Source: Burkholderiales bacterium
Lineage (GTDB): Bacteria; Pseudomonadota; Gammaproteobacteria; Burkholderiales; WYBJ01
NCBI GenBank assembly: GCA_020848435.1
Contig: JADLAC010000002.1
Span: 186,001 to 250,000 of the forward strand
Direction: 5' to 3'
Length of the DNA stretch: 64,000 nt
Positions 1 through 64,000 of this stretch are shown piece by piece (positions within the stretch are counted from its first letter, which is position 1; each line of letters opens with the position of its first letter). The notes beneath the pieces are model-generated. The model had not been told where the DNA came from. It ran no database searches and saw nothing but the letters and a program-made list of their open reading frames with translations. The translations under genes were made by a program, and so were the position numbers.

Positions 1-2
1 GG

Positions 3-836
3 CTCGGTTTCGATGAGCTGGTGCGCGTCAAGCGCGACATCATCCTCGTGCGCTGCACCGGGTTCGGCCAGTACGGCCCCTACAAGGACCGGCCCTCGTT
101 CGATCCGTTAGGCCAGGCGATGAGCGGGTTGATGAGCCTGACGGGCAAACCCATCGGCCGCCCGGTCGGTACCGCCTTCTCGGTGGTCGATCGAACGACC
201 GCGCTGCACGCCACCATCGGTGCGCTGGCGGCATTGCGTCATCGCGATCGCACCGGCGAGGGCCAGGTGATCGACGTCTGCCTCATGGATTCCGCGCTGA
301 CGATGGTCGAGATCCCGGCGTGCTATTACCTGGCGACAGGCGAGGAAGGCGGGGAGTCGGGACGACTGCCCTACGAAGCGAAGGATGGATGGGTCGTGGT
401 CACGGGCGGCGTCACTGCCAAGCTCGTCGAGCGCCTGGCGGAGATGATCGGCAAGGACGCCGCGTTGCCGCAGGGCGCCGGCGGGTCGCTGTTCGGCCAC
501 AACAATCCGATTCTGACCCAATGGTGCAAGCGTCACAGCGTGGCCGAAATCTGCGACAAGATGGTCGCGCTCGGCATCCCTGTCGCCCCCGTGCTGTCGA
601 TTCCGCAGGTCGTGGAAGACCCGCACCTTTGGGAGCGCGAAATGCTCGTCAAGGTGAAGGACGAGCTGGCCGGCGAGCTGCACGTGCCGGGACTCGCCAT
701 CAAGCTCTCCAAGACCCCGGGCAAGCTCGGCCCGGTGCCGATGCCCGGAGAGCATACCGAGGAGATCCTGTCGGCGCTGCCCGATTACGATCGCGACCAG
801 ATCGCGCGGCTGCGTGCGGCGAAGGTGATCCAGTGA
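3..836 (+). CDS. CaiB/BaiF (class III) CoA-transferase, 5' truncated by window edge
   Basis: The reading frame is open from the window edge to a TGA at 834-836, giving about 277 residues. It matches the middle and C-terminal part of family III CoA-transferases, which move CoA between carboxylic acids in the cytoplasm. Visible family marks are the FGQYGP turn, the segment FDPLGQAMSGL, and the catalytic aspartate in AFSVVDRTTALHATIGAL. The N-terminal Rossmann part (roughly 110-120 residues) lies outside the window. An internal GTG at 21 would give a shorter product but is very unlikely to be the true start because the protein reads as homologous before it. No partner gene follows directly; 170 bases of non-coding DNA separate it from the convergent deacetylase gene. 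Confidence 0.85.
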   Translation, partial: LGFDELVRVKRDIILVRCTGFGQYGPYKDRPSFDPLGQAMSGLMSLTGKPIGRPVGTAFSVVDRTTALHATIGALAALRHRDRTGEGQVIDVCLMDSALTMVEIPACYYLATGEEGGESGRLPYEAKDGWVVVTGGVTAKLVERLAEMIGKDAALPQGAGGSLFGHNNPILTQWCKRHSVAEICDKMVALGIPVAPVLSIPQVVEDPHLWEREMLVKVKDELAGELHVPGLAIKLSKTPGKLGPVPMPGEHTEEILSALPDYDRDQIARLRAAKVIQ

Positions 837-1005
837 GCCGATAGCCCGGGGGGCGCGGCGACTTGCCTGATCGGGCGCCGTGCCGCGAAATCCCTTGGAC
901 AGCGCCGCCGCGTCGAAGCGTCCGAGAGACACGTGCGGATTCGTGCTCGAGGCGACCCTGCCGCACGCCATAATGCCGCGGCGACGGCCGCCGTGCGGCG
1001 CGGTT

Positions 1006-1905
1006 TCAGCTTCGCTGCGCGTGCTGTAGCCACCAGCGCGCGATATCGATGCGGCGCGCGAACCAGACATCCGGGCGAGCGCGCGCGTAGCCCAGGAACC
1101 TGTCGATGACGCGCGCGATAGCCGGCCGCCCGCCGACGCGGCAATGCAGCCCGATGCTCATCATCTTGGTCTGCCGCGCGCTTTCCTCGTAGAGCGTGTC
1201 GAAGGTGTAGCGCATCATCGCGTGGAAGTCATCCGGGCCGCCGCCGCCGCCGCGAAACGCGCGGCCGTCGTTGACATCGTTCGCGTAGGGAACGACCAGC
1301 CACGGTTTGCCCGCGACAGCGACGTAATAGGGCACGTCGTCGTTGATCGCGTGGCAGCTATCGTAGATGAAGCCGCCTTCTTCGGCGAGCAGCTCGCGCG
1401 TGTGGATGCTCGGTCCATAACGCGGCATCCATCCCAAGGGACGCTCGCCCGTCATGCGCTCGAGCGCCGTCACCGCCTTGGCGATGGCGGCGCGTTCCTC
1501 GCCGCGCGTCATGCGGTGATGCTCTTCCCAGCGATAACCGTGGCCGGCCGGCTCATGCCCGCGCTTCGTGATCTCGCCTGCCAATTGCGCATTGCGCTCC
1601 AGGGCCAGCCCGCAGGCGAGAAACGTGCACTTGATGCGATGCTTGTCGAGCAGATCGAGCAGGCGCCAGACGCCGACACGGCTGCCGTACTCGAAGAACG
1701 ACTCGTTGATAAGATCGCGTTGATCGAGGGGAATGGGCGATGTCATGTCGCCCGTGGCTTCGCGCCGCGGGTCGCCGTCGAGCAGCGAGTATTCGGCCCC
1801 TTCCTCGTAATTGATCGTCACCTGCACGGCGAGCCGTGCGCCGTCCGGCCACTGCACCCGCGGTGGCAACATGCCGTAGCCGACGAAATCACGCGCTAGC
1901 GTCAT
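1006..1905 (-). CDS. Polysaccharide-deacetylase family protein, PuuE/allantoinase-like
   Basis: A 299-residue NodB-fold hydrolase. The N-terminus RDFVGYGMLPP..WP and the following NYEEGAEYSLLDGD are typical of the PuuE-type allantoinase branch rather than of peptidoglycan or chitin deacetylases. FFEYGSRVGVWRLLDLLDKH and GHGYRWEEHH carry the family's usual acidic and histidine positions. The ATG at 1905 is preceded by GGAGGA at good spacing; the frame stays open further upstream but that part looks unrelated. It is the last gene of a minus-strand set with an amidase (52-base gap) and a Bug binding protein, which suggests uptake and C-N hydrolysis of an amide or ureide. The substrate is inferred only; cytoplasmic location is likely because no signal peptide is seen. 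Confidence 0.85.
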   Translation of the reverse strand: MTLARDFVGYGMLPPRVQWPDGARLAVQVTINYEEGAEYSLLDGDPRREATGDMTSPIPLDQRDLINESFFEYGSRVGVWRLLDLLDKHRIKCTFLACGLALERNAQLAGEITKRGHEPAGHGYRWEEHHRMTRGEERAAIAKAVTALERMTGERPLGWMPRYGPSIHTRELLAEEGGFIYDSCHAINDDVPYYVAVAGKPWLVVPYANDVNDGRAFRGGGGGPDDFHAMMRYTFDTLYEESARQTKMMSIGLHCRVGGRPAIARVIDRFLGYARARPDVWFARRIDIARWWLQHAQRS

Positions 1906-1957
1906 TGCCGTCCTCCGCGGCTTCCATCGTCTGTTGGGGCGCGTGCGCGCCGGGGCT

Positions 1958-3256
1958 TCATCGCTGCCGGCATGATTCGAGCTGGCGATACACCCACTCG
2001 GCACAGGCCAGCGTCTTTGCGTCGTGCCAATACCTGCCGACGACCTGGATGCCGACCGGGAGGCCGCGCGGGCCTGTGAATGCCGGGACGCTCACGCACG
2101 GCAGCCGCAGCAGCGTCCAGCCGCGGTTGAAGACGGGACTGCCGGTGTCTTCGAGCCCGTGCGGCGCCTCGCCCGGCGCGCTCGGGGCGAGCAGCATGTC
2201 GTACTCGGATAGAACGCCATCGATGAGTCGACGCGCTCGTGCAGCGATGACCCGCTTCGCATCGTAGACCTGCGGCGTGACTTGCATCCCGTACCCGATG
2301 CTCTCGCGCAAGGATGCGGAAAGCTGCTCGGGGTGTGCGCGCAATTCGTAGCCGAGCGCCTCGGCCATCTCGCGAAACTGGATGTCTTTGTGCGCCGCGG
2401 CCAGCTCGGCAAACACCGGATCCATCACGCGTTCCGTCACCGCCGCGCCCGCCGCGGACAGAACGCGCGCTGCCGTTTCCAGGGCGGCGTGCGTTTCGGG
2501 CGCCGCCTCGCGCCACTCGAAGGTGCGCCAGATGCCGATCGTCGGCGGTTCGCGCAAGGCGCAGTGAAGCAGCTCCGAGCGCCCGCTGACGGCGCCGGCG
2601 AGCAGCGCGACGTCGGTCACCGCGCGACCGATGAGCCCGAGCGTATCGAGCGATTCCGATACCTGCTTGACGCCGTGCCGGTTGAGCAGCCCGAAGCTCG
2701 GCTTGTAACCCACCACCCCGCAGAAGCTCGACGGGCGCAGCGTGGAGCCGCCGGTCTGTGTACCGAGCGCCAAGGGAACCATGAAATCGGCCACGGCGGC
2801 GGCCGAGCCGCTGGAGGAGCCGCCGGGGGTATGCGCGGGGTTGTGAGGATTCGCCGTCTTGCCGCGATAGCTCGTCGCCAGCTCGGAGGTCACCGTCTTT
2901 CCCATGATGACGCCGCCGGCGCGCCGAATCGCAGTGACGCAAGCGGCATCCCACGCTGGCTGGTGGCCCGCGTAGATCGGCGAGCCGTACTGGGTCGGCA
3001 GCTCCGCGGTGTCGATCACGTCCTTGATGCCGATCGGCAAGCCATGCAGCGGCCCGCGCAGCGGACCCGCGTCGAGCGCGCGGGCCTGCCGGAGCACGTG
3101 ATCGGCATCGATATGTGCCCAGGCGCGAACCTGCGTCTCGCGCTCGGCGATGCGCGCAAGACAGTCTTGGGCGAGCGCCTCGGCGCTCAGCTCGCGGCGG
3201 CGAAGCAGTGCGGCAGCTTCGAGCGCGGACAGGCGATGGTGATGTCGAGCCGGCAT
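1958..3256 (-). CDS. Amidase signature-family hydrolase (GatA-like)
   Basis: A 432-residue amidase with the complete Ser-cisSer-Lys triad: Lys78 in GLPIGIKDV, cis-Ser147 in PGGSSSGSAAAVA and nucleophile Ser171 in GTQTGGST. The 69- and 24-residue spacings fit the family. It hydrolyses a C-N amide bond; the substrate cannot be read from sequence. The ATG at 3256 follows GGGGTGA, and upstream codons do not resemble the family. It lies between a binding-protein gene (35 bases upstream) and the PuuE-like deacetylase (52 bases downstream), so it is probably co-transcribed with them and acts on the imported compound. It lacks the extra C-terminal features of GatA and has no GatB/GatC nearby, so a role in tRNA amidation is unlikely. 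Confidence 0.9.
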   Translation of the reverse strand: MPARHHHRLSALEAAALLRRRELSAEALAQDCLARIAERETQVRAWAHIDADHVLRQARALDAGPLRGPLHGLPIGIKDVIDTAELPTQYGSPIYAGHQPAWDAACVTAIRRAGGVIMGKTVTSELATSYRGKTANPHNPAHTPGGSSSGSAAAVADFMVPLALGTQTGGSTLRPSSFCGVVGYKPSFGLLNRHGVKQVSESLDTLGLIGRAVTDVALLAGAVSGRSELLHCALREPPTIGIWRTFEWREAAPETHAALETAARVLSAAGAAVTERVMDPVFAELAAAHKDIQFREMAEALGYELRAHPEQLSASLRESIGYGMQVTPQVYDAKRVIAARARRLIDGVLSEYDMLLAPSAPGEAPHGLEDTGSPVFNRGWTLLRLPCVSVPAFTGPRGLPVGIQVVGRYWHDAKTLACAEWVYRQLESCRQR

Positions 3257-3291
3257 GATGTCACCCCGCCGGTCCGCGGGCTCGCAGCGCG

Positions 3292-4308
3292 CTATTGAGG
3301 CTTGATGTTGGCATCCTTGATGACCTTGGCCCATTGATCGACTTCCGAGCGCACGAGCTGCTTGAAACCCTCGGGAGTGCTGCCGGCGGCCTCCAAGCCC
3401 TGGCTCGCAAAGGCCGCCTGTACCTCCGCGAGAAGCAGGATGCGGCCGATTTCGGCATTCAGGAGCCGGACCAGCCGCTCGGGTGTCCGCTCGGGGGCGA
3501 GCACGCCGTAGGAGGGCGTGACGTCGAAGCCTGGGAATCCCGACTCGGCGATGGTCGGCACCTCGGGGAATGCCTTCGCGCGCCTTGCGCTGGTAACCGC
3601 CAAGGCGATGGTGCGACCTGCCTTGATCGATGCAAGTGCCGCCGCCGGGCTCGCAAAACCGAGCTGTACTTCGCCCGCGGTGACCGCTGCCGCCGCGGGG
3701 GCGCCGCCCTTGTAGGGCACGTGAAGGATGTTGGCGCCGGTTCGGTGCTTCAGCATTTCGCCGGCGAGATGCAATGGCGTGGCGACGCCCGCCGAGCTGT
3801 AGCTGAGCTGGCCGGGCCTGGTTTTCGCCAGGGCGATCAACTCCGGTACGGATCGTGCCGGCACCGAGGGATGGATCGAGAGAATGAAGGTGCCGGATGC
3901 GACCAGTGTCACGAAGGCAAAGTCCGTCATGAGGTCGTAAGCCAGCTTCGGATAGAGCGTTCGGCTCGGCGCGAGCACCGATACCAAACCCATCAGCAGC
4001 GTGTGTCCATCGGGCGTTGCGCGCGCGGCGATCTCCGCGCCCAGGTTGCCTGCTGCGCCGGGACGGTTGTCCACGATGACGGGCTGGCCGAGTTGCGCCG
4101 ATAGTCTCTGCCCGATCACACGTGCCAGGTAATCGGTGCCGCCCCCGGGAGCGAAAGTGTCGATGAAACGGATGGGCCTTTGCGGATAGGCCGGGTCCGC
4201 AGCTCGCACCGGCGCCGACTCGCCTGCCAGCGAGGCGCCCAGTCCGATCGCCGGCGCGAGCGCGAGACCGATCAGTGCCCCGATTCGTTTCCTCGCGCCG
4301 GTTTGCAT
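3292..4308 (-). CDS. Bug/TctC-family periplasmic solute-binding protein
   Basis: A 338-residue TTT receptor. A basic N-terminus and hydrophobic stretch end in a likely signal-peptidase site near residue 36 (PVRA/ADP), so the mature protein is periplasmic. Family marks in order: YPQRPIRFI, FAPGGGTDYLAR, VDNRPGAAGN, TPDGHTL, and HVPYKGGAPA in the second lobe. The carboxylate ligand is usually held through water by the PGG..D loop; specificity cannot be read. The ATG at 4308 follows GGAGAGG. It is the first gene of the set binding protein, amidase, PuuE-like deacetylase, and is divergent from a second Bug gene. No TctA or TctB gene is nearby. Confidence 0.93.
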   Translation of the reverse strand: MQTGARKRIGALIGLALAPAIGLGASLAGESAPVRAADPAYPQRPIRFIDTFAPGGGTDYLARVIGQRLSAQLGQPVIVDNRPGAAGNLGAEIAARATPDGHTLLMGLVSVLAPSRTLYPKLAYDLMTDFAFVTLVASGTFILSIHPSVPARSVPELIALAKTRPGQLSYSSAGVATPLHLAGEMLKHRTGANILHVPYKGGAPAAAAVTAGEVQLGFASPAAALASIKAGRTIALAVTSARRAKAFPEVPTIAESGFPGFDVTPSYGVLAPERTPERLVRLLNAEIGRILLLAEVQAAFASQGLEAAGSTPEGFKQLVRSEVDQWAKVIKDANIKPQ

Positions 4309-4419
4309 CCTGTTGCCTCTCCGATCCGGGCCACGCCGAGCCGCCCTCGCGCCGGGCTTCGGCCGAAGGAGTGCGCTTGCGGCAAGCCGCGGAGCGTCCT
4401 TGGTCCGCCGCTCGCGAAG

Positions 4420-4453
4420 TTACTCTTGGCCTCGCATGCTGTAAATTACTCTT
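4420..4453. promoter_or_regulatory. Direct repeat TTACTCTT in divergent intergenic region
   Basis: The octamer TTACTCTT occurs at 4420-4427 and again at 4446-4453, 26 bases apart, in the 173-base gap between two divergent binding-protein genes. The stretch is AT-richer than its surroundings. Such spacing (about two and a half helical turns) could be a regulator site or may be chance. Confidence 0.3.
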
Positions 4454-4481
4454 CGCTCGCTCGAGCCCATAGGAGGCGACC

Positions 4482-5468
4482 ATGAGCCGGAACGTTGCGC
4501 GATTGTTGCTGGCGGCGGCGGTGTCGACGCTGTCCTGGAGCGCGGCCGACGCGCTTGCGCAGGCCTACCCGGCCAAGCCAATCCGCCTGCTCGTCGGCTT
4601 CACCCCGGGCGGGACCACCGACATCCTCGCCCGGGAAATCGCGGCGCGCATGCAGGAGAACTGGGCTCGCTCGGTAGTGGTGGAGAATCGACCCGGCGCG
4701 GGGGCGAACATCGCATCCGAGGTGGTCGCCAAGGCACCGCCGGACGGGTATACCTTGCTGGTGGCGACCAATTCCATCGCCATAAACCCCGCCATTTATA
4801 CCAAGCTGCCGTTCGAGCCGTTCGCGGACTTCGCACCGATCAGCTTTCTCGGTTCGGTGACGAACATTCTGTTCGCGCATCCCTCGCTGCCGGCGAAGTC
4901 CATCAAGGAGCTGATCGCGCTCGCCAAGGCGAGGCCGAGGCAGATCACCTACGGCTCGGGTGGGGTCGGCACCTCGCCGCACCTTGCGGTGGAGCTGTTC
5001 CGCACGCTGGCGAAGATCGATATCGTGCACGTCCCGTACAAGGGCGTCCCGCCCGTCGTCCAAGGGCTGCTATCGGGCGAAGTGGCGATGGGCGTGGCAA
5101 GCCTGCCTTCGGCGGGCCTCCCAGGGCTGGTCAATTCGGGCCGCATCCGCGGCCTGGCATTGACCGGGGCCAAGCGCGCAGGCGCGGTACCGTCGGTCCC
5201 GACCATGGCGGAGAGCGGATTCCCGGGCTTCGACGTGGTGATCTGGTACGGGCTGCTGGCCCCGGCCGGGACCGCCGCCGACATCATCGGGCGTCTGAAC
5301 AAGGAGATGATCCGCATCATGACGCTGCCGGCGGTGCGCGAGCGCATGGCGGCCTTCGATTTCGAGATCGCGACCTCGAGCCCGGAAGATTTCGGCTCCT
5401 TTTTCAAGAAGGAGCTGGCGCAATGGGCGAAGGTGGTGAAGGACGCCGGGGTGAAGCCCGTCAATTGA
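4482..5468 (+). CDS. Bug/TctC-family periplasmic solute-binding protein
   Basis: A 328-residue TTT receptor with a Sec signal peptide (SRNVARLLL hydrophobic core, cleavage near ADALA/QAYP). Family marks: YPAKPIRLLVGFTPGGTTD, VENRPGAGAN, PPDGYTL, HVPYKGVPPV. An excellent AGGAGG lies at 4471-4476 before the ATG. It is transcribed away from the binding protein/amidase set, with no enzyme gene following on the same strand, so it stands alone; the next genes are convergent. Ligand unknown, probably an organic acid. Confidence 0.93.
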   Translation: MSRNVARLLLAAAVSTLSWSAADALAQAYPAKPIRLLVGFTPGGTTDILAREIAARMQENWARSVVVENRPGAGANIASEVVAKAPPDGYTLLVATNSIAINPAIYTKLPFEPFADFAPISFLGSVTNILFAHPSLPAKSIKELIALAKARPRQITYGSGGVGTSPHLAVELFRTLAKIDIVHVPYKGVPPVVQGLLSGEVAMGVASLPSAGLPGLVNSGRIRGLALTGAKRAGAVPSVPTMAESGFPGFDVVIWYGLLAPAGTAADIIGRLNKEMIRIMTLPAVRERMAAFDFEIATSSPEDFGSFFKKELAQWAKVVKDAGVKPVN

Positions 5469-5594
5469 GGGCGTCGCCCAGGCTATCGTTCACGCCCTGG
5501 AGTCGCGCGGCGCTGCTGATGCCGGCGATCGAGAACGCCTTGCTGCGCGCCGCGCGTGCGCCGGCGTGCCCTTGTCGTCGCCGAGGCGCGAACG

Positions 5595-6242
5595 CTAGCC
5601 CGCAACCGCTGCGCGTCCCCGCGCGCCCTGTTTTTCCATCACGGACTGCAATACCTCGTAGTAGTGCCAGCCGTTGATGCGCGTGCGTCCGATGAAGATG
5701 GTCGGTGTGCAGGTGATGCCGATGCTGCGCGCCTGGTTGACCGCGTCCAGCGTGCGCTGCGCGTACAGGCGCTCGTCCAAGGCGACTTTCAGCTCCCCGC
5801 TGTCGAGCCCGACGCGCTCGCCCGCCTCCAGCAGGGTGGCCGTCTCGCCGATGTCTCGGCCTTCGGTCCACATCAGCTCGTACAGGACGGTCTTGTATGC
5901 GAAGTCGAGGTCGCAGTCGTACGCGAACTCGAGCGCCTCGAAGGCGCGGAAGCTGTAGTGCCTGCGCCGCGGCAGGCGCATGCGCGCGTACTGTTCCGGC
6001 GCCATCTCCCGCATCCAGGAGTTCTGCCGTTCGCGCTTGGCGGCGCTCTCGGGTGTGGATTCGCGCGGGCAGCCCTCGGGCGGCGTGTCCGGGTGCAGCC
6101 AATGCGGCCGCCACAGCGGCTTCACGTCGTACTCGCACGCCAGGCGGTCGATCTGGTCGACGGCGAGATAGCTGTAGGGGCAGACGAAGTCGGCGAACAC
6201 CACTACGCGCAGGGCACCTGCGGCAGCCTGAGACTGTTCCAT
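5595..6242 (-). CDS. DsbA-family (FrnE / 2-hydroxychromene-2-carboxylate isomerase-like) protein
   Basis: A 215-residue thioredoxin-fold protein with a helical insertion, of the FrnE/HCCA-isomerase branch. The active-site segment is DFVCPYSYLAVD: Cys21 is kept but the second cysteine of CxxC is Ser, as in the isomerase-like members, so it is unlikely to be a dithiol oxidase. The cis-proline loop is TCTPTIFIG near residue 180. No signal peptide is seen, so it is cytoplasmic. It starts 23 bases after the cupin-like gene and is probably co-transcribed with it. Likely a glutathione-linked isomerase or reductase of unknown substrate. Confidence 0.85.
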   Translation of the reverse strand: MEQSQAAAGALRVVVFADFVCPYSYLAVDQIDRLACEYDVKPLWRPHWLHPDTPPEGCPRESTPESAAKRERQNSWMREMAPEQYARMRLPRRRHYSFRAFEALEFAYDCDLDFAYKTVLYELMWTEGRDIGETATLLEAGERVGLDSGELKVALDERLYAQRTLDAVNQARSIGITCTPTIFIGRTRINGWHYYEVLQSVMEKQGARGRAAVAG

Positions 6243-6265
6243 GTCGTCGCGCCTCCTTATCGCTG

Positions 6266-7048
6266 TCAGATGGCTCTTGCCATCGCCTCGGCGGCCTCGA
6301 TCGCAAGCGCCCCCTCGGTGATGCCGCCTTCGAGCGCATCCGCATCGAAGGTGAGGAATGCAAGCGTCGCGCCGGCAGGCCCGGTGATGAGCGCAGCAGC
6401 GGGTTCGTCACCGCGCACGTAACGAAAACCGGGCGGACCGATCTCGACGCCGTCCATGATAGCCGATCCCTCGAGCACTACCTCGTAGCGCCCGAAAGGC
6501 GGCGCGGGCATGGCCATCGCCGCACTGGCGGGTGCTCGGACGATCACCGCCGCCGGGCCATGCTCCGGGGCGATGAGGTGCTTATACGTGCCCGGCGTGC
6601 CGGCCGGCAACGCTTGCCATTGCACATCGGCCGCCGCCGCCGCGAGGATGCGCCCGCGCAGGTTGATGTGGCGCCGAGCCGCTTGATTGGCCATCGAGAT
6701 GAGCCCGCCCGCCTGCGGGTGCAGCACCAGCATGTCGTGACTTGCGGACACCGAGAAAGGCCCGTAGGGCGTGTTGTGGTCCGTGTAATGAATGGACCAG
6801 GCAGCCAGGTGCTTCACCCCCCGCGGGAAATCCATGGCGCCGCCGAGCAGCAACTGGAACTGCGAGGTGAGATGCATGTGCGCGTACACCGACGGGCAGT
6901 CGTCGAAGCGAAAGCGCATGGCTTCCGGACCACCATCGCGGCCCGACAGCAGCACCTGGCAGGCGAACGTGATGCCTTCGGTCGCGCTGCGCTTCCAGGG
7001 CGCGTTCGCCGCGTCTACGATGTAGCTCTGACGCATCACGGCGTCCAT
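6266..7048 (-). CDS. Cupin-like protein of unknown function
   Basis: About 260 residues with a cupin-like pattern: YAHMHLTSQFQLLLGG contains an HxH pair, and later HYTDHNTPYGPF resembles the second cupin motif, followed by a second beta-rich half. It may be a metal-binding dioxygenase or a ligand-binding double-barrel protein; I do not recognise a named family. The frame stays open to an ATG at 7117, but the extra 23 residues are coded by AT-rich DNA resembling a promoter region, so the ATG at 7048 is preferred; neither has a strong ribosome site. It precedes the DsbA-like gene by 23 bases and is divergent from the mutase operon. Confidence 0.6.
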   Translation of the reverse strand: MDAVMRQSYIVDAANAPWKRSATEGITFACQVLLSGRDGGPEAMRFRFDDCPSVYAHMHLTSQFQLLLGGAMDFPRGVKHLAAWSIHYTDHNTPYGPFSVSASHDMLVLHPQAGGLISMANQAARRHINLRGRILAAAAADVQWQALPAGTPGTYKHLIAPEHGPAAVIVRAPASAAMAMPAPPFGRYEVVLEGSAIMDGVEIGPPGFRYVRGDEPAAALITGPAGATLAFLTFDADALEGGITEGALAIEAAEAMARAI

Positions 7049-7316
7049 TCTAGCCAGAAACGATGCGGCGCTTGTCGTGCGAAGAAAATGTGATTCGAGT
7101 CTATCAATTAATATCATTTGCCCTGATGTAAGGCGCGGTCCATACTAGCCCGGCTCGCGTGATGCAACGATGGCCGCTGAATGTCGTCGGCGTCGCGCCA
7201 TGCTCCTCCTCTTGCAGGGGAGAGCAAAGCGGGCACGCGGAATCGAGCGAGAAGCTCGGCCGGGATCGATCGATTCCGCCGCGCTATCCCATGACCATCG
7301 ATTGGAAGGACAGCCG

Positions 7317-8990
7317 ATGTATCTCGAACAGATCAAGACCGCGGAAGACGAATGGCGCCAGCGCCACCAGGACGAGATCGCGCGGGCCGAATCGGCGCCG
7401 GCTGCCTGCGAGGACGGCATCGTGCTCAAGCTGCTCTATACGCCTGCCGACGCCAAGGCGGACGTCTATGCCGAGGTGGGCTTTCCGGGCGAGTTTCCGT
7501 TCACGCGCGGCAACGATGCGGCCGGTTATCGCAACAAGCTCTGGACGGTCAGCCACTACGCGGGATTCGGCAGTCCGAGCGAAACCAATGTGCTGTTCCG
7601 GCGCATGATCGACCACGGCGGTGTGCCGCCTTATATGGCGCTCGACCTGCCGACGCAGCTCGGCCTCGATCCCGATCACCCGATGGCGCGCGGCGAGGTC
7701 GGAATGGCCGGAACCTCGGTGGCGTCGCTGCGCGACTGGGAGACCATCTTCGACGGCATCGATCTCGAAAAGACGTTCGTCGGTACGGTGGTGAACGCAC
7801 CTGCGGCCGTGTTCCTGGCGATGCACGTCGTGCTGGCCGAAAAGCAGGGGGCGGACCTGACCAAGATCCGCGGCAATCTGCAGAACGACATCCTCAAGGA
7901 GTTCACGGCGCGCGGCAATTTCATCTTCCCCGTCGCGCCGTCGCTGCGCCTGGTTACCGATACGCTCGAGTATTGCGCGCAACATCTGCCGGCATACTGG
8001 CCGCTCAACGTCTGCGGCGGGCATTATCCCGAGGCCGGCGCCAACCGGGTGCACGAGGTCGCGTTCGCCTTCGCCGATGCCTTCACCTACATCGACGACG
8101 CCATCCGGCGCGGCGTGGCGATCGACAACTTCGGCCAGGGCGTCTTCTTCCTGATGAAGACGAACCATACCGATCTTCTGGAAGAGGTGGCGAAATTCCG
8201 CGCCATGCGCAAGATCTGGGCGACGCGCCTGCGCGATCACTATGGCGCCAAGGATCCGGAAACCATGAAATGCCGCGTGCTCGCGCACAGTGGCGGCTCG
8301 TTGCTGACGCGCGAACGCCCCGAGCTCAATATCGCGCGCACGACGCTTGCCTGCGTGGCCGGCGTGCTCGGCGGTATTCAGTTGATCGGCTTGCGCACCA
8401 TGGATGAAGTGTTCGGCATCCCGACCGAGAAGTCGGAGCTGATCGCCATCGGCACGCAACACGTGGTGGCGCACGAAACCGGGCTCCCCGACGTGGTCGA
8501 TCCGCTCGGGGGCTCCTATTGCGTCGAAGCGCTGACCGCCGAATTCGAGCGCAACGTGCTCGAGGAGCTGGCGCGCATCGATCGCATGGGCGGCATGGTG
8601 AAGGCGATCGAGTCCGGCTACGTGCGCAAGGCGATCGCCCAGGATGCCTATCGCACGCATCGTGCATGGGAGTCTGGCACCAAGGTCAAGGTGGGCGTCA
8701 ACAAGTATCGCATCGACGAAGACGAGCCGCCGCGCCAGCCGTACGCCTATAAGCCCGAGGAAGAACAACGCCAGGTGGCGGCGGTGCAACGATTGCGCCG
8801 CGAACGCGACAACGCCGCCGTGTCGAAGGCGCTCGAGCGCATCGTCGAGACCGCGCGGCGGCCTGCGCAGAGCGAGAGCAATCTCATGCCGCCGATCATC
8901 GAGGCGGTGCGCGCATATGCGACGGTCGGTGAAATCTGCGGCGCGCTCAGACAGGTGTTCGGCGAGTACTCCGAACCCACCAGCTTTTGA
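7317..8990 (+). CDS. B12-dependent acyl-CoA mutase, large (catalytic) subunit
   Basis: A 557-residue TIM-barrel subunit of the methylmalonyl-CoA mutase family, of the split type (as in isobutyryl- and 2-hydroxyisobutyryl-CoA mutases) without its own B12 domain. By hand alignment the specificity positions are Tyr81 (MCM Tyr89), Ala108 (the Asp117 position of HcmA) and Arg199 (MCM Arg207), all as in methylmalonyl-CoA mutase. Other active-site positions differ: His236 is kept, but the MCM Tyr243 position is Gly235, the Thr195 position is Asn187, and the APRLSFF loop is GQGVFFL. This points to a dicarboxylyl-CoA substrate that is not plain methylmalonyl-CoA. The ATG at 7317 follows GGAAGGA. The small subunit follows after 9 bases; MeaB closes the set. 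Confidence 0.9.
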   Translation: MYLEQIKTAEDEWRQRHQDEIARAESAPAACEDGIVLKLLYTPADAKADVYAEVGFPGEFPFTRGNDAAGYRNKLWTVSHYAGFGSPSETNVLFRRMIDHGGVPPYMALDLPTQLGLDPDHPMARGEVGMAGTSVASLRDWETIFDGIDLEKTFVGTVVNAPAAVFLAMHVVLAEKQGADLTKIRGNLQNDILKEFTARGNFIFPVAPSLRLVTDTLEYCAQHLPAYWPLNVCGGHYPEAGANRVHEVAFAFADAFTYIDDAIRRGVAIDNFGQGVFFLMKTNHTDLLEEVAKFRAMRKIWATRLRDHYGAKDPETMKCRVLAHSGGSLLTRERPELNIARTTLACVAGVLGGIQLIGLRTMDEVFGIPTEKSELIAIGTQHVVAHETGLPDVVDPLGGSYCVEALTAEFERNVLEELARIDRMGGMVKAIESGYVRKAIAQDAYRTHRAWESGTKVKVGVNKYRIDEDEPPRQPYAYKPEEEQRQVAAVQRLRRERDNAAVSKALERIVETARRPAQSESNLMPPIIEAVRAYATVGEICGALRQVFGEYSEPTSF

Positions 8991-8999
8991 GGAGGCGAC

Positions 9000-9416
9000 A
9001 TGAGCACAGCTCAGCGCAGGATACGCGTATTGATGGGCAAGCCGGGCTTGTGTGGGCATGACCGCGGCATCGTGCTGGTGGTGATGGCGCTGCGTGATGC
9101 GGGCATGGAAGTGATCTATTCCGGCCGGCACAATTCGCCGGAGAGCCTGGTGGAAGTCGCCATCCAGGAAGACGTCGACGTGCTCGGGGTCAGCATTCTG
9201 GCCGGGGGGCACCTCGGCCTGTGCGAGCGCCTCGCCAAGCTCCTGCGTGAGCGCAATGCGCAAGACATCGTGCTGCTCGCGGGCGGTTTCATCCCGCCGG
9301 AGGATATTCCGAAGCTCAAGGCCTTCGGCGTAAGAGAAGTATTCCGGGACGGCGCCAAGCTCGAAGACATCGTCCAGTTCATCGAACAGGTAGCCGGGGA
9401 ACGCGCTGCCGCATGA
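9000..9416 (+). CDS. B12-dependent acyl-CoA mutase, small (cobalamin-binding) subunit
   Basis: A 138-residue stand-alone B12-binding domain. The canonical DxHxxG cobalamin loop (normally KPGLDGHDRG) here reads KPGLCGHDRG: Lys14 and the axial His20 are kept, but the aspartate that hydrogen-bonds this histidine is Cys18. VDVLGVSILAGGH and LLAGGF.P complete the nucleotide-tail pocket. It binds adenosylcobalamin base-off/His-on and pairs with the large subunit, whose stop lies 9 bases upstream; GAGG precedes the ATG at 9000. The Asp-to-Cys change is unusual and would alter tuning of the cobalt ligand. Confidence 0.92.
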   Translation: MSTAQRRIRVLMGKPGLCGHDRGIVLVVMALRDAGMEVIYSGRHNSPESLVEVAIQEDVDVLGVSILAGGHLGLCERLAKLLRERNAQDIVLLAGGFIPPEDIPKLKAFGVREVFRDGAKLEDIVQFIEQVAGERAAA

Positions 9417-9456
9417 CTATGAGCCCGCGCACTCGCGGGCGGCAAAGGATCCCACC

Positions 9457-10797
9457 ATGGGCGTAACCCAGACACTATCGAAGTTCCTCCTGGACACCAC
9501 CTACCAGGACTTTCCGCAAGAGGTCGTCGATCGGGCCAGGATGCTGGCGTTCGATTTCGTCGGTGGCGCCCTGGCGGGCTGCCATACCCACGTGAGCAAC
9601 ATCTTCACCGGCTACGTGCAGGACATGGCGGCGAAGCCCGAAGCGGTCGTCATTGGCCGGCGCGTCAAGACCACCGCGGCGTATGCCTCCTATCTCAACG
9701 GCCTGTTCAATCACTCGACCGAGCTGGAGTCCGTGAGCCAGCGCACGTCTCCCAATCCGCTCGCGGTCATCGCCACGGCCCTGTCGCTCGGCGACAAGAT
9801 GAAGCTCTCGGGCAAGAGCGTACTGGAGGGCCTGATCCTGGGCTTCGAGATCCAGGGCAGGATCGGCGGTCCATCGCTCAAGGGGATCAGCAAGAAGGGG
9901 CGGATCAGCATCTTCAACCACCTCGGGACGGCGGCTGCCGCCGCCAAGATGATCGGCTTGAGCTTCGACCAGACGCGGATGGCGCTCGGTACCGCCGCCT
10001 TTCAGGCAGGCGGCTTGATCACCTCGGTCGGGACGATGGCCCACGTCGCGGAGCTCGCCTACGCGTCGCGCGACGGCATCGAGGCCGCCGAGCTGGCGAA
10101 ACGAGGATTCACCGCGCATCCCGACATCATCGAGACGCCGCAGGGCTTTTGCGAGGCGTTGATCGAGGAAGGCGGCTACGACCTCGACGCCATGACGCGC
10201 GAGCTGGGTAAGAGCTACCAAGTCGTCGATCCCGGCATCTCCATCAAGAAGTATCCCTGCTGCTATCGCTCGCATCGCGCCCTCGACGCGTTCTACGACA
10301 TGCTGGACGAGCACCGGCTATCCAGCGACCAAGTCGAGAAGATCAGCGTCGACATGAATCTGTACGATTCATACCTCATGAAATTCCCCGAGCCCAAGAC
10401 CGGCGAAGAGGCGAAGTTCAGCTTCCGCCACATCTTTGGGGCGGCGCTGCTGAAGGGCAAAGTCTGGATCGATTCCTTTTCGGACGAAGCGGCGGTCGAT
10501 CCGAAATACGTCGCGGCCCGCGCGCGAGTGGACGAGGTCGTGCATCCCGATTGGCCCACCAGCCGAGCGGAGGCCCGCATTCCCGTCACGATCAAGCTCA
10601 AGGATGGACGCGTGCTGTCGAAGGAAAATGCCACGCCGCGGGAGCCGACTATGAATCAGCTCGTGGAGCGCTACCGCGAAGCCGCCGACGGCATACTGAC
10701 ACGCGATCAGACCGAGCAATCGATCGAGCAGCTGCTGCAGATCGAAAAATCGCAGGATGTGTCGCAGATCATGGCGCTGCTCGCCGTGCGCGCATGA
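9457..10797 (+). CDS. MmgE/PrpD family protein
   Basis: A 446-residue member of the family that includes 2-methylcitrate dehydratase and cis-aconitate decarboxylase. The usual active-site segment H.LDYDD is replaced by NHSTELESVS, while the KKYPCCYRSH motif of the C-terminal part is intact. AHVAELAYASRDG stands where the more usual KRLHAGWAA occurs. These changes suggest a substrate different from the next MmgE protein. It begins 40 bases after the B12 subunit gene and is followed by a second MmgE/PrpD gene, both lying between the mutase and its GTPase chaperone, so it probably handles the mutase substrate or product. Confidence 0.88.
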   Translation: MGVTQTLSKFLLDTTYQDFPQEVVDRARMLAFDFVGGALAGCHTHVSNIFTGYVQDMAAKPEAVVIGRRVKTTAAYASYLNGLFNHSTELESVSQRTSPNPLAVIATALSLGDKMKLSGKSVLEGLILGFEIQGRIGGPSLKGISKKGRISIFNHLGTAAAAAKMIGLSFDQTRMALGTAAFQAGGLITSVGTMAHVAELAYASRDGIEAAELAKRGFTAHPDIIETPQGFCEALIEEGGYDLDAMTRELGKSYQVVDPGISIKKYPCCYRSHRALDAFYDMLDEHRLSSDQVEKISVDMNLYDSYLMKFPEPKTGEEAKFSFRHIFGAALLKGKVWIDSFSDEAAVDPKYVAARARVDEVVHPDWPTSRAEARIPVTIKLKDGRVLSKENATPREPTMNQLVERYREAADGILTRDQTEQSIEQLLQIEKSQDVSQIMALLAVRA

Positions 10798-10902
10798 GCG
10801 GCCGTACGCAGGCGCGGGCTGGGGCTTGCCTCGAAGCCCGCTCCGCGCGCGGCCGGCATGACACGATGTCCCCTTGTCCCTCTTGAAGATCGGTCCCGAC
10901 CC

Positions 10903-12303
10903 ATGACTACGACGCCCACGATCGCCGAACGCCTGACGCAATTCAGCGAGACCCTGCAATTCGAAGCCATTCCGCCGCAGGTCATCGACAAGACCAAGCA
11001 GCACCTGCTCGACGTGGTCGGTGTCTGTCTGGGCTCCACCCGGATCGACTTCGGCAAGTCCATCCTCAAGACCGTCGCCGGTTGGGGCGGCACGCGCGAA
11101 GCGACGCTGATCGGCCGGCGTACCAAGGTGCCCGCGCATCATGCGGCGTTCTGCAACGGGGTGCTGGGCCATGGCCAGGATTACGACGACACCCACACCG
11201 AATCGGTGGTGCACCCGAGCGCGGCGCTGATGCCGGCCGCGCTGGCGGTGGCCGAGCGCACCGGCGCATCCGGGCGCGAGATGCTGACGGCGCTGGTCGC
11301 CGGCCTGGAAGCGACCATCCGGATCGCCATGCCCGCCCTCAACAAGATTCACCTGCGCGGATTCCACACGACCTCTGTCGCGGCCACGTTCGGCGCGGCG
11401 TTGATTACCGCGCGGCTGGAGCGCATCGGTCTCGCCCGGGCACTGCAGGCAACGGGTATCGGTGGCAGCTTCGCCTCCGGGTTGCTGGAATGCGTCCCCG
11501 CCGGATCGGGCGCCAAGCGCTTGCACGCGGGTTGGGGCGCGCTGTGCGGCATCGTCGCGGCCCAGTTGGCGCAGGCGGATTACACCGGCCCGAACACGGT
11601 GTTTGAGGGCAAGCTCGGCGTCTACAACTCCTTCCTGCGCGGCGAATCGCTCGACCTCGATACGATCTTCAATGGGTTGGGGCGGCAGTGGGAGATACTG
11701 GATATCCGCCCGAAGCTCTATCCGTGCTGTCATTACCTCCAGGCCTTCCTCGATTGCGCCGCGGCACTGCGACGCGAGAGCGGGATACCGGTCGAGGACA
11801 TCGCCGCGATTTCGTGTCGTATCGCGCAAGGGGCGGTCAACATGGTGTGCGAGCCCTGGGACAAGAAGCTCGCCCCTGTCACCGGCTACGACGCGCGTTT
11901 CAGCCTGCCGTTCGCGGTTGCGACGATGCTCATACGCGGCAAGGCGGGCGTGGCCGAGTTCTCGGAAAAAGTCGCGGCCGACCCGGAGATCCGCCGGCTG
12001 ATGGCAAAGGTCACCTACAGCGTCGAGCCGAGCTACCAGGTAAAGGACATGCCGGGCTGGGTGGAAGTCACGCTGCGCAATGGGACGCGGCACGTGCGCG
12101 AAGTGCCCGAGGTGCGCGGCAGCGCGAAGCAGCCGATCGCGCTGGAAGAGCTGTTGGAGAAGTTCAACGCCAACACCTCCTTCCTCGACGCCGGTCAACG
12201 CTCGCGTATCGCCGACGAGGTCCTGGCGATCGACAAGGACGCCGACGTGCGCCGATTCATGACGCGCTTGGGTGCACCCGAGGTGGTCAGGAATGCAGCC
12301 TGA
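10903..12303 (+). CDS. MmgE/PrpD family protein
   Basis: A 466-residue family member with a canonical active-site region: HGQDYDDTH, a following HPSAALMPAAL, KRLHAGWGA near residue 205, and KLYPCCHYLQ. This is the most classical MmgE sequence in the window and the most likely to be an active dehydratase or decarboxylase. I chose the ATG at 10903; an in-frame ATG at 10858 would add 15 residues that do not look conserved. It sits 105 bases after the first MmgE gene and 72 bases before meaB. Paired, sequence-divergent MmgE genes suggest either a heteromer or two successive steps. Confidence 0.88.
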   Translation: MTTTPTIAERLTQFSETLQFEAIPPQVIDKTKQHLLDVVGVCLGSTRIDFGKSILKTVAGWGGTREATLIGRRTKVPAHHAAFCNGVLGHGQDYDDTHTESVVHPSAALMPAALAVAERTGASGREMLTALVAGLEATIRIAMPALNKIHLRGFHTTSVAATFGAALITARLERIGLARALQATGIGGSFASGLLECVPAGSGAKRLHAGWGALCGIVAAQLAQADYTGPNTVFEGKLGVYNSFLRGESLDLDTIFNGLGRQWEILDIRPKLYPCCHYLQAFLDCAAALRRESGIPVEDIAAISCRIAQGAVNMVCEPWDKKLAPVTGYDARFSLPFAVATMLIRGKAGVAEFSEKVAADPEIRRLMAKVTYSVEPSYQVKDMPGWVEVTLRNGTRHVREVPEVRGSAKQPIALEELLEKFNANTSFLDAGQRSRIADEVLAIDKDADVRRFMTRLGAPEVVRNAA

Positions 12304-12375
12304 ACGGCGCGCGCCGCGCATTGCAGCGCGCGGCGCCGCTGTGTGCTTGCGCGCCATGCGCGTTGAGCCGCGCCT

Positions 12376-13341
12376 GTGACGATGGGCGATCGCCTCGGCG
12401 GCAGCGCCGATGATTACGTCGCAGGAATACTGCGTGGCGATCGCCGCTCGATAGCGCGCGCGATTTCGGCGGTCGAGAACGAGACCGCGACCGGTCGCGC
12501 GATCTTGCGCAATATCCAGCGCCACCTGGGGCGCGCGCAGCTCATCGGCATCACCGGTGCTCCGGGCGCCGGCAAGTCCACGCTGGTGAGCGCGCTGATC
12601 GGCGAGTTCCTGGGTCGCGGCAGGTCGGTGGGCGTGGTCGCGGTCGATCCGTCGAGCCCGTTCAGCGGCGGCGCCATCCTGGGCGATCGCATCCGCATGG
12701 AGCGTCATTCGCTCGCCGAGCGGACCTTCATTCGCTCGCTGGCGACACGCGGCCATTCGGGCGGCCTGTCGCGCGCGGTGGTCGCCGTCGTCGATGTGCT
12801 GGATGCCGCAGGCTTCGACCTCATAATCGTCGAAACCGTCGGCGTCGGGCAATCGGAAGTGGAGATCGCCGAGATTGCCGACACCCGCATCGTGGTGTGC
12901 CCGCCGGGGCTAGGCGACGACGTGCAAGCCATCAAGGCGGGCATCCTCGAGATTGCCGACATCCTCGTTGTGAGCAAGGCCGACCTGCCGCTCGCCGACA
13001 AGACCGAGCTGGATTTGCGCTTCATGTTGAGCGTGCGCGACCCGTCGGCGCGCCAGCCCGCGATCGTGCGCGTGAGCTCGGTCGCGAGCATCGGCATCAC
13101 CGAGCTGGCCGACTCGATCGATGCCAGGCGAGATCTGGGTGTAGGCAAACGCGGGATCGGTTCGCGCGCGCGCATGCGCCGGCTATTCGCGCAAGAGGCG
13201 GCCAACCTGCTGCGCCGGCGGATGACGTCCATCGAAAGTCCGGCGCTGGACGCGCTGTGCGATGCCGTCGCATGCGGCGACATCGATCACGAGCAGGCGT
13301 CGTTGCAGGCCATGCGCCTGGTCATGGAAGGGTGTCGTTGA
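12376..13341 (+). CDS. meaB: MeaB/ArgK-type G-protein chaperone of the acyl-CoA mutase
   Basis: A 321-residue P-loop GTPase that loads and protects B12-dependent acyl-CoA mutases. Walker A is GAPGAGKST (61-69), the family mark VDPSSPFSGGAILGDR follows, then ETVGVGQSE (switch region) and the base-recognition motif, which reads SKAD instead of NKAD. The Asn-to-Ser change in that motif is worth noting but occurs in some GTPases. Start is GTG at 12376 or ATG at 12382; neither changes the domain. It is the last gene of the mutase set and converges with the LysR gene 18 bases on. Its presence confirms that the upstream pair is a true B12 mutase. Confidence 0.93.
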   Translation: MTMGDRLGGSADDYVAGILRGDRRSIARAISAVENETATGRAILRNIQRHLGRAQLIGITGAPGAGKSTLVSALIGEFLGRGRSVGVVAVDPSSPFSGGAILGDRIRMERHSLAERTFIRSLATRGHSGGLSRAVVAVVDVLDAAGFDLIIVETVGVGQSEVEIAEIADTRIVVCPPGLGDDVQAIKAGILEIADILVVSKADLPLADKTELDLRFMLSVRDPSARQPAIVRVSSVASIGITELADSIDARRDLGVGKRGIGSRARMRRLFAQEAANLLRRRMTSIESPALDALCDAVACGDIDHEQASLQAMRLVMEGCR

Positions 13342-13359
13342 GCCTTGAGAGCAGCGCGA

Positions 13360-14271
13360 TCAGTGCTTGCGCGCCTTGGCGTTCGGCGATTGCCTGAAGG
13401 TGCTGCAGGCCTGGGCGAGCTGGGCGATGACCTGGGACAGCGGTTGAATCTGGCGTTGCTCGAAAACCGCGACATACTCGAGGGCCGGCAGCCGCGGCGC
13501 GATGTTCAAGACCTGCAGCCGGCCGTCGTCGACCTCGTGCGCGAAGTGCTCGCGCGGCAGGTAGCTCACGCCCAGCCCGGCTATGGTGAGCGCGGCCAGC
13601 ACGCCGATGCTGTTGCAGGCATTGGTTCGCTTCATGGTCGCGCCGCTCGCCTCGAACCACTTGGCGAGCAGCTTGTGCAGGTTCGAGTCGTGGGTGAGCG
13701 TGAGCAGCGGCCATGCGTGCAAATCCCGCGGCGTGAGCCGCTTGCTCGGCACCCCGAGCTTGCTGCTCGCCATCCAGGCGAATTCGACCGATCCCAGCGA
13801 TACGTTCGCCAATCCGGGCTCTTCGATCGGTCCCGGCAGCACGGCGACGTCCAGATCGCCGCTTTGCAGCTTGCGCAACTGAGTGAGCGTGAGATCGACG
13901 TCGAGCTCGAGGGCGATATCGGGATACTCTTCGTTGATCGCGCCGACCAGCTTCGGCAGCCAGGTGACGGCGACGAACTCGGTGACGCCGAGCCGTACCG
14001 TTCCGGACAGGACCTTGGGATCGCCGATGCGGTGGCGGATTTCCGATGTCGCGGCCATCAGCCGTTCCGCGTACGGAATCAGCTCCTGGCCCTTGGCGGT
14101 CAGTCGGGCCGAGCGCTGATTGCGGTCGAACAAGGTGACCCCGAGGCTGCTCTCCAGGTCCTGGATGCGCATCGATACGGCGGACTGGGTGGAGTGCAGA
14201 TGATGGGCGGCGGCGGCGAATCCGCCCAGGCGGCAAACCCAGTAGAAGGTTTCGAGTTGTTTCAGGGTCAC
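13360..14271 (-). CDS. LysR-family transcriptional regulator
   Basis: A 303-residue LysR protein: winged HTH in residues 1-60 (TLKQLETFYWVCRLGGF, STQSAVSMRIQDLESSLG), then a co-inducer-binding domain with the usual two lobes. Start is a GTG at 14271 (TLKQLETF follows directly, as is normal for the family); another GTG at 14310 would add 13 residues. Neither has a clear ribosome site. It is divergent from an MmgE/PrpD gene (258-base gap), the normal arrangement for a LysR protein and its target, and convergent with the mutase set. The effector is probably an organic acid or acyl-CoA handled by these genes. Confidence 0.9.
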   Translation of the reverse strand: MTLKQLETFYWVCRLGGFAAAAHHLHSTQSAVSMRIQDLESSLGVTLFDRNQRSARLTAKGQELIPYAERLMAATSEIRHRIGDPKVLSGTVRLGVTEFVAVTWLPKLVGAINEEYPDIALELDVDLTLTQLRKLQSGDLDVAVLPGPIEEPGLANVSLGSVEFAWMASSKLGVPSKRLTPRDLHAWPLLTLTHDSNLHKLLAKWFEASGATMKRTNACNSIGVLAALTIAGLGVSYLPREHFAHEVDDGRLQVLNIAPRLPALEYVAVFEQRQIQPLSQVIAQLAQACSTFRQSPNAKARKH

Positions 14272-14475
14272 GGCGGCGCGAAGCGTGTGGTGTGGAGAAA
14301 ATGTTATCACCTGTGTTGTGCACCAGCCGTATCGCCGTGCCGGCGTGCGCGAACGTTGCGAATCGATCGGTGCAGGAGCGCAGAGCAGGGCGCTTCGCTC
14401 GCGGTCGTTGTGATGGTTATGGGCTTGCCGGAGTCGATTTCGCGAAGCGGTTCCGCCGCCCACGCGAGCTCGATT

Positions 14476-14496
14476 GCGACAGGCTCCTGGCCTGGA
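14476..14496. repeat. Degenerate copy of dispersed GACAGGCTCCT repeat
   Basis: GCGACAGGCTCCTGGCCTGG is close to two other copies at 35677-35702 and 59394-59410. It lies in the divergent LysR/MmgE intergenic region. This copy has only a weak inverted repeat. Confidence 0.45.
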
Positions 14497-14529
14497 TAGT
14501 CCCGCTAAACTTATCGAGAGGCAGCCCTC

Positions 14530-15864
14530 ATGCTCGTCAACGAATTCGGAAAATTCATCGCCCAGACCGGCTACGAAAGCCTGCCGGCCGCTGTCGTCGC
14601 CACCGTCAAGCTGCGGGTTCTGGACTTGCTGGCGGCGGGTCTCGCGGGATACAAGATGGGCTGTCATAAGCAGTTGCTGCCCATTCTCGGCGGAGCGCCA
14701 GAAGCCACGGTCTGGGGCGTGGGGAACAAGCTCGCCTTGCGCGATGCGATTCTGGCCAACAGTTTCATGTCGCATGCGCTTTACATCGAAGATGGGTCGC
14801 GCTTCACCGGCGGCCATCCCTCGCCCGTGGTCATGCCCGCTGCGATCGCACTGGCGGAAACCCAGCGCAGCTCGGGTAAGGATTTGATTGCCGCGGTAGC
14901 CGCCGGCTACGAGGTATTCCTGCGGCTCGGGCGGGCTATCTACCCTTCCACCGTCGTGCGGGGTTTTCAGAGCACCGCGGTGCTCGGCGCGGCGGCTTCC
15001 GCGGCGGCGTGCGCGAGCCTGCTGCATTACACCTCGGCGCATGCGAAAAACGCGATCGCAATCGCTTGCAGCCTGGGCGTTGGGCTCAAGGAGGCGCTCA
15101 AGAGCTCCGGCAGCCAGCCCATTCAAGTGGCGCGTAGCTGCGAGGGCGGGCTGATGGCGGCGCTCTTTGCCGGCCAGGGCGCCGAAGGCGCGGACAGCAT
15201 ACTCGAGGCCGGCTTTCTGAAGGCGTTCGCGGAAGACCCGCCGACCGACGCCATCCTCAGCGGCCTCGGGCGCGACTTCCGCATCTTCGAGACCTACATC
15301 AAGGTCCACGGCGGCTGCCGCGGCAACCACGCTCCGGTCGACGTGGTGCAGGATGTGATACGCAACAATGCCATCGCGCCGGAAAGCATCGCCAGTATCG
15401 CGATTCGGGTCGACTCGGTAACCTATGCAGCGGAGATTCACGCGCCCAAGAGCGGCAACGAGGCTCAATTCAGCGTCGCTTTCGCAGTGGCCGCCGCGGT
15501 GGTCAAAGGCGACGCCTCGATCTTCCGCTACACGGATGCGACGCTGGCCGATCCGGACGTTCGTGCAATGATGGCCAAGGTGACGGTCGAAGTCGATCGT
15601 GAGCTCGACAAGGGTTATCCCGAGAACCGCGCGGCGGGCGCGCAGATCGTGCTCACCGACGCCCGGCGTTACAGCGGCACCATCCCGAATGCGAAAGGCG
15701 AGCCGGAAGCGCCGTTCAGCGCCGCTGACATAGAGTCCAAGTTTCTCACGCTGGCAGAAGACATTCTGCCCGGCGGCGGGGGGCGTGTGCACGAGCTGGT
15801 GATGGGCCTGGAGCGTCTGCCCGATGTCGGCGTCGTGGCTGCTGCGCTGAAGGCGAAAGATTGA
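14530..15864 (+). CDS. MmgE/PrpD family protein
   Basis: A 444-residue family member. The active-site segment is SHALYIEDGSRFTGGHPS, with Glu in place of the first Asp of the classic D.DD pattern, and the lysine motif is replaced by QPIQVARSCEGG. The C-terminal YPCC motif is IKVHGGCRGNH. It is therefore a different sub-branch from the two MmgE proteins beside the mutase. The ATG at 14530 follows a short GAGG. It is divergent from the LysR gene, so it is the likeliest regulated target, and is followed closely by a Bug binding protein. Confidence 0.87.
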   Translation: MLVNEFGKFIAQTGYESLPAAVVATVKLRVLDLLAAGLAGYKMGCHKQLLPILGGAPEATVWGVGNKLALRDAILANSFMSHALYIEDGSRFTGGHPSPVVMPAAIALAETQRSSGKDLIAAVAAGYEVFLRLGRAIYPSTVVRGFQSTAVLGAAASAAACASLLHYTSAHAKNAIAIACSLGVGLKEALKSSGSQPIQVARSCEGGLMAALFAGQGAEGADSILEAGFLKAFAEDPPTDAILSGLGRDFRIFETYIKVHGGCRGNHAPVDVVQDVIRNNAIAPESIASIAIRVDSVTYAAEIHAPKSGNEAQFSVAFAVAAAVVKGDASIFRYTDATLADPDVRAMMAKVTVEVDRELDKGYPENRAAGAQIVLTDARRYSGTIPNAKGEPEAPFSAADIESKFLTLAEDILPGGGGRVHELVMGLERLPDVGVVAAALKAKD

Positions 15865-15923
15865 TTGGCACGCGGAGCCGGTCCGCGGCTGATCGGGTTC
15901 GGCGAAGGAAGATCATCGACGCC

Positions 15924-16928
15924 GTGATTGAATGCCGAAGCAGTCGATCCATCGCCTGCGCCGCGGGGTCAGGCGCTGTCGCATGGGCATTGCTTGCGGC
16001 ATTGCCGGCGAACGCCGCCGCCCCGAGCGCGTATCCGCTGAAGCCCATACGAATCGTCGTCGGCACCGCACCGGGCGGGGGCATCGACACGGTAGCCAGA
16101 AAAGTCGGCGCCAAGCTATCCGAGTCCTTGGGTCAAGCCGTGATCGTGGACAACCGGCCCGGAGGCGCGCAACGCATCGCCACGGAGCTGGTGGCGAAGT
16201 CGGCCCCCGATGGCTATACGCTCATGTGCATCAGCAGCACGCACGCGATCATTCCGAGCCTGTTCAAAGATCTGCCCTTCGATCCCGTGCGCGATTTCGC
16301 GCCGGTATCGATGCTCGCCTGGGGCCCGAACCTGCTGGTGGTGCACCCTTCACTGCCTCCGCGCAATCTCAAGGAGTTCATAAGCTTTGCGAAGCGGCGG
16401 CCGGGTCAGCTCAATTATGGCTCGTCGGGAACCGGCAGCCTGGGCCACCTCGGCATGGAGCTCTTGAAGTCCATGACGGGTATGGACCTCGTCCACATAC
16501 CGTACAAAGGCGCGGCGCCCGCGCTGACCGCCATTCTGTCCGGCGAGATCGCGGTGGAGATCACCCAGATCATCACCGTGCTGCCGCAAGTAAGGACAGG
16601 CCGGCTGCGCGCCATCGGCATCACCAGCGCCACCCGCTCGCCTGCGTTGCCGGAGGTTCCAACGATCGCCGAAGCAGGCGCCGCGGGCTTTCAAGGCAGC
16701 TCGTGGTTCGGCATCGTGGCGCCGGGCCGCACGCCGCTCGAGATCGTGACCAGGCTGAACCACGAATTGGTCAAAGTGATGCACCTGCCGGACATGAGGG
16801 CGGATTTGACGCGCGAGGGTGCCATTCCCGTCGGCGACTCGTCCGCGGAATTTGCGCAGACGCTGCGCTCCGAGATTGCCAAGTGGTCCAGGGTCGCGAA
16901 GGCGAGCGGGATCGTCGCGGAGCAGTGA
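15924..16928 (+). CDS. Bug/TctC-family periplasmic solute-binding protein
   Basis: A TTT receptor of about 334 residues. A signal peptide core AVAWALLAALPANAAA precedes YPLKPIRIVVGTAPGGGID. VDNRPGGAQR (lacking the usual GAGG spacing), SAPDGYTL and HIPYKGAAPALT follow. The GTG at 15924 lies after GGAAG; a TTG at 15861 would overlap the preceding MmgE stop by 4 bases and give 21 extra residues, so translational coupling is also possible. It is paired with the upstream MmgE/PrpD gene and converges with another MmgE gene. Confidence 0.9.
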   Translation: MIECRSSRSIACAAGSGAVAWALLAALPANAAAPSAYPLKPIRIVVGTAPGGGIDTVARKVGAKLSESLGQAVIVDNRPGGAQRIATELVAKSAPDGYTLMCISSTHAIIPSLFKDLPFDPVRDFAPVSMLAWGPNLLVVHPSLPPRNLKEFISFAKRRPGQLNYGSSGTGSLGHLGMELLKSMTGMDLVHIPYKGAAPALTAILSGEIAVEITQIITVLPQVRTGRLRAIGITSATRSPALPEVPTIAEAGAAGFQGSSWFGIVAPGRTPLEIVTRLNHELVKVMHLPDMRADLTREGAIPVGDSSAEFAQTLRSEIAKWSRVAKASGIVAEQ

Positions 16929-16994
16929 ACCGACGCGATTGACGCGCCGAGAGGGAAGTACCGGCGCCGCCCGGTCGGGCCGCACCCGAGCCGA

Positions 16995-18368
16995 TCAAGC
17001 CAGGACAAGCGGCGCGAACAGCCGGTCGATATTCGTGCAACGGTCGAGTCCCCAGATCGCATCGATGGCATTCTGGGCTTGGCTGCGCGGAAGCAGGTCA
17101 TGCACGAGGCCAAGGAATTTGCGTTCGATGTCGCCGTCGCTGAGCGGGTTTCGAGGATGCCCCGGGGGAAAGCCAAGGACCTTCTGGACGCTCGTACCGT
17201 CGCTGAAGCTCAGCGCGATGCCGCCGCCCGATGCACCCGGCCAGGACTGGCTGAGATCATCGTCGGCCACGATGCTGACCTTCGCGATCATGTCCGCGAC
17301 ATCGCTGGAGCGAATCCTTGCATCGGTAAACTGTTCGTGGCCGCAGGCGCCGTCGAGGAGCGATACGGCCACGCAGTAATGCATGCTGTGGTCCGCCGTT
17401 TCCTTGTCCCGCGGCCGCAACTTTTCGGGATCCGCCGCCTTCTTGGCGACGGCCGCGGGCAGCTTCACCACCACACGATCCACGTCCTGTAGCCGAGCGC
17501 GCGGGATTCCAAGGTCGAGCACCGCTTGGATGGGGGCCATGGCGCCGGCAACCGCGGGGTAGGGCTTGAGGCAGCTGCGCATGATGCGCCGCTCGCCGCA
17601 GAACAGCTCGCCCAGCAAGCCATAGTCGAGCGACGCCGCCACGGCGCGTGTCCAGCCGCACGGGCCTTCGAAGATCCGCTGCGGACCCGTGAGCCCGGCG
17701 GCGGCGAGATAGGCCGCCTCGACGGCGTTCTTCGAGACATAGGCTTCCGCGGTGGCCTTCATGAGGGGGATATCGCCGCGCTGCGCTTCGGCGAGGCAGT
17801 TGTTATGGCTGCCTGCGATGGCAAGCGCATTCGCCGTGACTGCCTCGTCGTCGCAGAGCAAGCGCGAAGCCAGTGCGGCGCTCGCGAACTGGAGGTGGGT
17901 CGCGGTATGCCAGCCCCGCCCGGAGATGCCGGGGGGGGCGACCGCGTCGCATAAGCCGATGTGGATCTCGTAGCCGATGACCATCGCGGTGATTACGTCG
18001 CGGCCGCCGCGGCCCTTGTGCTGGGCGACCGCGAGCGCGGCCGGGATGTTGTTGCTCGGATGCGCGGAGTCGGCGCCGAAATAATAGTCGTTGCTGTCGA
18101 AGTAGCGCACCAGCGTCGCGTTCACCAGCGTGGCCAGCGGCGCGGAGCATTTTTCGACCTCGCCCACGATCGACGCATGGCGGGCTCCGCTCCACAGGGA
18201 AGCGACTTCGCGTGCGATGCGAGCCGGCGCGCTGGCATGCGCAGCGAGTGCGCACCCGAGCGTGTCGAGCAGAAGGCGCTTGCATTGGTGTACGACCTCC
18301 GGCGCCAGCGCCTCGAATCGCACTGCGTGGACGAGCCGAGCGAGCTGCATGCTCAGCGCAGTAGACAT
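16995..18368 (-). CDS. MmgE/PrpD family protein, PrpD-like branch
   Basis: A 457-residue protein with VRYFDSNDYYFGADSAHPSNN, the R..D.ND...HPSD-like pattern of true 2-methylcitrate dehydratases, rather than H.LDYDD. LMKATAEAYVSKNAVEAAYLA and LKPYPAVAGAMAP also fit that branch. It may dehydrate a 2-methylcitrate-like tricarboxylate. There is no prpB or prpC nearby, so the classical methylcitrate cycle is not encoded here. The ATG at 18368 follows GGAGG. It is divergent from the next MmgE/PrpD gene across 145 bases. Confidence 0.88.
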   Translation of the reverse strand: MSTALSMQLARLVHAVRFEALAPEVVHQCKRLLLDTLGCALAAHASAPARIAREVASLWSGARHASIVGEVEKCSAPLATLVNATLVRYFDSNDYYFGADSAHPSNNIPAALAVAQHKGRGGRDVITAMVIGYEIHIGLCDAVAPPGISGRGWHTATHLQFASAALASRLLCDDEAVTANALAIAGSHNNCLAEAQRGDIPLMKATAEAYVSKNAVEAAYLAAAGLTGPQRIFEGPCGWTRAVAASLDYGLLGELFCGERRIMRSCLKPYPAVAGAMAPIQAVLDLGIPRARLQDVDRVVVKLPAAVAKKAADPEKLRPRDKETADHSMHYCVAVSLLDGACGHEQFTDARIRSSDVADMIAKVSIVADDDLSQSWPGASGGGIALSFSDGTSVQKVLGFPPGHPRNPLSDGDIERKFLGLVHDLLPRSQAQNAIDAIWGLDRCTNIDRLFAPLVLA

Positions 18369-18454
18369 TCAAACCTCCATCGAATCCCGAGCCGGCAACG
18401 TTCCGAATAGCATCCAACACGCTCGCGCCGGCAACGCGCCGCGCAGACATTGTA

Positions 18455-18484
18455 TTGAATTGCTGGCCGGCCCACCGCTATGAT
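18455..18484 (+). promoter_or_regulatory. Candidate sigma-70 promoter for the 18.5-24 kb operon
   Basis: TTGAAT at 18455-18460, an 18-base spacer and TATGAT at 18479-18484 lie 30 bases before the GTG at 18514 in an AT-richer patch of the divergent gap. The -10 box matches 5 of 6 consensus bases and the -35 box 4 of 6. This would drive the MmgE, binding-protein, SDR, binding-protein, CoA-transferase run. Confidence 0.45.
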
Positions 18485-18513
18485 CCAAGATTCAGCAAAG
18501 TGCGTCGCTAGCT

Positions 18514-19890
18514 GTGACCATCACCCGTAGTCTGGTTCGCGAGGTGCGTGCGATCGAATTCGCGCGCCTTCCTGCCGAGCTCGTGGAGTTGAGCAAGCAG
18601 ATCGTGCTCGATGGCCTGGCGGTCTCGATCGCAGGGGCGCGGGAACCCTCGGGATTGGGACGCATCGTCTGCGAGTACGTGCGATCGCTGGGAGGCGCTG
18701 CGCAGGCGAGCGTCGTCTGCGCCGGCTTCAAGACCTCGGTGGTGAATGCAGCCTATGCCAACGGCTGCCTGGCGCACGCGCTGGACTTCGACAATACCTG
18801 GTATCCGCTGAATCATCCGACCTCCCCGACCTTGCCGGCCATAATGGCGTTGGCGCAGCATCGCTCGTTGAGCGGCGAGCGTGTCATAGAGGCGCTCGTC
18901 GCCGCCTTCGAAGTGCAGGGCCGGCTGCGGCTGGCCGCGACCGGGATGGCGACGGGGAAGGGATTCCACAAGCCCGGCATCACCGGCGTCATGGGAGCAA
19001 CGGCCGCGGCGATCAAGCTGCTCGGGCTGAGCGAACAGCAGGCCGTGATGGCCTTCGGTATCGCCGGCTCCCGCGCCGGCAGCCTGTCGGTAAATACCGG
19101 CACCATGACCAAATCCTCGCATTCCGGTCATGCCGCTCGCATGGGCGTGGAATGCGGCCTCAAGGCAGCGCACGGCTGGACGGCGGCCGATGATGTGTTC
19201 GGGCCGGGAGGATTCTTCGATACCTTTTGGCCAGGCAACGCGGCGCCCGAGCGCCTGGTCGAGGGCTTCGGCGAGCCGTGGCGCATGCTCGATCCGGGTG
19301 TCGGCTTCAAGAAGTATCCGTCGAACTACTTCACGCATCGTCCCATCGATGCCATTCTCGCGCTGCGCAGAGAGCTTGCATTCGCCGCCGAGGATGTGGA
19401 ATCCGTGCGGGTGCGATTTCCCGCCGCGGTGAGCTACGTGGACCGGCCCGCGCCGGCAACCGGGCTGGACGGAAGATTCAGCGTGCAGTACGTCGTGGCG
19501 CTTGCTTTGCTCGATCGCGAGATCACCATGGAGTCCTTCACCGACGAGCGCCGTTTCGCGCCGGATGTGCGAGCGCTGCTCCCGCGCATCGAGCTGGTCA
19601 TGGACGAGGGCATACCGGGAGACTTCGACGACACCTATGTCGAGGTCGATCTCGCCCTGAAAGACGGCCGAACGGCGAGCAAGCGCATGGCGAAGCTCAG
19701 CGGCTGGTGCGGTAACCCGCTGAGCGATGCCGAGCGCATCGGCAAGTACCACCAGTGTGTCGATGCAGCCCTGGGAAGGGCTGCGGCGCAGCGCCTGCTC
19801 GACCTGGTCCAGGGACTCGAGCACGCGCGCGATGTCCATGGGATCATGGATATCGCGCAGACTCCGTGGCGAACGAACGAGCAGCAATGA
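18514..19890 (+). CDS. MmgE/PrpD family protein
   Basis: A 458-residue family member with AHALDFDNTWYPLNHPTSP: the His and first Asp are normal but the DD pair is DN, and the lysine motif reads TKSSHSGHAARMG. The late motif is FKKYPSNYFTH. The start is GTG at 18514 without a clear ribosome site, about 30 bases after a plausible promoter. It opens a plus-strand run (binding protein, SDR, binding protein, CoA-transferase) with short gaps, so all five may act on the same acid. Confidence 0.87.
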   Translation: MTITRSLVREVRAIEFARLPAELVELSKQIVLDGLAVSIAGAREPSGLGRIVCEYVRSLGGAAQASVVCAGFKTSVVNAAYANGCLAHALDFDNTWYPLNHPTSPTLPAIMALAQHRSLSGERVIEALVAAFEVQGRLRLAATGMATGKGFHKPGITGVMGATAAAIKLLGLSEQQAVMAFGIAGSRAGSLSVNTGTMTKSSHSGHAARMGVECGLKAAHGWTAADDVFGPGGFFDTFWPGNAAPERLVEGFGEPWRMLDPGVGFKKYPSNYFTHRPIDAILALRRELAFAAEDVESVRVRFPAAVSYVDRPAPATGLDGRFSVQYVVALALLDREITMESFTDERRFAPDVRALLPRIELVMDEGIPGDFDDTYVEVDLALKDGRTASKRMAKLSGWCGNPLSDAERIGKYHQCVDAALGRAAAQRLLDLVQGLEHARDVHGIMDIAQTPWRTNEQQ

Positions 19891-19967
19891 CGAAGCTGGA
19901 GCGGACGACTGAACCGGGCTCGCCTTGGATCGGGCGCGTCCTTATCCGCACAGGAGAACCTGGCATC

Positions 19968-20960
19968 ATGGCATTCGGCAGCCACGCGCTGACGGCGACC
20001 TGCTTGCTTGCGTTCGCAGCGAGCATGATCATGTTCGCGGGCGCCGCGGCTTTCGCCCAGGCGTTTCCCAGCCAGCCCGTTCGTATCGTCGGCGCCAATC
20101 CGGCCGGCGGCGCAGCCGACGTCAATGCCAGGCGCCTGGCCGAGCGCTTGAGCCGCAAGTGGGGTCAGAGCGTCGTGGTGCAGAATCAACCCGGGGCCGG
20201 AGGCAGCGTGGCAGCCAATACCGTTGCCAATGCCACGCCGAACGGGCATACGATACTGTTCGCGTTTCACCCGATGCTGGCGGTCAATCCGATTCTGTAT
20301 CGAGATCTTCCGTTCGACGCCGACAAGGATTTCGCATCGGTCATCTTCATCAGTAAGACGCCGCACGTGCTCCTGGTCAATCCGTCCTTGCCCGCCGCCA
20401 GCGTGGCGGACTTCATCGCCCTGGCCAAAGCCAAACCCGGAACTTTCCATTTCGGTTCCGGTGGCGCGGGCTCATCCACGCACCTCGCCGGGGAATTGCT
20501 CAGAGCACGCGCCAACGCGGACCTGCGCCACGTACCCTACCGCGGCGGTGCACCGGCGGCGGCGGCGCTGATGGGCAACGAAATTCAATTCCTGTTCGAT
20601 GCGACGCTGACCGCAGTCGCCCACATTCGGGGCGGGCGGCTGAAGGGTCTCGCCATCGCGAACTCGGTGCGCGCCGATGCCATCCCGGACGTCCCGACCT
20701 TCGCCGAGAGCGGCTTGCCGGGATTCGAATCGACCATCGGCCACGGTCTCATGGTTCCTGCGAAGACGCCGCTCGCCGCGATCCGCGCGCTCAACCAGGC
20801 CGTGAACGAAGTGCTGCAGGATTCGGACTACAGGAAGAACATGACGAGCATCGGCGCCCAGGTGATCGGCGGTACGGCCGCGGACTTCCGCGATTTTCTC
20901 GCCGGCGAGCGCAGGAAGTGGGCGCCGATCATCAAGCAATACGGCATCAAGGCGGGATGA
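19968..20960 (+). CDS. Bug/TctC-family periplasmic solute-binding protein
   Basis: A 330-residue TTT receptor with signal peptide (hydrophobic stretch to about residue 30, site FA/QAFP). The first loop is NPAGGAADVNAR, with the aspartate kept; QNQPGAGGSV replaces the common ENRPGAGG; TPNGHTI replaces PDGYTL; HVPYRGGAPAAA closes the set. The ATG at 19968 follows AGGAG. It is the second gene of the 18.5-24 kb run. Ligand unknown. Confidence 0.92.
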   Translation: MAFGSHALTATCLLAFAASMIMFAGAAAFAQAFPSQPVRIVGANPAGGAADVNARRLAERLSRKWGQSVVVQNQPGAGGSVAANTVANATPNGHTILFAFHPMLAVNPILYRDLPFDADKDFASVIFISKTPHVLLVNPSLPAASVADFIALAKAKPGTFHFGSGGAGSSTHLAGELLRARANADLRHVPYRGGAPAAAALMGNEIQFLFDATLTAVAHIRGGRLKGLAIANSVRADAIPDVPTFAESGLPGFESTIGHGLMVPAKTPLAAIRALNQAVNEVLQDSDYRKNMTSIGAQVIGGTAADFRDFLAGERRKWAPIIKQYGIKAG

Positions 20961-20979
20961 GCGAGCGAAGGAGACGGTT

Positions 20980-21735
20980 TTGGATCTGCAACTGAAGGGC
21001 AAGACAGCCATCGTAACCGGTGCGAGCCAAGGTCTCGGCCGCGCCATTGCGATCGGCCTGGCGAACGAAGGCGTGCGCGCGGTCGTGGTCGCGCGCAGGC
21101 TCAATCTGCTCGAGGCGCTCATACAGGAAGTGGCCGGCGGCGGCGGGGAACGCCCGCTTGCCTTGCAGGCGGACCTGTATCCGGACGATGCACCGGAGAG
21201 CATCGCCGAGCAGGCGACGAGGATGCTCGGTCATGTCGATATCCTGATCAATGCCGCCGGCGGCAGCCGGCCGCTGCCGCTGGATGGATCGAAACAAGCG
21301 TGGCATGAAGGCATGACGTTGAACTTCTGGCGCCTGCGGGAGCTCGCGCATGCCGTCATACCGAGCATGACGGCGGGCAAGTTCGGGCGCATCATCAACC
21401 TGACGGGGACGCGCGAGCCGCGCAACCTCAATGCGGCTCACGCGGCCAAGGCAGCCGTTCACGTCTGGTCCAAGGGCTTGTCCAAAGTGGTGGCGAAGGA
21501 CGGCATCACCGTCAATTGCATCCAGCCCGGCAAGCTGCGCAGCGAGCAGATCGACAAGCGCTGGCCGACCGAGGAATCGCGCCGGGAATGGGCGCAGAAG
21601 GAGGTGCCCGTGGGCCGGATGGGGGAGCCGCACGAGCTGGCGGATCTCGCGGTATTCCTCTGCTCGCCGCGGGCGGCCTACATCACCGGGAATATCATCG
21701 CCTTCGATGGCGGCGCGCGCTATTTCGCTTTTTGA
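20980..21735 (+). CDS. Short-chain dehydrogenase/reductase-family protein lacking the catalytic Tyr
   Basis: A 251-residue SDR with an intact nucleotide-binding TGASQGLG (13-20) and LINAAGG (89-95). In the catalytic region the YxxxK signature reads AHAAK: Lys157 is present, but the tyrosine position is Ala153, and the catalytic serine region reads NLTGTRE. The C-terminal NCIQPGKLRSEQ and ITGNIIAFDGGARY are normal. It may therefore not be a standard ketoreductase. It could bind the cofactor for another reaction or use other residues. The start is TTG at 20980 after AGGAG. It lies between two binding-protein genes in the same run. Confidence 0.88.
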   Translation: MDLQLKGKTAIVTGASQGLGRAIAIGLANEGVRAVVVARRLNLLEALIQEVAGGGGERPLALQADLYPDDAPESIAEQATRMLGHVDILINAAGGSRPLPLDGSKQAWHEGMTLNFWRLRELAHAVIPSMTAGKFGRIINLTGTREPRNLNAAHAAKAAVHVWSKGLSKVVAKDGITVNCIQPGKLRSEQIDKRWPTEESRREWAQKEVPVGRMGEPHELADLAVFLCSPRAAYITGNIIAFDGGARYFAF

Positions 21736-21806
21736 GCATCGTTCGTGGATCAGCAGCTCCCGGTTGCGGCGACCACATCGCTATTCGCAGGACAGAGGCG
21801 GGCTCG

Positions 21807-22826
21807 GTGACTTTGAAACGGACCAGGCAATTGCAGCTACTTCCACGGTGCAGGTACGCCGGCCGTATCGGTCGAGCGTGCGCGGCTTTATTGGCGCTGT
21901 ACACGGCACTGCATTGCCCGGCGGTAATCGCACAGGCGTATCCCTCCAAGCCGATTCGTTTGATCGTCGGGGTGGCGCCCGGCGGCGGCGTGGACGGTGT
22001 CGCGCGAACCCTGGCCAACCGTTTGCAGGAACGACTGGCTCAGAACGTCTTGGTCGACAACCGCGCGGGCGCCGGCAGCAGCATCGCCCACGAGTTGACG
22101 GCGCGTGCCACCCCCGACGGCTACACCTTGATGTTGGCGACGGCGACCTTGGTCATCTACCCGTTCATGACGCAGGCGAGCTTCGATCCCCTGGCCGACT
22201 TCGCCGCCGTGACGCAAGTCGTCACGGTGCCGCTGGTTCTGGTGATAAACGCGGGCGTCCCGGCGAGGAGCGCGGCGGAGCTGATCGCATGGGCGAAAAG
22301 CAAACCGGGTTCGCTCAATTTCGCCACCTCCGGAAGCGGCAGCTTCCCGCATCTTGCGGGCGAGCTGTTCAAGACCATGAGCGGCACGGACCTGGTCCAC
22401 GTGCCCTACAAAGGCAACGCGGCCATCTACCCCGATCTCATCGCGGGGCAGACGCAGGTCGGTTTCACGGCGATCTCGTCGGCGATGCCGCACATCAAGA
22501 GCGGCAAGCTGCGCGCGCTGGCGGTGACAAGCCGCGTCCGGCTGCGCAGCGCGCCCGAGCTGCCGACGCTGGACGAGGCGGGGGTGCGCGGCTACGACGC
22601 AAGCCAGTGGTATGGCGTGCTGGCCCCGGCGAAGACGCCGGCTGCGATCATCGACCGGCTGCAACGCGAAATCGTGGCCGCGCTGCAGCAGCCCGATGTT
22701 CTGGCCAGGGTGGCGCTCGAAGGCGAGCCGATCGGGAGCAGCGCCGAGCAGTTCGCGCGCCATATTCGCGACGAGCATGCGAAGTGGGGCAAGCTCATCC
22801 GGCAGTTGGGGATTCGCGGTGGCTGA
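21807..22826 (+). CDS. Bug/TctC-family periplasmic solute-binding protein
   Basis: A 339-residue TTT receptor. The N-terminus is long (about 45 residues, basic then hydrophobic ACAALLALYTALH, site IAQ/AYP). YPSKPIRLIVGVAPGGGVD, VDNRAGAGSS, TPDGYTL and HVPYKGNAAI are present. The start is GTG at 21807 after GAGGCGGG. Its stop overlaps the probable GTG start of the CoA-transferase gene, so uptake and CoA activation are likely translationally coupled. Confidence 0.92.
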   Translation: MTLKRTRQLQLLPRCRYAGRIGRACAALLALYTALHCPAVIAQAYPSKPIRLIVGVAPGGGVDGVARTLANRLQERLAQNVLVDNRAGAGSSIAHELTARATPDGYTLMLATATLVIYPFMTQASFDPLADFAAVTQVVTVPLVLVINAGVPARSAAELIAWAKSKPGSLNFATSGSGSFPHLAGELFKTMSGTDLVHVPYKGNAAIYPDLIAGQTQVGFTAISSAMPHIKSGKLRALAVTSRVRLRSAPELPTLDEAGVRGYDASQWYGVLAPAKTPAAIIDRLQREIVAALQQPDVLARVALEGEPIGSSAEQFARHIRDEHAKWGKLIRQLGIRGG

Positions 22827-24042
22827 CGCGATCCCCTCCAGCGCTGCGGAACTGGATCCGCGTGATCGCCCGATGGTCAAAGTGCTCGGCGGTGTGCGCG
22901 TGCTCGATCTCGGCAGCTTCATCACGGCGCCTTATGCCGCGATGTTGCTCGGCGAAATGGGCGCCGACGTCATCAAGGTGGAACGCCCGGGTGCCGCCGA
23001 TCCGTTCAGGTCCCATACCCTGAGCAGCAACAGTCCGTTCTTTCTCGCCTACAATCGTAACAAGCGCGGGCTCACGCTCGACTACGTGCAGCCCGAGGGT
23101 CTCGCGCTGTTGAGGAAACTGGTCGCGACGGCGGACGTACTGGTCATCAACGTCCGCCCGGGCGTGGCGGAAAAGCTGGAGCTCGGCGCCGAGCAATTGT
23201 GCGCGTTGAATCCCCGACTCATCTATTGCGCCATCACGGGCTACGGTGCCGATGGCCCCTACGCCAAGCGTCCGGCATTCGACGGCGTCGGCCAGACACT
23301 ATCCGGGCTGCTTTCCCGCTATCACCGCAGCGACGACCCGCGCATCGCCGGTCCCGCCATGTGCGATTCGTTGACCGGGATGTTCGCCTGCATGGGGATA
23401 CTGGGTGCCTTGCACGAACGCGAGCGAAGCGGCCGCGGGCGCCGGGTGGACGTGAACATGATCGAGGCATCGATGGCCTTCGCGATCGAGCCGCTGGCGC
23501 ATTACCTGGTACTGGGCGAGGATCAGCCGTTCTATTTTCGCGGCGCCGCCTCGCAGGCTTACATCCTGCGCTGCCAGGATGGCAAGCGAATCGGGCTTCA
23601 CCTGTCGTCGCCCGAGAAGTTCTGGGCGGGACTGGCGAGGACCATCGGCCGCCCCGATCTGCTGGTCCGCTTCCCGACGCGGGAGGCCAAGATCCAGAGC
23701 TATCGGCAGATCGGCCTGGAGCTGCAGGAGGAATTCGCCAAGAAGCGCAGAGAGGAATGGCTTCCGCTGCTAGAGGCGAACGATGTTCCGTTCGCGGTCG
23801 AGCGTTCGTTGGCGGAGCTCGAGGACGATCCGCAGGTGCGTCATCTCGAAGCGTTCAACCGGATCGAGGATGAGGTTCATGGTTGCGTTCGAGGCATCAA
23901 CCGGCCGGTGCGTTTCGATGGCGACAACCGTTCCGCGTTCTTGCCTCCGCCGGCCATAGGAGAGCATAGCGGCGCGATTCTCGCCGAGCTCGGGATCGAT
24001 CCGGCGTCGTTGGCTGACCTGCGCAGCCGGAAAATCATTTGA
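22819..24042 (+). CDS. CaiB/BaiF (class III) CoA-transferase
   Basis: About 407 residues with a complete family III fold: GGVRVLDLGSFITAPYAAMLLGEMGADVIKVE at the N-terminus, FLAYNRNKRGLTLD, CAITGYGADGPYAKRPAFD and the catalytic aspartate in GPAMCDSLTGMFA. It forms a CoA ester from an organic acid using another acyl-CoA as donor. The GTG at 22819 overlaps the stop of the binding-protein gene by 8 bases; an ATG at 22873 would remove 18 poorly conserved residues but has no ribosome site. It is the last gene of the 18.5-24 kb run and converges with the NmrA-like gene. Confidence 0.9.
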   Translation: MADAIPSSAAELDPRDRPMVKVLGGVRVLDLGSFITAPYAAMLLGEMGADVIKVERPGAADPFRSHTLSSNSPFFLAYNRNKRGLTLDYVQPEGLALLRKLVATADVLVINVRPGVAEKLELGAEQLCALNPRLIYCAITGYGADGPYAKRPAFDGVGQTLSGLLSRYHRSDDPRIAGPAMCDSLTGMFACMGILGALHERERSGRGRRVDVNMIEASMAFAIEPLAHYLVLGEDQPFYFRGAASQAYILRCQDGKRIGLHLSSPEKFWAGLARTIGRPDLLVRFPTREAKIQSYRQIGLELQEEFAKKRREEWLPLLEANDVPFAVERSLAELEDDPQVRHLEAFNRIEDEVHGCVRGINRPVRFDGDNRSAFLPPPAIGEHSGAILAELGIDPASLADLRSRKII

Positions 24043-24081
24043 CCCATGGTGCAGCGCCATTCGAGAACATGGCGAGCGCCG

Positions 24082-24975
24082 TCAACCGGCCGTGGCGCCT
24101 GCGACGAGAAACCGGTCGCGATGACGGGCTGCAAAATCCGCCCAGCGGATGCGCGGCCGTCCGGTGACGCGCTCCACGTTGTCGTTGACCTCCGCAAGAT
24201 TCGCGATTTCGCCGCGCGCCGCCGCGCCGATGCCGCGCGCCAGATGGATCGCATACGTCGGTTCCATGCCGAGCTTGAGCAGCACGCCCTGCAAGTCCGC
24301 GGGATCGCGGGCGTCGTAGGTGAACGCTACCCCGGTGACCGCGGCTATCGTCCGCGCTACCTCGTGCATCGTCATCGCCTCCGCGGCGAGGCAGTACGTC
24401 TTTCCCTTGTGGCGGTGCGGCTCCAGCAGCGCGGCCGCGGCAACGGCCGCGATATCTTCCGGTGCAATCCAGCCGATGCGCGCAGCGCCGAAGAACTGCC
24501 GCAAGGTGGTCGACCCCGGTCTCACCACGGCGAGAACGTTGCTCATGTACGTTCTGGGCTGAAGATGGGTATAGTCGAACCCGAGCGCTTCGATGTAGCG
24601 CTCCACGTAGGCGTGCCAGGCGAGATGGGCGAAAGCCTGATCATCCGAGCCGGCGGCGCCGAGATGAACGATATGGCGCACGCCGGCGTCGCGCGCGGCA
24701 TCGAGAAACACCTTGCTGTGAGTCAGCATGTCGACACTGTAGCCGGTGGCGAGAAATGCCCGTTCCACTCCGCGTAAGGCGGCACGCACGGCTGCGGCGT
24801 CGTCATAGTCGAGAGCCACTGCCTCCATGCCCGCGGCCGCGAGACGCTCGCGTTTGTCGGTGCGGCGCGATGCCGCCACTATGGTGAGCTTTGCTTCGGT
24901 GTGCGCGCTGAGCTGGCGGACCAGGGCGCTGCCCACGGTGCCCGTGGCTGCGGTGACAAGGACTCGCGGTGAAAT
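24082..24975 (-). CDS. NmrA-like NAD(P)-binding protein with apparent ATT/ATC start
   Basis: An atypical SDR of the NmrA type: beta-strand PRVLVTAATGTVGSALV forms the dinucleotide loop, followed by a second strand VAASRRTDKRERLAAAG, HIVHLGAAGS, and the C-terminal ligand part. The first conventional start in frame is GTG at 24936, which would delete the first strand and half the glycine loop. Reading back to the stop at 25060-25062 there is no ATG, GTG, TTG or CTG before it, but AGGAG is placed 5 bases before ATC (24978) and 8 before ATT (24975). ATT would give the expected MSPRVLVTAATG start. Likely a stress or quinone-reductase-like sensor; substrate unknown. It is divergent from the crotonase gene. 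Confidence 0.8.
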   Translation of the reverse strand: MSPRVLVTAATGTVGSALVRQLSAHTEAKLTIVAASRRTDKRERLAAAGMEAVALDYDDAAAVRAALRGVERAFLATGYSVDMLTHSKVFLDAARDAGVRHIVHLGAAGSDDQAFAHLAWHAYVERYIEALGFDYTHLQPRTYMSNVLAVVRPGSTTLRQFFGAARIGWIAPEDIAAVAAAALLEPHRHKGKTYCLAAEAMTMHEVARTIAAVTGVAFTYDARDPADLQGVLLKLGMEPTYAIHLARGIGAAARGEIANLAEVNDNVERVTGRPRIRWADFAARHRDRFLVAGATAG

Positions 24976-25145
24976 GATGGCTTCTCCTGAGGGGAAGATG
25001 GCGCTGTTCGCAGGGATTTTTCGAGCGCTGCAAGCAGCCGGCGGACGAGCGCATCGATGCTAGCGCAGGTTCGATCCGCGATGGGTAGTCCAACCGCCGC
25101 GCGCAGCGCGCGGCACCGATTCAATCGATGACGGCGAAGGATACG

Positions 25146-25949
25146 ATGAATTACGATCGCTACCAATACATCAAGGTGGAGAAGAAGGAACGGGTCGCGA
25201 CGGTGACGCTCAATCGTCCCGAGAACCGCAACGCGCTGCACTCGCCGGCGCACGCGGAGCTGGAGCATGTCTGGCTCGAGCTCGGCCAGGACGAGGACGT
25301 GTACGCGATCGTGCTCACCGGCGCTGGGAGGACTTTCTCCGCCGGAGGCGATATCAAGGCCATGGTCGAGCGCTCGGGCACGGTGGAAGGTCTCAAGTAC
25401 TCGCTGCGCGTGCCGGCATCGACCCGCCGCATGTTTCAAAACATCCTCGACGTGCCCCAGCCGATCATCGCCGCGGCCAACGGCGATGCCGTGGGCCTGG
25501 GGGCCACGCTCGTGCTCTTTGCCGACATTTCCATCATCGCCGAAAGCGCGAAGTTCGGCGATACGCATACCAAGGTGGGTCTGGTCGCCGGCGATGGTGG
25601 CAGCGTGATCTGGCCGCTGTTGATCGGGCCCTCGCGCGCGAAGGAGTTTCTGATGAGAAGCCTGCTGGTGAGCGGCGCCGAGGCGCGGCAAATGAACCTG
25701 GTGAACCACGCGCTGCCGGCCGATCAGGTGCTCGCCAAGGCGATGGACATCGCCAACGAGCTCGCACAGATGCCCTTGTGGGCGGTTCGATGGACCAAGC
25801 TCTCGGTCAACAAGTGGCTGAAGGATCAGCTCAACCTGATCCTGGATGCATCCATCGCCTACGAGATGCTGTCGATGAACACGCATGATCACGGCGAGGC
25901 GGCGCGCGCTTTCGCTGAGAAACGCAAGCCGGACTTCAAGGGCTATTAG
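25146..25949 (+). CDS. Enoyl-CoA hydratase/isomerase (crotonase) family protein
   Basis: A 267-residue crotonase. The oxyanion-hole segments are SAGGDIKAM and NGDAVGLGATL. Both glutamates of the classical hydratase are absent: the Glu144 position falls in GLGATL (Thr) and the Glu164 position in FGDTHTKVG (His), so simple syn-hydration is unlikely and another crotonase reaction (isomerase or hydrolase type) is possible. The ATG at 25146 follows AAGGAT at good spacing; another at 25128 lacks a site. It is followed by an acyl-CoA dehydrogenase gene and starts a plus-strand run to 31.6 kb. Confidence 0.9.
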   Translation: MNYDRYQYIKVEKKERVATVTLNRPENRNALHSPAHAELEHVWLELGQDEDVYAIVLTGAGRTFSAGGDIKAMVERSGTVEGLKYSLRVPASTRRMFQNILDVPQPIIAAANGDAVGLGATLVLFADISIIAESAKFGDTHTKVGLVAGDGGSVIWPLLIGPSRAKEFLMRSLLVSGAEARQMNLVNHALPADQVLAKAMDIANELAQMPLWAVRWTKLSVNKWLKDQLNLILDASIAYEMLSMNTHDHGEAARAFAEKRKPDFKGY

Positions 25950-26022
25950 TCTTTGGCCATAGCAGCGACGAACCTCAGGCTCAGGACACTCGCCCTCGTA
26001 CGCGGACCGGGGAGCCGACGCC

Positions 26023-27174
26023 ATCGACTTTCAATTCACCGACGAGCAGAACATCCTGCGCGAGAGCGTGCGCAGGATGATGGACAAGGTCGCCACTCCG
26101 GATTACATCCGCAGACACGACCGCGACCGAACGTTCCCCCACGAGCTGTACCAGGCCTGGGTCGAGCTCGGGCTCCTCAGCATGCCCTTCCCGGAAGCGT
26201 ACGGCGGCTTGGGCGGCAACGCGATCGACATGATGATCATCGCCGAGGAGATCGCGCGCAAGGGCTACGATTTCTATGCTTCCTACGCGGCCGGCGTCTT
26301 CACCGCGCACATGCTGTTGCAGAAGGCCGACGAACCACAAAAGCGAACCTGGCTGCCGCGGTTCTTCGCCGGCGAGATCAAGCTTTCCACCTCGATGTCG
26401 GAGCCCGACGCCGGTTCGGACGTGGGCGCATTGCGCACCAGCGCCGTGCGCGACGGCGAGCACTGGATCATCAACGGGCAGAAGCTGTGGGCGACGGGCG
26501 CGGGCGTGAAGGACAACGTGATCGCACTGTACGTGAAGACCGACGCGAATGCCCACTACCGCAACGGCATTTCGCTTTTTCTGGTCGACAACGATGCGCC
26601 GGGGATGGAGCTGCGCAAGCTGGAAATGCTCGGCCGAAGCAGTGTCGGCACCTATGAGATCTTCTTCAACGACGTGCGCGTGCCGCCGGAACGCCTGGTC
26701 GGCGGGGAAAACCAAGGATGGGGCTGCCTGCTCGCGGGCTTGCAATACGAGCGTTTGACCTCGGCGGCGGGATACTATGGTTGCAGCCAGACGATCATCG
26801 ACTCGGCGCTGCAATATGCCCAAGAGCGCAAGCAGTTCGGCCGCCCGATCGGTACCAACCAGGCGATCGCCCACATGTTCGCCGATATGCAGACCGAGGT
26901 GGACGCAGCGCGCCTGCTGACTTGGCGAGCGGCCTGGCTGATCGCGAACGGCAAGGATGCGCTGCGTGAAATCTCGATGGCGAAGCTGTTCGGTTCCGAG
27001 ACCTATGTGAAGGTTGCGGCGGCAGCGATGCAGATCATGGGCGGCTATGGCTACAACATGGAATTCGACATGCAGCGCCTGTTTCGCGATTCACGCAGCG
27101 TCACCATCGGCGCCGGGACCTCGCAGATGCAGCGCAATCTCATCGCCGCCCTGATGGGGCTCAAGGTGCGATAG
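26023..27174 (+). CDS. Acyl-CoA dehydrogenase, isovaleryl-CoA-dehydrogenase-like, apparent ATC start
   Basis: A FAD-dependent acyl-CoA dehydrogenase of 383 residues if it starts at ATC 26023. That codon stands exactly where the family's initiator Met is expected (DFQFTDEQNILRES follows) and 8 bases after GGGGAG; no NTG codon exists in frame back to the stop at 25960. The first conventional start, GTG at 26068, loses 15 residues of the N-terminal helix. STSMSEPDAGSDVG is the flavin/substrate motif. The usual YEGT catalytic Glu is IGAGT, as in isovaleryl-CoA dehydrogenase, and the alternative base is present as Glu243 in LQYERL. A branched or short acyl-CoA substrate is likely. It follows the crotonase gene. 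Confidence 0.88.
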   Translation: MDFQFTDEQNILRESVRRMMDKVATPDYIRRHDRDRTFPHELYQAWVELGLLSMPFPEAYGGLGGNAIDMMIIAEEIARKGYDFYASYAAGVFTAHMLLQKADEPQKRTWLPRFFAGEIKLSTSMSEPDAGSDVGALRTSAVRDGEHWIINGQKLWATGAGVKDNVIALYVKTDANAHYRNGISLFLVDNDAPGMELRKLEMLGRSSVGTYEIFFNDVRVPPERLVGGENQGWGCLLAGLQYERLTSAAGYYGCSQTIIDSALQYAQERKQFGRPIGTNQAIAHMFADMQTEVDAARLLTWRAAWLIANGKDALREISMAKLFGSETYVKVAAAAMQIMGGYGYNMEFDMQRLFRDSRSVTIGAGTSQMQRNLIAALMGLKVR

Positions 27175-27227
27175 ACGCCTGCAAGGGCACGAAGCGCAAT
27201 GAATTCGGTTCAACGGGAGAACGAGGG

Positions 27228-28040
27228 ATGCGACTGATCAACATCGGGCCTTACACTGGCGCCAAGTCGGCCAACAAGGACGCGAGCGGCCGGCCGATCA
27301 TCGAAGAGCTGATCGACAACATGCGCCGGCGCGGGCAGCTCAAGGGCGTCGAGATCGATGTCGATACCGGCTCGACGATACCGAGCAAGACCGATCGCGA
27401 CGACGACGTGTTGGCGCATATCAGCATCGGCGTGATCGAGAAGATCCGGCACTATTCGGCGCTGAACGAGTACGATGCGATCGTCTGCCGCGGCAGCCTG
27501 GAGCCGGGGTTTTACGCCGGCCGGCAGATCTCCAGGATTCCCGTGGCGTTCGCGCTGCACTCCGCGGTTCATCTCGCGTCCTTGATCGGAGAACGTTTCT
27601 CCATCCTGGATCTGACCGATCCGCTCGCACACATCGCGCGCCGCAACGTCGTGGCCTACGGCTTCGGCGACAAGCTCGCGAGCGTGCGCCGGCTCGATTG
27701 TTCGTCGATCGAGATGGGGTCGCTGCTGTATTCCCGGTCCAAGAAGGAACGCGCGCGCGACCCGAAAGTCAACGCGATCCTCGATGCGGCGATGGCGCAA
27801 TGCACGGCCGCGATAGAAAAGGAACGCGCGGATACCATCATTATCGGCTGCGTTCCCCTGCAGTACCTGGAAGAGGAGATTCGCGAGCGGCTCGACCAGG
27901 CCGGGTACGGCGAAATCCAGATCATCTCGGAGTTCGCCGCCGCCGTGGAGATGGCGCAGGTCATGGTGAACATGAACGTGCGGCAGGCCCCCAGGGCCTA
28001 CCCTGGCGATGCCTTGAAGGCCAAGCCGGAGTTTCGATGA
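27228..28040 (+). CDS. Asp/Glu/hydantoin racemase-family protein
   Basis: A 270-residue protein with the two-cysteine pattern of the cofactor-independent Asp/Glu/hydantoin racemase superfamily: Cys87 in DAIVCRGSLEPG and Cys208 in TIIIGCVPLQYL, with the typical linking stretch ISRIPVAFALHSAVHLASLIGERFSIL. It may epimerise, isomerise (maleate isomerase-like) or decarboxylate (malonate decarboxylase-like) a small acid; the exact reaction cannot be assigned. GGGAGAACGAGGG precedes the ATG. Its TGA overlaps the ATG of the following binding protein by 4 bases (ATGA), so the two are translationally coupled. Confidence 0.82.
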   Translation: MRLINIGPYTGAKSANKDASGRPIIEELIDNMRRRGQLKGVEIDVDTGSTIPSKTDRDDDVLAHISIGVIEKIRHYSALNEYDAIVCRGSLEPGFYAGRQISRIPVAFALHSAVHLASLIGERFSILDLTDPLAHIARRNVVAYGFGDKLASVRRLDCSSIEMGSLLYSRSKKERARDPKVNAILDAAMAQCTAAIEKERADTIIIGCVPLQYLEEEIRERLDQAGYGEIQIISEFAAAVEMAQVMVNMNVRQAPRAYPGDALKAKPEFR

Positions 28041-29026
28041 TGAGCGGCGGGACTCTCGTGCCCACGTGGTGCCGGCGGGCGGGAATGCTCGCCTGGGCGC
28101 TGGCGCCCGCGCTGGCGCCCGCGCAGTCCTATCCGGAGAAACCGATCCGCATGATCGTCGCGGTCCCCGCGGGCGGCTCGCCCGACCGGGGCGCGCGCAT
28201 GGTGCAGCCGGGCTTGTCCAGCGTGTTGGGCCAGCAGATCATCGTCGACAATCGGGGCGGAGCAGGCGGGTTGATCGGCGCGGATCTCGCGGCCAAAGCG
28301 CCTGCCGACGGTTACACGCTCTTCTTCAGCGCGCCCGGGCCGCTCACGGTCATACCGCATGTGCAGAAGCAGGTGCCGTACGACACGCTGAAGGATTTCG
28401 ACCCGATCAGCCTGGTCGCGGTCGGCCCGTTCCTCGTCCTGGTGCATCCGTCGGTGCCCGCGCGCAACGTCAAGGAGCTGATCACGCTCGCCAAGTCGCA
28501 GCCGGGAAAACTGAACTACGCCTCGGCGGGCGTCGGAAGCTCGAACCATCTCGCGACCGAGCTCTTGAAGAGCATGGTCGGCATGGACATCACGCACGTG
28601 CTCTACAAAGGCGCGCCCCAGGCAACGCTCGACGTGCTCGCCGGGAGCGTCGACTTGACGCTCATCTCCATACCCTCGGCACTGCCGCACATGAAATCCG
28701 GACGGCTGCGGGCGCTGGCGATAACCAGCCTGAAGCGTTCGCCCATGCTGCCGGATATCCCGACCGTCAGCGAAGCGGGAATCGCCGGCTACGAGTGGGG
28801 GACCTGGTTCGGGCTGCTCGCGCCGGCGAAGACGCCGGCGCCCATCATTGCCCGGCTACATGCTGCGCTGGTCAAAGTGGTCCGCGGTCCCGAGCTCAAG
28901 ACCCAGTTGGAGTCGCTCGGCTACGATGCGGTCGGCAACACACCGCAGGAATTTGCGGCCGCGATCCGCTCGGAGTGGCATAAGAACGCGAAGGTCGCGA
29001 AGATCGCCGGTGCCAAGGTCGATTGA
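28037..29026 (+). CDS. Bug/TctC-family periplasmic solute-binding protein
   Basis: A 329-residue TTT receptor: signal peptide MLAWALAPALAPAQ, then YPEKPIRMIVAVPAGGSPD, VDNRGGAGGLIG, PADGYTL and HVLYKGAPQATLD. The ATG at 28037 (a second ATG at 28040) overlaps the stop of the racemase-like gene. An MmgE/PrpD gene follows after about 70 bases. The C-terminus GAKVD and the ten bases after it resemble those of the binding protein at 30505, hinting at paralogy. Confidence 0.92.
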   Translation: MMSGGTLVPTWCRRAGMLAWALAPALAPAQSYPEKPIRMIVAVPAGGSPDRGARMVQPGLSSVLGQQIIVDNRGGAGGLIGADLAAKAPADGYTLFFSAPGPLTVIPHVQKQVPYDTLKDFDPISLVAVGPFLVLVHPSVPARNVKELITLAKSQPGKLNYASAGVGSSNHLATELLKSMVGMDITHVLYKGAPQATLDVLAGSVDLTLISIPSALPHMKSGRLRALAITSLKRSPMLPDIPTVSEAGIAGYEWGTWFGLLAPAKTPAPIIARLHAALVKVVRGPELKTQLESLGYDAVGNTPQEFAAAIRSEWHKNAKVAKIAGAKVD

Positions 29027-29096
29027 TATGGCCGATCGCCCCTTTGAATTCTGTGCTGCGTCTCGGCACCTCGAAATGGGATTACGAGAGAGTGAT

Positions 29097-30482
29097 ATGA
29101 AAGCAGAAACGAACGCTTCGCAGCACGCCCTGCGGCTGCTGGAGTTTGCAAGCACGCTGGCCGCGGAACCGCTGCCAAAAGGGATCGCCGCCAGGGCCAA
29201 GCGGTGTCTGCTCGATAACCTGGGATGCGGCTTGTTCGGCGCCAGCCAGCCTTGGTCGCGGATCATGCTCGACGAGGTGCTCGCCGATGCATCCAAGGGC
29301 GCGTGTACCGCGTTCGGGTGCGAGCAAGGATTATCGCCGGTGCTGGCCGCGCTCGCGAACGGCAATGCCATACACGGTTTCGAGCTCGACGATCTCATCC
29401 CGGCAGCGCTGATCCATCCCGGTACGGTTATCGTTCCGGCGGTGCTCGCTGCAGCGGAGGCGAGCGGCGCGTCCGGGAGGCGCGTGCTCGCTGGCTTGGT
29501 GGCCGGTTACGAGGCAGCCGCACGCATCAGTCTGGCGCTCGGGGTCGAGCCCTCGCAGCGCGGGTTCCACAAGACCGGCGTGGTGGGACCGGTGGCAGGG
29601 GCCATCGCGGCCGGCGTCGTCACCGGGCTGGCGATCCCCCAGCTTCAAAGCGCCGTCGGACTGGCATGCTCGATGGCCTCGGGCATCAAGGCCTTCGCGG
29701 GCGGCGGCGGTGGCGGCATGGTGAAGCGCCTGCATGCTGGGCGGGCCGCGGAAGCAGGTGTCCGGGCGGCGCAGCTCGCTCGCCGCGGCTTCACCGGGCC
29801 CGCAACCGCGTTGGACGGTCATCTCGGTCTGCTCGAGGTCTTCAGCGGCGCATCGGCGCAGCGTGAGCACTTGTCGCAGGCTCTCAGCGAACGCTGGTTC
29901 ATCGATGATGTCTGGATCAAGGTGTATCCCCTCTGCGGGTGGATCCAAGGCGTCGCGCAATTGCTGCTGGCGCTGCGTGGTCCGCAGCCCCTCAGCCCGG
30001 CGCAAGTGAAGAAAGTGACGATAGGAACCAGCGCGTTCGCGGTCAAGCACAATGGCAATCGGTCGCCACGCGACGAGATGGAAGCGCAATACAGCATTCC
30101 TTACTGCGCGGGCTTGGCGCTGACCGCGGATCCCGGCGATCCGAAAGCGTTTTTGCTCGAAGCCCTCGCCGATCCCGCCGCGCATGCGCTCTCGGAGCGC
30201 GTCGAGCTGCACGTCGATGCCGAGAGCGAGGCCGTGTATCCCAACCGTTTCGGTTCCCGCATCCGCCTCGAGCTGGCGAACGGGGAGACCAGGCAGGCAT
30301 TCACGCTGGATCCGCACGGGACCGCGACCGATCCGCTCACCGATTCCGAAGTGGCGCAGAAGTTTCTGCGCCTGGCGCGATTGTCGCCCCGCGCCGTGGA
30401 TGCGGCGGCGATCCAACGCCGGGTCGAGGATCTCGATACGTTGAAGAACGTCCACGAGCTGACGTTGCTGTTGCGCGGCTGA
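29097..30482 (+). CDS. MmgE/PrpD family protein
   Basis: A 461-residue family member with IHGFELDDLIPAALIHPG (Glu in the first acidic position, DD retained), a glycine-rich AGGGGGGMVKRLHAGRAA and IKVYPLCGWIQG. The lysine motif KRLHAG is canonical, so it is probably catalytically competent. I chose the ATG at 29097 after ACGAGAGAG; an upstream ATG at 29028 directly follows the preceding stop but its codons look unrelated. It lies between two binding-protein genes. Confidence 0.87.
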   Translation: MKAETNASQHALRLLEFASTLAAEPLPKGIAARAKRCLLDNLGCGLFGASQPWSRIMLDEVLADASKGACTAFGCEQGLSPVLAALANGNAIHGFELDDLIPAALIHPGTVIVPAVLAAAEASGASGRRVLAGLVAGYEAAARISLALGVEPSQRGFHKTGVVGPVAGAIAAGVVTGLAIPQLQSAVGLACSMASGIKAFAGGGGGGMVKRLHAGRAAEAGVRAAQLARRGFTGPATALDGHLGLLEVFSGASAQREHLSQALSERWFIDDVWIKVYPLCGWIQGVAQLLLALRGPQPLSPAQVKKVTIGTSAFAVKHNGNRSPRDEMEAQYSIPYCAGLALTADPGDPKAFLLEALADPAAHALSERVELHVDAESEAVYPNRFGSRIRLELANGETRQAFTLDPHGTATDPLTDSEVAQKFLRLARLSPRAVDAAAIQRRVEDLDTLKNVHELTLLLRG

Positions 30483-30504
30483 TGCATCCCGGCCGGAGGC
30501 CACG

Positions 30505-31575
30505 ATGCGCACGCAGACTCGACAACCGGCTCGCGGCCACGATCGCGCACCGCATGCGCGCTCGCAGGGGAGACGGGACGTCGCGGCGCGCTCTCGATCT
30601 GGCGCGCTGCGCCGGCTCGCGGGCGTGCTGTGCGCTGCGTGGGTCGCCGGTGTGTTCGACGCGGCGGCGCAGCCCTCGGCTTACCCCAGCCGTTCCGTAC
30701 GCATCGTGGTTGCGACCGCTGCGGGATCGGGCGCGGACATCGCCGCGCGCATCCTTGCATCGAGCTTGAGCGCGAGCCTCGGAGCGCAGTTCGTGGTCGA
30801 AAATCGGCCCGGCGCGGCCGGCAACATCGCCGCCGAAGCAACCGCGCGCGCCGCGCCCGACGGGTATACGTTGCTGCTCATGGTCGCCGGGATGACCATC
30901 AATCCGGCGCTCTATTCCAAGCTCAACTACAACATCGAGAAGGATTTCGACCCGGTCGCCCTGGTAGCTTCGGCGCCGCTGGTGCTGGCCATTCACCCCT
31001 CACTGCCCGCGCGCGATCTGAAGGAGCTGATCGCCTTTGCCAAGGCCCGGCCCGGCGAGCTCAACTACGGCTCATCGGGGAGCGGCAGCTCGCCGCACTT
31101 GGCGGCCGAGATGCTCAGGATGCAGGCGGGGATCAACATCGTGCACGTGCCGTACAAAGGCTCGCCGCAAGCGGTGAACGATCTCATCGCGGGTCAAGTC
31201 GCCATGATGCTGGCCGCGCCGTCGTCGCTCATGCCTCACATCGAAAGCAAGCGGCTGCGCGGCTTGGCGGTCGCGAGCCTCAAACCGAGCGACACCACGC
31301 CGGGACTGGCGACGATGTCGGAAGCCGGCCTGCCGGGCTACGAAGCGAGCACGTGGTCGGGGGTCTTGGCCCCGGCCGGTACGCCGAAGGACATCGTCGC
31401 CCGACTCAACCAGGAGATCAACAATGCGCTGCGCCTGCCGCTGGCGAAGAAGCAGCTCGCGGCGCAACGCTTCGATCCCATCCCGAGCACGCAGGCGGAG
31501 TTCCAAGCCTACTTGCGCAGCGAGCTCGCCAAATGGGGCAAGCTGGTGAGGGCCGCCGGCGCGAAAGTCGACTGA
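30505..31575 (+). CDS. Bug/TctC-family periplasmic solute-binding protein
   Basis: A 356-residue TTT receptor with an unusually long basic N-terminal extension (about 37 residues rich in Arg) before the hydrophobic core RLAGVLCAAWVAGVF and site AAAQ/PSAYP. First loop is ATAAGSGAD in place of PGG..D; VENRPGAAGN, APDGYTL and HVPYKGSPQAVN follow. GGAGGCC precedes the ATG at 30505; a later start is possible since the Arg-rich part is unusual for a signal peptide. It ends the plus-strand run that began at 25.1 kb and converges with an MmgE pair. Confidence 0.9.
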   Translation: MRTQTRQPARGHDRAPHARSQGRRDVAARSRSGALRRLAGVLCAAWVAGVFDAAAQPSAYPSRSVRIVVATAAGSGADIAARILASSLSASLGAQFVVENRPGAAGNIAAEATARAAPDGYTLLLMVAGMTINPALYSKLNYNIEKDFDPVALVASAPLVLAIHPSLPARDLKELIAFAKARPGELNYGSSGSGSSPHLAAEMLRMQAGINIVHVPYKGSPQAVNDLIAGQVAMMLAAPSSLMPHIESKRLRGLAVASLKPSDTTPGLATMSEAGLPGYEASTWSGVLAPAGTPKDIVARLNQEINNALRLPLAKKQLAAQRFDPIPSTQAEFQAYLRSELAKWGKLVRAAGAKVD

Positions 31576-31678
31576 TATGGCCCTTTCTGTCAAGCGGGAC
31601 GAGCGATGATGGCGAGTCGAGTCGCGACGCCGTTCGTGGCCGGCCGCCGCCACGTATGGTCAGGCTTGTTGGCGCGCC

Positions 31679-33043
31679 TCACCCGCGGGTGACGCGCGCT
31701 CGATACAGCCTGCGCAGATCGCATACGTCGGCCATCGCCTCGATGCGGTAGAGGCTCGCGATCAGCTCGCGCGAGCGTTTGTCGCCGAGCACGGGTGCCA
31801 TCAGGTCCATCGCCTTCGCGTCTTCCTCGTCGCTGGAAACGGGATTCTCGGAGGTGCCTTTCGCGGCCAGAATGCGATGACGCAATACCCGGCCGTCATC
31901 GAGGGTGATCGCCATTTCGCAACGCCAACGGCGCAAGGCATCGGTCAGTGCCGGATCGCCCACGGTTTCGATGCGCCGGGCCACGGCGAGCACGCGTTCA
32001 TCGGTCATTCGCGAAGCATCGTGTGCCGACGCGAACGTCAGGCCGCCGTCGACCAGCATGACCGCGAGCAGGTGCGGCAGCGAGATGTCGGACATCGTGC
32101 GGCCGGTGACGAGCGCAAGCTCCTTGTCGGGCAATCGGGCGACGATTCTGCGCACGTTCATCGCCTGCAAGCCGTGCCGCCGGATCAGCTCGTGCAGGAC
32201 GTGCAAGGGCCCCTGGATGGGTCCGCCGGCGGACCAGCACTTTATACCTGCACGCATGATCTCGTAGCGCTGTCCCAAGCCTAGCCCGAGCTCGCGCGGA
32301 TCGCCGTCCGGTGAGAAGGTAGCGAACAGGTTATGCTGCCCGGAGAACACATCATCGACACCGCTGAACCCGGATCGAACCATGGACGCCGCCTCCACAC
32401 CGCCTCGGGCCGGCATGCCGCCGACGGCGTATGCCTTTTCGATATGGCGCGAGTCGCGCAATCGCGTGTAGAGCCCGGACGCCTGCTGCCCGGCGTAAGC
32501 GAACACGTGGCGAACCTGTTGCGCGTCGAGCCGCAGCAGCGCGGCCGCACTGGCCGCGGCACCGAATAGATGCCCATAGGTGCTGCTGACGGGTTTGGGC
32601 GCAAGCGCGAGCAGGACGCGCGCACAGACGTCGTAGCCCAGCACCAGCGCGCGTAGGAATGCTCGCCCGCCCAGGCGATGCTGCTCGCAGATCGCGAGCG
32701 CGGCGGGGACGATGCTCGACCCCGGATGCGATCGTGTCGGCGGATGGGTGTCGTCGGTCTCGTCGGCGTGCGCGCTCATGCCGTTGGCCAACGCCGCGTA
32801 CGCTACCGAGGTCAGGATTCCCGTCCCCAGGATACCGGCCTCGCGCCGGGTTCCCAGAGACTTCGCGTAGGCTGCCGCGCGCATCCCGGGGAGGAGCCGC
32901 GATCCGGCGATCATCGCGGCGAAGGTATCGACCAGATGCACGCGGGCGCGCTCTGCGACCTCGGCGGGAAGCGGCTTCGATAGCGCGCCGGCCACGTAGG
33001 CGCTCAGCTTGGACATCGGCGGCGAGACATCATCGGACTTCAT
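31679..33043 (-). CDS. MmgE/PrpD family protein
   Basis: A 454-residue family member: AHADETDDTHPPTRSHPGSS keeps a His and DD pair with altered spacing, the lysine region reads HIEKAYAVGGMPARGG instead of KRLHAG, and IKCWSAGGPIQG replaces YPCC. It thus differs at every active-site motif from its operon neighbour. The ATG at 33043 follows GGGAGA. It starts 40 bases after the stop of the upstream MmgE gene; the two probably form a pair. Confidence 0.87.
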   Translation of the reverse strand: MKSDDVSPPMSKLSAYVAGALSKPLPAEVAERARVHLVDTFAAMIAGSRLLPGMRAAAYAKSLGTRREAGILGTGILTSVAYAALANGMSAHADETDDTHPPTRSHPGSSIVPAALAICEQHRLGGRAFLRALVLGYDVCARVLLALAPKPVSSTYGHLFGAAASAAALLRLDAQQVRHVFAYAGQQASGLYTRLRDSRHIEKAYAVGGMPARGGVEAASMVRSGFSGVDDVFSGQHNLFATFSPDGDPRELGLGLGQRYEIMRAGIKCWSAGGPIQGPLHVLHELIRRHGLQAMNVRRIVARLPDKELALVTGRTMSDISLPHLLAVMLVDGGLTFASAHDASRMTDERVLAVARRIETVGDPALTDALRRWRCEMAITLDDGRVLRHRILAAKGTSENPVSSDEEDAKAMDLMAPVLGDKRSRELIASLYRIEAMADVCDLRRLYRARVTRG

Positions 33044-33083
33044 TTGCTCTCCCTGCGTGCGGCGTTCGGCGGAGGCCCGTGAT

Positions 33084-34460
33084 CTACCCCGTGAAGGGGC
33101 CGGCGAGCGCGGACACGATGCGAGATGCATCCGCTTCGCGCTCGATCGCAAGCACCCTGTCGCGGATCGCGCTCGCGCGCTCCTCCGGCATGACCAGGCA
33201 CGCGTTGTCCATGAATTTCGCAACGATGGCATCGTTAGCTTCCGGGTGGTCCGGGTCGATCACTTCGCGCTGCCGATGCTCTGCGCCGTCCCTGGTCCTG
33301 ATAATGATCTCGCCGCTGCGCAACCGGGGAAAACCGGCCTGTGGATCGACCTCGTAGGTGACTTTATCGGCGAGCGTGTGTATCACCGGATCGTCGAGCG
33401 TTTCCTGCTCCAATTCGCGCAAGCCGAAGCGACCGCGGGCAATACAGCAGGCAAGCGCGTATTGCAGGCTGAACTGGGCCATGTAGCCCGAGGTCGGCCT
33501 GCGCTTGAGGGCGACAGGCTCACAGACCAGCGGGATGGCTCCCTCGCCGACCAGGGCGCGTACCGAAGCCACCTCGCCGGCCGCGATTGCATGCTCGCGG
33601 ATCAGCGCCAGCGTCGCGGTCATGAACGCGTGCGTGAGATGGCCGGCGGGATAGAGCTTGATGGAGATGCGTTCGAGCTGCCAGGTCTCGCCGAGCTCGT
33701 GGCCTATCGATGCCAAGTCAGCATGCGCGAATTGAGCGCCGAGATACGTGGGATAGAAGCCGAAATGACCCTCGTACGCCTCGCTGGGACCGATGAACCC
33801 GCCGCGCGCCATGAAGGCCGCGGCCACGCCTGCATTCGCCGCCCATCCGGGGTGCATGCGCTTGGTCCACGAGCCGTCGCGCAAGGGCTGCATCGTGCCC
33901 GATGCCGTCGACAAGGCGATCCCCTGCGCCATCGTGAGCTGATCGGCGTCGACATTCAGCAGGCGTCCCGCGACCAGCGCGGACGAGAAGCTCGCGCACA
34001 CGCCGGTGGCGTGAAAGCCCGATTTTTGAAACCCGCCCTTGCCGGCGGCGGCCAAGCGCGCGGCGGCCTCGAAGCCGATAATGCACGCGCTCAGCAGCTC
34101 CTCGCCCGTGCGCTTCTGCCGGGCCGCCACGGCGCTGGCGGTCGGTACGGTGCTTGCCGTGACGTGCATCGATCCCGGCAGATAAGTATCGTCATAGTCG
34201 AGGCCATGGATGAGCAAGCCGTTCATGACCACGGCGTCGCGCAGGGACAGCGTGTCCGGAAAGCCGAACACATTCGAATCGCCCGTGCCCAACTGCCTGA
34301 GGCCCTCCAGCGTACGTTGAGCGAACGCGTACTTCCCCGAGGCGAAGGCGATGCCGAGGGCATCGAGAATGAGATGCTTCGCGCGCACGCGCACGCGTTG
34401 CGGAATCGACTCGTGGCGAAGCTCGCGCGTGAACTTCGATAAGGTTTCGGCAATGGACAT
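33084..34460 (-). CDS. MmgE/PrpD family protein
   Basis: A 458-residue family member with near-classical motifs: IHGLDYDDTYLPGSMHVTAS, TKRMHPGWAANAG and IKLYPAGHLTH. It is a good candidate for an active dehydratase. The ATG at 34460 follows GGAG. It is the first gene of a two-gene minus-strand set and is divergent from a Bug gene (220-base gap holding a 14-base palindrome), so the three genes may respond to the same compound. Confidence 0.88.
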   Translation of the reverse strand: MSIAETLSKFTRELRHESIPQRVRVRAKHLILDALGIAFASGKYAFAQRTLEGLRQLGTGDSNVFGFPDTLSLRDAVVMNGLLIHGLDYDDTYLPGSMHVTASTVPTASAVAARQKRTGEELLSACIIGFEAAARLAAAGKGGFQKSGFHATGVCASFSSALVAGRLLNVDADQLTMAQGIALSTASGTMQPLRDGSWTKRMHPGWAANAGVAAAFMARGGFIGPSEAYEGHFGFYPTYLGAQFAHADLASIGHELGETWQLERISIKLYPAGHLTHAFMTATLALIREHAIAAGEVASVRALVGEGAIPLVCEPVALKRRPTSGYMAQFSLQYALACCIARGRFGLRELEQETLDDPVIHTLADKVTYEVDPQAGFPRLRSGEIIIRTRDGAEHRQREVIDPDHPEANDAIVAKFMDNACLVMPEERASAIRDRVLAIEREADASRIVSALAGPFTG

Positions 34461-34601
34461 CGATGCACTCCATGCGGATCAAGCTTGCCTGCCTCGTGCA
34501 TGAATACGCACATGGGGGCCCGGTAGTGCGCCGCCGATCGAGATTCGTGAACTATCCAGGCTGGCATCCGGTGCCGGCTCGCAGCCTGCCCGTTGTACCA
34601 T

Positions 34602-34647
34602 CGTTCGGCCGAACGGAATACAGCCGTGCGCATACACACGTTATACT
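34602..34647 (+). promoter_or_regulatory. Perfect palindrome CGTTCGGCCGAACG upstream of a TATACT box
   Basis: CGTTCGGCCGAACG at 34602-34615 is a perfect 14-base palindrome in the divergent gap between an MmgE pair and a Bug gene. A TATACT -10-like hexamer follows at 34642-34647, 33 bases before the ATG at 34681; no good -35 box is present, which would suit an activator-dependent promoter. It is probably an operator for a dimeric regulator not encoded nearby. Confidence 0.4.
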
Positions 34648-34680
34648 TTTCGGCATCGACGCGGCTATCGGGTCATCCTC

Positions 34681-35637
34681 ATGCGTTCATTCCTCGGCTA
34701 TGGGATCGTTCTTGCACTCGCGGGCAGCGCCTGCGCTCACGCCGCGGAGCCGAGCTATCCCACGCGACCGGTCCGCATGCTGGTCGGTTTCACGCCGGGC
34801 GGCACCAGCGACGTGGTGGCGCGCATCATCAGCAAGAAGCTCAGTGAGAGCTGGGGTCAACCCTTCGTGGTGGATAACCGCGCCGGTGCGGCAGGCGTCT
34901 TGGCCACGGAGCTCACCGCCCAAGCCGCCCCCGACGGCCACACGCTGATCTTCATTTCCTCCACCTTCACCATGCAGCCGAGCTTTACGCCCAAGCTGCC
35001 TTATGACCCGCTGCGCGATTTCACGCCGGTGACGCTCGCGGTGTCCTCGCCCTATATCCTCGTGGCCCATCCGTCGGTCGAAGCAAAGACCATCAAGGAG
35101 CTGATCGCGTTCGCCAAGGCGCGACCCGGTAAGTTGACCAGCGCGACCGCCGGATCCGGCAGCGCGATCCATACCGCGGCGGAGCTGTTCAACACGATGG
35201 CGGGGGTGGACATCCTGCTGGTGCCCTACAAGGGGGTCGTCGGCATCACCGACCTGCTCGCCGGCCAGGTGCAGCTCGCATTCGCCGGTTTCCCCCAGTC
35301 GATCGCGCACGTGAAAAGCGGCCGTCTCAAAGTGCTTGGCATATCCACCGCGTCGCGCTCGGCTTTTCTGCCCGACATACCCACCATCGCCGAGGCCGGC
35401 GTGCCGGGATTCGACGTCACCATCTGGTACGGGGTGATCGCGCCGGCGAAACTGCCGCAACCGATTCTCGCCAAGCTGCATGGTGGTGTCGCGAGCGCAT
35501 TGAACATGCCGGAGGTGCGCCGCGCGCTCACCGATCTCAATCTCGAAATCGTCGGCAATACGCCCGAGCAATTTTCGGCCATCATTCGCAACGACATCGT
35601 CAAGTGGATGCGACTCACCAAGAAGCCGACTAGATAG
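34681..35637 (+). CDS. Bug/TctC-family periplasmic solute-binding protein
   Basis: A 318-residue TTT receptor with a short, clean signal peptide (site AHA/AEPS). YPTRPVRMLVGFTPGGTSD, VDNRAGAAGV, APDGHTL and LVPYKGVVGITD are present; the central motif is slightly divergent. The ribosome site before the ATG at 34681 is weak. It is divergent from the MmgE pair at 31.7-34.5 kb and convergent with the lipid A module. Confidence 0.91.
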   Translation: MRSFLGYGIVLALAGSACAHAAEPSYPTRPVRMLVGFTPGGTSDVVARIISKKLSESWGQPFVVDNRAGAAGVLATELTAQAAPDGHTLIFISSTFTMQPSFTPKLPYDPLRDFTPVTLAVSSPYILVAHPSVEAKTIKELIAFAKARPGKLTSATAGSGSAIHTAAELFNTMAGVDILLVPYKGVVGITDLLAGQVQLAFAGFPQSIAHVKSGRLKVLGISTASRSAFLPDIPTIAEAGVPGFDVTIWYGVIAPAKLPQPILAKLHGGVASALNMPEVRRALTDLNLEIVGNTPEQFSAIIRNDIVKWMRLTKKPTR

Positions 35638-35680
35638 CCGATGTTTGGATCGCGGCGTTCAGTGCGGCAATGTCGTGTCC

Positions 35681-35699
35681 GACAGGCTCCTAGCCTGTC
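35681..35699. terminator. Hairpin in convergent gap; best copy of a dispersed repeat
   Basis: GACAGGCT (35681-35688), CCT, AGCCTGTC (35692-35699) form a perfect 8-base-pair stem with a 3-base loop in the 123-base gap between a plus-strand binding-protein gene and the minus-strand phosphoethanolamine transferase gene. It could terminate both. There is no U-run on either side, so it may act by another mechanism or simply be a repeat. Related copies occur at 14476 and 59394. Confidence 0.5.
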
Positions 35700-35760
35700 C
35701 GGGTTAGCTCGCGGGGCTGGCGTTTCGCCCTGAGGCCGGCTGCCGCAAATGCGGCGCGCA

Positions 35761-37407
35761 TCATTGGCGGAGCTCAAGCAGACAGCCGGCAGTCAAGTCC
35801 CGCTCGCGCCGATAGCGCGGCGTCTCGACGCGCAGCAGGCCCAGCACCGAATGGTATAGGTTGTCGTGGCTTACGTCGCGGCCACTGTCCCGGCGAAGGC
35901 AACGGGTGTCGATGCCGAGGCCCGCGGCCGAGCGCTCCGGGATCCACCACAGCATCGGCACGCTTAGCTGCTCATCGGGCGCGATCGCGTAGGGCAAGCC
36001 GTGCAGGAATAGACCTTTCTCGCCGAGCGATTCGCCGTGATCCGAGGCATAGATCATGGCGACATCGAACCGCGGCTGCAATTGGGCAAGATGTTCGATC
36101 ACGCGTGCCAGCACATGATCGGTGTAAAGAATCGCGTTGTCGTAGGCATTGACGATCTCCGCGCGGCTGCATCCACGCAACTGTTCCTTGTCGCAGGCAG
36201 GCATGAATTGCTTGTAGGCGTCGGGATAACGCCGGAAGTAGGCAGGCCCATGATTGCCGATCTGGTGCAACACCACGACCAGATCGCCGGTGTCTTGCGC
36301 GGTCACGCGCGCAAGCTCGTGGACCAGAATCTCGTCGTAACAGTGCTCGGCGCCGCATAACCCGGAGTTGCCCTCGACAGCGAGATGCCGGTACTCCAGG
36401 CCCTCGCACACGCCCTTGCAGCCGCTTTGGTTGTCAAGCCAGGTAACTTTGAATCCGGCATGCGAGAGCACGTGCAGCAGCGAGTCGTGCCGCCGGATAC
36501 GCGATTCATCGTAATCCGCGCGTCCGAAGGGGGAGAACATGCACGGCAGCGAAACCTCCGTCGACGTGCCGCACGCGCGGACGCGCGAAAAATTGATGAC
36601 CTCGAGCTGCGCGAGCTCGCGATTGGTCGGGCGCGGGTAGCCGTTGAGGGAGAAGTTGCCTGCCCGTGCCGTCTCGCCGATCACCATCACGAGCAGCGTC
36701 GGTTTGTGCCGGACGGGGCGATCCTGTCGGTGCGCTGCTTCGGGGGGGGCGCGCTTGGCTCTGGCCGCATGGGCATCGGCGGCCAAGACATGACCGAGCG
36801 ACCAGATCGCACTCGCGGGCAACACCGTATAGCGAAGCTCTTTTTGGGTGCGCAGCAAAGCGCTGAGGTCTTGATACACCGTGAGCAGCGCGCCTGCCGC
36901 GGCCAGCGCCGAAGCCGTTATCGCCGCCAGCCGCCTGACGAACGTGCGTCGCCTGGTGTGAGCGCGAACGCGCAGCGACCATAGCGCCGCGAGGGGCAAG
37001 ACCCCGACGAGCACCGCCAGCAACGTGTCGGCGGTCACGACCTCGGCCGCTTCCCGAATGTCGGTGTGGAGTACGTTGCGCATCATGCCGGCGTCCAGTA
37101 CGACGCCGTAGTTCTGCATGATCTGGTTCGCCGCTGCGCTGACGAGGCCCAGCGCGAGCAGCAGTGGGCGAATGGCGCGGCGCGTGGCGAAAGGGACCAT
37201 CGCCAGAAAGTGAACCGCAACCAGGAGGACAGCAACCGCCGCAACGAACGACCAGGTATCCCAATCGGTAAGCGATCTTCCCGCAAGCGCGCGACGCCAG
37301 AACGCCGTGTTGGCGACCGCCACCAGATAGATCGAACCGATCAGGAGCATGCATTCGGCGGTCAGCTCAAACGAGCGGCGCCCGCGCGCGCTCCCCCGGT
37401 CCGGCAT
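35761..37407 (-). CDS. eptA: Lipid A phosphoethanolamine transferase (EptA/PmrC-like)
   Basis: A 548-residue inner-membrane enzyme with about five N-terminal transmembrane segments (near 19-36, 51-72, 78-93, 124-142, 157-174) and a periplasmic alkaline-phosphatase-fold domain. Thr246 in VIGETARAGNFSLNGYPRPT is the phosphoethanolamine-accepting nucleophile with Glu245 as a zinc ligand; YASDHGESLGE carries the later zinc ligands. It moves phosphoethanolamine from phosphatidylethanolamine to lipid A, leaving diacylglycerol. The ATG at 37407 lies just past the stop of the PAP2-DgkA fusion (37409-37411), so translation is coupled. A two-component system heads the set, as with pmrAB. Some relatives modify other glycans. 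Confidence 0.9.
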   Translation of the reverse strand: MPDRGSARGRRSFELTAECMLLIGSIYLVAVANTAFWRRALAGRSLTDWDTWSFVAAVAVLLVAVHFLAMVPFATRRAIRPLLLALGLVSAAANQIMQNYGVVLDAGMMRNVLHTDIREAAEVVTADTLLAVLVGVLPLAALWSLRVRAHTRRRTFVRRLAAITASALAAAGALLTVYQDLSALLRTQKELRYTVLPASAIWSLGHVLAADAHAARAKRAPPEAAHRQDRPVRHKPTLLVMVIGETARAGNFSLNGYPRPTNRELAQLEVINFSRVRACGTSTEVSLPCMFSPFGRADYDESRIRRHDSLLHVLSHAGFKVTWLDNQSGCKGVCEGLEYRHLAVEGNSGLCGAEHCYDEILVHELARVTAQDTGDLVVVLHQIGNHGPAYFRRYPDAYKQFMPACDKEQLRGCSRAEIVNAYDNAILYTDHVLARVIEHLAQLQPRFDVAMIYASDHGESLGEKGLFLHGLPYAIAPDEQLSVPMLWWIPERSAAGLGIDTRCLRRDSGRDVSHDNLYHSVLGLLRVETPRYRRERDLTAGCLLELRQ

Positions 37408-37408
37408 C

Positions 37409-38524
37409 TCAGCTCGAAGCCGACAGGATCGTGAGCCAGACAGCAGCCGCGATCGCAAGGGATACGCCGACGGCGGCTGAACCGGCATCCTTGGCGAGAC
37501 CCGCAAGCGGGTGCTGCTCAGGCGAGACGAGATCCACGACGGCCTCGATTGCCGAATTCAACAACTCGACCACCAGGACGAACCCAAGGCTCACAAGAAG
37601 CGCACAGCGCGCGTAAGTCGTGACGTCCGCGAGGATGGCCACGGGACAGAGCAGAGCGGCGGCCGCCACCTCCTGGCGAAAGGCTGCCTCCCGGCGCCAA
37701 ACCGCGCGCAAACCTCGGCTCGAGTACACGGCCGCCAATCCGATCCTGCGCCAACCCGTGGCGGCAGTCTTCGGCCCGCATGCCGATGGGTTAGAGCGCG
37801 CTATCGTGTTCTCGCCCCCCAAGCGAGCAGCTCGGAGGGTGGGCGCGAAGACAAGCGCGGCGGCACACCAGTCGATGGCCGCCGACCAGAGATTGTGGCT
37901 GAGGAAATGCGCGCCCTGTGCGATGCGAACGAGGCTGAATCCCAACCCGGCCAGCAAGGCGGCCGCGAGACCGGCTCGTTGCAGGCGCCGATTGCGGCCG
38001 GCGCAACCAGCGAAGAATAGTGCCACGAGCGAAAAGCCGCCCGCCGCATGTCCACTGGGAAAGCAGCGTCCGGCGTTCACGTTGGGGACGAACCAGCCGC
38101 TGGCGTATTGCGCCGCGCCGCCGAACTGTACGAGATCCCAAGGACAGCGGTAGGCGTTGATCTCCTTCAACACGACGACGATGGTCGGTCCAAGCGCCAT
38201 GGCGAGGACGGTGATCCAGACGATCGCTGCGTGCCCGCGAAATCTGGGAACCGCGGCACTGACGACGCCGGCGGCCAGCAGTGACAGCCAGAATCCGACA
38301 ACCGCGGATTTCGCGACGCGATGCCCGAGGGTCTCGAACAATGGCCAGCCTCGCGCCGGAAAGGTGCTGCGCGCAGGATCGAAGAATGCGGCCGCAATGT
38401 GCTCGTCCATGCCGCTCGCGTGGAGCGCGAACGCCGCGACCGCGAGGGCCAGCGGAATGAGACAGGCGTGGATCAGAAGAAAGCGATCGGCGCCCTCAGT
38501 CCAGGTCGAAACGCTAGATTGCAT
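37409..38524 (-). CDS. PAP2-type phosphatase fused to diacylglycerol kinase (DgkA)
   Basis: A 371-residue integral membrane fusion. Residues about 15-235 are a PAP2 phosphatase: Lys120..Arg126-Cys-Pro128, Pro156-Ser-Gly-His159 and Arg200..His206 form its active site. Residues about 258-371 are a complete DgkA: VELLNSAIEAVVD (Glu320, Asn323, Glu327) and AKDAGSAAV (Lys345, Asp346). DgkA would rephosphorylate the diacylglycerol left by EptA. The PAP2 half could dephosphorylate lipid A, undecaprenyl pyrophosphate or phosphatidate. The loop between is about 25 residues without low complexity. The neighbours are the histidine kinase gene (84 bases upstream) and eptA (overlapping). Confidence 0.9.
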   Translation of the reverse strand: MQSSVSTWTEGADRFLLIHACLIPLALAVAAFALHASGMDEHIAAAFFDPARSTFPARGWPLFETLGHRVAKSAVVGFWLSLLAAGVVSAAVPRFRGHAAIVWITVLAMALGPTIVVVLKEINAYRCPWDLVQFGGAAQYASGWFVPNVNAGRCFPSGHAAGGFSLVALFFAGCAGRNRRLQRAGLAAALLAGLGFSLVRIAQGAHFLSHNLWSAAIDWCAAALVFAPTLRAARLGGENTIARSNPSACGPKTAATGWRRIGLAAVYSSRGLRAVWRREAAFRQEVAAAALLCPVAILADVTTYARCALLVSLGFVLVVELLNSAIEAVVDLVSPEQHPLAGLAKDAGSAAVGVSLAIAAAVWLTILSASS

Positions 38525-38608
38525 CGACGGCTCGTTCGAAGCTGTCCGCGCACACTAGCCTGTGCAGCGTCGAAGCCGCGTCGAAGGAGCGTCAAATCTG
38601 CGTGAAAC

Positions 38609-39907
38609 TCAGGCCAGCCGCAGCACGAAGCGAGCGCCGCAACCGGGCTCCGAGCTTGCAACCAGGGTCCATTTGTTGAGCTGCGCGACCTGGTGAGCGA
38701 TTGCCAAGCCCAGGCCTTCGCCGCTCGCGTCGATGCCGGGTGAATCCTTCAATCGGCCGCGATAGTAGCGCTCGAAGACGAGCTCGAGGTCCTGCGGCGC
38801 GATACCCGGCCCGTCGTCCGCGACTTCGATCGATTGGTCGTGGTAGGAAACGACGCATCGCGCGGGTGCCGCGTGCTCGGCCGAATTGCGGATGAGATTG
38901 CGCAGGATCGTCAGCAACGAGTGTCGATCGGCGTCGACGAACGTCCCGGCTGGGACCGCGTTGACGAATTGGAGCCGTTCGACGCTCGCATGCGCGCCCA
39001 AGCTCGACCAGGCATCGTCGACGCACCGTGCGAGATCGATCGGTTGCGATTTTACGCCTTGCCGCTGGGAGAGCACGCGCGCGGACTCAAGCGCGGCGCT
39101 GACGGCGTCGACCATCGACATCGCCCGCTGCAGCCTCGCCCGGCTGGGCGCGCCAGCGTCCGGCGCGAGGCAGAGCAGTTCGAGGTCCGTGCGCAACGCC
39201 GTCAGGGGCGTGCGAATTTCGTGGCGTACGTTCGAGACGAACTCGCGCTCGCGGGCGACGGCCTCTTCGAACCGGCTTTGCACGCGGCGGAAGGCATCGG
39301 ACAACTTCGCTTCTTCGTCAGAGGCTGCCGCATCCATGGAGGCATCGGGAGCCCAGTTGCTCAACTGTTCCGTCACGCGCTCGATCGGCGCGGCTACGGC
39401 TTTGGCGATCCAGTGCGACGCGGCCAGCGCAAGCACGACACAAAGCACGCCCAGGCCGAGCATGTAGATCCCGAACTGATCGACCTTGTTCTCGTTGCCG
39501 GTGGCATCGTACTGCACAAACAGGCGCCCCTGGGCGGTCGGCAGCACCACGAGGTGCAGCTCCGCACCGCCGCTCCTCGATCGGTGCGCGCCATCGCTCA
39601 GTGATTTCAGATGCTCGGGTACGGGCCCGGGAAGGGTGTGGCCGCGGGTATCCATCAGCCATGCTGACAGCGTCGGCGTCGGCTGGAACAGCGCGCCGGC
39701 ATTCAAGCCGTGCAGCTCGCCGCGCTCGGCGTGCACGGCTAGGCGCCGCGCTTCAGCCATTACCCACTCGTCGGCGAGATCGTCCTCCTGTTCCGCAAGC
39801 GACAGATACGCGAGCAGGCCCTGAACGCCGACAAAGACGGCCACGATACCCGCCAGCGCCGTCAATACGCGTTCGCGCAGGCTCAGGCGCCTGTTGACGA
39901 ATCGCAT
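38609..39907 (-). CDS. Sensor histidine kinase (PmrB/QseC-like)
   Basis: A 432-residue kinase: transmembrane helix near 14-34, a periplasmic sensor of about 110 residues, a second helix near 147-165, HAMP-like linker, phospho-acceptor His229 in FVSNVRHEIRTPL, and an ATPase domain with NLIRNSAEH, ADDGPGIA and GLGLAI. The ATG at 39907 overlaps the end of the response-regulator gene by 25 bases. The location directly upstream of the PAP2-DgkA and eptA genes suggests it senses envelope stress such as metal ions or cationic peptides, as PmrB does; the sensor domain has no acidic ExxE iron motif that I can see, so the signal is open. Confidence 0.92.
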   Translation of the reverse strand: MRFVNRRLSLRERVLTALAGIVAVFVGVQGLLAYLSLAEQEDDLADEWVMAEARRLAVHAERGELHGLNAGALFQPTPTLSAWLMDTRGHTLPGPVPEHLKSLSDGAHRSRSGGAELHLVVLPTAQGRLFVQYDATGNENKVDQFGIYMLGLGVLCVVLALAASHWIAKAVAAPIERVTEQLSNWAPDASMDAAASDEEAKLSDAFRRVQSRFEEAVAREREFVSNVRHEIRTPLTALRTDLELLCLAPDAGAPSRARLQRAMSMVDAVSAALESARVLSQRQGVKSQPIDLARCVDDAWSSLGAHASVERLQFVNAVPAGTFVDADRHSLLTILRNLIRNSAEHAAPARCVVSYHDQSIEVADDGPGIAPQDLELVFERYYRGRLKDSPGIDASGEGLGLAIAHQVAQLNKWTLVASSEPGCGARFVLRLA

Positions 39908-40614
39908 CGCAGTCGGTAACCGACCTTAGGTATGGTTTCCAGGCCGTGGAACCGTGCCTGTACCAATGCTCGTCGAAGAATGTGAACTTGGCTGCGCAAC
40001 GCATCGCTCTCCGGTACGTCGGAAGGCCACAGCGCGGCTTCCAGCTCGGAGCGCGTCACGACACGCCCTGGGTCACGCAAGAGGCGGTCCAAGAGCTGGA
40101 GGCTGCGCGGCATCAAACGCACGGGCAGCCCATGGACATACACCTGCCGGGTTCGGCGATCGAATCGGAGCTCCCCGGCGCTTACCGTGTCCTCGACCAC
40201 GCCTCCGCCCGCCCGCCGATGCAAAGCGGTGATCCGCATCATGACCTCCGCCAGCGCGAAGGGCTTGGTCAGATAATCGTCGGCGCCGGCATTGAATCCT
40301 TCCTGCTTGCTCGCGATCTGATCGCGTGCCGTGAGGATCAACACGGGGGTCGCTATGCCAAGCGACCGGCGCACGTGGTTTAGCACACTCAGACCATCGA
40401 GTCTGGGAAGCCCGAGATCCAGGACGATCACGTCGAAGCTCTCGCTAGTCAGCCGCGCGATGGCCGCGGGACCATCGTAGGCGATGTCGACCGACGGTCC
40501 GTTCGCTTCGATGTACTCGACCAGATTGCCAGCGATCGTGCGATCGTCTTCGACCACGAGGACACGGCAGCTCGGCCCCAAGCGTTGGCGCACGGTCAAT
40601 CTATCTCGCCGCAA
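39883..40614 (-). CDS. OmpR/PmrA-family response regulator
   Basis: A response regulator with receiver domain (acidic pair in VVEDD at 22-24, phospho-acceptor Asp66 in VIVLDLGLPRLDG, Lys115 in YLTKPF) and a C-terminal winged-helix OmpR domain (RHRSQ-like helix SDALRSQVHILRRAL, then IPKVGYRL). It probably controls its own operon: kinase, PAP2-DgkA, eptA. The longest frame begins with TTG at 40614; a GTG at 40593 would leave nine residues before the first strand and is an equally good start. Neither has a strong ribosome site. Confidence 0.92.
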   Translation of the reverse strand: MRRDRLTVRQRLGPSCRVLVVEDDRTIAGNLVEYIEANGPSVDIAYDGPAAIARLTSESFDVIVLDLGLPRLDGLSVLNHVRRSLGIATPVLILTARDQIASKQEGFNAGADDYLTKPFALAEVMMRITALHRRAGGGVVEDTVSAGELRFDRRTRQVYVHGLPVRLMPRSLQLLDRLLRDPGRVVTRSELEAALWPSDVPESDALRSQVHILRRALVQARFHGLETIPKVGYRLRCDSSTGA

Positions 40615-40909
40615 ATCGCATGACGGTTGCGAAGTTTCAAGAGAGTCGCGTCACCAATGGTAGGCTTGCTCTCCCGCGAACGCAACGATGCCGCCTCGGC
40701 GCAGGGCTCGCCGCCGCCGCAGCAACCGCCCGGTCGCAAGCACTTCGTCGCCGCCCTCTCTGGCGCACGTCCTCCGACAGATCTCGTGGCGGCAAAGCGC
40801 ACGGGGCGGTCAACGATGGTCAGCGTCCACGAAATTCCTGGTGGCAGACGATGTCGTTGATCGAAGACTGGATTAAGATCGATCCACCAGAATCTCGCGA
40901 GGAGTACGA
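40615..40909. other. Intergenic region between response regulator and thiolase-like operon
   Basis: About 295 bases between divergent genes. No coding frame with family resemblance and no clear consensus promoter is visible. It must hold the promoters of both the two-component/lipid A operon and the thiolase-like operon. The last 40 bases carry GAGGAG, the ribosome site of the plus-strand gene. Confidence 0.4.
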
Positions 40910-42127
40910 GTGACCAAGCTCGCCAATAACTGCGCGATCGCGGGCATCACGCGCGCGATCGGCTTGAGGTCGGACCAGGACAAGAAGACCCCGCTTCAGC
41001 TCGTGGTCGAAGCGTGTTCGCAGCTCATGCGCCAGACGGGCGTGGGACGCAACCGAATCGGCGCGCTGTTCACCGGGCGCATGCCCCGTTCCTACATGAC
41101 GCTCCAGTACAGTCAGAGCCTCGTCAACGAGCTGAAGATCGCGCCCATGTTCAGCACCGAGGTCACCTCGCATGGCGGCGGCGCGCTCGGCACGATCGAG
41201 CTCGCGGTGCTCGCGCTCAATGCGGGCTTGATCGATTACGCGCTGTGCGTGACGGGGGAGGCGAGCCCGATCTGGATCGACATGATCGGCGGCAGCGCGA
41301 ACTGGGAGGCCGACCTGCAATTCGAGGCGCCCTATGGACCGACGACGCCCGCGTTGTATGCGCAATCGGCATGCCGTTACATGCACGAATGCGGCATCAC
41401 GGCCGAACAGATGGCGCGGGTGGCGGTGGAGAACCGTCGCTGGGCATTGCATCATCCGTACGCAGCCATGCGCGCCAAGGGTCCGATCAGCGTGGCGGAT
41501 GTGCTCAATTCCCCGATGATCGCCTCGCCGCTGCGTCTATTGGATTGTGCGCCGTGGTTTCCCGGCGGCATCGCCAGCGCCGCGCTCATCACCCGCGCGG
41601 AGATCGCTCGCGACGTGTGCGCCGAGCCCGCTTACATCGCGGGCTTCGGCCAGTCGAACACCCATGAATGGGTCGGCGAACGCATGGGAACGTGGGGCGT
41701 GGGTCCGTTCGAGCAGGGGCCGAGCATGGTGCGCACCGGCGCGCGCATCGCCGCGGCACAAGCCTATGCGATGGCCGGGGTCGGCGCGCGCGATATCGAT
41801 ATCGTGGAGACTTCGGTTCCATTTACCTACGCCAACCTGCTCATGCTGGAAGAGCTGGGATTCTGCGCTGAAGGCGAGGGCGGGCGCTTCGTCGAAGCGG
41901 GTGGCGTGGATTTCGACGGCGGTTTGCCGTTCAACACCACCGGCGGCTATCTTTCGTTCGGGCAATCGGGGCAAGGGCTGTATCTGCTGAAGGAGATCGT
42001 GGACCAGATGTGGCACCACGCGGAAGGCTATCCGGTTGCAAACGTCGAGACCGGGCTGGTGCATGGACACGGCGGCCCGCTCGCTTGCCATTCGGTCATG
42101 ATCGTCTCCAAGCAACCGACCTGCTGA
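40910..42127 (+). CDS. Thiolase-fold protein lacking the nucleophilic Cys (Ltp2-like)
   Basis: A 405-residue thiolase-superfamily protein of the SCP2/lipid-transfer branch. Where active thiolases carry the nucleophile (CASG/CATG), this protein reads VTSHGGGALG (86-95) with no cysteine. The later GHP loop reads SFGQSGQG, so its histidine is also missing, while HGHGGPLACHS near the C-terminus retains a Cys/His pair. Such proteins can act as retro-aldolases when joined to a DUF35 partner (Ltp2-ChsH2 in steroid side-chain cleavage), and a DUF35 gene follows after 12 bases. The start is GTG at 40910 after GAGGAG. It opens the set DUF35, CoA-transferase, binding protein. Confidence 0.88.
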   Translation: MTKLANNCAIAGITRAIGLRSDQDKKTPLQLVVEACSQLMRQTGVGRNRIGALFTGRMPRSYMTLQYSQSLVNELKIAPMFSTEVTSHGGGALGTIELAVLALNAGLIDYALCVTGEASPIWIDMIGGSANWEADLQFEAPYGPTTPALYAQSACRYMHECGITAEQMARVAVENRRWALHHPYAAMRAKGPISVADVLNSPMIASPLRLLDCAPWFPGGIASAALITRAEIARDVCAEPAYIAGFGQSNTHEWVGERMGTWGVGPFEQGPSMVRTGARIAAAQAYAMAGVGARDIDIVETSVPFTYANLLMLEELGFCAEGEGGRFVEAGGVDFDGGLPFNTTGGYLSFGQSGQGLYLLKEIVDQMWHHAEGYPVANVETGLVHGHGGPLACHSVMIVSKQPTC

Positions 42128-42139
42128 GGAAGTGAAACG

Positions 42140-42619
42140 ATGAGCAGCTCGACTGAAGCCACCGTAGCCGATTGGTCCGCCGGGCGCCATGTCATGGCGG
42201 GCGAGCTCTTTCTCGGACTCTACCAGCCTTCACCAGAGACAGCCGGGTTCTGGGAAGGCGTGGCGCGCGGGGAGCTGTTGTTCAAGTGGTGCGCCGCGTG
42301 CGCGCGTGCCTACCATCCGCGGCGCATCATCTGCCCCCAGTGCTCCAGTACGCAGCTTGCATGGCGTCCAGCCTCTGGCGAGGGCAAGGTGTATTCGTTC
42401 AGCGAGGTGCATCGCGCGCCGACCAAGGCGTTTGGCCGCGGTGCGCCGTACACGGTCGGACTGATCGAGACGGCAGAAGGCGTGCACTACTTTTGCCGCA
42501 TCGTGGCGCAGCAGGGCGCGGCCATCGCGATCGACAGCCCGGCACGGCTCGATTTCCGCGTCTTGGAAACCGGCCAGCGGCTGCCCGTCTTCGTCGTTTC
42601 TGCGGAAGGCGCGCGGTGA
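42140..42619 (+). CDS. DUF35 (rubredoxin-like zinc ribbon + OB-fold) acyl-CoA-binding partner
   Basis: A 159-residue protein with an N-terminal helix, a zinc ribbon (Cys51, Cys54, Cys65, Cys68 in CAACARAYHP..IICPQC) and a C-terminal OB fold (GKVYSFSEVHRAP..APYTVGLIE). This is the standard partner of Cys-less thiolase-like proteins; it donates part of the acyl-CoA pocket and stabilises the dimer. GAGGAAG precedes the ATG. It lies 12 bases after the thiolase-like gene and its TGA overlaps the GTG of the CoA-transferase, showing tight coupling. Confidence 0.92.
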   Translation: MSSSTEATVADWSAGRHVMAGELFLGLYQPSPETAGFWEGVARGELLFKWCAACARAYHPRRIICPQCSSTQLAWRPASGEGKVYSFSEVHRAPTKAFGRGAPYTVGLIETAEGVHYFCRIVAQQGAAIAIDSPARLDFRVLETGQRLPVFVVSAEGAR

Positions 42620-43809
42620 GCGCGGGACCGCTGGCGGGCATCCGCGTCATCGACATCACTCGCGCGCTCACGGGACCGTTCTGCACCATGATCCTCGGCG
42701 ATCTGGGCGCCGACGTGGTCAAAGTCGAGATCCCCGGTCGCGGCGACGAGGCCCGCCACTGGGGGCCGCCGTTCGCGGGCGGCGCCGGCCCCAATTTCCT
42801 CGGATTCAATCGCAACAAGCGCAGCGTCGAGCTCGACCTGCACACCGCGGGCGGTCAGGCGGCAGTGCGTGCGCTGGCCGCCACCGCGGATGTCGTCGTC
42901 GAGAACTTCAGGCCAGGCACGATGGCGAAATTCGGCATCGGTTACGATGTCCTCAAGGCACTGCGGCCGGGACTCATCTATTGCGCGATCAGCGGCTACG
43001 GCAAGCAAGGGCCGCTGGCGAATTGGCCAGCGATGGATCTGATGATCCAGGCGGTGAGCGGGATCATGGCGCTCACGGGCGAAGTGGGCGGCCGCCCCTG
43101 CAAGGTCGCGGCACCGATCACCGATCTCTTCGGCGGCTTCTCCGCGGCCATCGCCATCATGGGTGCGATCCACGAGCGCAGCCGCACTGGCGAAGGTCGC
43201 GAGATCGACATCAGCATGCTCGATTGCGCCTTCACCATACTCGGGCAATCGGTCTCGGCCTGGGGCATCGACGGCAAGGATCCGGCGCGCGTCGGCAATG
43301 CGCATCCGCTGATGGCGCCCTATCAAGGCTTCCGCACCCGGACCAAGGAGATCGTCTGTGCGATCACCAACCAGAAGCGGTGGGAGCGCATGTGCACGCT
43401 GCCGCAATTCGCTCATCTCCTCGGTCGCCCGGAATACGCTTCGCAGGCGTCACGCAACGCGCATCGCGCGCAACTGTGCGCGGAAATGGAAGCCGTGCTG
43501 CAAACGCAGCCCGCGGACTATTGGCTCGGCCATTTCTTTCGGCTCGAGCTGCCGGCGGCGCCGGTCAATACCGTGGCGGAAATCGCCGCACATCCGCATG
43601 TGCAGCAACGCGGGTCATTGATGGAGATCGAATACCCACCCGGATCGGGCCACAGCGTCACCATTCCCGGCATGCCGTGGCGCGATGTTGCTGCGACCGT
43701 CGGTTTGCGCAATCCGCCCGCGCTGGGGCAACACACCGACGAGGTGCTCGCCGAGTGTGGGGCGATCCCCTTTGAACCTTCAGCGAACGAGAGCAGGAGC
43801 AGATCTTGA
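42616..43809 (+). CDS. CaiB/BaiF (class III) CoA-transferase
   Basis: A 397-residue family III CoA-transferase: LAGIRVIDITRALTGPFC, DLGADVVKVE, FNRNKRSVELDL, CAISGYGKQGP, and the catalytic Asp in VAAPITDLFGGF. The start is GTG at 42616 (GTGA overlap with the DUF35 stop, preceded by GGAAGG). It probably activates the acid that the upstream thiolase-like/DUF35 pair then cleaves as a CoA ester. The C-terminal end overlaps the TTG of the next binding-protein gene. Confidence 0.92.
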   Translation: MSAGPLAGIRVIDITRALTGPFCTMILGDLGADVVKVEIPGRGDEARHWGPPFAGGAGPNFLGFNRNKRSVELDLHTAGGQAAVRALAATADVVVENFRPGTMAKFGIGYDVLKALRPGLIYCAISGYGKQGPLANWPAMDLMIQAVSGIMALTGEVGGRPCKVAAPITDLFGGFSAAIAIMGAIHERSRTGEGREIDISMLDCAFTILGQSVSAWGIDGKDPARVGNAHPLMAPYQGFRTRTKEIVCAITNQKRWERMCTLPQFAHLLGRPEYASQASRNAHRAQLCAEMEAVLQTQPADYWLGHFFRLELPAAPVNTVAEIAAHPHVQQRGSLMEIEYPPGSGHSVTIPGMPWRDVAATVGLRNPPALGQHTDEVLAECGAIPFEPSANESRSRS

Positions 43810-44768
43810 ACAAGCTGGAAGCCGGTGCGCTTGCCTTGGTACTCGCCGCGCTAGCGGGCGCGGCGCGCGCCCAAGACTATCCGGTCCGTCCGCTCCGTCT
43901 GATCTCGCCATTTCCACCCGGCGGATTCAACGATACGCTCTCGCGCCTGGTCGGGCAGAAGCTCACCGTGGCGTGGGGCCAACAGGTGGTGGTCGATAAT
44001 CGGCCGGGCGCGAACATGATCGTGGGGACGAGCGTCGTGGCGAAAGCGGCGCCCGATGGCTACACGATGTTCATGGCGGCCATTCCGCACGCTATCAATC
44101 CGAGCCTGTACAAATTGCCTTACGACTCGATCAGGGACTTCACGCCGGTCGCCATGATCTGCGAAGTGCCGAACCTGCTGGTCGTGCATCCCACGCTAGC
44201 CGCCAAATCGGTGAAAGAGCTGATTGCCTATGCCAAGGCCAATCCCGGCAAGCTGAGCTTCGGCTCGACCGGTAACGGCAGCTCGTCGCACATGGCGGGC
44301 GAGTTGCTCAAGGTCGCGGCCGATATCGATATGGTCCACGTCCCGTACAAGGGCGCCGCTCCCGCCTTGGTCGATTTGGTCGCGGGACGACTACAGGTCT
44401 ACATCGGTGCGACAACGTCCGTGCTGCCGCACGCACGTGCCGGCAAGCTGCGCGCGCTGGGTGTGACTACGGCGAAGCGCGTCTCGAGCGTGCCGGACAT
44501 ACCGACCGTGCTCGAATCTGGCGTGCCGGGCTTCGAAGTGAGCTCATGGTACGGCCTGGTCGGACCAGCGGGTATGCCTGCGCAAGTGGTCTCGAAGATC
44601 AACGCCGAGATTCGGCGTATCGCCGAGCTGCCCGACGTGCGCGATGTCTTGTCCAAGGGCGGCGCCGAGGTCGCCACCGGTACGGCCGAAGAATTCGCCC
44701 GCACGCTGCGCGAGGACATCGGCAAGTGGATGCGCGTGGTCAAGGCGACGGGGGTGAAGGCGGATTGA
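43806..44768 (+). CDS. Bug/TctC-family periplasmic solute-binding protein
   Basis: A 320-residue TTT receptor: signal peptide LALVLAALAGAARA/QD, YPVRPLRLISPFPPGGFND, VDNRPGANMIVG, APDGYTM and HVPYKGAAPALVD. The start is TTG at 43806 after AGGAG, overlapping the CoA-transferase stop by 4 bases. Placement in one coupled transcript with CoA-transferase, DUF35 and thiolase-like genes links uptake of a compound to its activation and cleavage. It ends 12 bases from the convergent gene at 44781. Confidence 0.92.
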   Translation: MNKLEAGALALVLAALAGAARAQDYPVRPLRLISPFPPGGFNDTLSRLVGQKLTVAWGQQVVVDNRPGANMIVGTSVVAKAAPDGYTMFMAAIPHAINPSLYKLPYDSIRDFTPVAMICEVPNLLVVHPTLAAKSVKELIAYAKANPGKLSFGSTGNGSSSHMAGELLKVAADIDMVHVPYKGAAPALVDLVAGRLQVYIGATTSVLPHARAGKLRALGVTTAKRVSSVPDIPTVLESGVPGFEVSSWYGLVGPAGMPAQVVSKINAEIRRIAELPDVRDVLSKGGAEVATGTAEEFARTLREDIGKWMRVVKATGVKAD

Positions 44769-44780
44769 GGCGCGCTTTCG

Positions 44781-45431
44781 TCAGCGAAAGAACTCCACCT
44801 TCGCCTCGCGGAACCAGAGGAAATTCGCCGGTGCGGCCGAAATAGGCCCATTGATGGCGAAGACGGCGATCTCGAACTTCTCGCCCGGCGACACGAGGTT
44901 GTTGCCGAGCACCAGGCGATTCGGCATGTTGAAACCCTGGACCGCGGCCGGGCTCGGCCGTCCGGAGGCGCGCGGCAATTCCCCGTTGACCCAGACTTCC
45001 GCGTAGTCGTCGACGTTGACGCGCAAGACTGCCTTCGCGGCGGCGGTCTCGAAGCCCTGGGCGCTCGCCGGTATCGTTAGGATCGTGCGGAACCAGAAGA
45101 ACGACACCATGCCGCCGCCACGCTTGCCGCCGAGATCGGTGGGCGGCACCACGTCCCAGCCGCTGTCGTCGAATCCGAGCAGCTCGGCGTGAGGCTCGAG
45201 GTCGTAGGTCGTCTTGAACTCCGGGCGCGCATCGCTTAGCGCGGGACACTCCACGAGTTTCGCTTCCTTGACGCGCCAGGCGGCGCCGAAGACCGCCGAG
45301 CCTTCCTCGGTCATCAAGTCGATCACGTGCACCGGCGGCAATAGGGGCGCGAGCGGTGGCTGCGGCTGCAAAAGCGGGGGAATCGGCGGGGGCAATGAAC
45401 GCGTGGGCCGGACGTACCTGCTCGGGGGCAT
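44781..45431 (-). CDS. Predicted galactose-binding-like beta-sandwich protein, unknown function
   Basis: A 216-residue protein I do not recognise by name. After a Pro/Leu-rich stretch (residues about 13-35, PPPIPPLLQPQPP..) comes a beta-rich domain with FDDSGWDVVPPTDL, FFWFRTILTIPA, AVLRVNVDDYAEVWVNGE and LVSPGEKFEIAVFAINGP, the pattern of the glycoside-hydrolase-family-2/jelly-roll sugar-binding domain (GW..V..P, RR.f.vp, vDd.aevyvNG). No signal peptide is evident. It may be a carbohydrate-binding accessory module. The ATG at 45431 follows AAGGAT. Divergent from the next binding-protein gene. Confidence 0.7.
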   Translation of the reverse strand: MPPSRYVRPTRSLPPPIPPLLQPQPPLAPLLPPVHVIDLMTEEGSAVFGAAWRVKEAKLVECPALSDARPEFKTTYDLEPHAELLGFDDSGWDVVPPTDLGGKRGGGMVSFFWFRTILTIPASAQGFETAAAKAVLRVNVDDYAEVWVNGELPRASGRPSPAAVQGFNMPNRLVLGNNLVSPGEKFEIAVFAINGPISAAPANFLWFREAKVEFFR

Positions 45432-45629
45432 CACTGTATCCTTTCCCTGAGATGGCTCGATGGATGTGAGAGCTTCAGCTCGATGCGAGCGGCAATGGTA
45501 GTCGGAAACGAGGCATCCGGCGCGGGGGGTATGCGATTCGCCCGCTCGGGCGCAGAATGATGCATGCCGCCCGGCTCGACGAGCGCTGGGCGCACGGAAT
45601 ACGCCGTTTCGATCGAAGGGGGAGGCAAC

Positions 45630-46712
45630 ATGACGCATGGCTACGTGCGCGAGGCCTGTTTCGATCCTCGTGGCGCGCGCGCTCTTTTCGGGGCCCGCAA
45701 TCTCGGCTACGGCTGCGGCGATGCGCAGCGGATCGCTCGACTCTCGCGCCGCGCGGCCTGCCGGCTGGTCGCGGCAGCGCTCTGCGCTGCAACTCCCGCG
45801 GCGTACAGCGCCGACGGCTATCCCTCGCGGCCAGTGCGGCTCATCGTTCCCTTCGGTGCGGGCGCTGCGACCGATATCGTCGCGCGGGTGCTGGCGGCCA
45901 AGCTCGGCGAGTCGCTCGGGCAGACCATCGTCGTCGACAACCGGCCCGGCGCCGGCGGGCTCGTCGGCACGGATACCGCGGCCAAGGCCGCGCCCGATGG
46001 CTACACCATCCTCGTATTCGGCATCAACCAGACAATCGCGCCGGCGCTCTACAAGAAGCTGCCCTACGATCCGTTGCGCGATTTCGCCCACATCTCGCTC
46101 TACGGGACGCTGCCGAACATCTTGGTCGTGCATCCTTCGGTGCCGGCGAAGAGCATCAGCGAATTCGTTGCCTTGGCGAAGGCCAAGCCTGGCAGCATGA
46201 AATACGGATCCTCGGGGATCGGGGCCTCGCCGCATCTCACCATGGAATACTTCAAGACCCGCACCGGAATCGACCTGGTGCACATACCCTACAAGGTCGC
46301 GGCCCAGGGCATCACCGAGTTGGTCGGCGGCAACCTCCACGCCTGGTTCAACAACCTGCCCTCGGCGATCGGTAACGTGAAAGCGGGACGGCTGCGCGCG
46401 CTGGCCGTGACCTCGGCCAAGCGCGCCGAACAGCTGCCCGATGTGCCGACCATGATGGAATCGGGCCTGGGCGATTTCGAGGTCACGGTATGGCAGGGCC
46501 TAGCCGTCCCGTTAGCCACACCACCCACGGCGATCGCGCGTATCCACGATGCGATGGTCAAGTCGCTCGCCGCACCCGATCTGAAGCAGAAGTTCGGCGA
46601 CAACGGCGTGACGGCCGTTTCGAGCACGCGCGAGGCGTTCGTGAAGTTCATCCACGCGGAAGCCGTGAAGTGGGCTCGGGTGGTGAAGGAATCGGGCGCG
46701 CGCGTGGAGTGA
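45630..46712 (+). CDS. Bug/TctC-family periplasmic solute-binding protein
   Basis: A 360-residue TTT receptor with a long N-terminal region (about 60 residues) before YPSRPVRLIVPFGAGAATD. The hydrophobic stretch AACRLVAAALCAATPAAYSA acts as signal core. VDNRPGAGGLVG, APDGYTI and HIPYKVAAQGITE follow; Val replaces the usual Gly after Lys. GGGGAGG precedes the ATG at 45630. It is alone on its strand, divergent from the beta-sandwich protein and followed by a 500-base non-coding region. Confidence 0.9.
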   Translation: MTHGYVREACFDPRGARALFGARNLGYGCGDAQRIARLSRRAACRLVAAALCAATPAAYSADGYPSRPVRLIVPFGAGAATDIVARVLAAKLGESLGQTIVVDNRPGAGGLVGTDTAAKAAPDGYTILVFGINQTIAPALYKKLPYDPLRDFAHISLYGTLPNILVVHPSVPAKSISEFVALAKAKPGSMKYGSSGIGASPHLTMEYFKTRTGIDLVHIPYKVAAQGITELVGGNLHAWFNNLPSAIGNVKAGRLRALAVTSAKRAEQLPDVPTMMESGLGDFEVTVWQGLAVPLATPPTAIARIHDAMVKSLAAPDLKQKFGDNGVTAVSSTREAFVKFIHAEAVKWARVVKESGARVE

Positions 46713-46820
46713 ACCGAGCCACCCGCCGCGCGCGCGGCACGGGCAGCGGCGACGAGGCGCGGCGATTGCGCCGGGACGAGCCGGTTGCGCCCGTCGAGTG
46801 ATTCCGCCCGCGCGCACGGG

Positions 46821-46850
46821 CTTGCGGCCTCGGGTCTTGCGGCCTCGGGT
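46821..46850. repeat. Exact 15-base tandem duplication
   Basis: CTTGCGGCCTCGGGT occurs twice in immediate tandem at 46821-46835 and 46836-46850, in non-coding DNA after a binding-protein gene. Replication slippage is the simple explanation. Confidence 0.85.
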
Positions 46851-46968
46851 CGGACCCGGCCGGCACGCGAGGTTTCCCGTTGGCGCCCGGTGCGCCGGCC
46901 GGCTTCGCAGCAATCCGTTGCCAGGCGAGGCGGTGATGCTTTGCTGCCGTCGGCGATTCGCGCGCTTC

Positions 46969-47037
46969 CCGTAAGCCGCGCTATCGCGCGCCTCCGTAAG
47001 TCGAAGCGCTAGTCCACGTCCCCGTAAGTCGAAGCGC
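46969..47037. repeat. Short direct repeat CCGTAAGTCGAAGCGC, two full copies and one partial
   Basis: CCGTAAGTCGAAGCGC at 46994-47009 and 47022-47037 are identical and 28 bases apart; CCGTAAG also begins a partial copy at 46969, 25 bases before the first. The spacers differ in sequence. The two full copies are exact over 16 bases. It is too short and too few to be a CRISPR array. Confidence 0.7.
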
Positions 47038-47219
47038 CATTACGCGCCGCTCGATCTCGCCCTAGGATCGCGGTTCTCACCAGGTCCACATCCTGGAAGT
47101 CGGACACGCATCTACGTCGGATCGTCGGCAATCCCTGTAGGCGCACGGTCGTTCCCGAGCACTACGCGCCTCCGGCCGTGAACCCCACGCTGGAGGCAAG
47201 CAGCCAGGAGGAACGCATC

Positions 47220-48203
47220 ATGAAGCGGATCGACTTGGTCGTGGCACTGTTTTCATTCGTTCTGTGGACCGACGGCTCGATGGCACAGCCCGCATCGTCC
47301 GCGAAGTATCCGGATCGACCGCTGCGCTACATCGTGCCCTTTCCGCCGGGCGGCTCGACCGACATCGTGGCCCGAGTCGTCGCAGCCGCCCTGACGGAGG
47401 AGCTTGGCGAACAGGTCGTGATCGACAATCGTGCCGGCGCGGGAGGCACGGTCGGCGCCGAGATCGCCGCGCGCTCGACGCCGGATGGCTACAACCTCTT
47501 TGCCTGCAACATCGCGTCGCTCGCGGTCAGTCCCGCGCTCTACCGCAAGCTCGGATACGATCCGGCGAATGATTTCGTACCGATCGGGCTGGTGGGCAGC
47601 AATCCGAACTCGCTCGTTGTCCATCCCTCGGTACCTTCCGCGTCGGTCTCCGAGTTCATCGCGCTGGTCAAGTCGCAGCCCGGCAAGCTCAACTACGGCT
47701 CGGCCGGGGTCGGCACCTCGCCCCAGCTCTCCATGGAGCTGTTCAAAATGACGGCGGGACTCGACATCACTCATATCGCCTACAAGGGGGCCGGGCCCGC
47801 GGTGGCCGACTTGATCGGCGGCCATCTGCACGCCATGTTCGCCACCGTGCCTTCGGTGCTGGGCGGGATTCGCGGCGGCAAAATTCGCATTCTGGCGGTG
47901 ACGTCCACGAAGCGAGCCGCGGACTTGCCGGATGTGCCGACGCTCGACGAGTCCGGCATGCCGGGCTTCGAAGTGATTTCGTGGCAAGGCTTGTGTGCGC
48001 CCAAAGGCACGCCGCAACACGCGCTCGATCGGCTGCGATCGGCACTCGCTCGGTCCCTGGGCCGGCCGACCACGCGCAAGCAGCTCGCCGACCAGGGCAT
48101 TCAGATCGACGGCCGGTCCGCCAAGCAATTCGCGGCATTCATTCGCTCGGAACACATCAAGTGGGCCAAGGTGGTGAAGGACATCGGCATCACGCCGCGA
48201 TGA
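47220..48203 (+). CDS. Bug/TctC-family periplasmic solute-binding protein
   Basis: A 327-residue TTT receptor with signal peptide (KRIDLVVALFSFVLWTDGSMA/QP), YPDRPLRYIVPFPPGGSTD, IDNRAGAGGTVG, TPDGYNL and HIAYKGAGPAVAD. AGGAGGAAC precedes the ATG at 47220; an in-frame upstream GTG at 47178 is less likely. It stands alone, with non-coding DNA on both sides. Confidence 0.92.
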   Translation: MKRIDLVVALFSFVLWTDGSMAQPASSAKYPDRPLRYIVPFPPGGSTDIVARVVAAALTEELGEQVVIDNRAGAGGTVGAEIAARSTPDGYNLFACNIASLAVSPALYRKLGYDPANDFVPIGLVGSNPNSLVVHPSVPSASVSEFIALVKSQPGKLNYGSAGVGTSPQLSMELFKMTAGLDITHIAYKGAGPAVADLIGGHLHAMFATVPSVLGGIRGGKIRILAVTSTKRAADLPDVPTLDESGMPGFEVISWQGLCAPKGTPQHALDRLRSALARSLGRPTTRKQLADQGIQIDGRSAKQFAAFIRSEHIKWAKVVKDIGITPR

Positions 48204-48510
48204 ATCCGTCGAGCTGAACCGCCTCGCCGGGTAGCGTACGCCTATTCGCAGCCGGCGCCGAACCGTGGTCCGCGCCGCAGTCACGCGCGTCGAGGACGTG
48301 CCCGCGCCGGCGCCGCGGGCGCAGCCGGCGTTCGATCGGCTTCCCGGTGATTCGCTGAGTCGAGCTCGTTCGAGACGATGCCGTTCGCCCGCGCGCCGCG
48401 TCCGGCCGGCGTACCCGGCTTGACCCGTTCTGCTCCGATCCGCGTTTATGGCAAGGCGTCCGGGCGTGCATCCGCTACCCCCGGCGATTGCCACGAGGGG
48501 AGTTGTCGCC
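48204..48510. other. 307-base GC-rich intergenic region
   Basis: No supported gene. It contains a GC-rich run rich in CGCCGG-type repeats near 48300-48335 that can fold, possibly the terminator of the upstream gene, and must contain the promoter of the VWA lipoprotein gene. No consensus boxes are evident. Confidence 0.35.
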
Positions 48511-50310
48511 ATGAAGCGCGTGATCGTCGTATGGGTCGTTATTTCGATGTTGGGTGGCTGCGTTCAACCGCCGCAGGACGGATCGGCCGGAAACAGATCG
48601 GATGCCCAAGGGCAACCTGATCGAGAATCCACGACATCGCCTCATCCGCTGCAGCCCGCGCGCGAGGACGCGGGCAAAGCACGGTCCGAACCGGGAACGC
48701 CTCCGCTAGTCGAGGCAGCGCCGGCGATGCGATCGAAGCAGGCGCAAGAACGCGCGCGCGTGCAATTCGAGCCCAAGCGCGTGCTCGCCGCCCCGGCGAG
48801 CCCAGGTGCGGCCCCGGCGATGGGTGCGCTAGCGCCGGCTCGGCCGCATCCGTTTGCATATCCGGCCGATCGGGAGCGTTACCAGCCGATCGAGTCCAAT
48901 CCGGTGAAGCTGGTCGCCGAGACGCCCGTCTCGACCTTCAGCATCGATGTCGATACCGGCGCGTATGCCAACGTGCGCCGGTTCCTGAACCAGGGGCGTT
49001 TGCCGCCCGCCGATGCCGTGCGCATCGAGGAGCTCGTCAACTACTTCCCATACGACTATGCGCATCCGAGCGGCAACGCGCCGTTCGCGGTACATACCGA
49101 GCTCGCGGCCGCGCCGTGGAACCCGAGGAACGTCCTGCTGCGCATCGGCATCAAGGGCCAGGACGTGGCGAAACAAAGCCTGCCGGCCGCGAACCTGGTG
49201 TTCCTGGTCGATGTATCAGGGTCGATGTATTCGGCGGACAAGCTGCCGCTGCTCAAGTCGTCGCTCAAGCTGCTCGTGCGCGAGCTGCGGGCGCAGGACC
49301 GGATCACCCTGGTGACGTATGCGGGGCATACCGGCGTCGTCTTACAGCCGACCGCCGGAAGTGAAACCAACAAGATCCTCGCCGCGATCGACGGGCTCGC
49401 GGCCGGCGGCAGCACTGCGGGGGCGAGCGGTATCGAGCTCGCTTACGGCATGGCGCAGCAGAGCTTCATCGCCAATGGCATCAATCGCATCCTGCTCGCG
49501 ACCGACGGCGACTTCAACGTCGGCATCACCGACTTTCGGGCGCTGAAGAGCCTGGTGGAGGAGCGCCGCAAGTCCGGCGTCTCGCTCTCGACGCTGGGCT
49601 TCGGCAGCGGCAACTACAACGAGCAGTTGATGGAGCAGCTCGCGGATGCTGGCGACGGCGCCTACTCGTATATCGACAACCTGATGGAAGGGCACAAAGT
49701 GCTGGTGAACGAGATGACCTCCACGCTGGCGACCATCGCGCGCGACGTGAAGATCCAGGTCGAGTTCAATCCGGCGAGCGTGAAGGAGTATCGCCTGATC
49801 GGTTATGAGAATCGGCTGCTCAAGCGCGAGGACTTCAACAACGACCAGGTCGACGCGGGCGATATCGGCGCAGGGCACACCGTGACCGCGCTCTACGAGC
49901 TGACGCTCGCGAACACCGGCGGCTTGATCGATCCGCTGCGCTACCGGCCGCTGCCTGCCGCTGCGGTCCAGGCGAGCAGCGAGCTCGCGCACGTAAAGCT
50001 GCGCTACAAGGAGCCGCAAGCGCAGACGAGCACGCTGATCGATGTGACGGTCGGCCCGGGGGAAGTCCGGTCGATCGCCCAAGCGAGCCCGGAGATGCGT
50101 TTTGCAATCGCAGTCGCGGGCTTTGGCCAGATCCTGCGCGGAGGACGCTACACCGGCAACTGGACGCTGGCCGATACGCGCACGCTGGCGGCGGCCAACG
50201 TCGGCGCCGATCGCTTCGGTTATCGCGCCGAGTTCCTGCGCCTGGTCGATCTAGCGGGCTCGCTCAGCACGCGCTCGCCCAAGGGCGAGGAAGTCGCGGC
50301 GGGACGCTGA
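48511..50310 (+). CDS. VWA-domain lipoprotein (YfbK-like)
   Basis: A 599-residue predicted lipoprotein: lipobox SMLGGC with Cys17, then a low-complexity Pro/Ala/Glu-rich linker (about 18-125), a von Willebrand N-terminal domain (STFSIDVDTGAYANVRRFLN, about 140-185), the VWA domain with complete MIDAS residues in DVSGSMYS (Asp234, Ser236, Ser238) and GSTAGASGI, and a C-terminal DUF3520 domain. It is envelope-anchored and probably binds a divalent cation to make protein contacts. The ATG at 48511 follows GGGGAG; an upstream frame extension at 48448 would hide the lipobox. It abuts a convergent binding-protein gene with no gap. Its partner is not visible here. Confidence 0.92.
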   Translation: MKRVIVVWVVISMLGGCVQPPQDGSAGNRSDAQGQPDRESTTSPHPLQPAREDAGKARSEPGTPPLVEAAPAMRSKQAQERARVQFEPKRVLAAPASPGAAPAMGALAPARPHPFAYPADRERYQPIESNPVKLVAETPVSTFSIDVDTGAYANVRRFLNQGRLPPADAVRIEELVNYFPYDYAHPSGNAPFAVHTELAAAPWNPRNVLLRIGIKGQDVAKQSLPAANLVFLVDVSGSMYSADKLPLLKSSLKLLVRELRAQDRITLVTYAGHTGVVLQPTAGSETNKILAAIDGLAAGGSTAGASGIELAYGMAQQSFIANGINRILLATDGDFNVGITDFRALKSLVEERRKSGVSLSTLGFGSGNYNEQLMEQLADAGDGAYSYIDNLMEGHKVLVNEMTSTLATIARDVKIQVEFNPASVKEYRLIGYENRLLKREDFNNDQVDAGDIGAGHTVTALYELTLANTGGLIDPLRYRPLPAAAVQASSELAHVKLRYKEPQAQTSTLIDVTVGPGEVRSIAQASPEMRFAIAVAGFGQILRGGRYTGNWTLADTRTLAAANVGADRFGYRAEFLRLVDLAGSLSTRSPKGEEVAAGR

Positions 50311-51273
50311 TCATTGCGGCACGATGCCGTGCTTCCTCATGAGCTTGCCCCAGCGCTCCACTTCGCGACGGTTCTCTTCGGCGAATTGCTCCGGCGTGGT
50401 GGTGCGCGGGATGGAGCCCCCGGCGGCAAGGCGGGCGTTGATTTCGGGTAGGTTGATGATCTTGACCAGCACGTCGTGCAGCTTGTCGATGATGACGCGC
50501 GGCGTGCCGGCGGGCGCCACCAGGCCCTTGAAGTTGCTCGACTCGAAATCGACGAAGCCTTGCTCCTCGAACGTCGGCACCTCCGCTATGGTGCTCAGAC
50601 GCTTCGGTCCCGCGAAGCCGAGCATCTTCAGCTTCCCGGCCTTGTAGTTGCCCATCGCCACGGCGGGATTGATGAACATGAGGTCGTTTCTGCCCGCGAC
50701 CACTTCCAGCACGGCAGGACCGGCGCCCTTGTAGGGCACGTGCAGCACGTTGATCTTCATTTGCTCCTGTAGCAGCAGGATCGACAGATGTCCGCCGGAG
50801 CCGGCGCCCGACGAGGCGAAATTGATCTTGCCGGGATTGGCGCGAGCATACGCGATCATTTCCTTCGCGTTGCCGGGAGCGAAGGTCGGATGCGCGATCA
50901 GGACGTTCGGCGTCAAGTCGAACTTGGTGATCAGGGCGAAGTCCTTGACGGGATCGTAAGGGACTTTCGCGTTCAAGAGCGTGGCGAAGACATGGGTATT
51001 CGGGGCCGCCACCAGGAAGGTGTAGCCGTCCGGCTCGGCCTTGGCGACGATTTCACCTGCGATCAGGCCGCCGGCGCCGCCCCTGTTTTCGTAGATGACG
51101 GATTGGCCCAGCAGCTCGGCCGCCTTGAGCGCAATCGGCCGCACGATGGCGTCGGTGCCGCCGCCGGCCGCATAGGGAATGACCCAGCGCATGGGCTTGC
51201 TGGGGTACACCGACTGAGCCTGTACGCTGCCGAGCGCCGCGAGCGCGAGCGCTGCGATCCATAGTGCACGCAT
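50311..51273 (-). CDS. Bug/TctC-family periplasmic solute-binding protein
   Basis: A 320-residue TTT receptor: signal peptide MRALWIAALALAALGSVQA/Q, YPSKPMRWVIPYAAGGGTD, YENRGGAGGLIA, EPDGYTF, HVPYKGAGPAVLE. It is from a slightly different branch (ALKAAELLGQ, NPAVAMGNYKAGK). GGAGGAG precedes the ATG at 51273. It lies 85 bases downstream of the acyl-CoA synthetase gene start side on the same strand order (synthetase end at 51359), so it may be the last gene of the synthetase set. Confidence 0.92.
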   Translation of the reverse strand: MRALWIAALALAALGSVQAQSVYPSKPMRWVIPYAAGGGTDAIVRPIALKAAELLGQSVIYENRGGAGGLIAGEIVAKAEPDGYTFLVAAPNTHVFATLLNAKVPYDPVKDFALITKFDLTPNVLIAHPTFAPGNAKEMIAYARANPGKINFASSGAGSGGHLSILLLQEQMKINVLHVPYKGAGPAVLEVVAGRNDLMFINPAVAMGNYKAGKLKMLGFAGPKRLSTIAEVPTFEEQGFVDFESSNFKGLVAPAGTPRVIIDKLHDVLVKIINLPEINARLAAGGSIPRTTTPEQFAEENRREVERWGKLMRKHGIVPQ

Positions 51274-51358
51274 CGGATGACTCCTCCGTGAACCATCGGT
51301 CGGCGCGCCTGCGCGAAACGCAATCGCGCAGGCCGTGACGATGATACCGCAGAGGCGA

Positions 51359-53446
51359 TCAGGCGCGATCGGCGGGGTGTGCGGTCTTGACCAGCGCGTC
51401 GACCACGCTAAGACCATGTCGGTTCACGATGACCGGATTGAGCTCGAATTCCAGCACGTCGGGAGTCGCGAGGCACATGTCCCCGAACCGGACCGTCGCC
51501 TGCGCCAGCGCGCTCGTATCGAGGGCGGGCTTGCCTCTGAATCCTTGCAGTAAGGTCCAGAGCTTGAGCTTGCGCAAGCCGTTCAGGACCTGCGCGGCGG
51601 ACACCGGCAGGACGAGATGAGTGACGTCCCGGTAGAGCTCGATGGCGGTGCCGCCTGAGCCGATGGCGAGGACCGGACCGAAGTCCGTTTGTCGCAGGCA
51701 GGACAAGACGACTTCCACGCCGTCCTCGATCATCTCCTGCACTAGCACGCTGGCGCGGGGCTGTTCGAGCCGCCGGCGCAACTCCTCCGCGCAGCGGTCG
51801 ACTTCCGCCGCCGATCCGACGCACAGCCTGACCAGCCCGAGCTCGGTCTTGTGCTCGGACGCCGAGGGTAGCACCTTGACGGCTAGCGGATAAGCCATCC
51901 CCGCGCAGGCCGATGCCGCGCGATCCTCCGCGCCGAGCACGGCCCATTTGGCCGGCGTGAGGCCGGCTTCCTCGCAGAAACGCATAGTCTGCGACCAGTC
52001 ACGCGGTGCGGTGCGCGCCGGTAGCGCAGGCCGTTCGAGCGCTGCGGGCAATCGCTGCATACGCTCGCGCTCGTACAGCAGCGACAGCGCGCTCATGGTG
52101 AGCGCAGGTTCCGCCGACAGCATCACGCCCGCCTCGCGCAATGCTTGCCGCGTTTCGAGCGCCATGACTTCGCCGACGAAGCTGACGATGACCGGCAGCT
52201 CGCCGGCGACGGACTTGAACACCTCGGCATTCTCGGCGAGACTGCGCCGCCCGCTGCTGGCGAACTGCACGACGATCGCCTCGGTTCTCGGCTCCGCGCG
52301 CAGCGCAAGGCAGGTATTCTTGAAGAGATCGGGATCGCTGTTGATCTGTCCCGTGAGATCGACCGGGTTGGCCTTGCGGGCGAACTCGGGCAGGATGTGC
52401 TCCAGTCTATCCGCGGTTTCCGCGCCGAATTCCGCCAGCGCTACGCCCAGCTCGCTGCTGTGGTCGGCAAGGAGCGCGCCCGCGCCGCCGGAGGAGCTCA
52501 GCACCGAGACGCCGCCCTTGGGATCGCCGCTCACACGCGGCCTGGCCAAGAAGGTGAGCGCCTCCAGGGCGGTGAATACTTCGCCCAGGGTGTTGACCGC
52601 AATGACGCCGGCCTGCTCCAGCACGTCGGCATAGAGCGCGTGCGCCGAGGCGATCTTTCCCGTGTGCGAGGCGGTGGCCTGCTGGCCGATCGCCGATCGG
52701 CCGGCCTTCAGAGCGACGATTTGAACCCCTCGCTCGCGCGCTCGCCGCGCGATCGGCAGGATGCGCGCGGCATCGCGCAACCCCTCGATATAAAGGCCGA
52801 CGGCGCGAACATCGTCCTGCTCGACGATCCAGCCCAAGGCATCGAGCGCATCGAGACACGTTTCGTTGCCGACGCTCACGATGTAGGCGCAGCCCATGCC
52901 GTTGAGCTGCAAGAAGTTGCCCATCGCGCCGGCGAGGGCACCGCTCTGGCTGACGATCGCGATCGGCGCGTGCTTTATCGTTTCGAGCGCGAGTGATGCC
53001 GAACCGAAGCTCAGTATGGCCCGCTGCCGAACGGACCAGACACCTTGGCAATTCGTACCGAGGACCGCCACGTCGTGCTGCTTCGCCGCTTCGATCAGCC
53101 GGCGGGCGTGCGCCTTGCCGCTTTCGATCTCCTCGAAACCGGAGCTGAAGACGATGGCGTTGCGGATGCCCCGTGCGCCGCACTGCGCGATGATGGCGGG
53201 GACGGTGGGCGCGGGCGTGATCACCAGCGCGACATCGGGCGCTTCGGGCAGCTCGCCTAGGGATGGGTACGCTTCGAGACCCTCGATCTCGGCGTGGCTG
53301 GGGCTCACTGGGTAGACGCGTCCGCCGAAGTCGTGCTTGAGCACGACTCTGACGAGCGTATTGCGGGAGCTGCCGCGCCGAGGCGATGCGCCGATGATGG
53401 CGACGCTGCGAGGCCGCATGAAGTGGTCGAATGTGCTCTTATCCAT
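51359..53446 (-). CDS. ADP-forming acyl-CoA synthetase (alpha-beta fused, ACD type)
   Basis: A 695-residue NDP-forming acyl-CoA ligase with alpha and beta parts fused: CoA-binding Rossmann domain (SVAIIGASPRRGSSRN), CoA-ligase domain with phospho-carrier His261 in ATASHTGKIASA, then an ATP-grasp part (YPLAVKVLPSASEHKTELG, QEMIEDGVEVVLS, FGPVLAIGSGG, ELNPVIVN). It makes an acyl-CoA from an acid with ATP, giving ADP and phosphate, or runs in reverse. The ATG at 53446 has only a weak site; the longer frame upstream is not conserved. It follows the acyl-CoA dehydrogenase gene on the same strand (gap about 90 bases), pairing CoA activation with oxidation. Confidence 0.9.
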   Translation of the reverse strand: MDKSTFDHFMRPRSVAIIGASPRRGSSRNTLVRVVLKHDFGGRVYPVSPSHAEIEGLEAYPSLGELPEAPDVALVITPAPTVPAIIAQCGARGIRNAIVFSSGFEEIESGKAHARRLIEAAKQHDVAVLGTNCQGVWSVRQRAILSFGSASLALETIKHAPIAIVSQSGALAGAMGNFLQLNGMGCAYIVSVGNETCLDALDALGWIVEQDDVRAVGLYIEGLRDAARILPIARRARERGVQIVALKAGRSAIGQQATASHTGKIASAHALYADVLEQAGVIAVNTLGEVFTALEALTFLARPRVSGDPKGGVSVLSSSGGAGALLADHSSELGVALAEFGAETADRLEHILPEFARKANPVDLTGQINSDPDLFKNTCLALRAEPRTEAIVVQFASSGRRSLAENAEVFKSVAGELPVIVSFVGEVMALETRQALREAGVMLSAEPALTMSALSLLYERERMQRLPAALERPALPARTAPRDWSQTMRFCEEAGLTPAKWAVLGAEDRAASACAGMAYPLAVKVLPSASEHKTELGLVRLCVGSAAEVDRCAEELRRRLEQPRASVLVQEMIEDGVEVVLSCLRQTDFGPVLAIGSGGTAIELYRDVTHLVLPVSAAQVLNGLRKLKLWTLLQGFRGKPALDTSALAQATVRFGDMCLATPDVLEFELNPVIVNRHGLSVVDALVKTAHPADRA

Positions 53447-53535
53447 GATGCCGTGTGACCTTGCCGTACGCTCCTCGTCCGGGTCGAGCCTGGGCGTAAA
53501 CCAAGCCCGACCCCGGGCCAATGCGGGTCTGCTGC

Positions 53536-54753
53536 TCAGCCGGGTTGGCCGCCGCTCTTGCGCACCTCGCGCAGCCCGGTCTTGCCATGATGGCGGTCAG
53601 CGAGCTTGTAGCCCAATGCGTCCTCGGCAATGAGGATCTTCTGCACATTGGCCGAGCCCTCGCCGGTAAAGAACAGGTCGGCGTACGACTTCAGCCACGA
53701 CACCCGGTATTCCTTGGCGAGCCCATAGCCGCCGAAAATCTGCATCGCCTTGTCCGCGCACGACTTGGCGCTGAGCGAGGCGTGGTATTTGGCGATGGCC
53801 GCGATGCGGTTCGATGGCAGCGCGTTGTCCATCGACTGCGCGGCGTTGTAGACCAAGGCGCGCGTAGCTTCTATCGCCGTTGCCATCTCGGCGATCTCGG
53901 ATTGGATCATCTGAAAGTGGCCGATCGGCTGACCGCGCAAGCTGCGCTCGTTGGCGTAGCGCACGGCGTCCTCGAAGCAAGCCCGCGCGATACCCAAGGC
54001 TTTGCCAGCGACGGTGACGCGTCCGGCTTGCAGCGCGCGCATGGCGATCTTGAAGCCGGCGCCTTCCTCGCCCAGCCGGTTTTCCACGGGAACGACGAAG
54101 TCATCGAGGAATAGAACGTTGGTACGAAGTGCGTTGGACAAGCCGAGCATGTCGATCGGCTGCGCCCTCCAGCCTGGATATTTTTTGGGCTCCACGATGA
54201 AACCGGTGATCCCGCGCGCGCCGGCGTCGCGCTCGGTCTTGGCGAACAAGACCCCCACGTCGGTTTCGTTGGCGATGGAAGCGAACATCTTCTGTCCGCT
54301 GATGCGGTAGACGTCGCCGTCACGGCGCGCGAAGGTTTGCATCGCGCCGGCAGCGTCCGAGCCGCCGCCTGCCTCGGTGAGCGACATCATGCCGATCGTC
54401 TTGCCGGCCAGCAGATCGGGGACGTACTTGCGGATCTGTTCCTGCGTACCGCCGAAGTAGATGCAGCTCGGACAGGTCGAGCCCTGCTGGTTGTTGCACG
54501 CGGAGAAGCGCACGTCGTTGCGCGCCATTTCCTCCTGGATCACCGTTGCGGCCAGGTAGCCCATGTTGCTGCCGCCCACCGTTTCCGGGAAAACCGCGCC
54601 GTACAGACCGGCTTCCCCTGCCTTCCTGACCAGCGCGCGCGGAAACTCGCCGCGCCGCTCGTAGCCCTCCATCACCGGTGCGACCTCGGTTTGCATGAAG
54701 CGAATGACCGTGTCGCGTACTGCTTCGATGTGCTCGTATATCGCGGGATCCAT
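53536..54753 (-). CDS. Acyl-CoA dehydrogenase
   Basis: A 405-residue FAD-dependent acyl-CoA dehydrogenase: MMSLTEAGGGSDAAGAMQ is the flavin/substrate motif and TGEGSANVQK near residue 375 carries the catalytic Glu in the usual YEGT position, unlike the enzyme at 26.0 kb. It introduces a trans-2 double bond into an acyl-CoA. YGLAKEYRVSWLKSYAD is the C-terminal FAD-contact region. A good AAGGAG precedes the ATG at 54753. It sits between a binding protein gene (upstream) and the ADP-forming acyl-CoA synthetase (downstream). Confidence 0.92.
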   Translation of the reverse strand: MDPAIYEHIEAVRDTVIRFMQTEVAPVMEGYERRGEFPRALVRKAGEAGLYGAVFPETVGGSNMGYLAATVIQEEMARNDVRFSACNNQQGSTCPSCIYFGGTQEQIRKYVPDLLAGKTIGMMSLTEAGGGSDAAGAMQTFARRDGDVYRISGQKMFASIANETDVGVLFAKTERDAGARGITGFIVEPKKYPGWRAQPIDMLGLSNALRTNVLFLDDFVVPVENRLGEEGAGFKIAMRALQAGRVTVAGKALGIARACFEDAVRYANERSLRGQPIGHFQMIQSEIAEMATAIEATRALVYNAAQSMDNALPSNRIAAIAKYHASLSAKSCADKAMQIFGGYGLAKEYRVSWLKSYADLFFTGEGSANVQKILIAEDALGYKLADRHHGKTGLREVRKSGGQPG

Positions 54754-54900
54754 TGGCTGCTCCTTGACCGTTGTGCGCTCGGCGAGCCCGCTACGTTGCC
54801 GGGGCTGGGACGAACCGTTCGATTACCTACTGAGATGGCGGCGGCGAAGGCGTGACGCTTCGCCGTTCGGACGCGGCAGCCGCGCATGCGAACCGCGGAG

Positions 54901-55878
54901 CTACTGCAGCGGGATGCTCGCGGACTTGATCACCTTGGCCCACTTGGCCACCTCCTCCGCCACCATTGCCGCCAGCGCTTCGGGAGTGCCCGTCGACTCC
55001 TGCAGTCCCTGGCGTTCGAAGATCTCCAGCGCGTCGGTCTGTTTCAACGCCTTACCGAGTTGCTCGCTGATACGCTGCACGGTCGCCGGGGGCGTACCCG
55101 CCGGCGCGAACATCGCGTTCCAGGAGTTGACCTCGTAGCCGGGGACCGTCTCGGCGATCGTCGGCGCCTGCGGCAAGCCCGGAAAGCGCTTGGCGCCCGT
55201 GACCCCGAGCAGGACGAGCTTGCGGACTTGCACCAAGGGCACCACGGTCGTGCTGCCGAATGCGAGCGCGACCTCGCCGGAAAGCAGCGCGGGCAACTGC
55301 TGGCCCGTTCCCTTGAACGCGACGTGGGTCATCCGAGTGCCTGTCATATGGGCAAGCAGCTCTCCGGAGATGTGCGTCGTCGTTCCCGTCCCGGCGGAGG
55401 AATAATTGACGTGACCGGGCTTGGACTTGGCGAGTGCCACCAATTCCTTCACCGAGCGCACGGGAAGCGATGGGTGGCAGACGAGAAACAGCATGTACGA
55501 CGTCATCGCGCTCACCGGTGCGAAGTCCTTGAGCGCATCGTAGGGCGCGCGCCGGTACAGGCTCGGATTGACGGAAAAGGCGCTTGGCGCCACCAACAGC
55601 ACGTGGCCGTCGGGGGGCGATTTCGCCACCAGCTCGGCAGCGATGTTGCCGCCCGCGCCCGGCCGGTTTTCGACGATCACCGGCTGGCCCAGCGCGGCGC
55701 TCAGCTTGTTCGCCGCCAGGCGCGCGACGAGGTCGGTGGAGCCGCCTGCGGCGAACCCCACCACGATGCGAACGGGTTTGGTGGGATAGCTCTGCGCGAA
55801 CGCCGTCACGGGCAGGACGAGCCCGGCGATTGCCGCAAGCTCGATCAGCGCTGGATGATGTGAGCGGCTGCCTCGCAT
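54901..55878 (-). CDS. Bug/TctC-family periplasmic solute-binding protein
   Basis: A 325-residue TTT receptor: signal peptide ending AFA/QS, YPTKPVRIVVGFAAGGSTD, VENRPGAGGNIAA, PPDGHVL, HVAFKGTGQQLPA; Phe replaces the Tyr of the usual PYKG. The ATG at 55878 follows GAGGAC. It is followed by the acyl-CoA dehydrogenase and acyl-CoA synthetase genes on the same strand and preceded by the IclR gene 72 bases upstream. Confidence 0.92.
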   Translation of the reverse strand: MRGSRSHHPALIELAAIAGLVLPVTAFAQSYPTKPVRIVVGFAAGGSTDLVARLAANKLSAALGQPVIVENRPGAGGNIAAELVAKSPPDGHVLLVAPSAFSVNPSLYRRAPYDALKDFAPVSAMTSYMLFLVCHPSLPVRSVKELVALAKSKPGHVNYSSAGTGTTTHISGELLAHMTGTRMTHVAFKGTGQQLPALLSGEVALAFGSTTVVPLVQVRKLVLLGVTGAKRFPGLPQAPTIAETVPGYEVNSWNAMFAPAGTPPATVQRISEQLGKALKQTDALEIFERQGLQESTGTPEALAAMVAEEVAKWAKVIKSASIPLQ

Positions 55879-55950
55879 TTGCTTAGTCCTCGTATCGAGT
55901 TGTTTCAGCGGTGGTGCGGTGGCGACACGGATCCGGCGGCTCGTTGCAGG

Positions 55951-56886
55951 CTAGCGGTGGTTGGCCACGTGTCGCTGCCGCGGCACGCGTACATCCATCG
56001 CCGTGTCTTTCGCTTTCGGCTCGACTGCGGCTATCGCCGTCGGGCTGCCGTTCGCACCCATGCGCCGCGAAATGTCGCGGCTGGTCTGCAACAGCAGCGG
56101 CACGAGCTCGTGGATCCTGGGCTTCAGGCGCACGGTGGGAGCGGTGATCGTGACGCAATACTTGGCCGTGTCGCTCGCGTCCCACACCGGGGCCGCGATA
56201 GCGCTCAATCCCAGCACCCGTTCGCCATGGGAAACGCAATAGCCGTCTTTCCTGATCTTCGAAAGCTCGCCCGCGATGTCCTCGCGCTTGCGCGCGGTCG
56301 CTTTCGCCACGGGGCCGAGCAAACGCTCCAGCTCCTTGCTCGGGAAATGCGCCATGAGCGTCTTGCCGGTGGCGCCGCGGCCATTGAACGTGACGTATTG
56401 ACCCTGGCGTGCCATGCTCATGAGGGGCGAGGGCGTGTCGATCACGTCGATACACACGCGCTCGCGTTCGCTGGCCACGTTCAAGGTGATGGTTTCGTTG
56501 GTGCGCCGCGCGAGCTCCACCAGCAGCGGCCGGGCGATCTGCCTGATGCTCAGCGTGCTCATCACCATCCCGGCGAGGCGCGTGAAGCGAAATGACAGGC
56601 AGTACTTCTGATCTTCGAGTCGTATGACATAGCCGCACTGTTCGAGGCTCTGGACGATCCTGAAGGTCGTGGACTTCGCCAAGCCGATGCTGCCGGCGAT
56701 CTCGTGCAGCGCGAGGGCGGGACGTTGCGGCGTGAAGGATTCGAATACCGCTACCACGCGCTGCACGCCGCGCATGGTCGTCTTCGCGGCTGCGCCGGCG
56801 TCGGGCGCCCTGGGGGTTACGGCTACGCGCTTGCTCGGCATATTGGCTGCGGCTTCGAATCCATTTGCAGGGGCATGGCTCGGCAT
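55951..56886 (-). CDS. IclR-family transcriptional regulator
   Basis: A 311-residue IclR regulator. After a 38-residue tail comes the winged HTH (LALHEIAGSIGLAKSTTFRIVQSLEQCGYVIR) and the effector domain (RPLLVELARRTNETITLNV, MARQGQYVTFNGRGATGKTLMA, GLSAIAAPVWD). The effector-binding segment and C-terminal region look complete; the end is extended by about 30 residues. The ATG at 56886 or a GTG at 56895 can start it; neither has a strong site. The start codon lies inside a perfect inverted repeat (56883-56903), so it may repress itself and the divergent crotonase operon. Confidence 0.9.
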   Translation of the reverse strand: MPSHAPANGFEAAANMPSKRVAVTPRAPDAGAAAKTTMRGVQRVVAVFESFTPQRPALALHEIAGSIGLAKSTTFRIVQSLEQCGYVIRLEDQKYCLSFRFTRLAGMVMSTLSIRQIARPLLVELARRTNETITLNVASERERVCIDVIDTPSPLMSMARQGQYVTFNGRGATGKTLMAHFPSKELERLLGPVAKATARKREDIAGELSKIRKDGYCVSHGERVLGLSAIAAPVWDASDTAKYCVTITAPTVRLKPRIHELVPLLLQTSRDISRRMGANGSPTAIAAVEPKAKDTAMDVRVPRQRHVANHR

Positions 56887-56903
56887 TCCATTCACTGGAA
56901 TGC
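56883..56903. promoter_or_regulatory. Candidate IclR operator: GCATTCCA-N5-TGGAATGC
   Basis: A perfect 8-base inverted repeat, GCATTCCA at 56883-56890 and TGGAATGC at 56896-56903 around five bases, lies across the start of the IclR gene and 12 bases upstream of the -35 box of the divergent promoter. Symmetric TTCCA/TGGAA half-sites are typical of IclR-family binding sites, so binding here could control both directions. Confidence 0.6.
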
Positions 56904-56914
56904 GTTCTGAAAAA

Positions 56915-56943
56915 TTGACACTCGTGAGTATATCTTCTAGAGT
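56915..56943 (+). promoter_or_regulatory. Sigma-70 promoter of the 57-63 kb operon
   Basis: TTGACA (56915-56920) is a perfect -35 box, followed by a 17-base spacer and TAGAGT (56938-56943), which matches four of six -10 bases. The surrounding DNA is AT-rich. Transcription would start near 56950, about 110 bases before the first gene, leaving room for regulation by the IclR protein. Confidence 0.65.
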
Positions 56944-57061
56944 CCTGGCATGTCGACGTGCGGCTCTCGGCCGCGTTGCCGGCCGTCAACACCCCCCGGT
57001 CGGCGCGCGGCGAAACGCAGCCGATGCCGTCCGCCGTCCCTCGTGAGGAGCCTTGGCGCAT

Positions 57062-57850
57062 ATGTCGCAATTCCTGCTGTCGGAGGTCGTCGACAAGGTC
57101 GCGACCATCCGGCTGAACCGTCCGGAGAAGCTGAATGCCTTTACCGACGACATGATCGCCGCGTGGATAGATCTGCTGGAGCGCTATCGCACAGCCGATG
57201 ACGTGCACGTGATCGTGATCACCGGCAGCGGCCGCGCCTTCAGCACGGGGGGGGACGTCGGCAAGTTCGCCGATTACGCGGCCAATACCGCCGCGGGCAT
57301 CAAGGCGCGTCTGACCGAGAACGTGCAGCGCCTCGTGCTCAAGGTGCGTGAGATCGACAAGCCCGTCATTGCCGCGGTGAACGGGCTCGCAACCGGCGGC
57401 GGCGTGGATGTTGCGCTGATGTGCGATGTGCGCTTCGCCGCACGCAGCGCGCGCCTGGCCGAGACCTACGTGCGCATGGGTCTCATCCCCGGCGCGGGAG
57501 GTGCCTACTTCCTGCCGCGGCTCGTCGGCGCCGCCAAGGCGCTGGAGCTGTTCTGGAGCTCCGAGCCCATAGGCGCCGAAGAGGCACTGCGCATCGGCCT
57601 CGTCAACCGCGTATTCGACGACGATCGCCTCGCCGAGGAGACGCAGGCTTTCGCGCGCAAGCTGGCGCAGGGGGCGCCGCTCGCGATGCGGCTGGTGAAG
57701 AAGATCTTGTATCAGGGTCTCGAATCGGATCTGCGCGCCGCACTCGACCTGGCCGCATCGAACATGCCGGTGGTGCGCATGAGCGAGGACCACAAGGAAG
57801 CCGTCGCGGCTTTCCGTGAGAAGCGCGAGCCGGTGTTCACCGGCCGCTAA
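57062..57850 (+). CDS. Enoyl-CoA hydratase/isomerase (crotonase) family protein
   Basis: A 262-residue crotonase with oxyanion-hole segments FSTGGDVGKF and NGLATGGGVDVAL. The two classical catalytic positions are Asp (Glu144 position, GGGVDV) and Tyr (Glu164 position, AETYVRMG), so it keeps one acidic residue and resembles isomerase-type members. The ATG at 57062 is 11 bases after AGGAG; a TTG at 57053 is too close to that site. It is the first gene of the run controlled by the IclR gene, and GGAGG of the DUF35 gene follows directly. Confidence 0.9.
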   Translation: MSQFLLSEVVDKVATIRLNRPEKLNAFTDDMIAAWIDLLERYRTADDVHVIVITGSGRAFSTGGDVGKFADYAANTAAGIKARLTENVQRLVLKVREIDKPVIAAVNGLATGGGVDVALMCDVRFAARSARLAETYVRMGLIPGAGGAYFLPRLVGAAKALELFWSSEPIGAEEALRIGLVNRVFDDDRLAEETQAFARKLAQGAPLAMRLVKKILYQGLESDLRAALDLAASNMPVVRMSEDHKEAVAAFREKREPVFTGR

Positions 57851-57872
57851 GAGACCCGCGCGGAGGATCGAC

Positions 57873-58289
57873 ATGGCCAACGAATCCGGGTATCCGGCGC
57901 CCGTCCCGAACGCCGACTCGAAGCCCTACTGGGAAGCGGCCACCCGCGAAGAGCTCGTGCTCAAGCGCTGTAGCAGTTGCGGGAAGCATCATTTTCCGCC
58001 CCGGCATCTTTGCCCCGCTTGCTGGTCGGACAAGCTGGAGTGGACCAAGAGCGCCGGCACGGGCGTCGTCTATACCTTCACGATCATGCAGCGCGCGCCG
58101 ATGCCGGTGTTCGCGCAACGCGTCCCCTACGTGGTCGCATTGGTGGACCTCGAAGAGGGGCCGCGCATGATGGCGAACATCGTCGGCGACGACGCCCTGC
58201 AAACGACGGTCGGCGAGCGCGTTCACGTGTGCTTCGAAGAGCGCGCCGGCGGTGCGAAGCTGCCGCAATTCAGGCGCGGAACGCGATAG
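57873..58289 (+). CDS. DUF35 (zinc ribbon + OB-fold) acyl-CoA-binding partner
   Basis: A 138-residue DUF35 protein: zinc ribbon Cys33, Cys36, Cys47, Cys50 (RCSSCGKHHFPPRHLCPAC) and an OB fold starting GTGVVYTFTIMQRAP. GGAGG precedes the ATG at 57873. Its likely partner is the thiolase-like protein at 59.4 kb, separated from it by a binding-protein gene. Compared with the other DUF35 protein in the window it lacks the 20-residue N-terminal leader. Confidence 0.92.
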   Translation: MANESGYPAPVPNADSKPYWEAATREELVLKRCSSCGKHHFPPRHLCPACWSDKLEWTKSAGTGVVYTFTIMQRAPMPVFAQRVPYVVALVDLEEGPRMMANIVGDDALQTTVGERVHVCFEERAGGAKLPQFRRGTR

Positions 58290-58292
58290 CCG

Positions 58293-59276
58293 ATGCGCTT
58301 CCAATACGCGTCCGCGGCGTGCGTCGCGCTGTGCCTCGCATCGCCATCCACGCCATCCCTTGCGCAAGGCAAGCTCGACTATGGCTCGCGGCCCATTCGG
58401 CTGGTGGTGCCGGTGGCCGCGGGCGGCGGCACGGATACCGTTGCGCGCATCGTCGCGGCCGGGCTCGAAACGACCGGGCTTCGCAGCGTAATCGACAACC
58501 GCGGCGGTGCCGGCGGCGTGATCGGTACCGAAACCGTGGCGCGGGCGAGCCCCGACGGTTACACGCTGCTTTTCGCTTACGCCTCGCATACCACCGCGCC
58601 CTTCTTGGCGAAGGTGCCCTACGATGCGGATCGCGATTTCTTTCCGGTCACCCAGGTCGGCGTCAGCCCGTTGCTATTGCTCGTCAACCCGGCGTTGCCG
58701 GTCGCCAACGTGAAGGAATTGATCGCGCTGGCCAAGTCCAAACCGAGGGGGCTCAATGTCGGCATCGCCACGGCGGGCAGCGCGGGGCACTTGTCGGCCG
58801 AGCTCTTCAAGCTGCGTACCGGCACCTCCGATTCGATCGTGTCCGTGATCTACAAGGGCGGTGCGGCCGTTCAGATCGCGCTGCTTTCGAACGAGGTCCA
58901 GCTGTTCTTCGCCAGCGCGATCACGGCCGTGCCATATGTCAAGTCGGGCAAGGTCAGAAGTCTCGCGACTTCCGCCAGGCAAAGGCTGGCGAGCTTCCCG
59001 GAGGTGCCGACCCTGGGAGAGCTCGGTATTGCCATCGACGCCGCGACGCCATGGCAGGGCATGCTGGCGCCGGCCAAGACGCCGAACGCCATCGTCATGC
59101 AGCTCTACGAAGAAGTGGCGAAGGTTCTGAAACGGCCGGACATCATCGAGCGGCTCGCCGCTGCAGGCACCGATCCCGTAGGCAGTACGCCGGCCGAGTT
59201 CCGGGCGAAGATCAAGCGCGAGCTGGACGAGTTCGGCAAGCTCATACCCACGCTCAAGCTCAAGGGCGTGAGCTGA
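58293..59276 (+). CDS. Bug/TctC-family periplasmic solute-binding protein
   Basis: A 327-residue TTT receptor that begins 3 bases after the DUF35 stop. Signal peptide AACVALCLASPSTPSLA/Q, then YGSRPIRLVVPVAAGGGTD, IDNRGGAGGVIG, SPDGYTL; the PYKG motif reads VIYKGGAAVQIA. Its tight placement between DUF35 and thiolase-like genes ties it to that pathway. A 170-base gap with a dispersed repeat follows. Confidence 0.91.
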   Translation: MRFQYASAACVALCLASPSTPSLAQGKLDYGSRPIRLVVPVAAGGGTDTVARIVAAGLETTGLRSVIDNRGGAGGVIGTETVARASPDGYTLLFAYASHTTAPFLAKVPYDADRDFFPVTQVGVSPLLLLVNPALPVANVKELIALAKSKPRGLNVGIATAGSAGHLSAELFKLRTGTSDSIVSVIYKGGAAVQIALLSNEVQLFFASAITAVPYVKSGKVRSLATSARQRLASFPEVPTLGELGIAIDAATPWQGMLAPAKTPNAIVMQLYEEVAKVLKRPDIIERLAAAGTDPVGSTPAEFRAKIKRELDEFGKLIPTLKLKGVS

Positions 59277-59393
59277 TGGATCTCGCCGTCGCGGCACCAT
59301 GGCGGCTGCTCGGCTTGCCAATATTCCCGATATTGGTCTGCACCGAGCGCCTTGCCTGCGGCGTTGTGGGCACAACGCATCGCGCGAAATCAA

Positions 59394-59410
59394 GTCCGAC
59401 AGGCTCCTAG
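59394..59410. repeat. Copy of dispersed repeat GTCCGACAGGCTCCTAG
   Basis: GTCCGACAGGCTCCTAG at 59394-59410 equals the first 17 bases of the copy at 35677-35693, and 14476-14496 is a diverged version. This copy lies between a binding-protein gene and the thiolase-like gene; it lacks the second arm of the hairpin. Confidence 0.6.
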
Positions 59411-59446
59411 AGCCGTCACAAGACATTGCCGCATGAGGCCAGATCG

Positions 59447-60622
59447 ATGACCATCCAACTTCGCAACAAGACCGCGATCGTCGGCGTCGGGGAGTCCGAC
59501 ATCGGCAAAGTTCCGCATATGACGGGGCTCGGCTTGAACGCCCAGGCCGCGCGCCGCGCGCTCGATGACGCCGGGCTCCAGGTTAGTGATATTGATGGCT
59601 TACTGACCGCTTATTCGTTCACGGAACCGTATTTCATGCTCGGTACGGTACTGTGCGAATACCTCGGGCTCAAGCCTGGATTTTGCTCCGCGATGATTGC
59701 CGGCGGTGCGACGCCCGCGGTGATGCTCGGCCACGCGGCCGCCGCGATCGCCACGGGCATGGCAACCACCGTGCTGGTTTGCACCGGCGAGAACCGCGCC
59801 ACCGGGCTGAGCCGCGACGACGCCGTATCCGCGCTGGCCGCGGCAGTGGGGCACCCGTACTTCGAGCTGCCGTACGGACCATCGATTCCCGGATGCTACG
59901 CCATGATCGCGCGCCGCTACATGCACGAGTACGGCATCAGCCGCGAGCAACTCGCGCAAGTGGCCGTGACCACGCGCCGGCATGCATCGTTGCACCCGAA
60001 CTCCCATATGAAGAAGCCGATCACGATTGCGGACGTGATCGATTCGAAGCCGATAGCCGCGCCGCTAAACATCCTCGATTGCTGTCTGATCTCGGATGCC
60101 GCCGGCGCATTCATCGTCACGTCGGCCGAACGCGCGCGCGATTGCAGGCGCAAACCCGCCTATGTGCTCGGCGTCGGGGAGCGCCACACCCACGAGCACA
60201 TCCTGTGCGCGGAGAGCCTGGTGCACTTCGGCGCGGAGGATTCGGGCAAGGCCGCATACGCCATGGCGGGGTTGGGGCCGCAGGACATCGATGTCGCGCA
60301 GCTCTACGATTGCTTTTCCATCGTGCCGGTGATCGAGCTCGAGGAGCTCGGCTTTTGCCAACCCGGCGAAGGCGGCGCGTTCTACGCGCAAGGCCATGCG
60401 GATGTCGGCGGCAAGCTGCCGATCAATACCCACGGCGGCATGCTCTCGCACGCGCACGCCGGGGCGACCGGCGGACTGCTCGGGATCGTGGAGGCCGTGC
60501 AACAGCTTCGCGGCGGCCTCGGCGAGCGCCAGGTCGAGGGGGCGGAGGTGGCGCTGGTGCACAACGAAGGCGGCGTGCTGTCGTCGCACTGCACGGTGAT
60601 CATCGCCAACAGCCCGCGCTGA
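59447..60622 (+). CDS. Thiolase-fold protein of the SCP2/lipid-transfer branch, no nucleophilic Cys
   Basis: A 391-residue thiolase-superfamily protein. The nucleophile segment reads MIAGGATPAVML (83-94) with no cysteine; Cys80 lies a few residues before it. The later loop INTHGGMLSHAHAGATGG keeps the GHP-type histidines, unlike the protein at 40.9 kb, and LVHNEGGVLSSHCTV ends the protein. It may be a retro-aldolase or lyase subunit with the DUF35 protein encoded upstream. GAGG precedes the ATG at 59447. A MaoC gene follows after 22 bases. Confidence 0.88.
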   Translation: MTIQLRNKTAIVGVGESDIGKVPHMTGLGLNAQAARRALDDAGLQVSDIDGLLTAYSFTEPYFMLGTVLCEYLGLKPGFCSAMIAGGATPAVMLGHAAAAIATGMATTVLVCTGENRATGLSRDDAVSALAAAVGHPYFELPYGPSIPGCYAMIARRYMHEYGISREQLAQVAVTTRRHASLHPNSHMKKPITIADVIDSKPIAAPLNILDCCLISDAAGAFIVTSAERARDCRRKPAYVLGVGERHTHEHILCAESLVHFGAEDSGKAAYAMAGLGPQDIDVAQLYDCFSIVPVIELEELGFCQPGEGGAFYAQGHADVGGKLPINTHGGMLSHAHAGATGGLLGIVEAVQQLRGGLGERQVEGAEVALVHNEGGVLSSHCTVIIANSPR

Positions 60623-60644
60623 ACGTAACGCATAGGAGAGGAAC

Positions 60645-61118
60645 ATGGCAGCTACGAGCCGCGGTCGCTACTGGGAGGATTTCGAAGTCGGGCAGACACT
60701 GGTGACGCCGAAGCGCACCGTCACCTCGACCGACATCGTCAACTTTGCCTGCCTGTCGGGCGATTTCAACGAGGTGCACACGAATTGGGAGTACGCGAAG
60801 ACGACGCCTTTCGGCGAGCCGATCGCGCATGGCCCGCTCGTCTACGCCATCATGGGCGGGCTCCAGTATGCTAGCGGCGTCAACGACGGCACGCTGCTCG
60901 CGCTGCTCCAAGTCGACAAGTGGCGCATGCTGGCACCGGTCAAGCACGGCGACACCCTGCACATGGAATCCACCGTGATCGAGAAGAAGGAGAGCAGCAA
61001 GCCGGATCGGGGCATGGTGAAGTTCCGGCGCCGCGTCATGAAGCACGACGGTACGGCGGTTCAAGAGATGGAGACGTCGCTGCTGTATCGGCGCCGGGCG
61101 GCGGCGCCGGCCGATTGA
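60645..61118 (+). CDS. MaoC-like hot-dog dehydratase
   Basis: A 157-residue single hot-dog protein with the hydratase-2 motif FACLSGDFNEVHTNWEYAK, catalytic Asp40 and His45, and FGEPIAHGPL. It adds water to or removes it from an enoyl-/3-hydroxyacyl-CoA, and dimerises in most relatives. GGAGAGGAAC precedes the ATG at 60645. MaoC beside thiolase-like and DUF35 genes mirrors the steroid side-chain gene arrangement (ChsH1-ChsH2-Ltp2). Confidence 0.92.
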   Translation: MAATSRGRYWEDFEVGQTLVTPKRTVTSTDIVNFACLSGDFNEVHTNWEYAKTTPFGEPIAHGPLVYAIMGGLQYASGVNDGTLLALLQVDKWRMLAPVKHGDTLHMESTVIEKKESSKPDRGMVKFRRRVMKHDGTAVQEMETSLLYRRRAAAPAD

Positions 61119-61137
61119 CCCTCGGAGCAGCCGCGAC

Positions 61138-61932
61138 ATGGACAAGGGTTTCAAAGACATCCTTTATTCCCTGACGCAGGGTGTCGCCACGATCACGATC
61201 AATCGCCCGCAGAAGATGAACTCGGTGACCGCCGAGACCCTGCGCGAGCTCGAGGCCGCCTTCGATGCCGCCGGGAACGATCCCGAGGTCGGCGTCGTGG
61301 TATTCACGGGCGCGGGCGACAAGGCGTTTTGCGCGGGCGCCGACGTGTCGTGGCAGAAGGAAGGCAAGATGGGACGCGGCGGGCCGGCGTTGTTCAGCCC
61401 ACCCTATGTCATGATCTCGCGCTGCCCCAAGCCCGTGATCGCGCGCGTCAACGGCTACGCGATCGGCGGCGGCCACCACTTCGCCTACTTCTGCGATTTC
61501 ACCATCGCCGCGGAGCATGCCGTCTTCGGCCAGAGCGAGCCTCGCGTCGCCTATCCGGCGAGCGGCCCTACCCTCAACTACCTCGTGCGGATCGTCGGCC
61601 ACAAGCGCGCCAGGGAAATCTGGATGCTCGGCCGGCGCTATAGCGCGCAACAAATGCTCGACTGGGGACTGGTCAACGCGGTGGTCCCGCTCGCCGCGCT
61701 CGACGGCGAAGTGGCGAAGTGGTGCGACGAGCTGCTCGCGGTCTCGCCGACCTGCCTCAAGGTGTACAAGGCATCGTTCGTCGAGGAATTCCAGGATCTC
61801 ATGGGCCAGGGCGATCTGCTGCGGCGCTGGCTGGTGCCGCCGACTTTCCGCGAGACCGAGCAACGCGAAGGGACCAGCGCATTCCTGGAAAAGCGCAAGC
61901 CCGACTATTCGCGTTTTCGCAAGCCGCGCTGA
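61138..61932 (+). CDS. MenB/BadI-like crotonase (ring-closing or ring-cleaving type)
   Basis: A 264-residue crotonase resembling the naphthoate synthase (MenB)/BadI branch: GGGHHFAYFCDFTIAAEHAVFG (110-131), FGQSEPRVAYPASG, then VGHKRAREIWMLGRRYSAQQ and LVNAVVPL, which read like the conserved C-terminal half of MenB. The Glu144 position is His113 and Glu134 occupies the Glu164 position, where type I MenB has Gly and bicarbonate. With no menaquinone genes near, a BadI-like hydrolytic cleavage of a cyclic 2-oxoacyl-CoA is more plausible than MenB. GGAG precedes the ATG. Between MaoC and the Fe-ADH-like gene. Confidence 0.85.
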   Translation: MDKGFKDILYSLTQGVATITINRPQKMNSVTAETLRELEAAFDAAGNDPEVGVVVFTGAGDKAFCAGADVSWQKEGKMGRGGPALFSPPYVMISRCPKPVIARVNGYAIGGGHHFAYFCDFTIAAEHAVFGQSEPRVAYPASGPTLNYLVRIVGHKRAREIWMLGRRYSAQQMLDWGLVNAVVPLAALDGEVAKWCDELLAVSPTCLKVYKASFVEEFQDLMGQGDLLRRWLVPPTFRETEQREGTSAFLEKRKPDYSRFRKPR

Positions 61933-61969
61933 GCGCGCGCGGCGCGCCTGCCGTGCCAAGGCGAGGGCC

Positions 61970-63133
61970 ATGAGATCGTTGCAGCACGTGATACCGCAGC
62001 TTCGGGTCTACTGCGGCGAGGACAGCCTGCAACAGCTATCGGCCGAGCTCGCGCGCATCGGAGCCGGCCGTGCCGTTGTTTTTTGCGGCCGAACGCTCGC
62101 GCGTCATCCTGACGGGCTGCGCCTCGTCGTGGAGGCGCTGGGCGATCGATATGCGGGTGCCTTCGATGGCGTCCAAGCGCATAGTCCGTTGGCGTCGGTC
62201 CTGGCGGGGGCGGAGACCCTGCGGGCTTCGGGCGCCGATGCAGTCGTCGCTCTCGGTGGCGGCTCGGCTGTGGTGACGGCACGAGCAGCCAGTATCCTGC
62301 TGGCCGAGGCGCGCGACATCGGCGAGCTGTGCACGCAGTTTCGGAGCGGCCGGCCGCCCGTCAGCCCGCGGCTTCGCCAACCGAAGCTGCCGCAGCTCGT
62401 GTTACCCACCACGCCCACGACAGCATACGCGAAAGCCGGCAGCGCCGTGCTCGACGCGACGCGCCGTCGGCTCGCCTTGTACGATCCCAAGACACGCGCC
62501 GGCGCGATCTTCATCCACCCTCGACTGGTCTTGAGCGCGCCGCGTGCGCTCGTCATGGGCGCGGCCGTGAACGCATTCAGCTTGGCCGTGCAGGGTATCG
62601 AATCGCCCCAGTGCGATCCGCTCGCCGACGCGTTGCTCCTGCACGCGTTGCGCCTGCTCGCCGTCGGCCTGCGGAAGCTCGATGCCGACCCCGACGACGC
62701 CGATACGCGCGCGGAGCTCATGCTCGGGGCATTGCTCTCCGGACAGGGAACCGACTATGCGCCGACCGGATTGACCTCGGCGCTCGCACACGCGATCGGC
62801 GCGCGCTTCGATACCGACAACGGAATCGTCAATGCGATTCTGTTGCCGCATGCGATGCGCTTCAACCTTCCAGCCACGGCGGATCGGCTCAAGCTCCTGG
62901 CGGACGCATTGGGCGAGCGCGTGTCGCCCGCACGGCCGCTCGCCGCCATGGATGCCGTGGAGCGTCTATTCGAGGCGTGGCGGCTGCCGCGAAGGCTGCG
63001 CGATATCGGCGTTGAGCAGGAGTCGCTGGCGTCGATTGCGAAGGACGCTCTCGCCGACTGGTTCCTGCATCGAAATCCGCGAGCCGTAAGCGGCACGGAA
63101 GAAATCGTCGAGGTCTTGATGTCAGCGTGGTGA
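61970..63133 (+). CDS. Iron-containing alcohol dehydrogenase fold, metal ligands missing (maleylacetate-reductase-like)
   Basis: A 387-residue protein of the group III (dehydroquinate-synthase-like) dehydrogenase fold: GGGSAVVTARA (96-106) is the dinucleotide loop, LPTTPTTAYAKAGSAV the substrate loop, LLPHAMRFN late. By alignment with FucO, the four metal-ligand positions Asp, His, His, His are Asn201, Leu205, Ser270 and Asn284; only the catalytic His274 remains. Maleylacetate reductases also have Asn at the first position, so a metal-independent reductase of that type fits best. GAGG precedes the ATG at 61970. It ends the IclR-controlled run. Confidence 0.85.
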   Translation: MRSLQHVIPQLRVYCGEDSLQQLSAELARIGAGRAVVFCGRTLARHPDGLRLVVEALGDRYAGAFDGVQAHSPLASVLAGAETLRASGADAVVALGGGSAVVTARAASILLAEARDIGELCTQFRSGRPPVSPRLRQPKLPQLVLPTTPTTAYAKAGSAVLDATRRRLALYDPKTRAGAIFIHPRLVLSAPRALVMGAAVNAFSLAVQGIESPQCDPLADALLLHALRLLAVGLRKLDADPDDADTRAELMLGALLSGQGTDYAPTGLTSALAHAIGARFDTDNGIVNAILLPHAMRFNLPATADRLKLLADALGERVSPARPLAAMDAVERLFEAWRLPRRLRDIGVEQESLASIAKDALADWFLHRNPRAVSGTEEIVEVLMSAW

Positions 63134-63143
63134 AGGGCGGACT

Positions 63144-63698
63144 CTACGCGGGCTTCCGAAACGCCGGATAGAGATTGACGTAGCCGAGCTCCACGCGCTT
63201 CTTGGCGTGCTTGATCGCGACCTCGCGTGAGAACGGCGTGAAGCCATGCCCTTCGACCAACCGCTGCATGAAAGCAGCCCGCGCGGTCACCGCGATTGCA
63301 TCGTGCAACGCCTTCTCGTCCCAGCCCGCTTCGAAAACGGCATCGGCATCGGCTTGCGCCATCTCGCCTGGCGTCAACATCAGCTTGCGCACGAACGCGA
63401 GCAGCGGTTTCAAGCGCGCTTCGACCGGCGCGCTGCCGAGGTCTTGCAGCAATCGGTCCAGGACGCCGCGTTCGATGCCCCATGCGTACGCGACTTCGGA
63501 ATGCGCCCCATAGACGAACTTGCAGCCGGCGACACCGGCCGCATAGGCGAGAATCAATTCGCGTTCGGCTTGACTCAGCGGCGACGGCCCGTTCATCAGC
63601 GCCTGGCTCGTTTCCGACCACGGGCCATAGATCTCGGGGTACTGCGTGAAGACGTTCGGTGGGCCAGCATCGCCCGGAAGGGACTTGAAGAAGGGCAT
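63144..63698 (-). CDS. AhpD-like / carboxymuconolactone decarboxylase-family protein
   Basis: A 184-residue all-helical CMD-domain protein. The redox motif reads AGCKFVYGAHSEV: Cys59 and His66 are present but the second cysteine of CxxC is Val62, so it cannot be a dithiol AhpD peroxidase partner of the usual kind. It is either a decarboxylase-like or a single-Cys peroxidase. The ATG at 63698 has a moderate GAGAG upstream. It lies convergent to the Fe-ADH-like gene and 149 bases downstream of the partial binding-protein gene on the same strand. Confidence 0.88.
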   Translation of the reverse strand: MPFFKSLPGDAGPPNVFTQYPEIYGPWSETSQALMNGPSPLSQAERELILAYAAGVAGCKFVYGAHSEVAYAWGIERGVLDRLLQDLGSAPVEARLKPLLAFVRKLMLTPGEMAQADADAVFEAGWDEKALHDAIAVTARAAFMQRLVEGHGFTPFSREVAIKHAKKRVELGYVNLYPAFRKPA

Positions 63699-63846
63699 GG
63701 AAAGAGACTCTCTGTTTTGCGGGGGGAGGACTTTGCGTCACGAACGCTCAGCGTTCATGGAGGGATTGTACGCCAGTCGTGCGGGATTTTGGCCTGAGGA
63801 CCGGGCGTGGCGGGAGTCGATGCGCTAGCGAGGAGCGCCGCGTCGC

Positions 63847-64000
63847 CTACTTCAAATCCGCCGCTCCCTCCTTGCTGAGCTTCGCGATCAGCGCAGACGT
63901 TTGCTTATCGCGTTCTTCGAGGAATCTTCCGAAGGCTTCCGGACCGAAGCCGTACGACACCCACAAGAGCCGGTTCGTGGCTTCTCGGTATTCCGGCGTC
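63847..64000 (-). CDS. Bug/TctC-family solute-binding protein, 3' end only
   Basis: The last 51 codons of a minus-strand gene that runs off the window. Read from 63999 the frame ends TPEYREATNRLLW.., GPEAFGRFLEERDKQ and stops with TAG at 63847-63849. The TPEEF-like start, FLEERDK.TSALIAKL and length to the stop match the C-terminus of Bug receptors. The assignment rests on this short piece alone. Confidence 0.7.
   Translation of the reverse strand, partial: TPEYREATNRLLWVSYGFGPEAFGRFLEERDKQTSALIAKLSKEGAADLK

Follow-up and report, generated by a model that had tools for sequence, protein, structure and literature searches.

What does a split, cobalamin-dependent acyl-CoA mutase do when its gene stands among genes of MmgE/PrpD proteins? 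The question is raised by a locus in the window analysed here, the whole 64,000-nucleotide stretch of DNA from a Burkholderiales bacterium. The reading we favour, to which we give an even chance, is that the locus contributes some of the steps by which a bulky 2-substituted succinate, or an unsaturated or hydroxylated analogue of it, is broken down.

The seven-gene unit and its conservation

An earlier note on this DNA had described the genes of a mutase large subunit, a B12 subunit, two MmgE proteins and MeaB (7317-13341), and this order and these coordinates all proved correct. The five genes are real, but the unit so delimited ends too early, as a reverse LysR gene and a third MmgE gene also belong to the conserved block, which thus comprises seven genes (window 7103-15864, upstream stretch included):

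7103..7157, no strand assigned: candidate promoter/operator, a conserved stretch ahead of the mutase gene (84% identity over 56 nt to locus L114 of genome G002)
7317..8990, + strand: split AdoCbl acyl-CoA mutase, large (substrate-binding) subunit, 557 aa (PF01642, 556 bits; TIGR00641)
9000..9416, + strand: cobalamin-binding small subunit, 138 aa (TIGR00640, 134 bits; PF02310)
9457..10797, + strand: MmgE1, altered active site (PF03972/PF19305; alignment)
10903..12303, + strand: MmgE2, all six compared catalytic/binding residues present (profile and alignment)
12376..13341, + strand: MeaB-type GTPase chaperone, predicted to load AdoCbl (TIGR00750, 296 bits, above the cut-off; PF03308; Walker A GAPGAGKST)
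13360..14271, - strand: LysR-type regulator (PF00126, PF03466; the G002 copy has the identical place and orientation and is 79% identical)
14530..15864, + strand: MmgE3, altered active site, last conserved gene of the unit (profile and alignment)

In the second species of the genus (G002, locus L114) the gene order is identical and the proteins are 67-90% identical. DNA similarity between the window and G002 is confined to 7103-15812, both flanks being unrelated, with a Cas3 gene upstream of the unit in G002. All unit genes are under purifying selection, dN/dS (NG86 estimates, window versus G002) ranging from 0.04 to 0.28 across the seven. The stretch at 7103-7157 lies just beyond the main conserved block, overlaps the start of a reverse ORF (6266-7117) and has neither an Rfam nor a sigma-70-like match; no riboswitch, tRNA or promoter signals rose above chance. 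Searches of relatives and of genomes at order, class and phylum level, about 1,270 in all with some genomes covered more than once, returned one ortholog, that of G002, and a scan of genome contigs by short exact peptides gave nothing above 46% identity among the matches listed. Co-conservation is thin: in the samples searched, the unit occurs in no more than two genomes, both of the same genus.

Relationships of the mutase

The large subunit belongs to the PF01642 superfamily and, judging from its AlphaFold model (pLDDT 87), has the MCM fold (Z 51 to HCM 4r3u, Z 50 to MCM 4req). It had been suggested to fit none of the MCM, ICM and HCM types, and tree placement with AU tests against each clade bears this out. 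The HCM clade is rejected (p 0.0017), the Ile89/Gln207 signature of HCM being absent, as is the ICM/ICM-like Q207 clade (p 0.0003; Tyr81/Arg199 here versus Phe89/Gln207; 218 bits with the ICM profile NF045497 versus a cut-off of 1500) and the MCM clade (p 4e-5; Tyr243 replaced by Gly, Gln330 by His). Nor does the enzyme appear to be an ECM: in the tree it stands apart from Ruegeria MeaA, a sequence on a long branch of its own, and its subunits are split and the unit contains no ccr. Placement among IaaG (iaa-type) enzymes alone, under a constraint that excluded the paralog and L116, is rejected as well (p 0.0013). The Desulfobacterales locus L004, tried as an alkylsuccinate-type reference mutase, was discarded because its neighbouring genes are not alkylsuccinate genes. 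By sequence placement, the mutase lies outside all the characterised types with which it was compared. HcmAB of Methylibium and Xanthobacter resembles it in fold (rmsd 1.8 A over 546 residues of 4r3u), in split subunits and in a MeaB gene nearby, but has Ile89 and Gln207 instead of Tyr and Arg and is 37-42% identical.

As for its nearest relatives, the mutase has a clade of its own, which may be sister to IaaG. The corresponding constraint is not rejected (AU p 0.68) and the relation has a support of 97 in one of three trees; the node is weak in the 63-row tree (34) and was missed by the 36-row free search without ECM. The loci of the sister clade are iaa-type clusters with hydantoinase A/B, acyl-CoA dehydrogenase, family III CoA-transferase and molybdenum hydroxylase, an identity taken from gene context and not from the sequence of a tested enzyme. 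IaaGH of Aromatoleum aromaticum, a (2-aminobenzyl)malonyl-CoA / benzylmalonyl-CoA mutase which acts in indoleacetate degradation, interconverts arylsuccinyl-CoA and arylmethyl-malonyl-CoA (PMC8360864). The unit mutase shares with it the split large and small subunits, the Tyr89/Arg207 carboxylate pair and the replacement of Gln330. From the possible sister relation, it might be viewed as a genus-level (aryl)malonyl-CoA mutase of the IaaGH type acting on an arylsuccinyl-CoA. We regard this as rather unlikely, given the rejected iaa-type clade, the absence from the unit of any iaa partner gene (the iaa-type clusters, in turn, have no MmgE) and the disagreement with iaa-type rows at 10-11 of the 17 tabulated positions. 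At about 45% identity, these rows, unlike the unit mutase, keep Tyr243, Arg87 and DxHxxG, and nearly all of them Thr195 and Arg283.

Three MmgE/PrpD proteins beside the mutase

MmgE/PrpD proteins are mostly uncharacterised, and the substrates of the characterised ones have a 1,4-dicarboxylate backbone in common (PMC12290011). Two of the latter, (S)-(R)-methylsuccinate isomerase and iminodisuccinate (IDS) epimerase (PMC12290011), are of the same family and fold as MmgE1, and MmgE2 keeps the six residues compared: His85, Asp/Glu88, His99, His150, Lys198 and Lys266 (IDS epimerase numbering). In contrast to these enzymes, MmgE1 and MmgE3 lack proposed catalytic His/Lys residues: in MmgE1, His99 is replaced by Asn and Lys198 by His, and His150 is deleted; in MmgE3, Asp88 is replaced by Tyr, and His150 and Lys198 by Gln. 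The MmgE1 model (AlphaFold pLDDT 93) is structurally nearest to IDS epimerase (2hp0, Z 51), a distant relative at 21-22% sequence identity, Z being 35-40 to methylcitrate dehydratases. MmgE1 and MmgE3 may be without MmgE chemistry altogether; their dN/dS values are 0.18 and 0.16, that of MmgE2 being 0.24.

With 75 MmgE/PrpD genes (PF03972) in a genome of 5.73 Mb, eight of them in the window, adjacency to a mutase might imply no pathway at all. The search for the mutase-MmgE order elsewhere, proposed in the earlier note, found the same order in G002 but in none of the other fetched mutase loci: apart from G000 and G002 no MmgE stands next to the mutase in them, many of these loci being short, and the gene context of the very GC-rich L151, L152, L154 and L156 was left out because the gene caller is unreliable there. 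Still, a chance neighbourhood is unlikely, as the seven-gene block is kept across species between unrelated flanks and, among the matches listed (100 genomes), those to MmgE1 from outside the unit do not exceed 33% identity.

Active site of the mutase and a possible route

Alignments with human MCM and HCM agree with the residue assignments made earlier by hand: Tyr81 and Arg199, which correspond to Tyr89 and Arg207 (P. shermanii numbering), are kept, Asn187 stands at Thr195, Gly235 at Tyr243, and FGQGVFFL replaces the usual APRLSFF. In full, Tyr81, Gln189, Arg199, His236, Glu239 and Arg320 are kept, and Ser79, Tyr106, Leu109, Val158, Asn187, Gly235, Gly275, Phe277, Leu279, Leu322 and His324 deviate. 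The changes are not noise, because they recur in the second species (87% identity, dN/dS about 0.10), where Tyr89, Arg207, Asn187 and Gly235 are all found and the last motif reads FGKGIFFL. The replacement of Tyr243 by Gly, together with the changes at Thr195, Gln330, Phe117 and Phe287, suggests a reshaped pocket, which the loss of the tyrosine would have enlarged. The retained Tyr81 and Arg199 point to a carboxylated substrate; Tyr89 and Arg207 are likewise present in MCM, ECM and iaa-type rows; in ICM-like and HCM rows, residue 207 is Gln. Several predicted CoA-contact residues are altered (Arg87 to Ser, Arg283 to Gly, Ser285 to Phe, Gln330 to His), which leaves some doubt even about the acyl carrier.

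Could the enzyme be the organism's own MCM, drifted in sequence, converting (R)-methylmalonyl-CoA to succinyl-CoA, with unrelated MmgE neighbours? The genome has only three PF01642 genes (unit mutase, paralog and IcmF) and no full-length canonical MCM, and Tyr89, Arg207 and His244 are kept. The human and P. shermanii enzymes further share Gln197, Glu247 and the fold with the unit mutase, but are single chains with a fused B12 domain carrying DxHxxG, and 11 of the 17 tabulated residues are unlike those of the unit mutase. Tyr243, Thr195 and Gln330, changed here, are unchanged across MCM rows and ECM. Considering also the AU rejection and the MmgE genes that accompany the mutase in a second genome with different flanks, we find this quite unlikely.

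The small subunit departs from the base-off/His-on rule DXHXXG-41/42-SXL-26/28-GG (PMC4915002) in one respect: the Asp of DxHxxG is replaced by Cys (Cys18, codon 9051-9053), while Lys14, His20, Gly23, SIL (SxL) and GG are retained with spacings of 41 and 27. We treat CxHxxG as a variant motif and not as exclusion from the family, because it is the profile and the fold that place the enzyme in the family. What is new here is that this motif occurs in both species and is absent from every other sampled B12 subunit. A degenerate DNA pattern, which requires a fixed neighbourhood and could be escaped by other variants, found it in B12 subunits of G000 and G002 only among 340 genomes of the order. 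There were five further matches: translation showed four of them to be something other than B12 domains, and the remaining one is identical in DNA to one of these. That the mutase is degenerate, or a non-mutase serving as cobalamin carrier or sensor, with the Cys marking lost catalysis, is very unlikely: the motif Asp is lost, many pocket positions are altered and two of the three MmgE proteins lack catalytic residues, but the two subunits have the lowest dN/dS values of the unit (0.10 and 0.04, the latter for the small subunit), the Cys is conserved despite a codon difference (TGT in the window, TGC in G002), catalytic His236, cobalt-ligating His20 and Lys14 are retained, and MeaB is retained alongside.

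Under the favoured reading, a route for a bulky substituted succinate, MmgE2 with its canonical site would act on the free 1,4-dicarboxylate, epimerising C2 or adding or removing water, and MmgE1 and MmgE3 would perhaps have changed or accessory roles on the same acid. A CoA-transferase or ligase encoded elsewhere would make the CoA ester. The mutase, loaded by MeaB, would then shift the thioester group between adjacent carbons, converting substituted succinyl-CoA to substituted malonyl-CoA or the reverse; the substituted malonyl-CoA could undergo decarboxylation and beta-oxidation, and LysR would sense a pathway acid. This order of steps is our inference, and those flanking the mutase are not anchored, because no CoA-ligase, CoA-transferase or acyl-CoA dehydrogenase gene lies within the unit. 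Dehydration or decarboxylation of the CoA product of the mutase by MmgE enzymes, which the earlier note thought plausible, is disfavoured by the catalytic residues missing from two of the three proteins and by the methylsuccinate isomerase of the family, which, tested with both forms, uses the free acid and not the CoA ester (PMC12290011). This preference and the shared 1,4-dicarboxylate backbone make it more likely that the MmgE proteins act before CoA activation.

As a constellation of genes, the unit is new only in part. In Desulfoglaeba alkanexedens ALDC, alkylsuccinate gene cluster 1 contains mutase large and small subunits, a LAO/AO (MeaB-type) ATPase and MmgE/PrpD (PMC7180275), so that the combination of mutase, MeaB and MmgE has a precedent, with a four-part likeness in gene content. 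That cluster adjoins alkylsuccinate synthase genes, whereas none is recognised in the unit. That the bulky-succinate route also involves new chemistry, with Cys-His for the Asp-His cobalt-ligand relay in the mutase and new active sites in two MmgE proteins, is possible but doubtful.

Pocket residues determine the substrate in the acyl-CoA mutase family. In an engineering study of lactyl-CoA mutase, all first-shell active-site mutants tried were inactive (PMC11599936). The unit mutase is a different template, because many of its pocket residues have changed naturally, yet purifying selection persists. With its change of Asp to Cys next to the His that ligates cobalt, the small subunit offers a natural experiment in the tuning of the lower ligand. 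For the organism, the cluster probably serves to degrade some bulky branched dicarboxylic acid, and it gives a concrete handle on the MmgE/PrpD proteins, so abundant in this genome.

The seven-gene unit and its conservation

Genes of a split AdoCbl acyl-CoA mutase, two MmgE/PrpD proteins and MeaB follow each other in the window in the order and at the coordinates reported in the earlier note. The end which it set at MeaB did not hold, however, since a LysR gene on the reverse strand and one more MmgE gene also belong to the unit:

7317-8990, forward strand, mutase large subunit
9000-9416, forward strand, cobalamin-binding small subunit
9457-10797, forward strand, MmgE1 (MmgE/PrpD)
10903-12303, forward strand, MmgE2 (MmgE/PrpD)
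12376-13341, forward strand, MeaB
13360-14271, reverse strand, LysR gene, kept in the G002 unit
14530-15864, MmgE3, the third MmgE gene, kept in the G002 unit

A search for orthologs (about 1,270 genome searches and one non-exhaustive scan) turned up one match, in a second species of this genus (genome G002, locus L114), where gene order and orientation are identical through the reverse LysR and the third MmgE, with 67-90% protein identity. DNA similarity covers window positions 7103-15812, with short gaps inside and no similarity beyond; a Cas3 gene lies upstream of the unit in G002. As the similarity is confined to the block while the flanks differ, the seven genes move together, or are kept together, as one block. 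With 75 MmgE/PrpD genes in the window's own genome (G000), chance adjacency to a mutase must be weighed, but it is countered by the retention of the block between unrelated flanks. The dN/dS values between the two species (NG86) are 0.10 for the large and 0.04 for the small subunit, 0.18, 0.24 and 0.16 for MmgE1, MmgE2 and MmgE3, 0.28 for MeaB and 0.19 for LysR; they are rough, because dS is near saturation, yet all seven are well below 1. The unit is real and conserved, as judged from two genomes, both draft (G000 is 93.55% complete, in 89 contigs). A canonical methylmalonyl-CoA mutase (MCM) was not found in the draft assembly of G000, where an assembly gap could explain this.

A divergent mutase

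All residue changes that had been noted in the large subunit were borne out in the alignments. In P. shermanii MCM numbering, which the titles of matching PDB structures (Y89F, H244A) fit, Tyr89, Gln197, Arg207, His244, Glu247 and Arg326 are retained. The changes are Arg87 to Ser, Ser114 to Tyr, Phe117 to Leu, Thr166 to Val, Thr195 to Asn, Tyr243 to Gly, Arg283 to Gly, Ser285 to Phe, Phe287 to Leu, His328 to Leu and Gln330 to His. Of 17 tabulated positions, 11 are altered in this enzyme, one in an ethylmalonyl-CoA mutase (ECM) and four in indoleacetate (IaaG, iaa-type) enzymes; the positions were picked after earlier alignments had been seen, so these counts are descriptive, biased toward changed positions and no test. 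Of the large subunits compared, only the window/G002 pair and a single NRPS-linked enzyme from Rhodococcus carry Gly where MCM has Tyr243.

The structural model (pLDDT 87) matches 2-hydroxyisobutyryl-CoA mutase (HCM) 4r3u (Z 51.3, rmsd 1.8 Å, 546 residues) and MCM 4req (Z 50.2, rmsd 2.7 Å, 549 residues). The predicted fold leaves the subfamily undecided, and stretches 327-330 and 363-367, bearing some changed residues, have pLDDT under 50.

One clade of a 63-row tree (SH-aLRT 99) unites the window protein with its ortholog from G002, a G000 paralog, a relative of this paralog from genome G292 and the protein of locus L116; its members share one extra residue behind the APRLSFF region. The node that links this clade to the iaa-type clade has support 97 in a 36-row tree with an ECM and is weak (34) in the 63-row tree, and a third row set gave no such grouping in a free search, although forcing both together slightly improved the likelihood (p 0.68). 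Since support differs among the three row sets, a sister relation is likely but not settled. The iaa label is based on the neighbouring genes (hydantoinase A/B, acyl-CoA dehydrogenase, family III CoA-transferase, molybdenum hydroxylase; compared with PMC8360864). AU tests rejected the window pair inside HCM (p 0.0017) and MCM (p 4e-5), and with iaa-type rows alone (p 0.0013) or rows like isobutyryl-CoA mutase (ICM; p 0.0003); these p values are somewhat generous, because the first tree was already known when the groups were defined and because branches are long. The claim that the enzyme fits none of MCM, ICM and HCM thus stands, and its sequence places it outside those characterised clades that could be tested.

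In the small subunit, the cobalamin motif (consensus from PMC4915002) reads K-P-G-L-C-G-H-D-R-G, Cys18 (codon 9051-9053) replacing the Asp of DxHxxG; His20, Gly23, SxL and GG are kept, with spacings of 41 and 27. A His-Asp hydrogen-bond linkage is described in methionine synthase, with an analogous acid in MCM (PMC4915002). The Cys is common to G002, with codon TGC there and TGT in the window. The position holds Asp in 107, Cys in 8 and Glu in 1 of 116 readable rows, not all independent because some genes recur in several loci; all 8 Cys rows are copies of the window and G002 genes. Beyond these two genes, no B12 subunit with the Cys motif came up when 340 genomes of the order were searched by pattern, and a limited keyword search of open-access literature found no precedent, which does not prove absence.

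Other mutase loci were also observed. The G000 paralog (49% identity to the window protein; L115, G000:C37, 1252-10593) neighbours genes of a CoA ligase, enoyl-CoA hydratase, small subunit, UbiD decarboxylase and FMN oxidoreductase; in G292 (L150) the mutase, the small subunit and the ligase are again found together (65-80% identity), and the cluster is possibly another undescribed mutase pathway. Enoyl-CoA hydratase, both mutase subunits and family III CoA-transferase recur in L121 (G002:C155:4001-24000), L162 and L164, the latter two also holding IclR/KdgR-type regulator and TRAP transporter genes; this mutase has Ala at the Tyr243 position. The mutase pair at L125 8821-11009 (G012:C6), beside thiolase-like and 3-hydroxyacyl-CoA dehydrogenase-like genes, carries Gly in place of the catalytic His244 and Glu for the motif Asp (ExHxxG).

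The MmgE/PrpD proteins and a putative route

Known MmgE/PrpD substrates share a 1,4-dicarboxylate backbone, and one member, methylsuccinate isomerase, acts on the free acid, not the CoA ester; the conserved residues, in IDS epimerase numbering, are H85, D88, H99, H150, K198 and K266 (PMC12290011). By alignment, MmgE2 has the complete set. In MmgE1 His99 is replaced by Asn and Lys198 by His, and His150 is deleted; in MmgE3 Asp88 is replaced by Tyr, His150 by Gln and Lys198 by Gln. The G002 orthologs of all three match these patterns. The MmgE1 model (pLDDT 93; Z 51 against IDS epimerase, 47 against cis-aconitate decarboxylase, 35-40 against methylcitrate dehydratases) indicates that the family fold is kept. 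MmgE1 and MmgE3 may perform new chemistry or play an accessory role. A distant homolog of MmgE3 (52%) at L189 9409-10791 (G098:C4) shows this protein's altered pattern too. It lies among other MmgE and TctC-like genes, and the 20 kb read there holds no mutase, so the MmgE3 subfamily also occurs away from the mutase.

Mutases of this type convert succinyl-type CoA esters into malonyl-type ones and back, and MmgE enzymes act on succinate-type acids. The unit probably serves a route joining MmgE action on the free acid with mutase action on CoA esters. An MmgE protein would adjust a free substituted succinate (by epimerisation, or hydration/dehydration), an enzyme encoded elsewhere would activate it with CoA, the AdoCbl mutase, maintained by MeaB, would rearrange the ester, and decarboxylation and then beta-oxidation would follow. 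The reverse order proposed earlier, with MmgE acting on the mutase product, is less likely, because MmgE would have to accept a CoA ester. The weakest point of the route with MmgE first is that the conserved unit contains no CoA-activating enzyme. Its precedent is the alkylsuccinate cluster of Desulfoglaeba, in which both mutase subunits and an MmgE/PrpD gene likewise accompany an ATPase of the LAO/AO (MeaB) type (PMC7180275). The function of the unit is put forward here as a hypothesis only.

MmgE/PrpD abundance

The 75 MmgE/PrpD genes of G000 are those over the Pfam cut-off; the window has eight (9457-10797, 10903-12303, 14530-15864, 16995-18350, 18514-19890, 29097-30482, 31679-33043 and 33084-34460). 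First-look candidates, scored in part, number 45-96 in other members of the genus and, in most cases, 0-17 in the order's other families; 50,344 homologs have been counted in 21,713 species (PMC12290011), which makes some 2.3 per species. The expansion accompanies many TctC-type receptors, and the two together may merit separate study.
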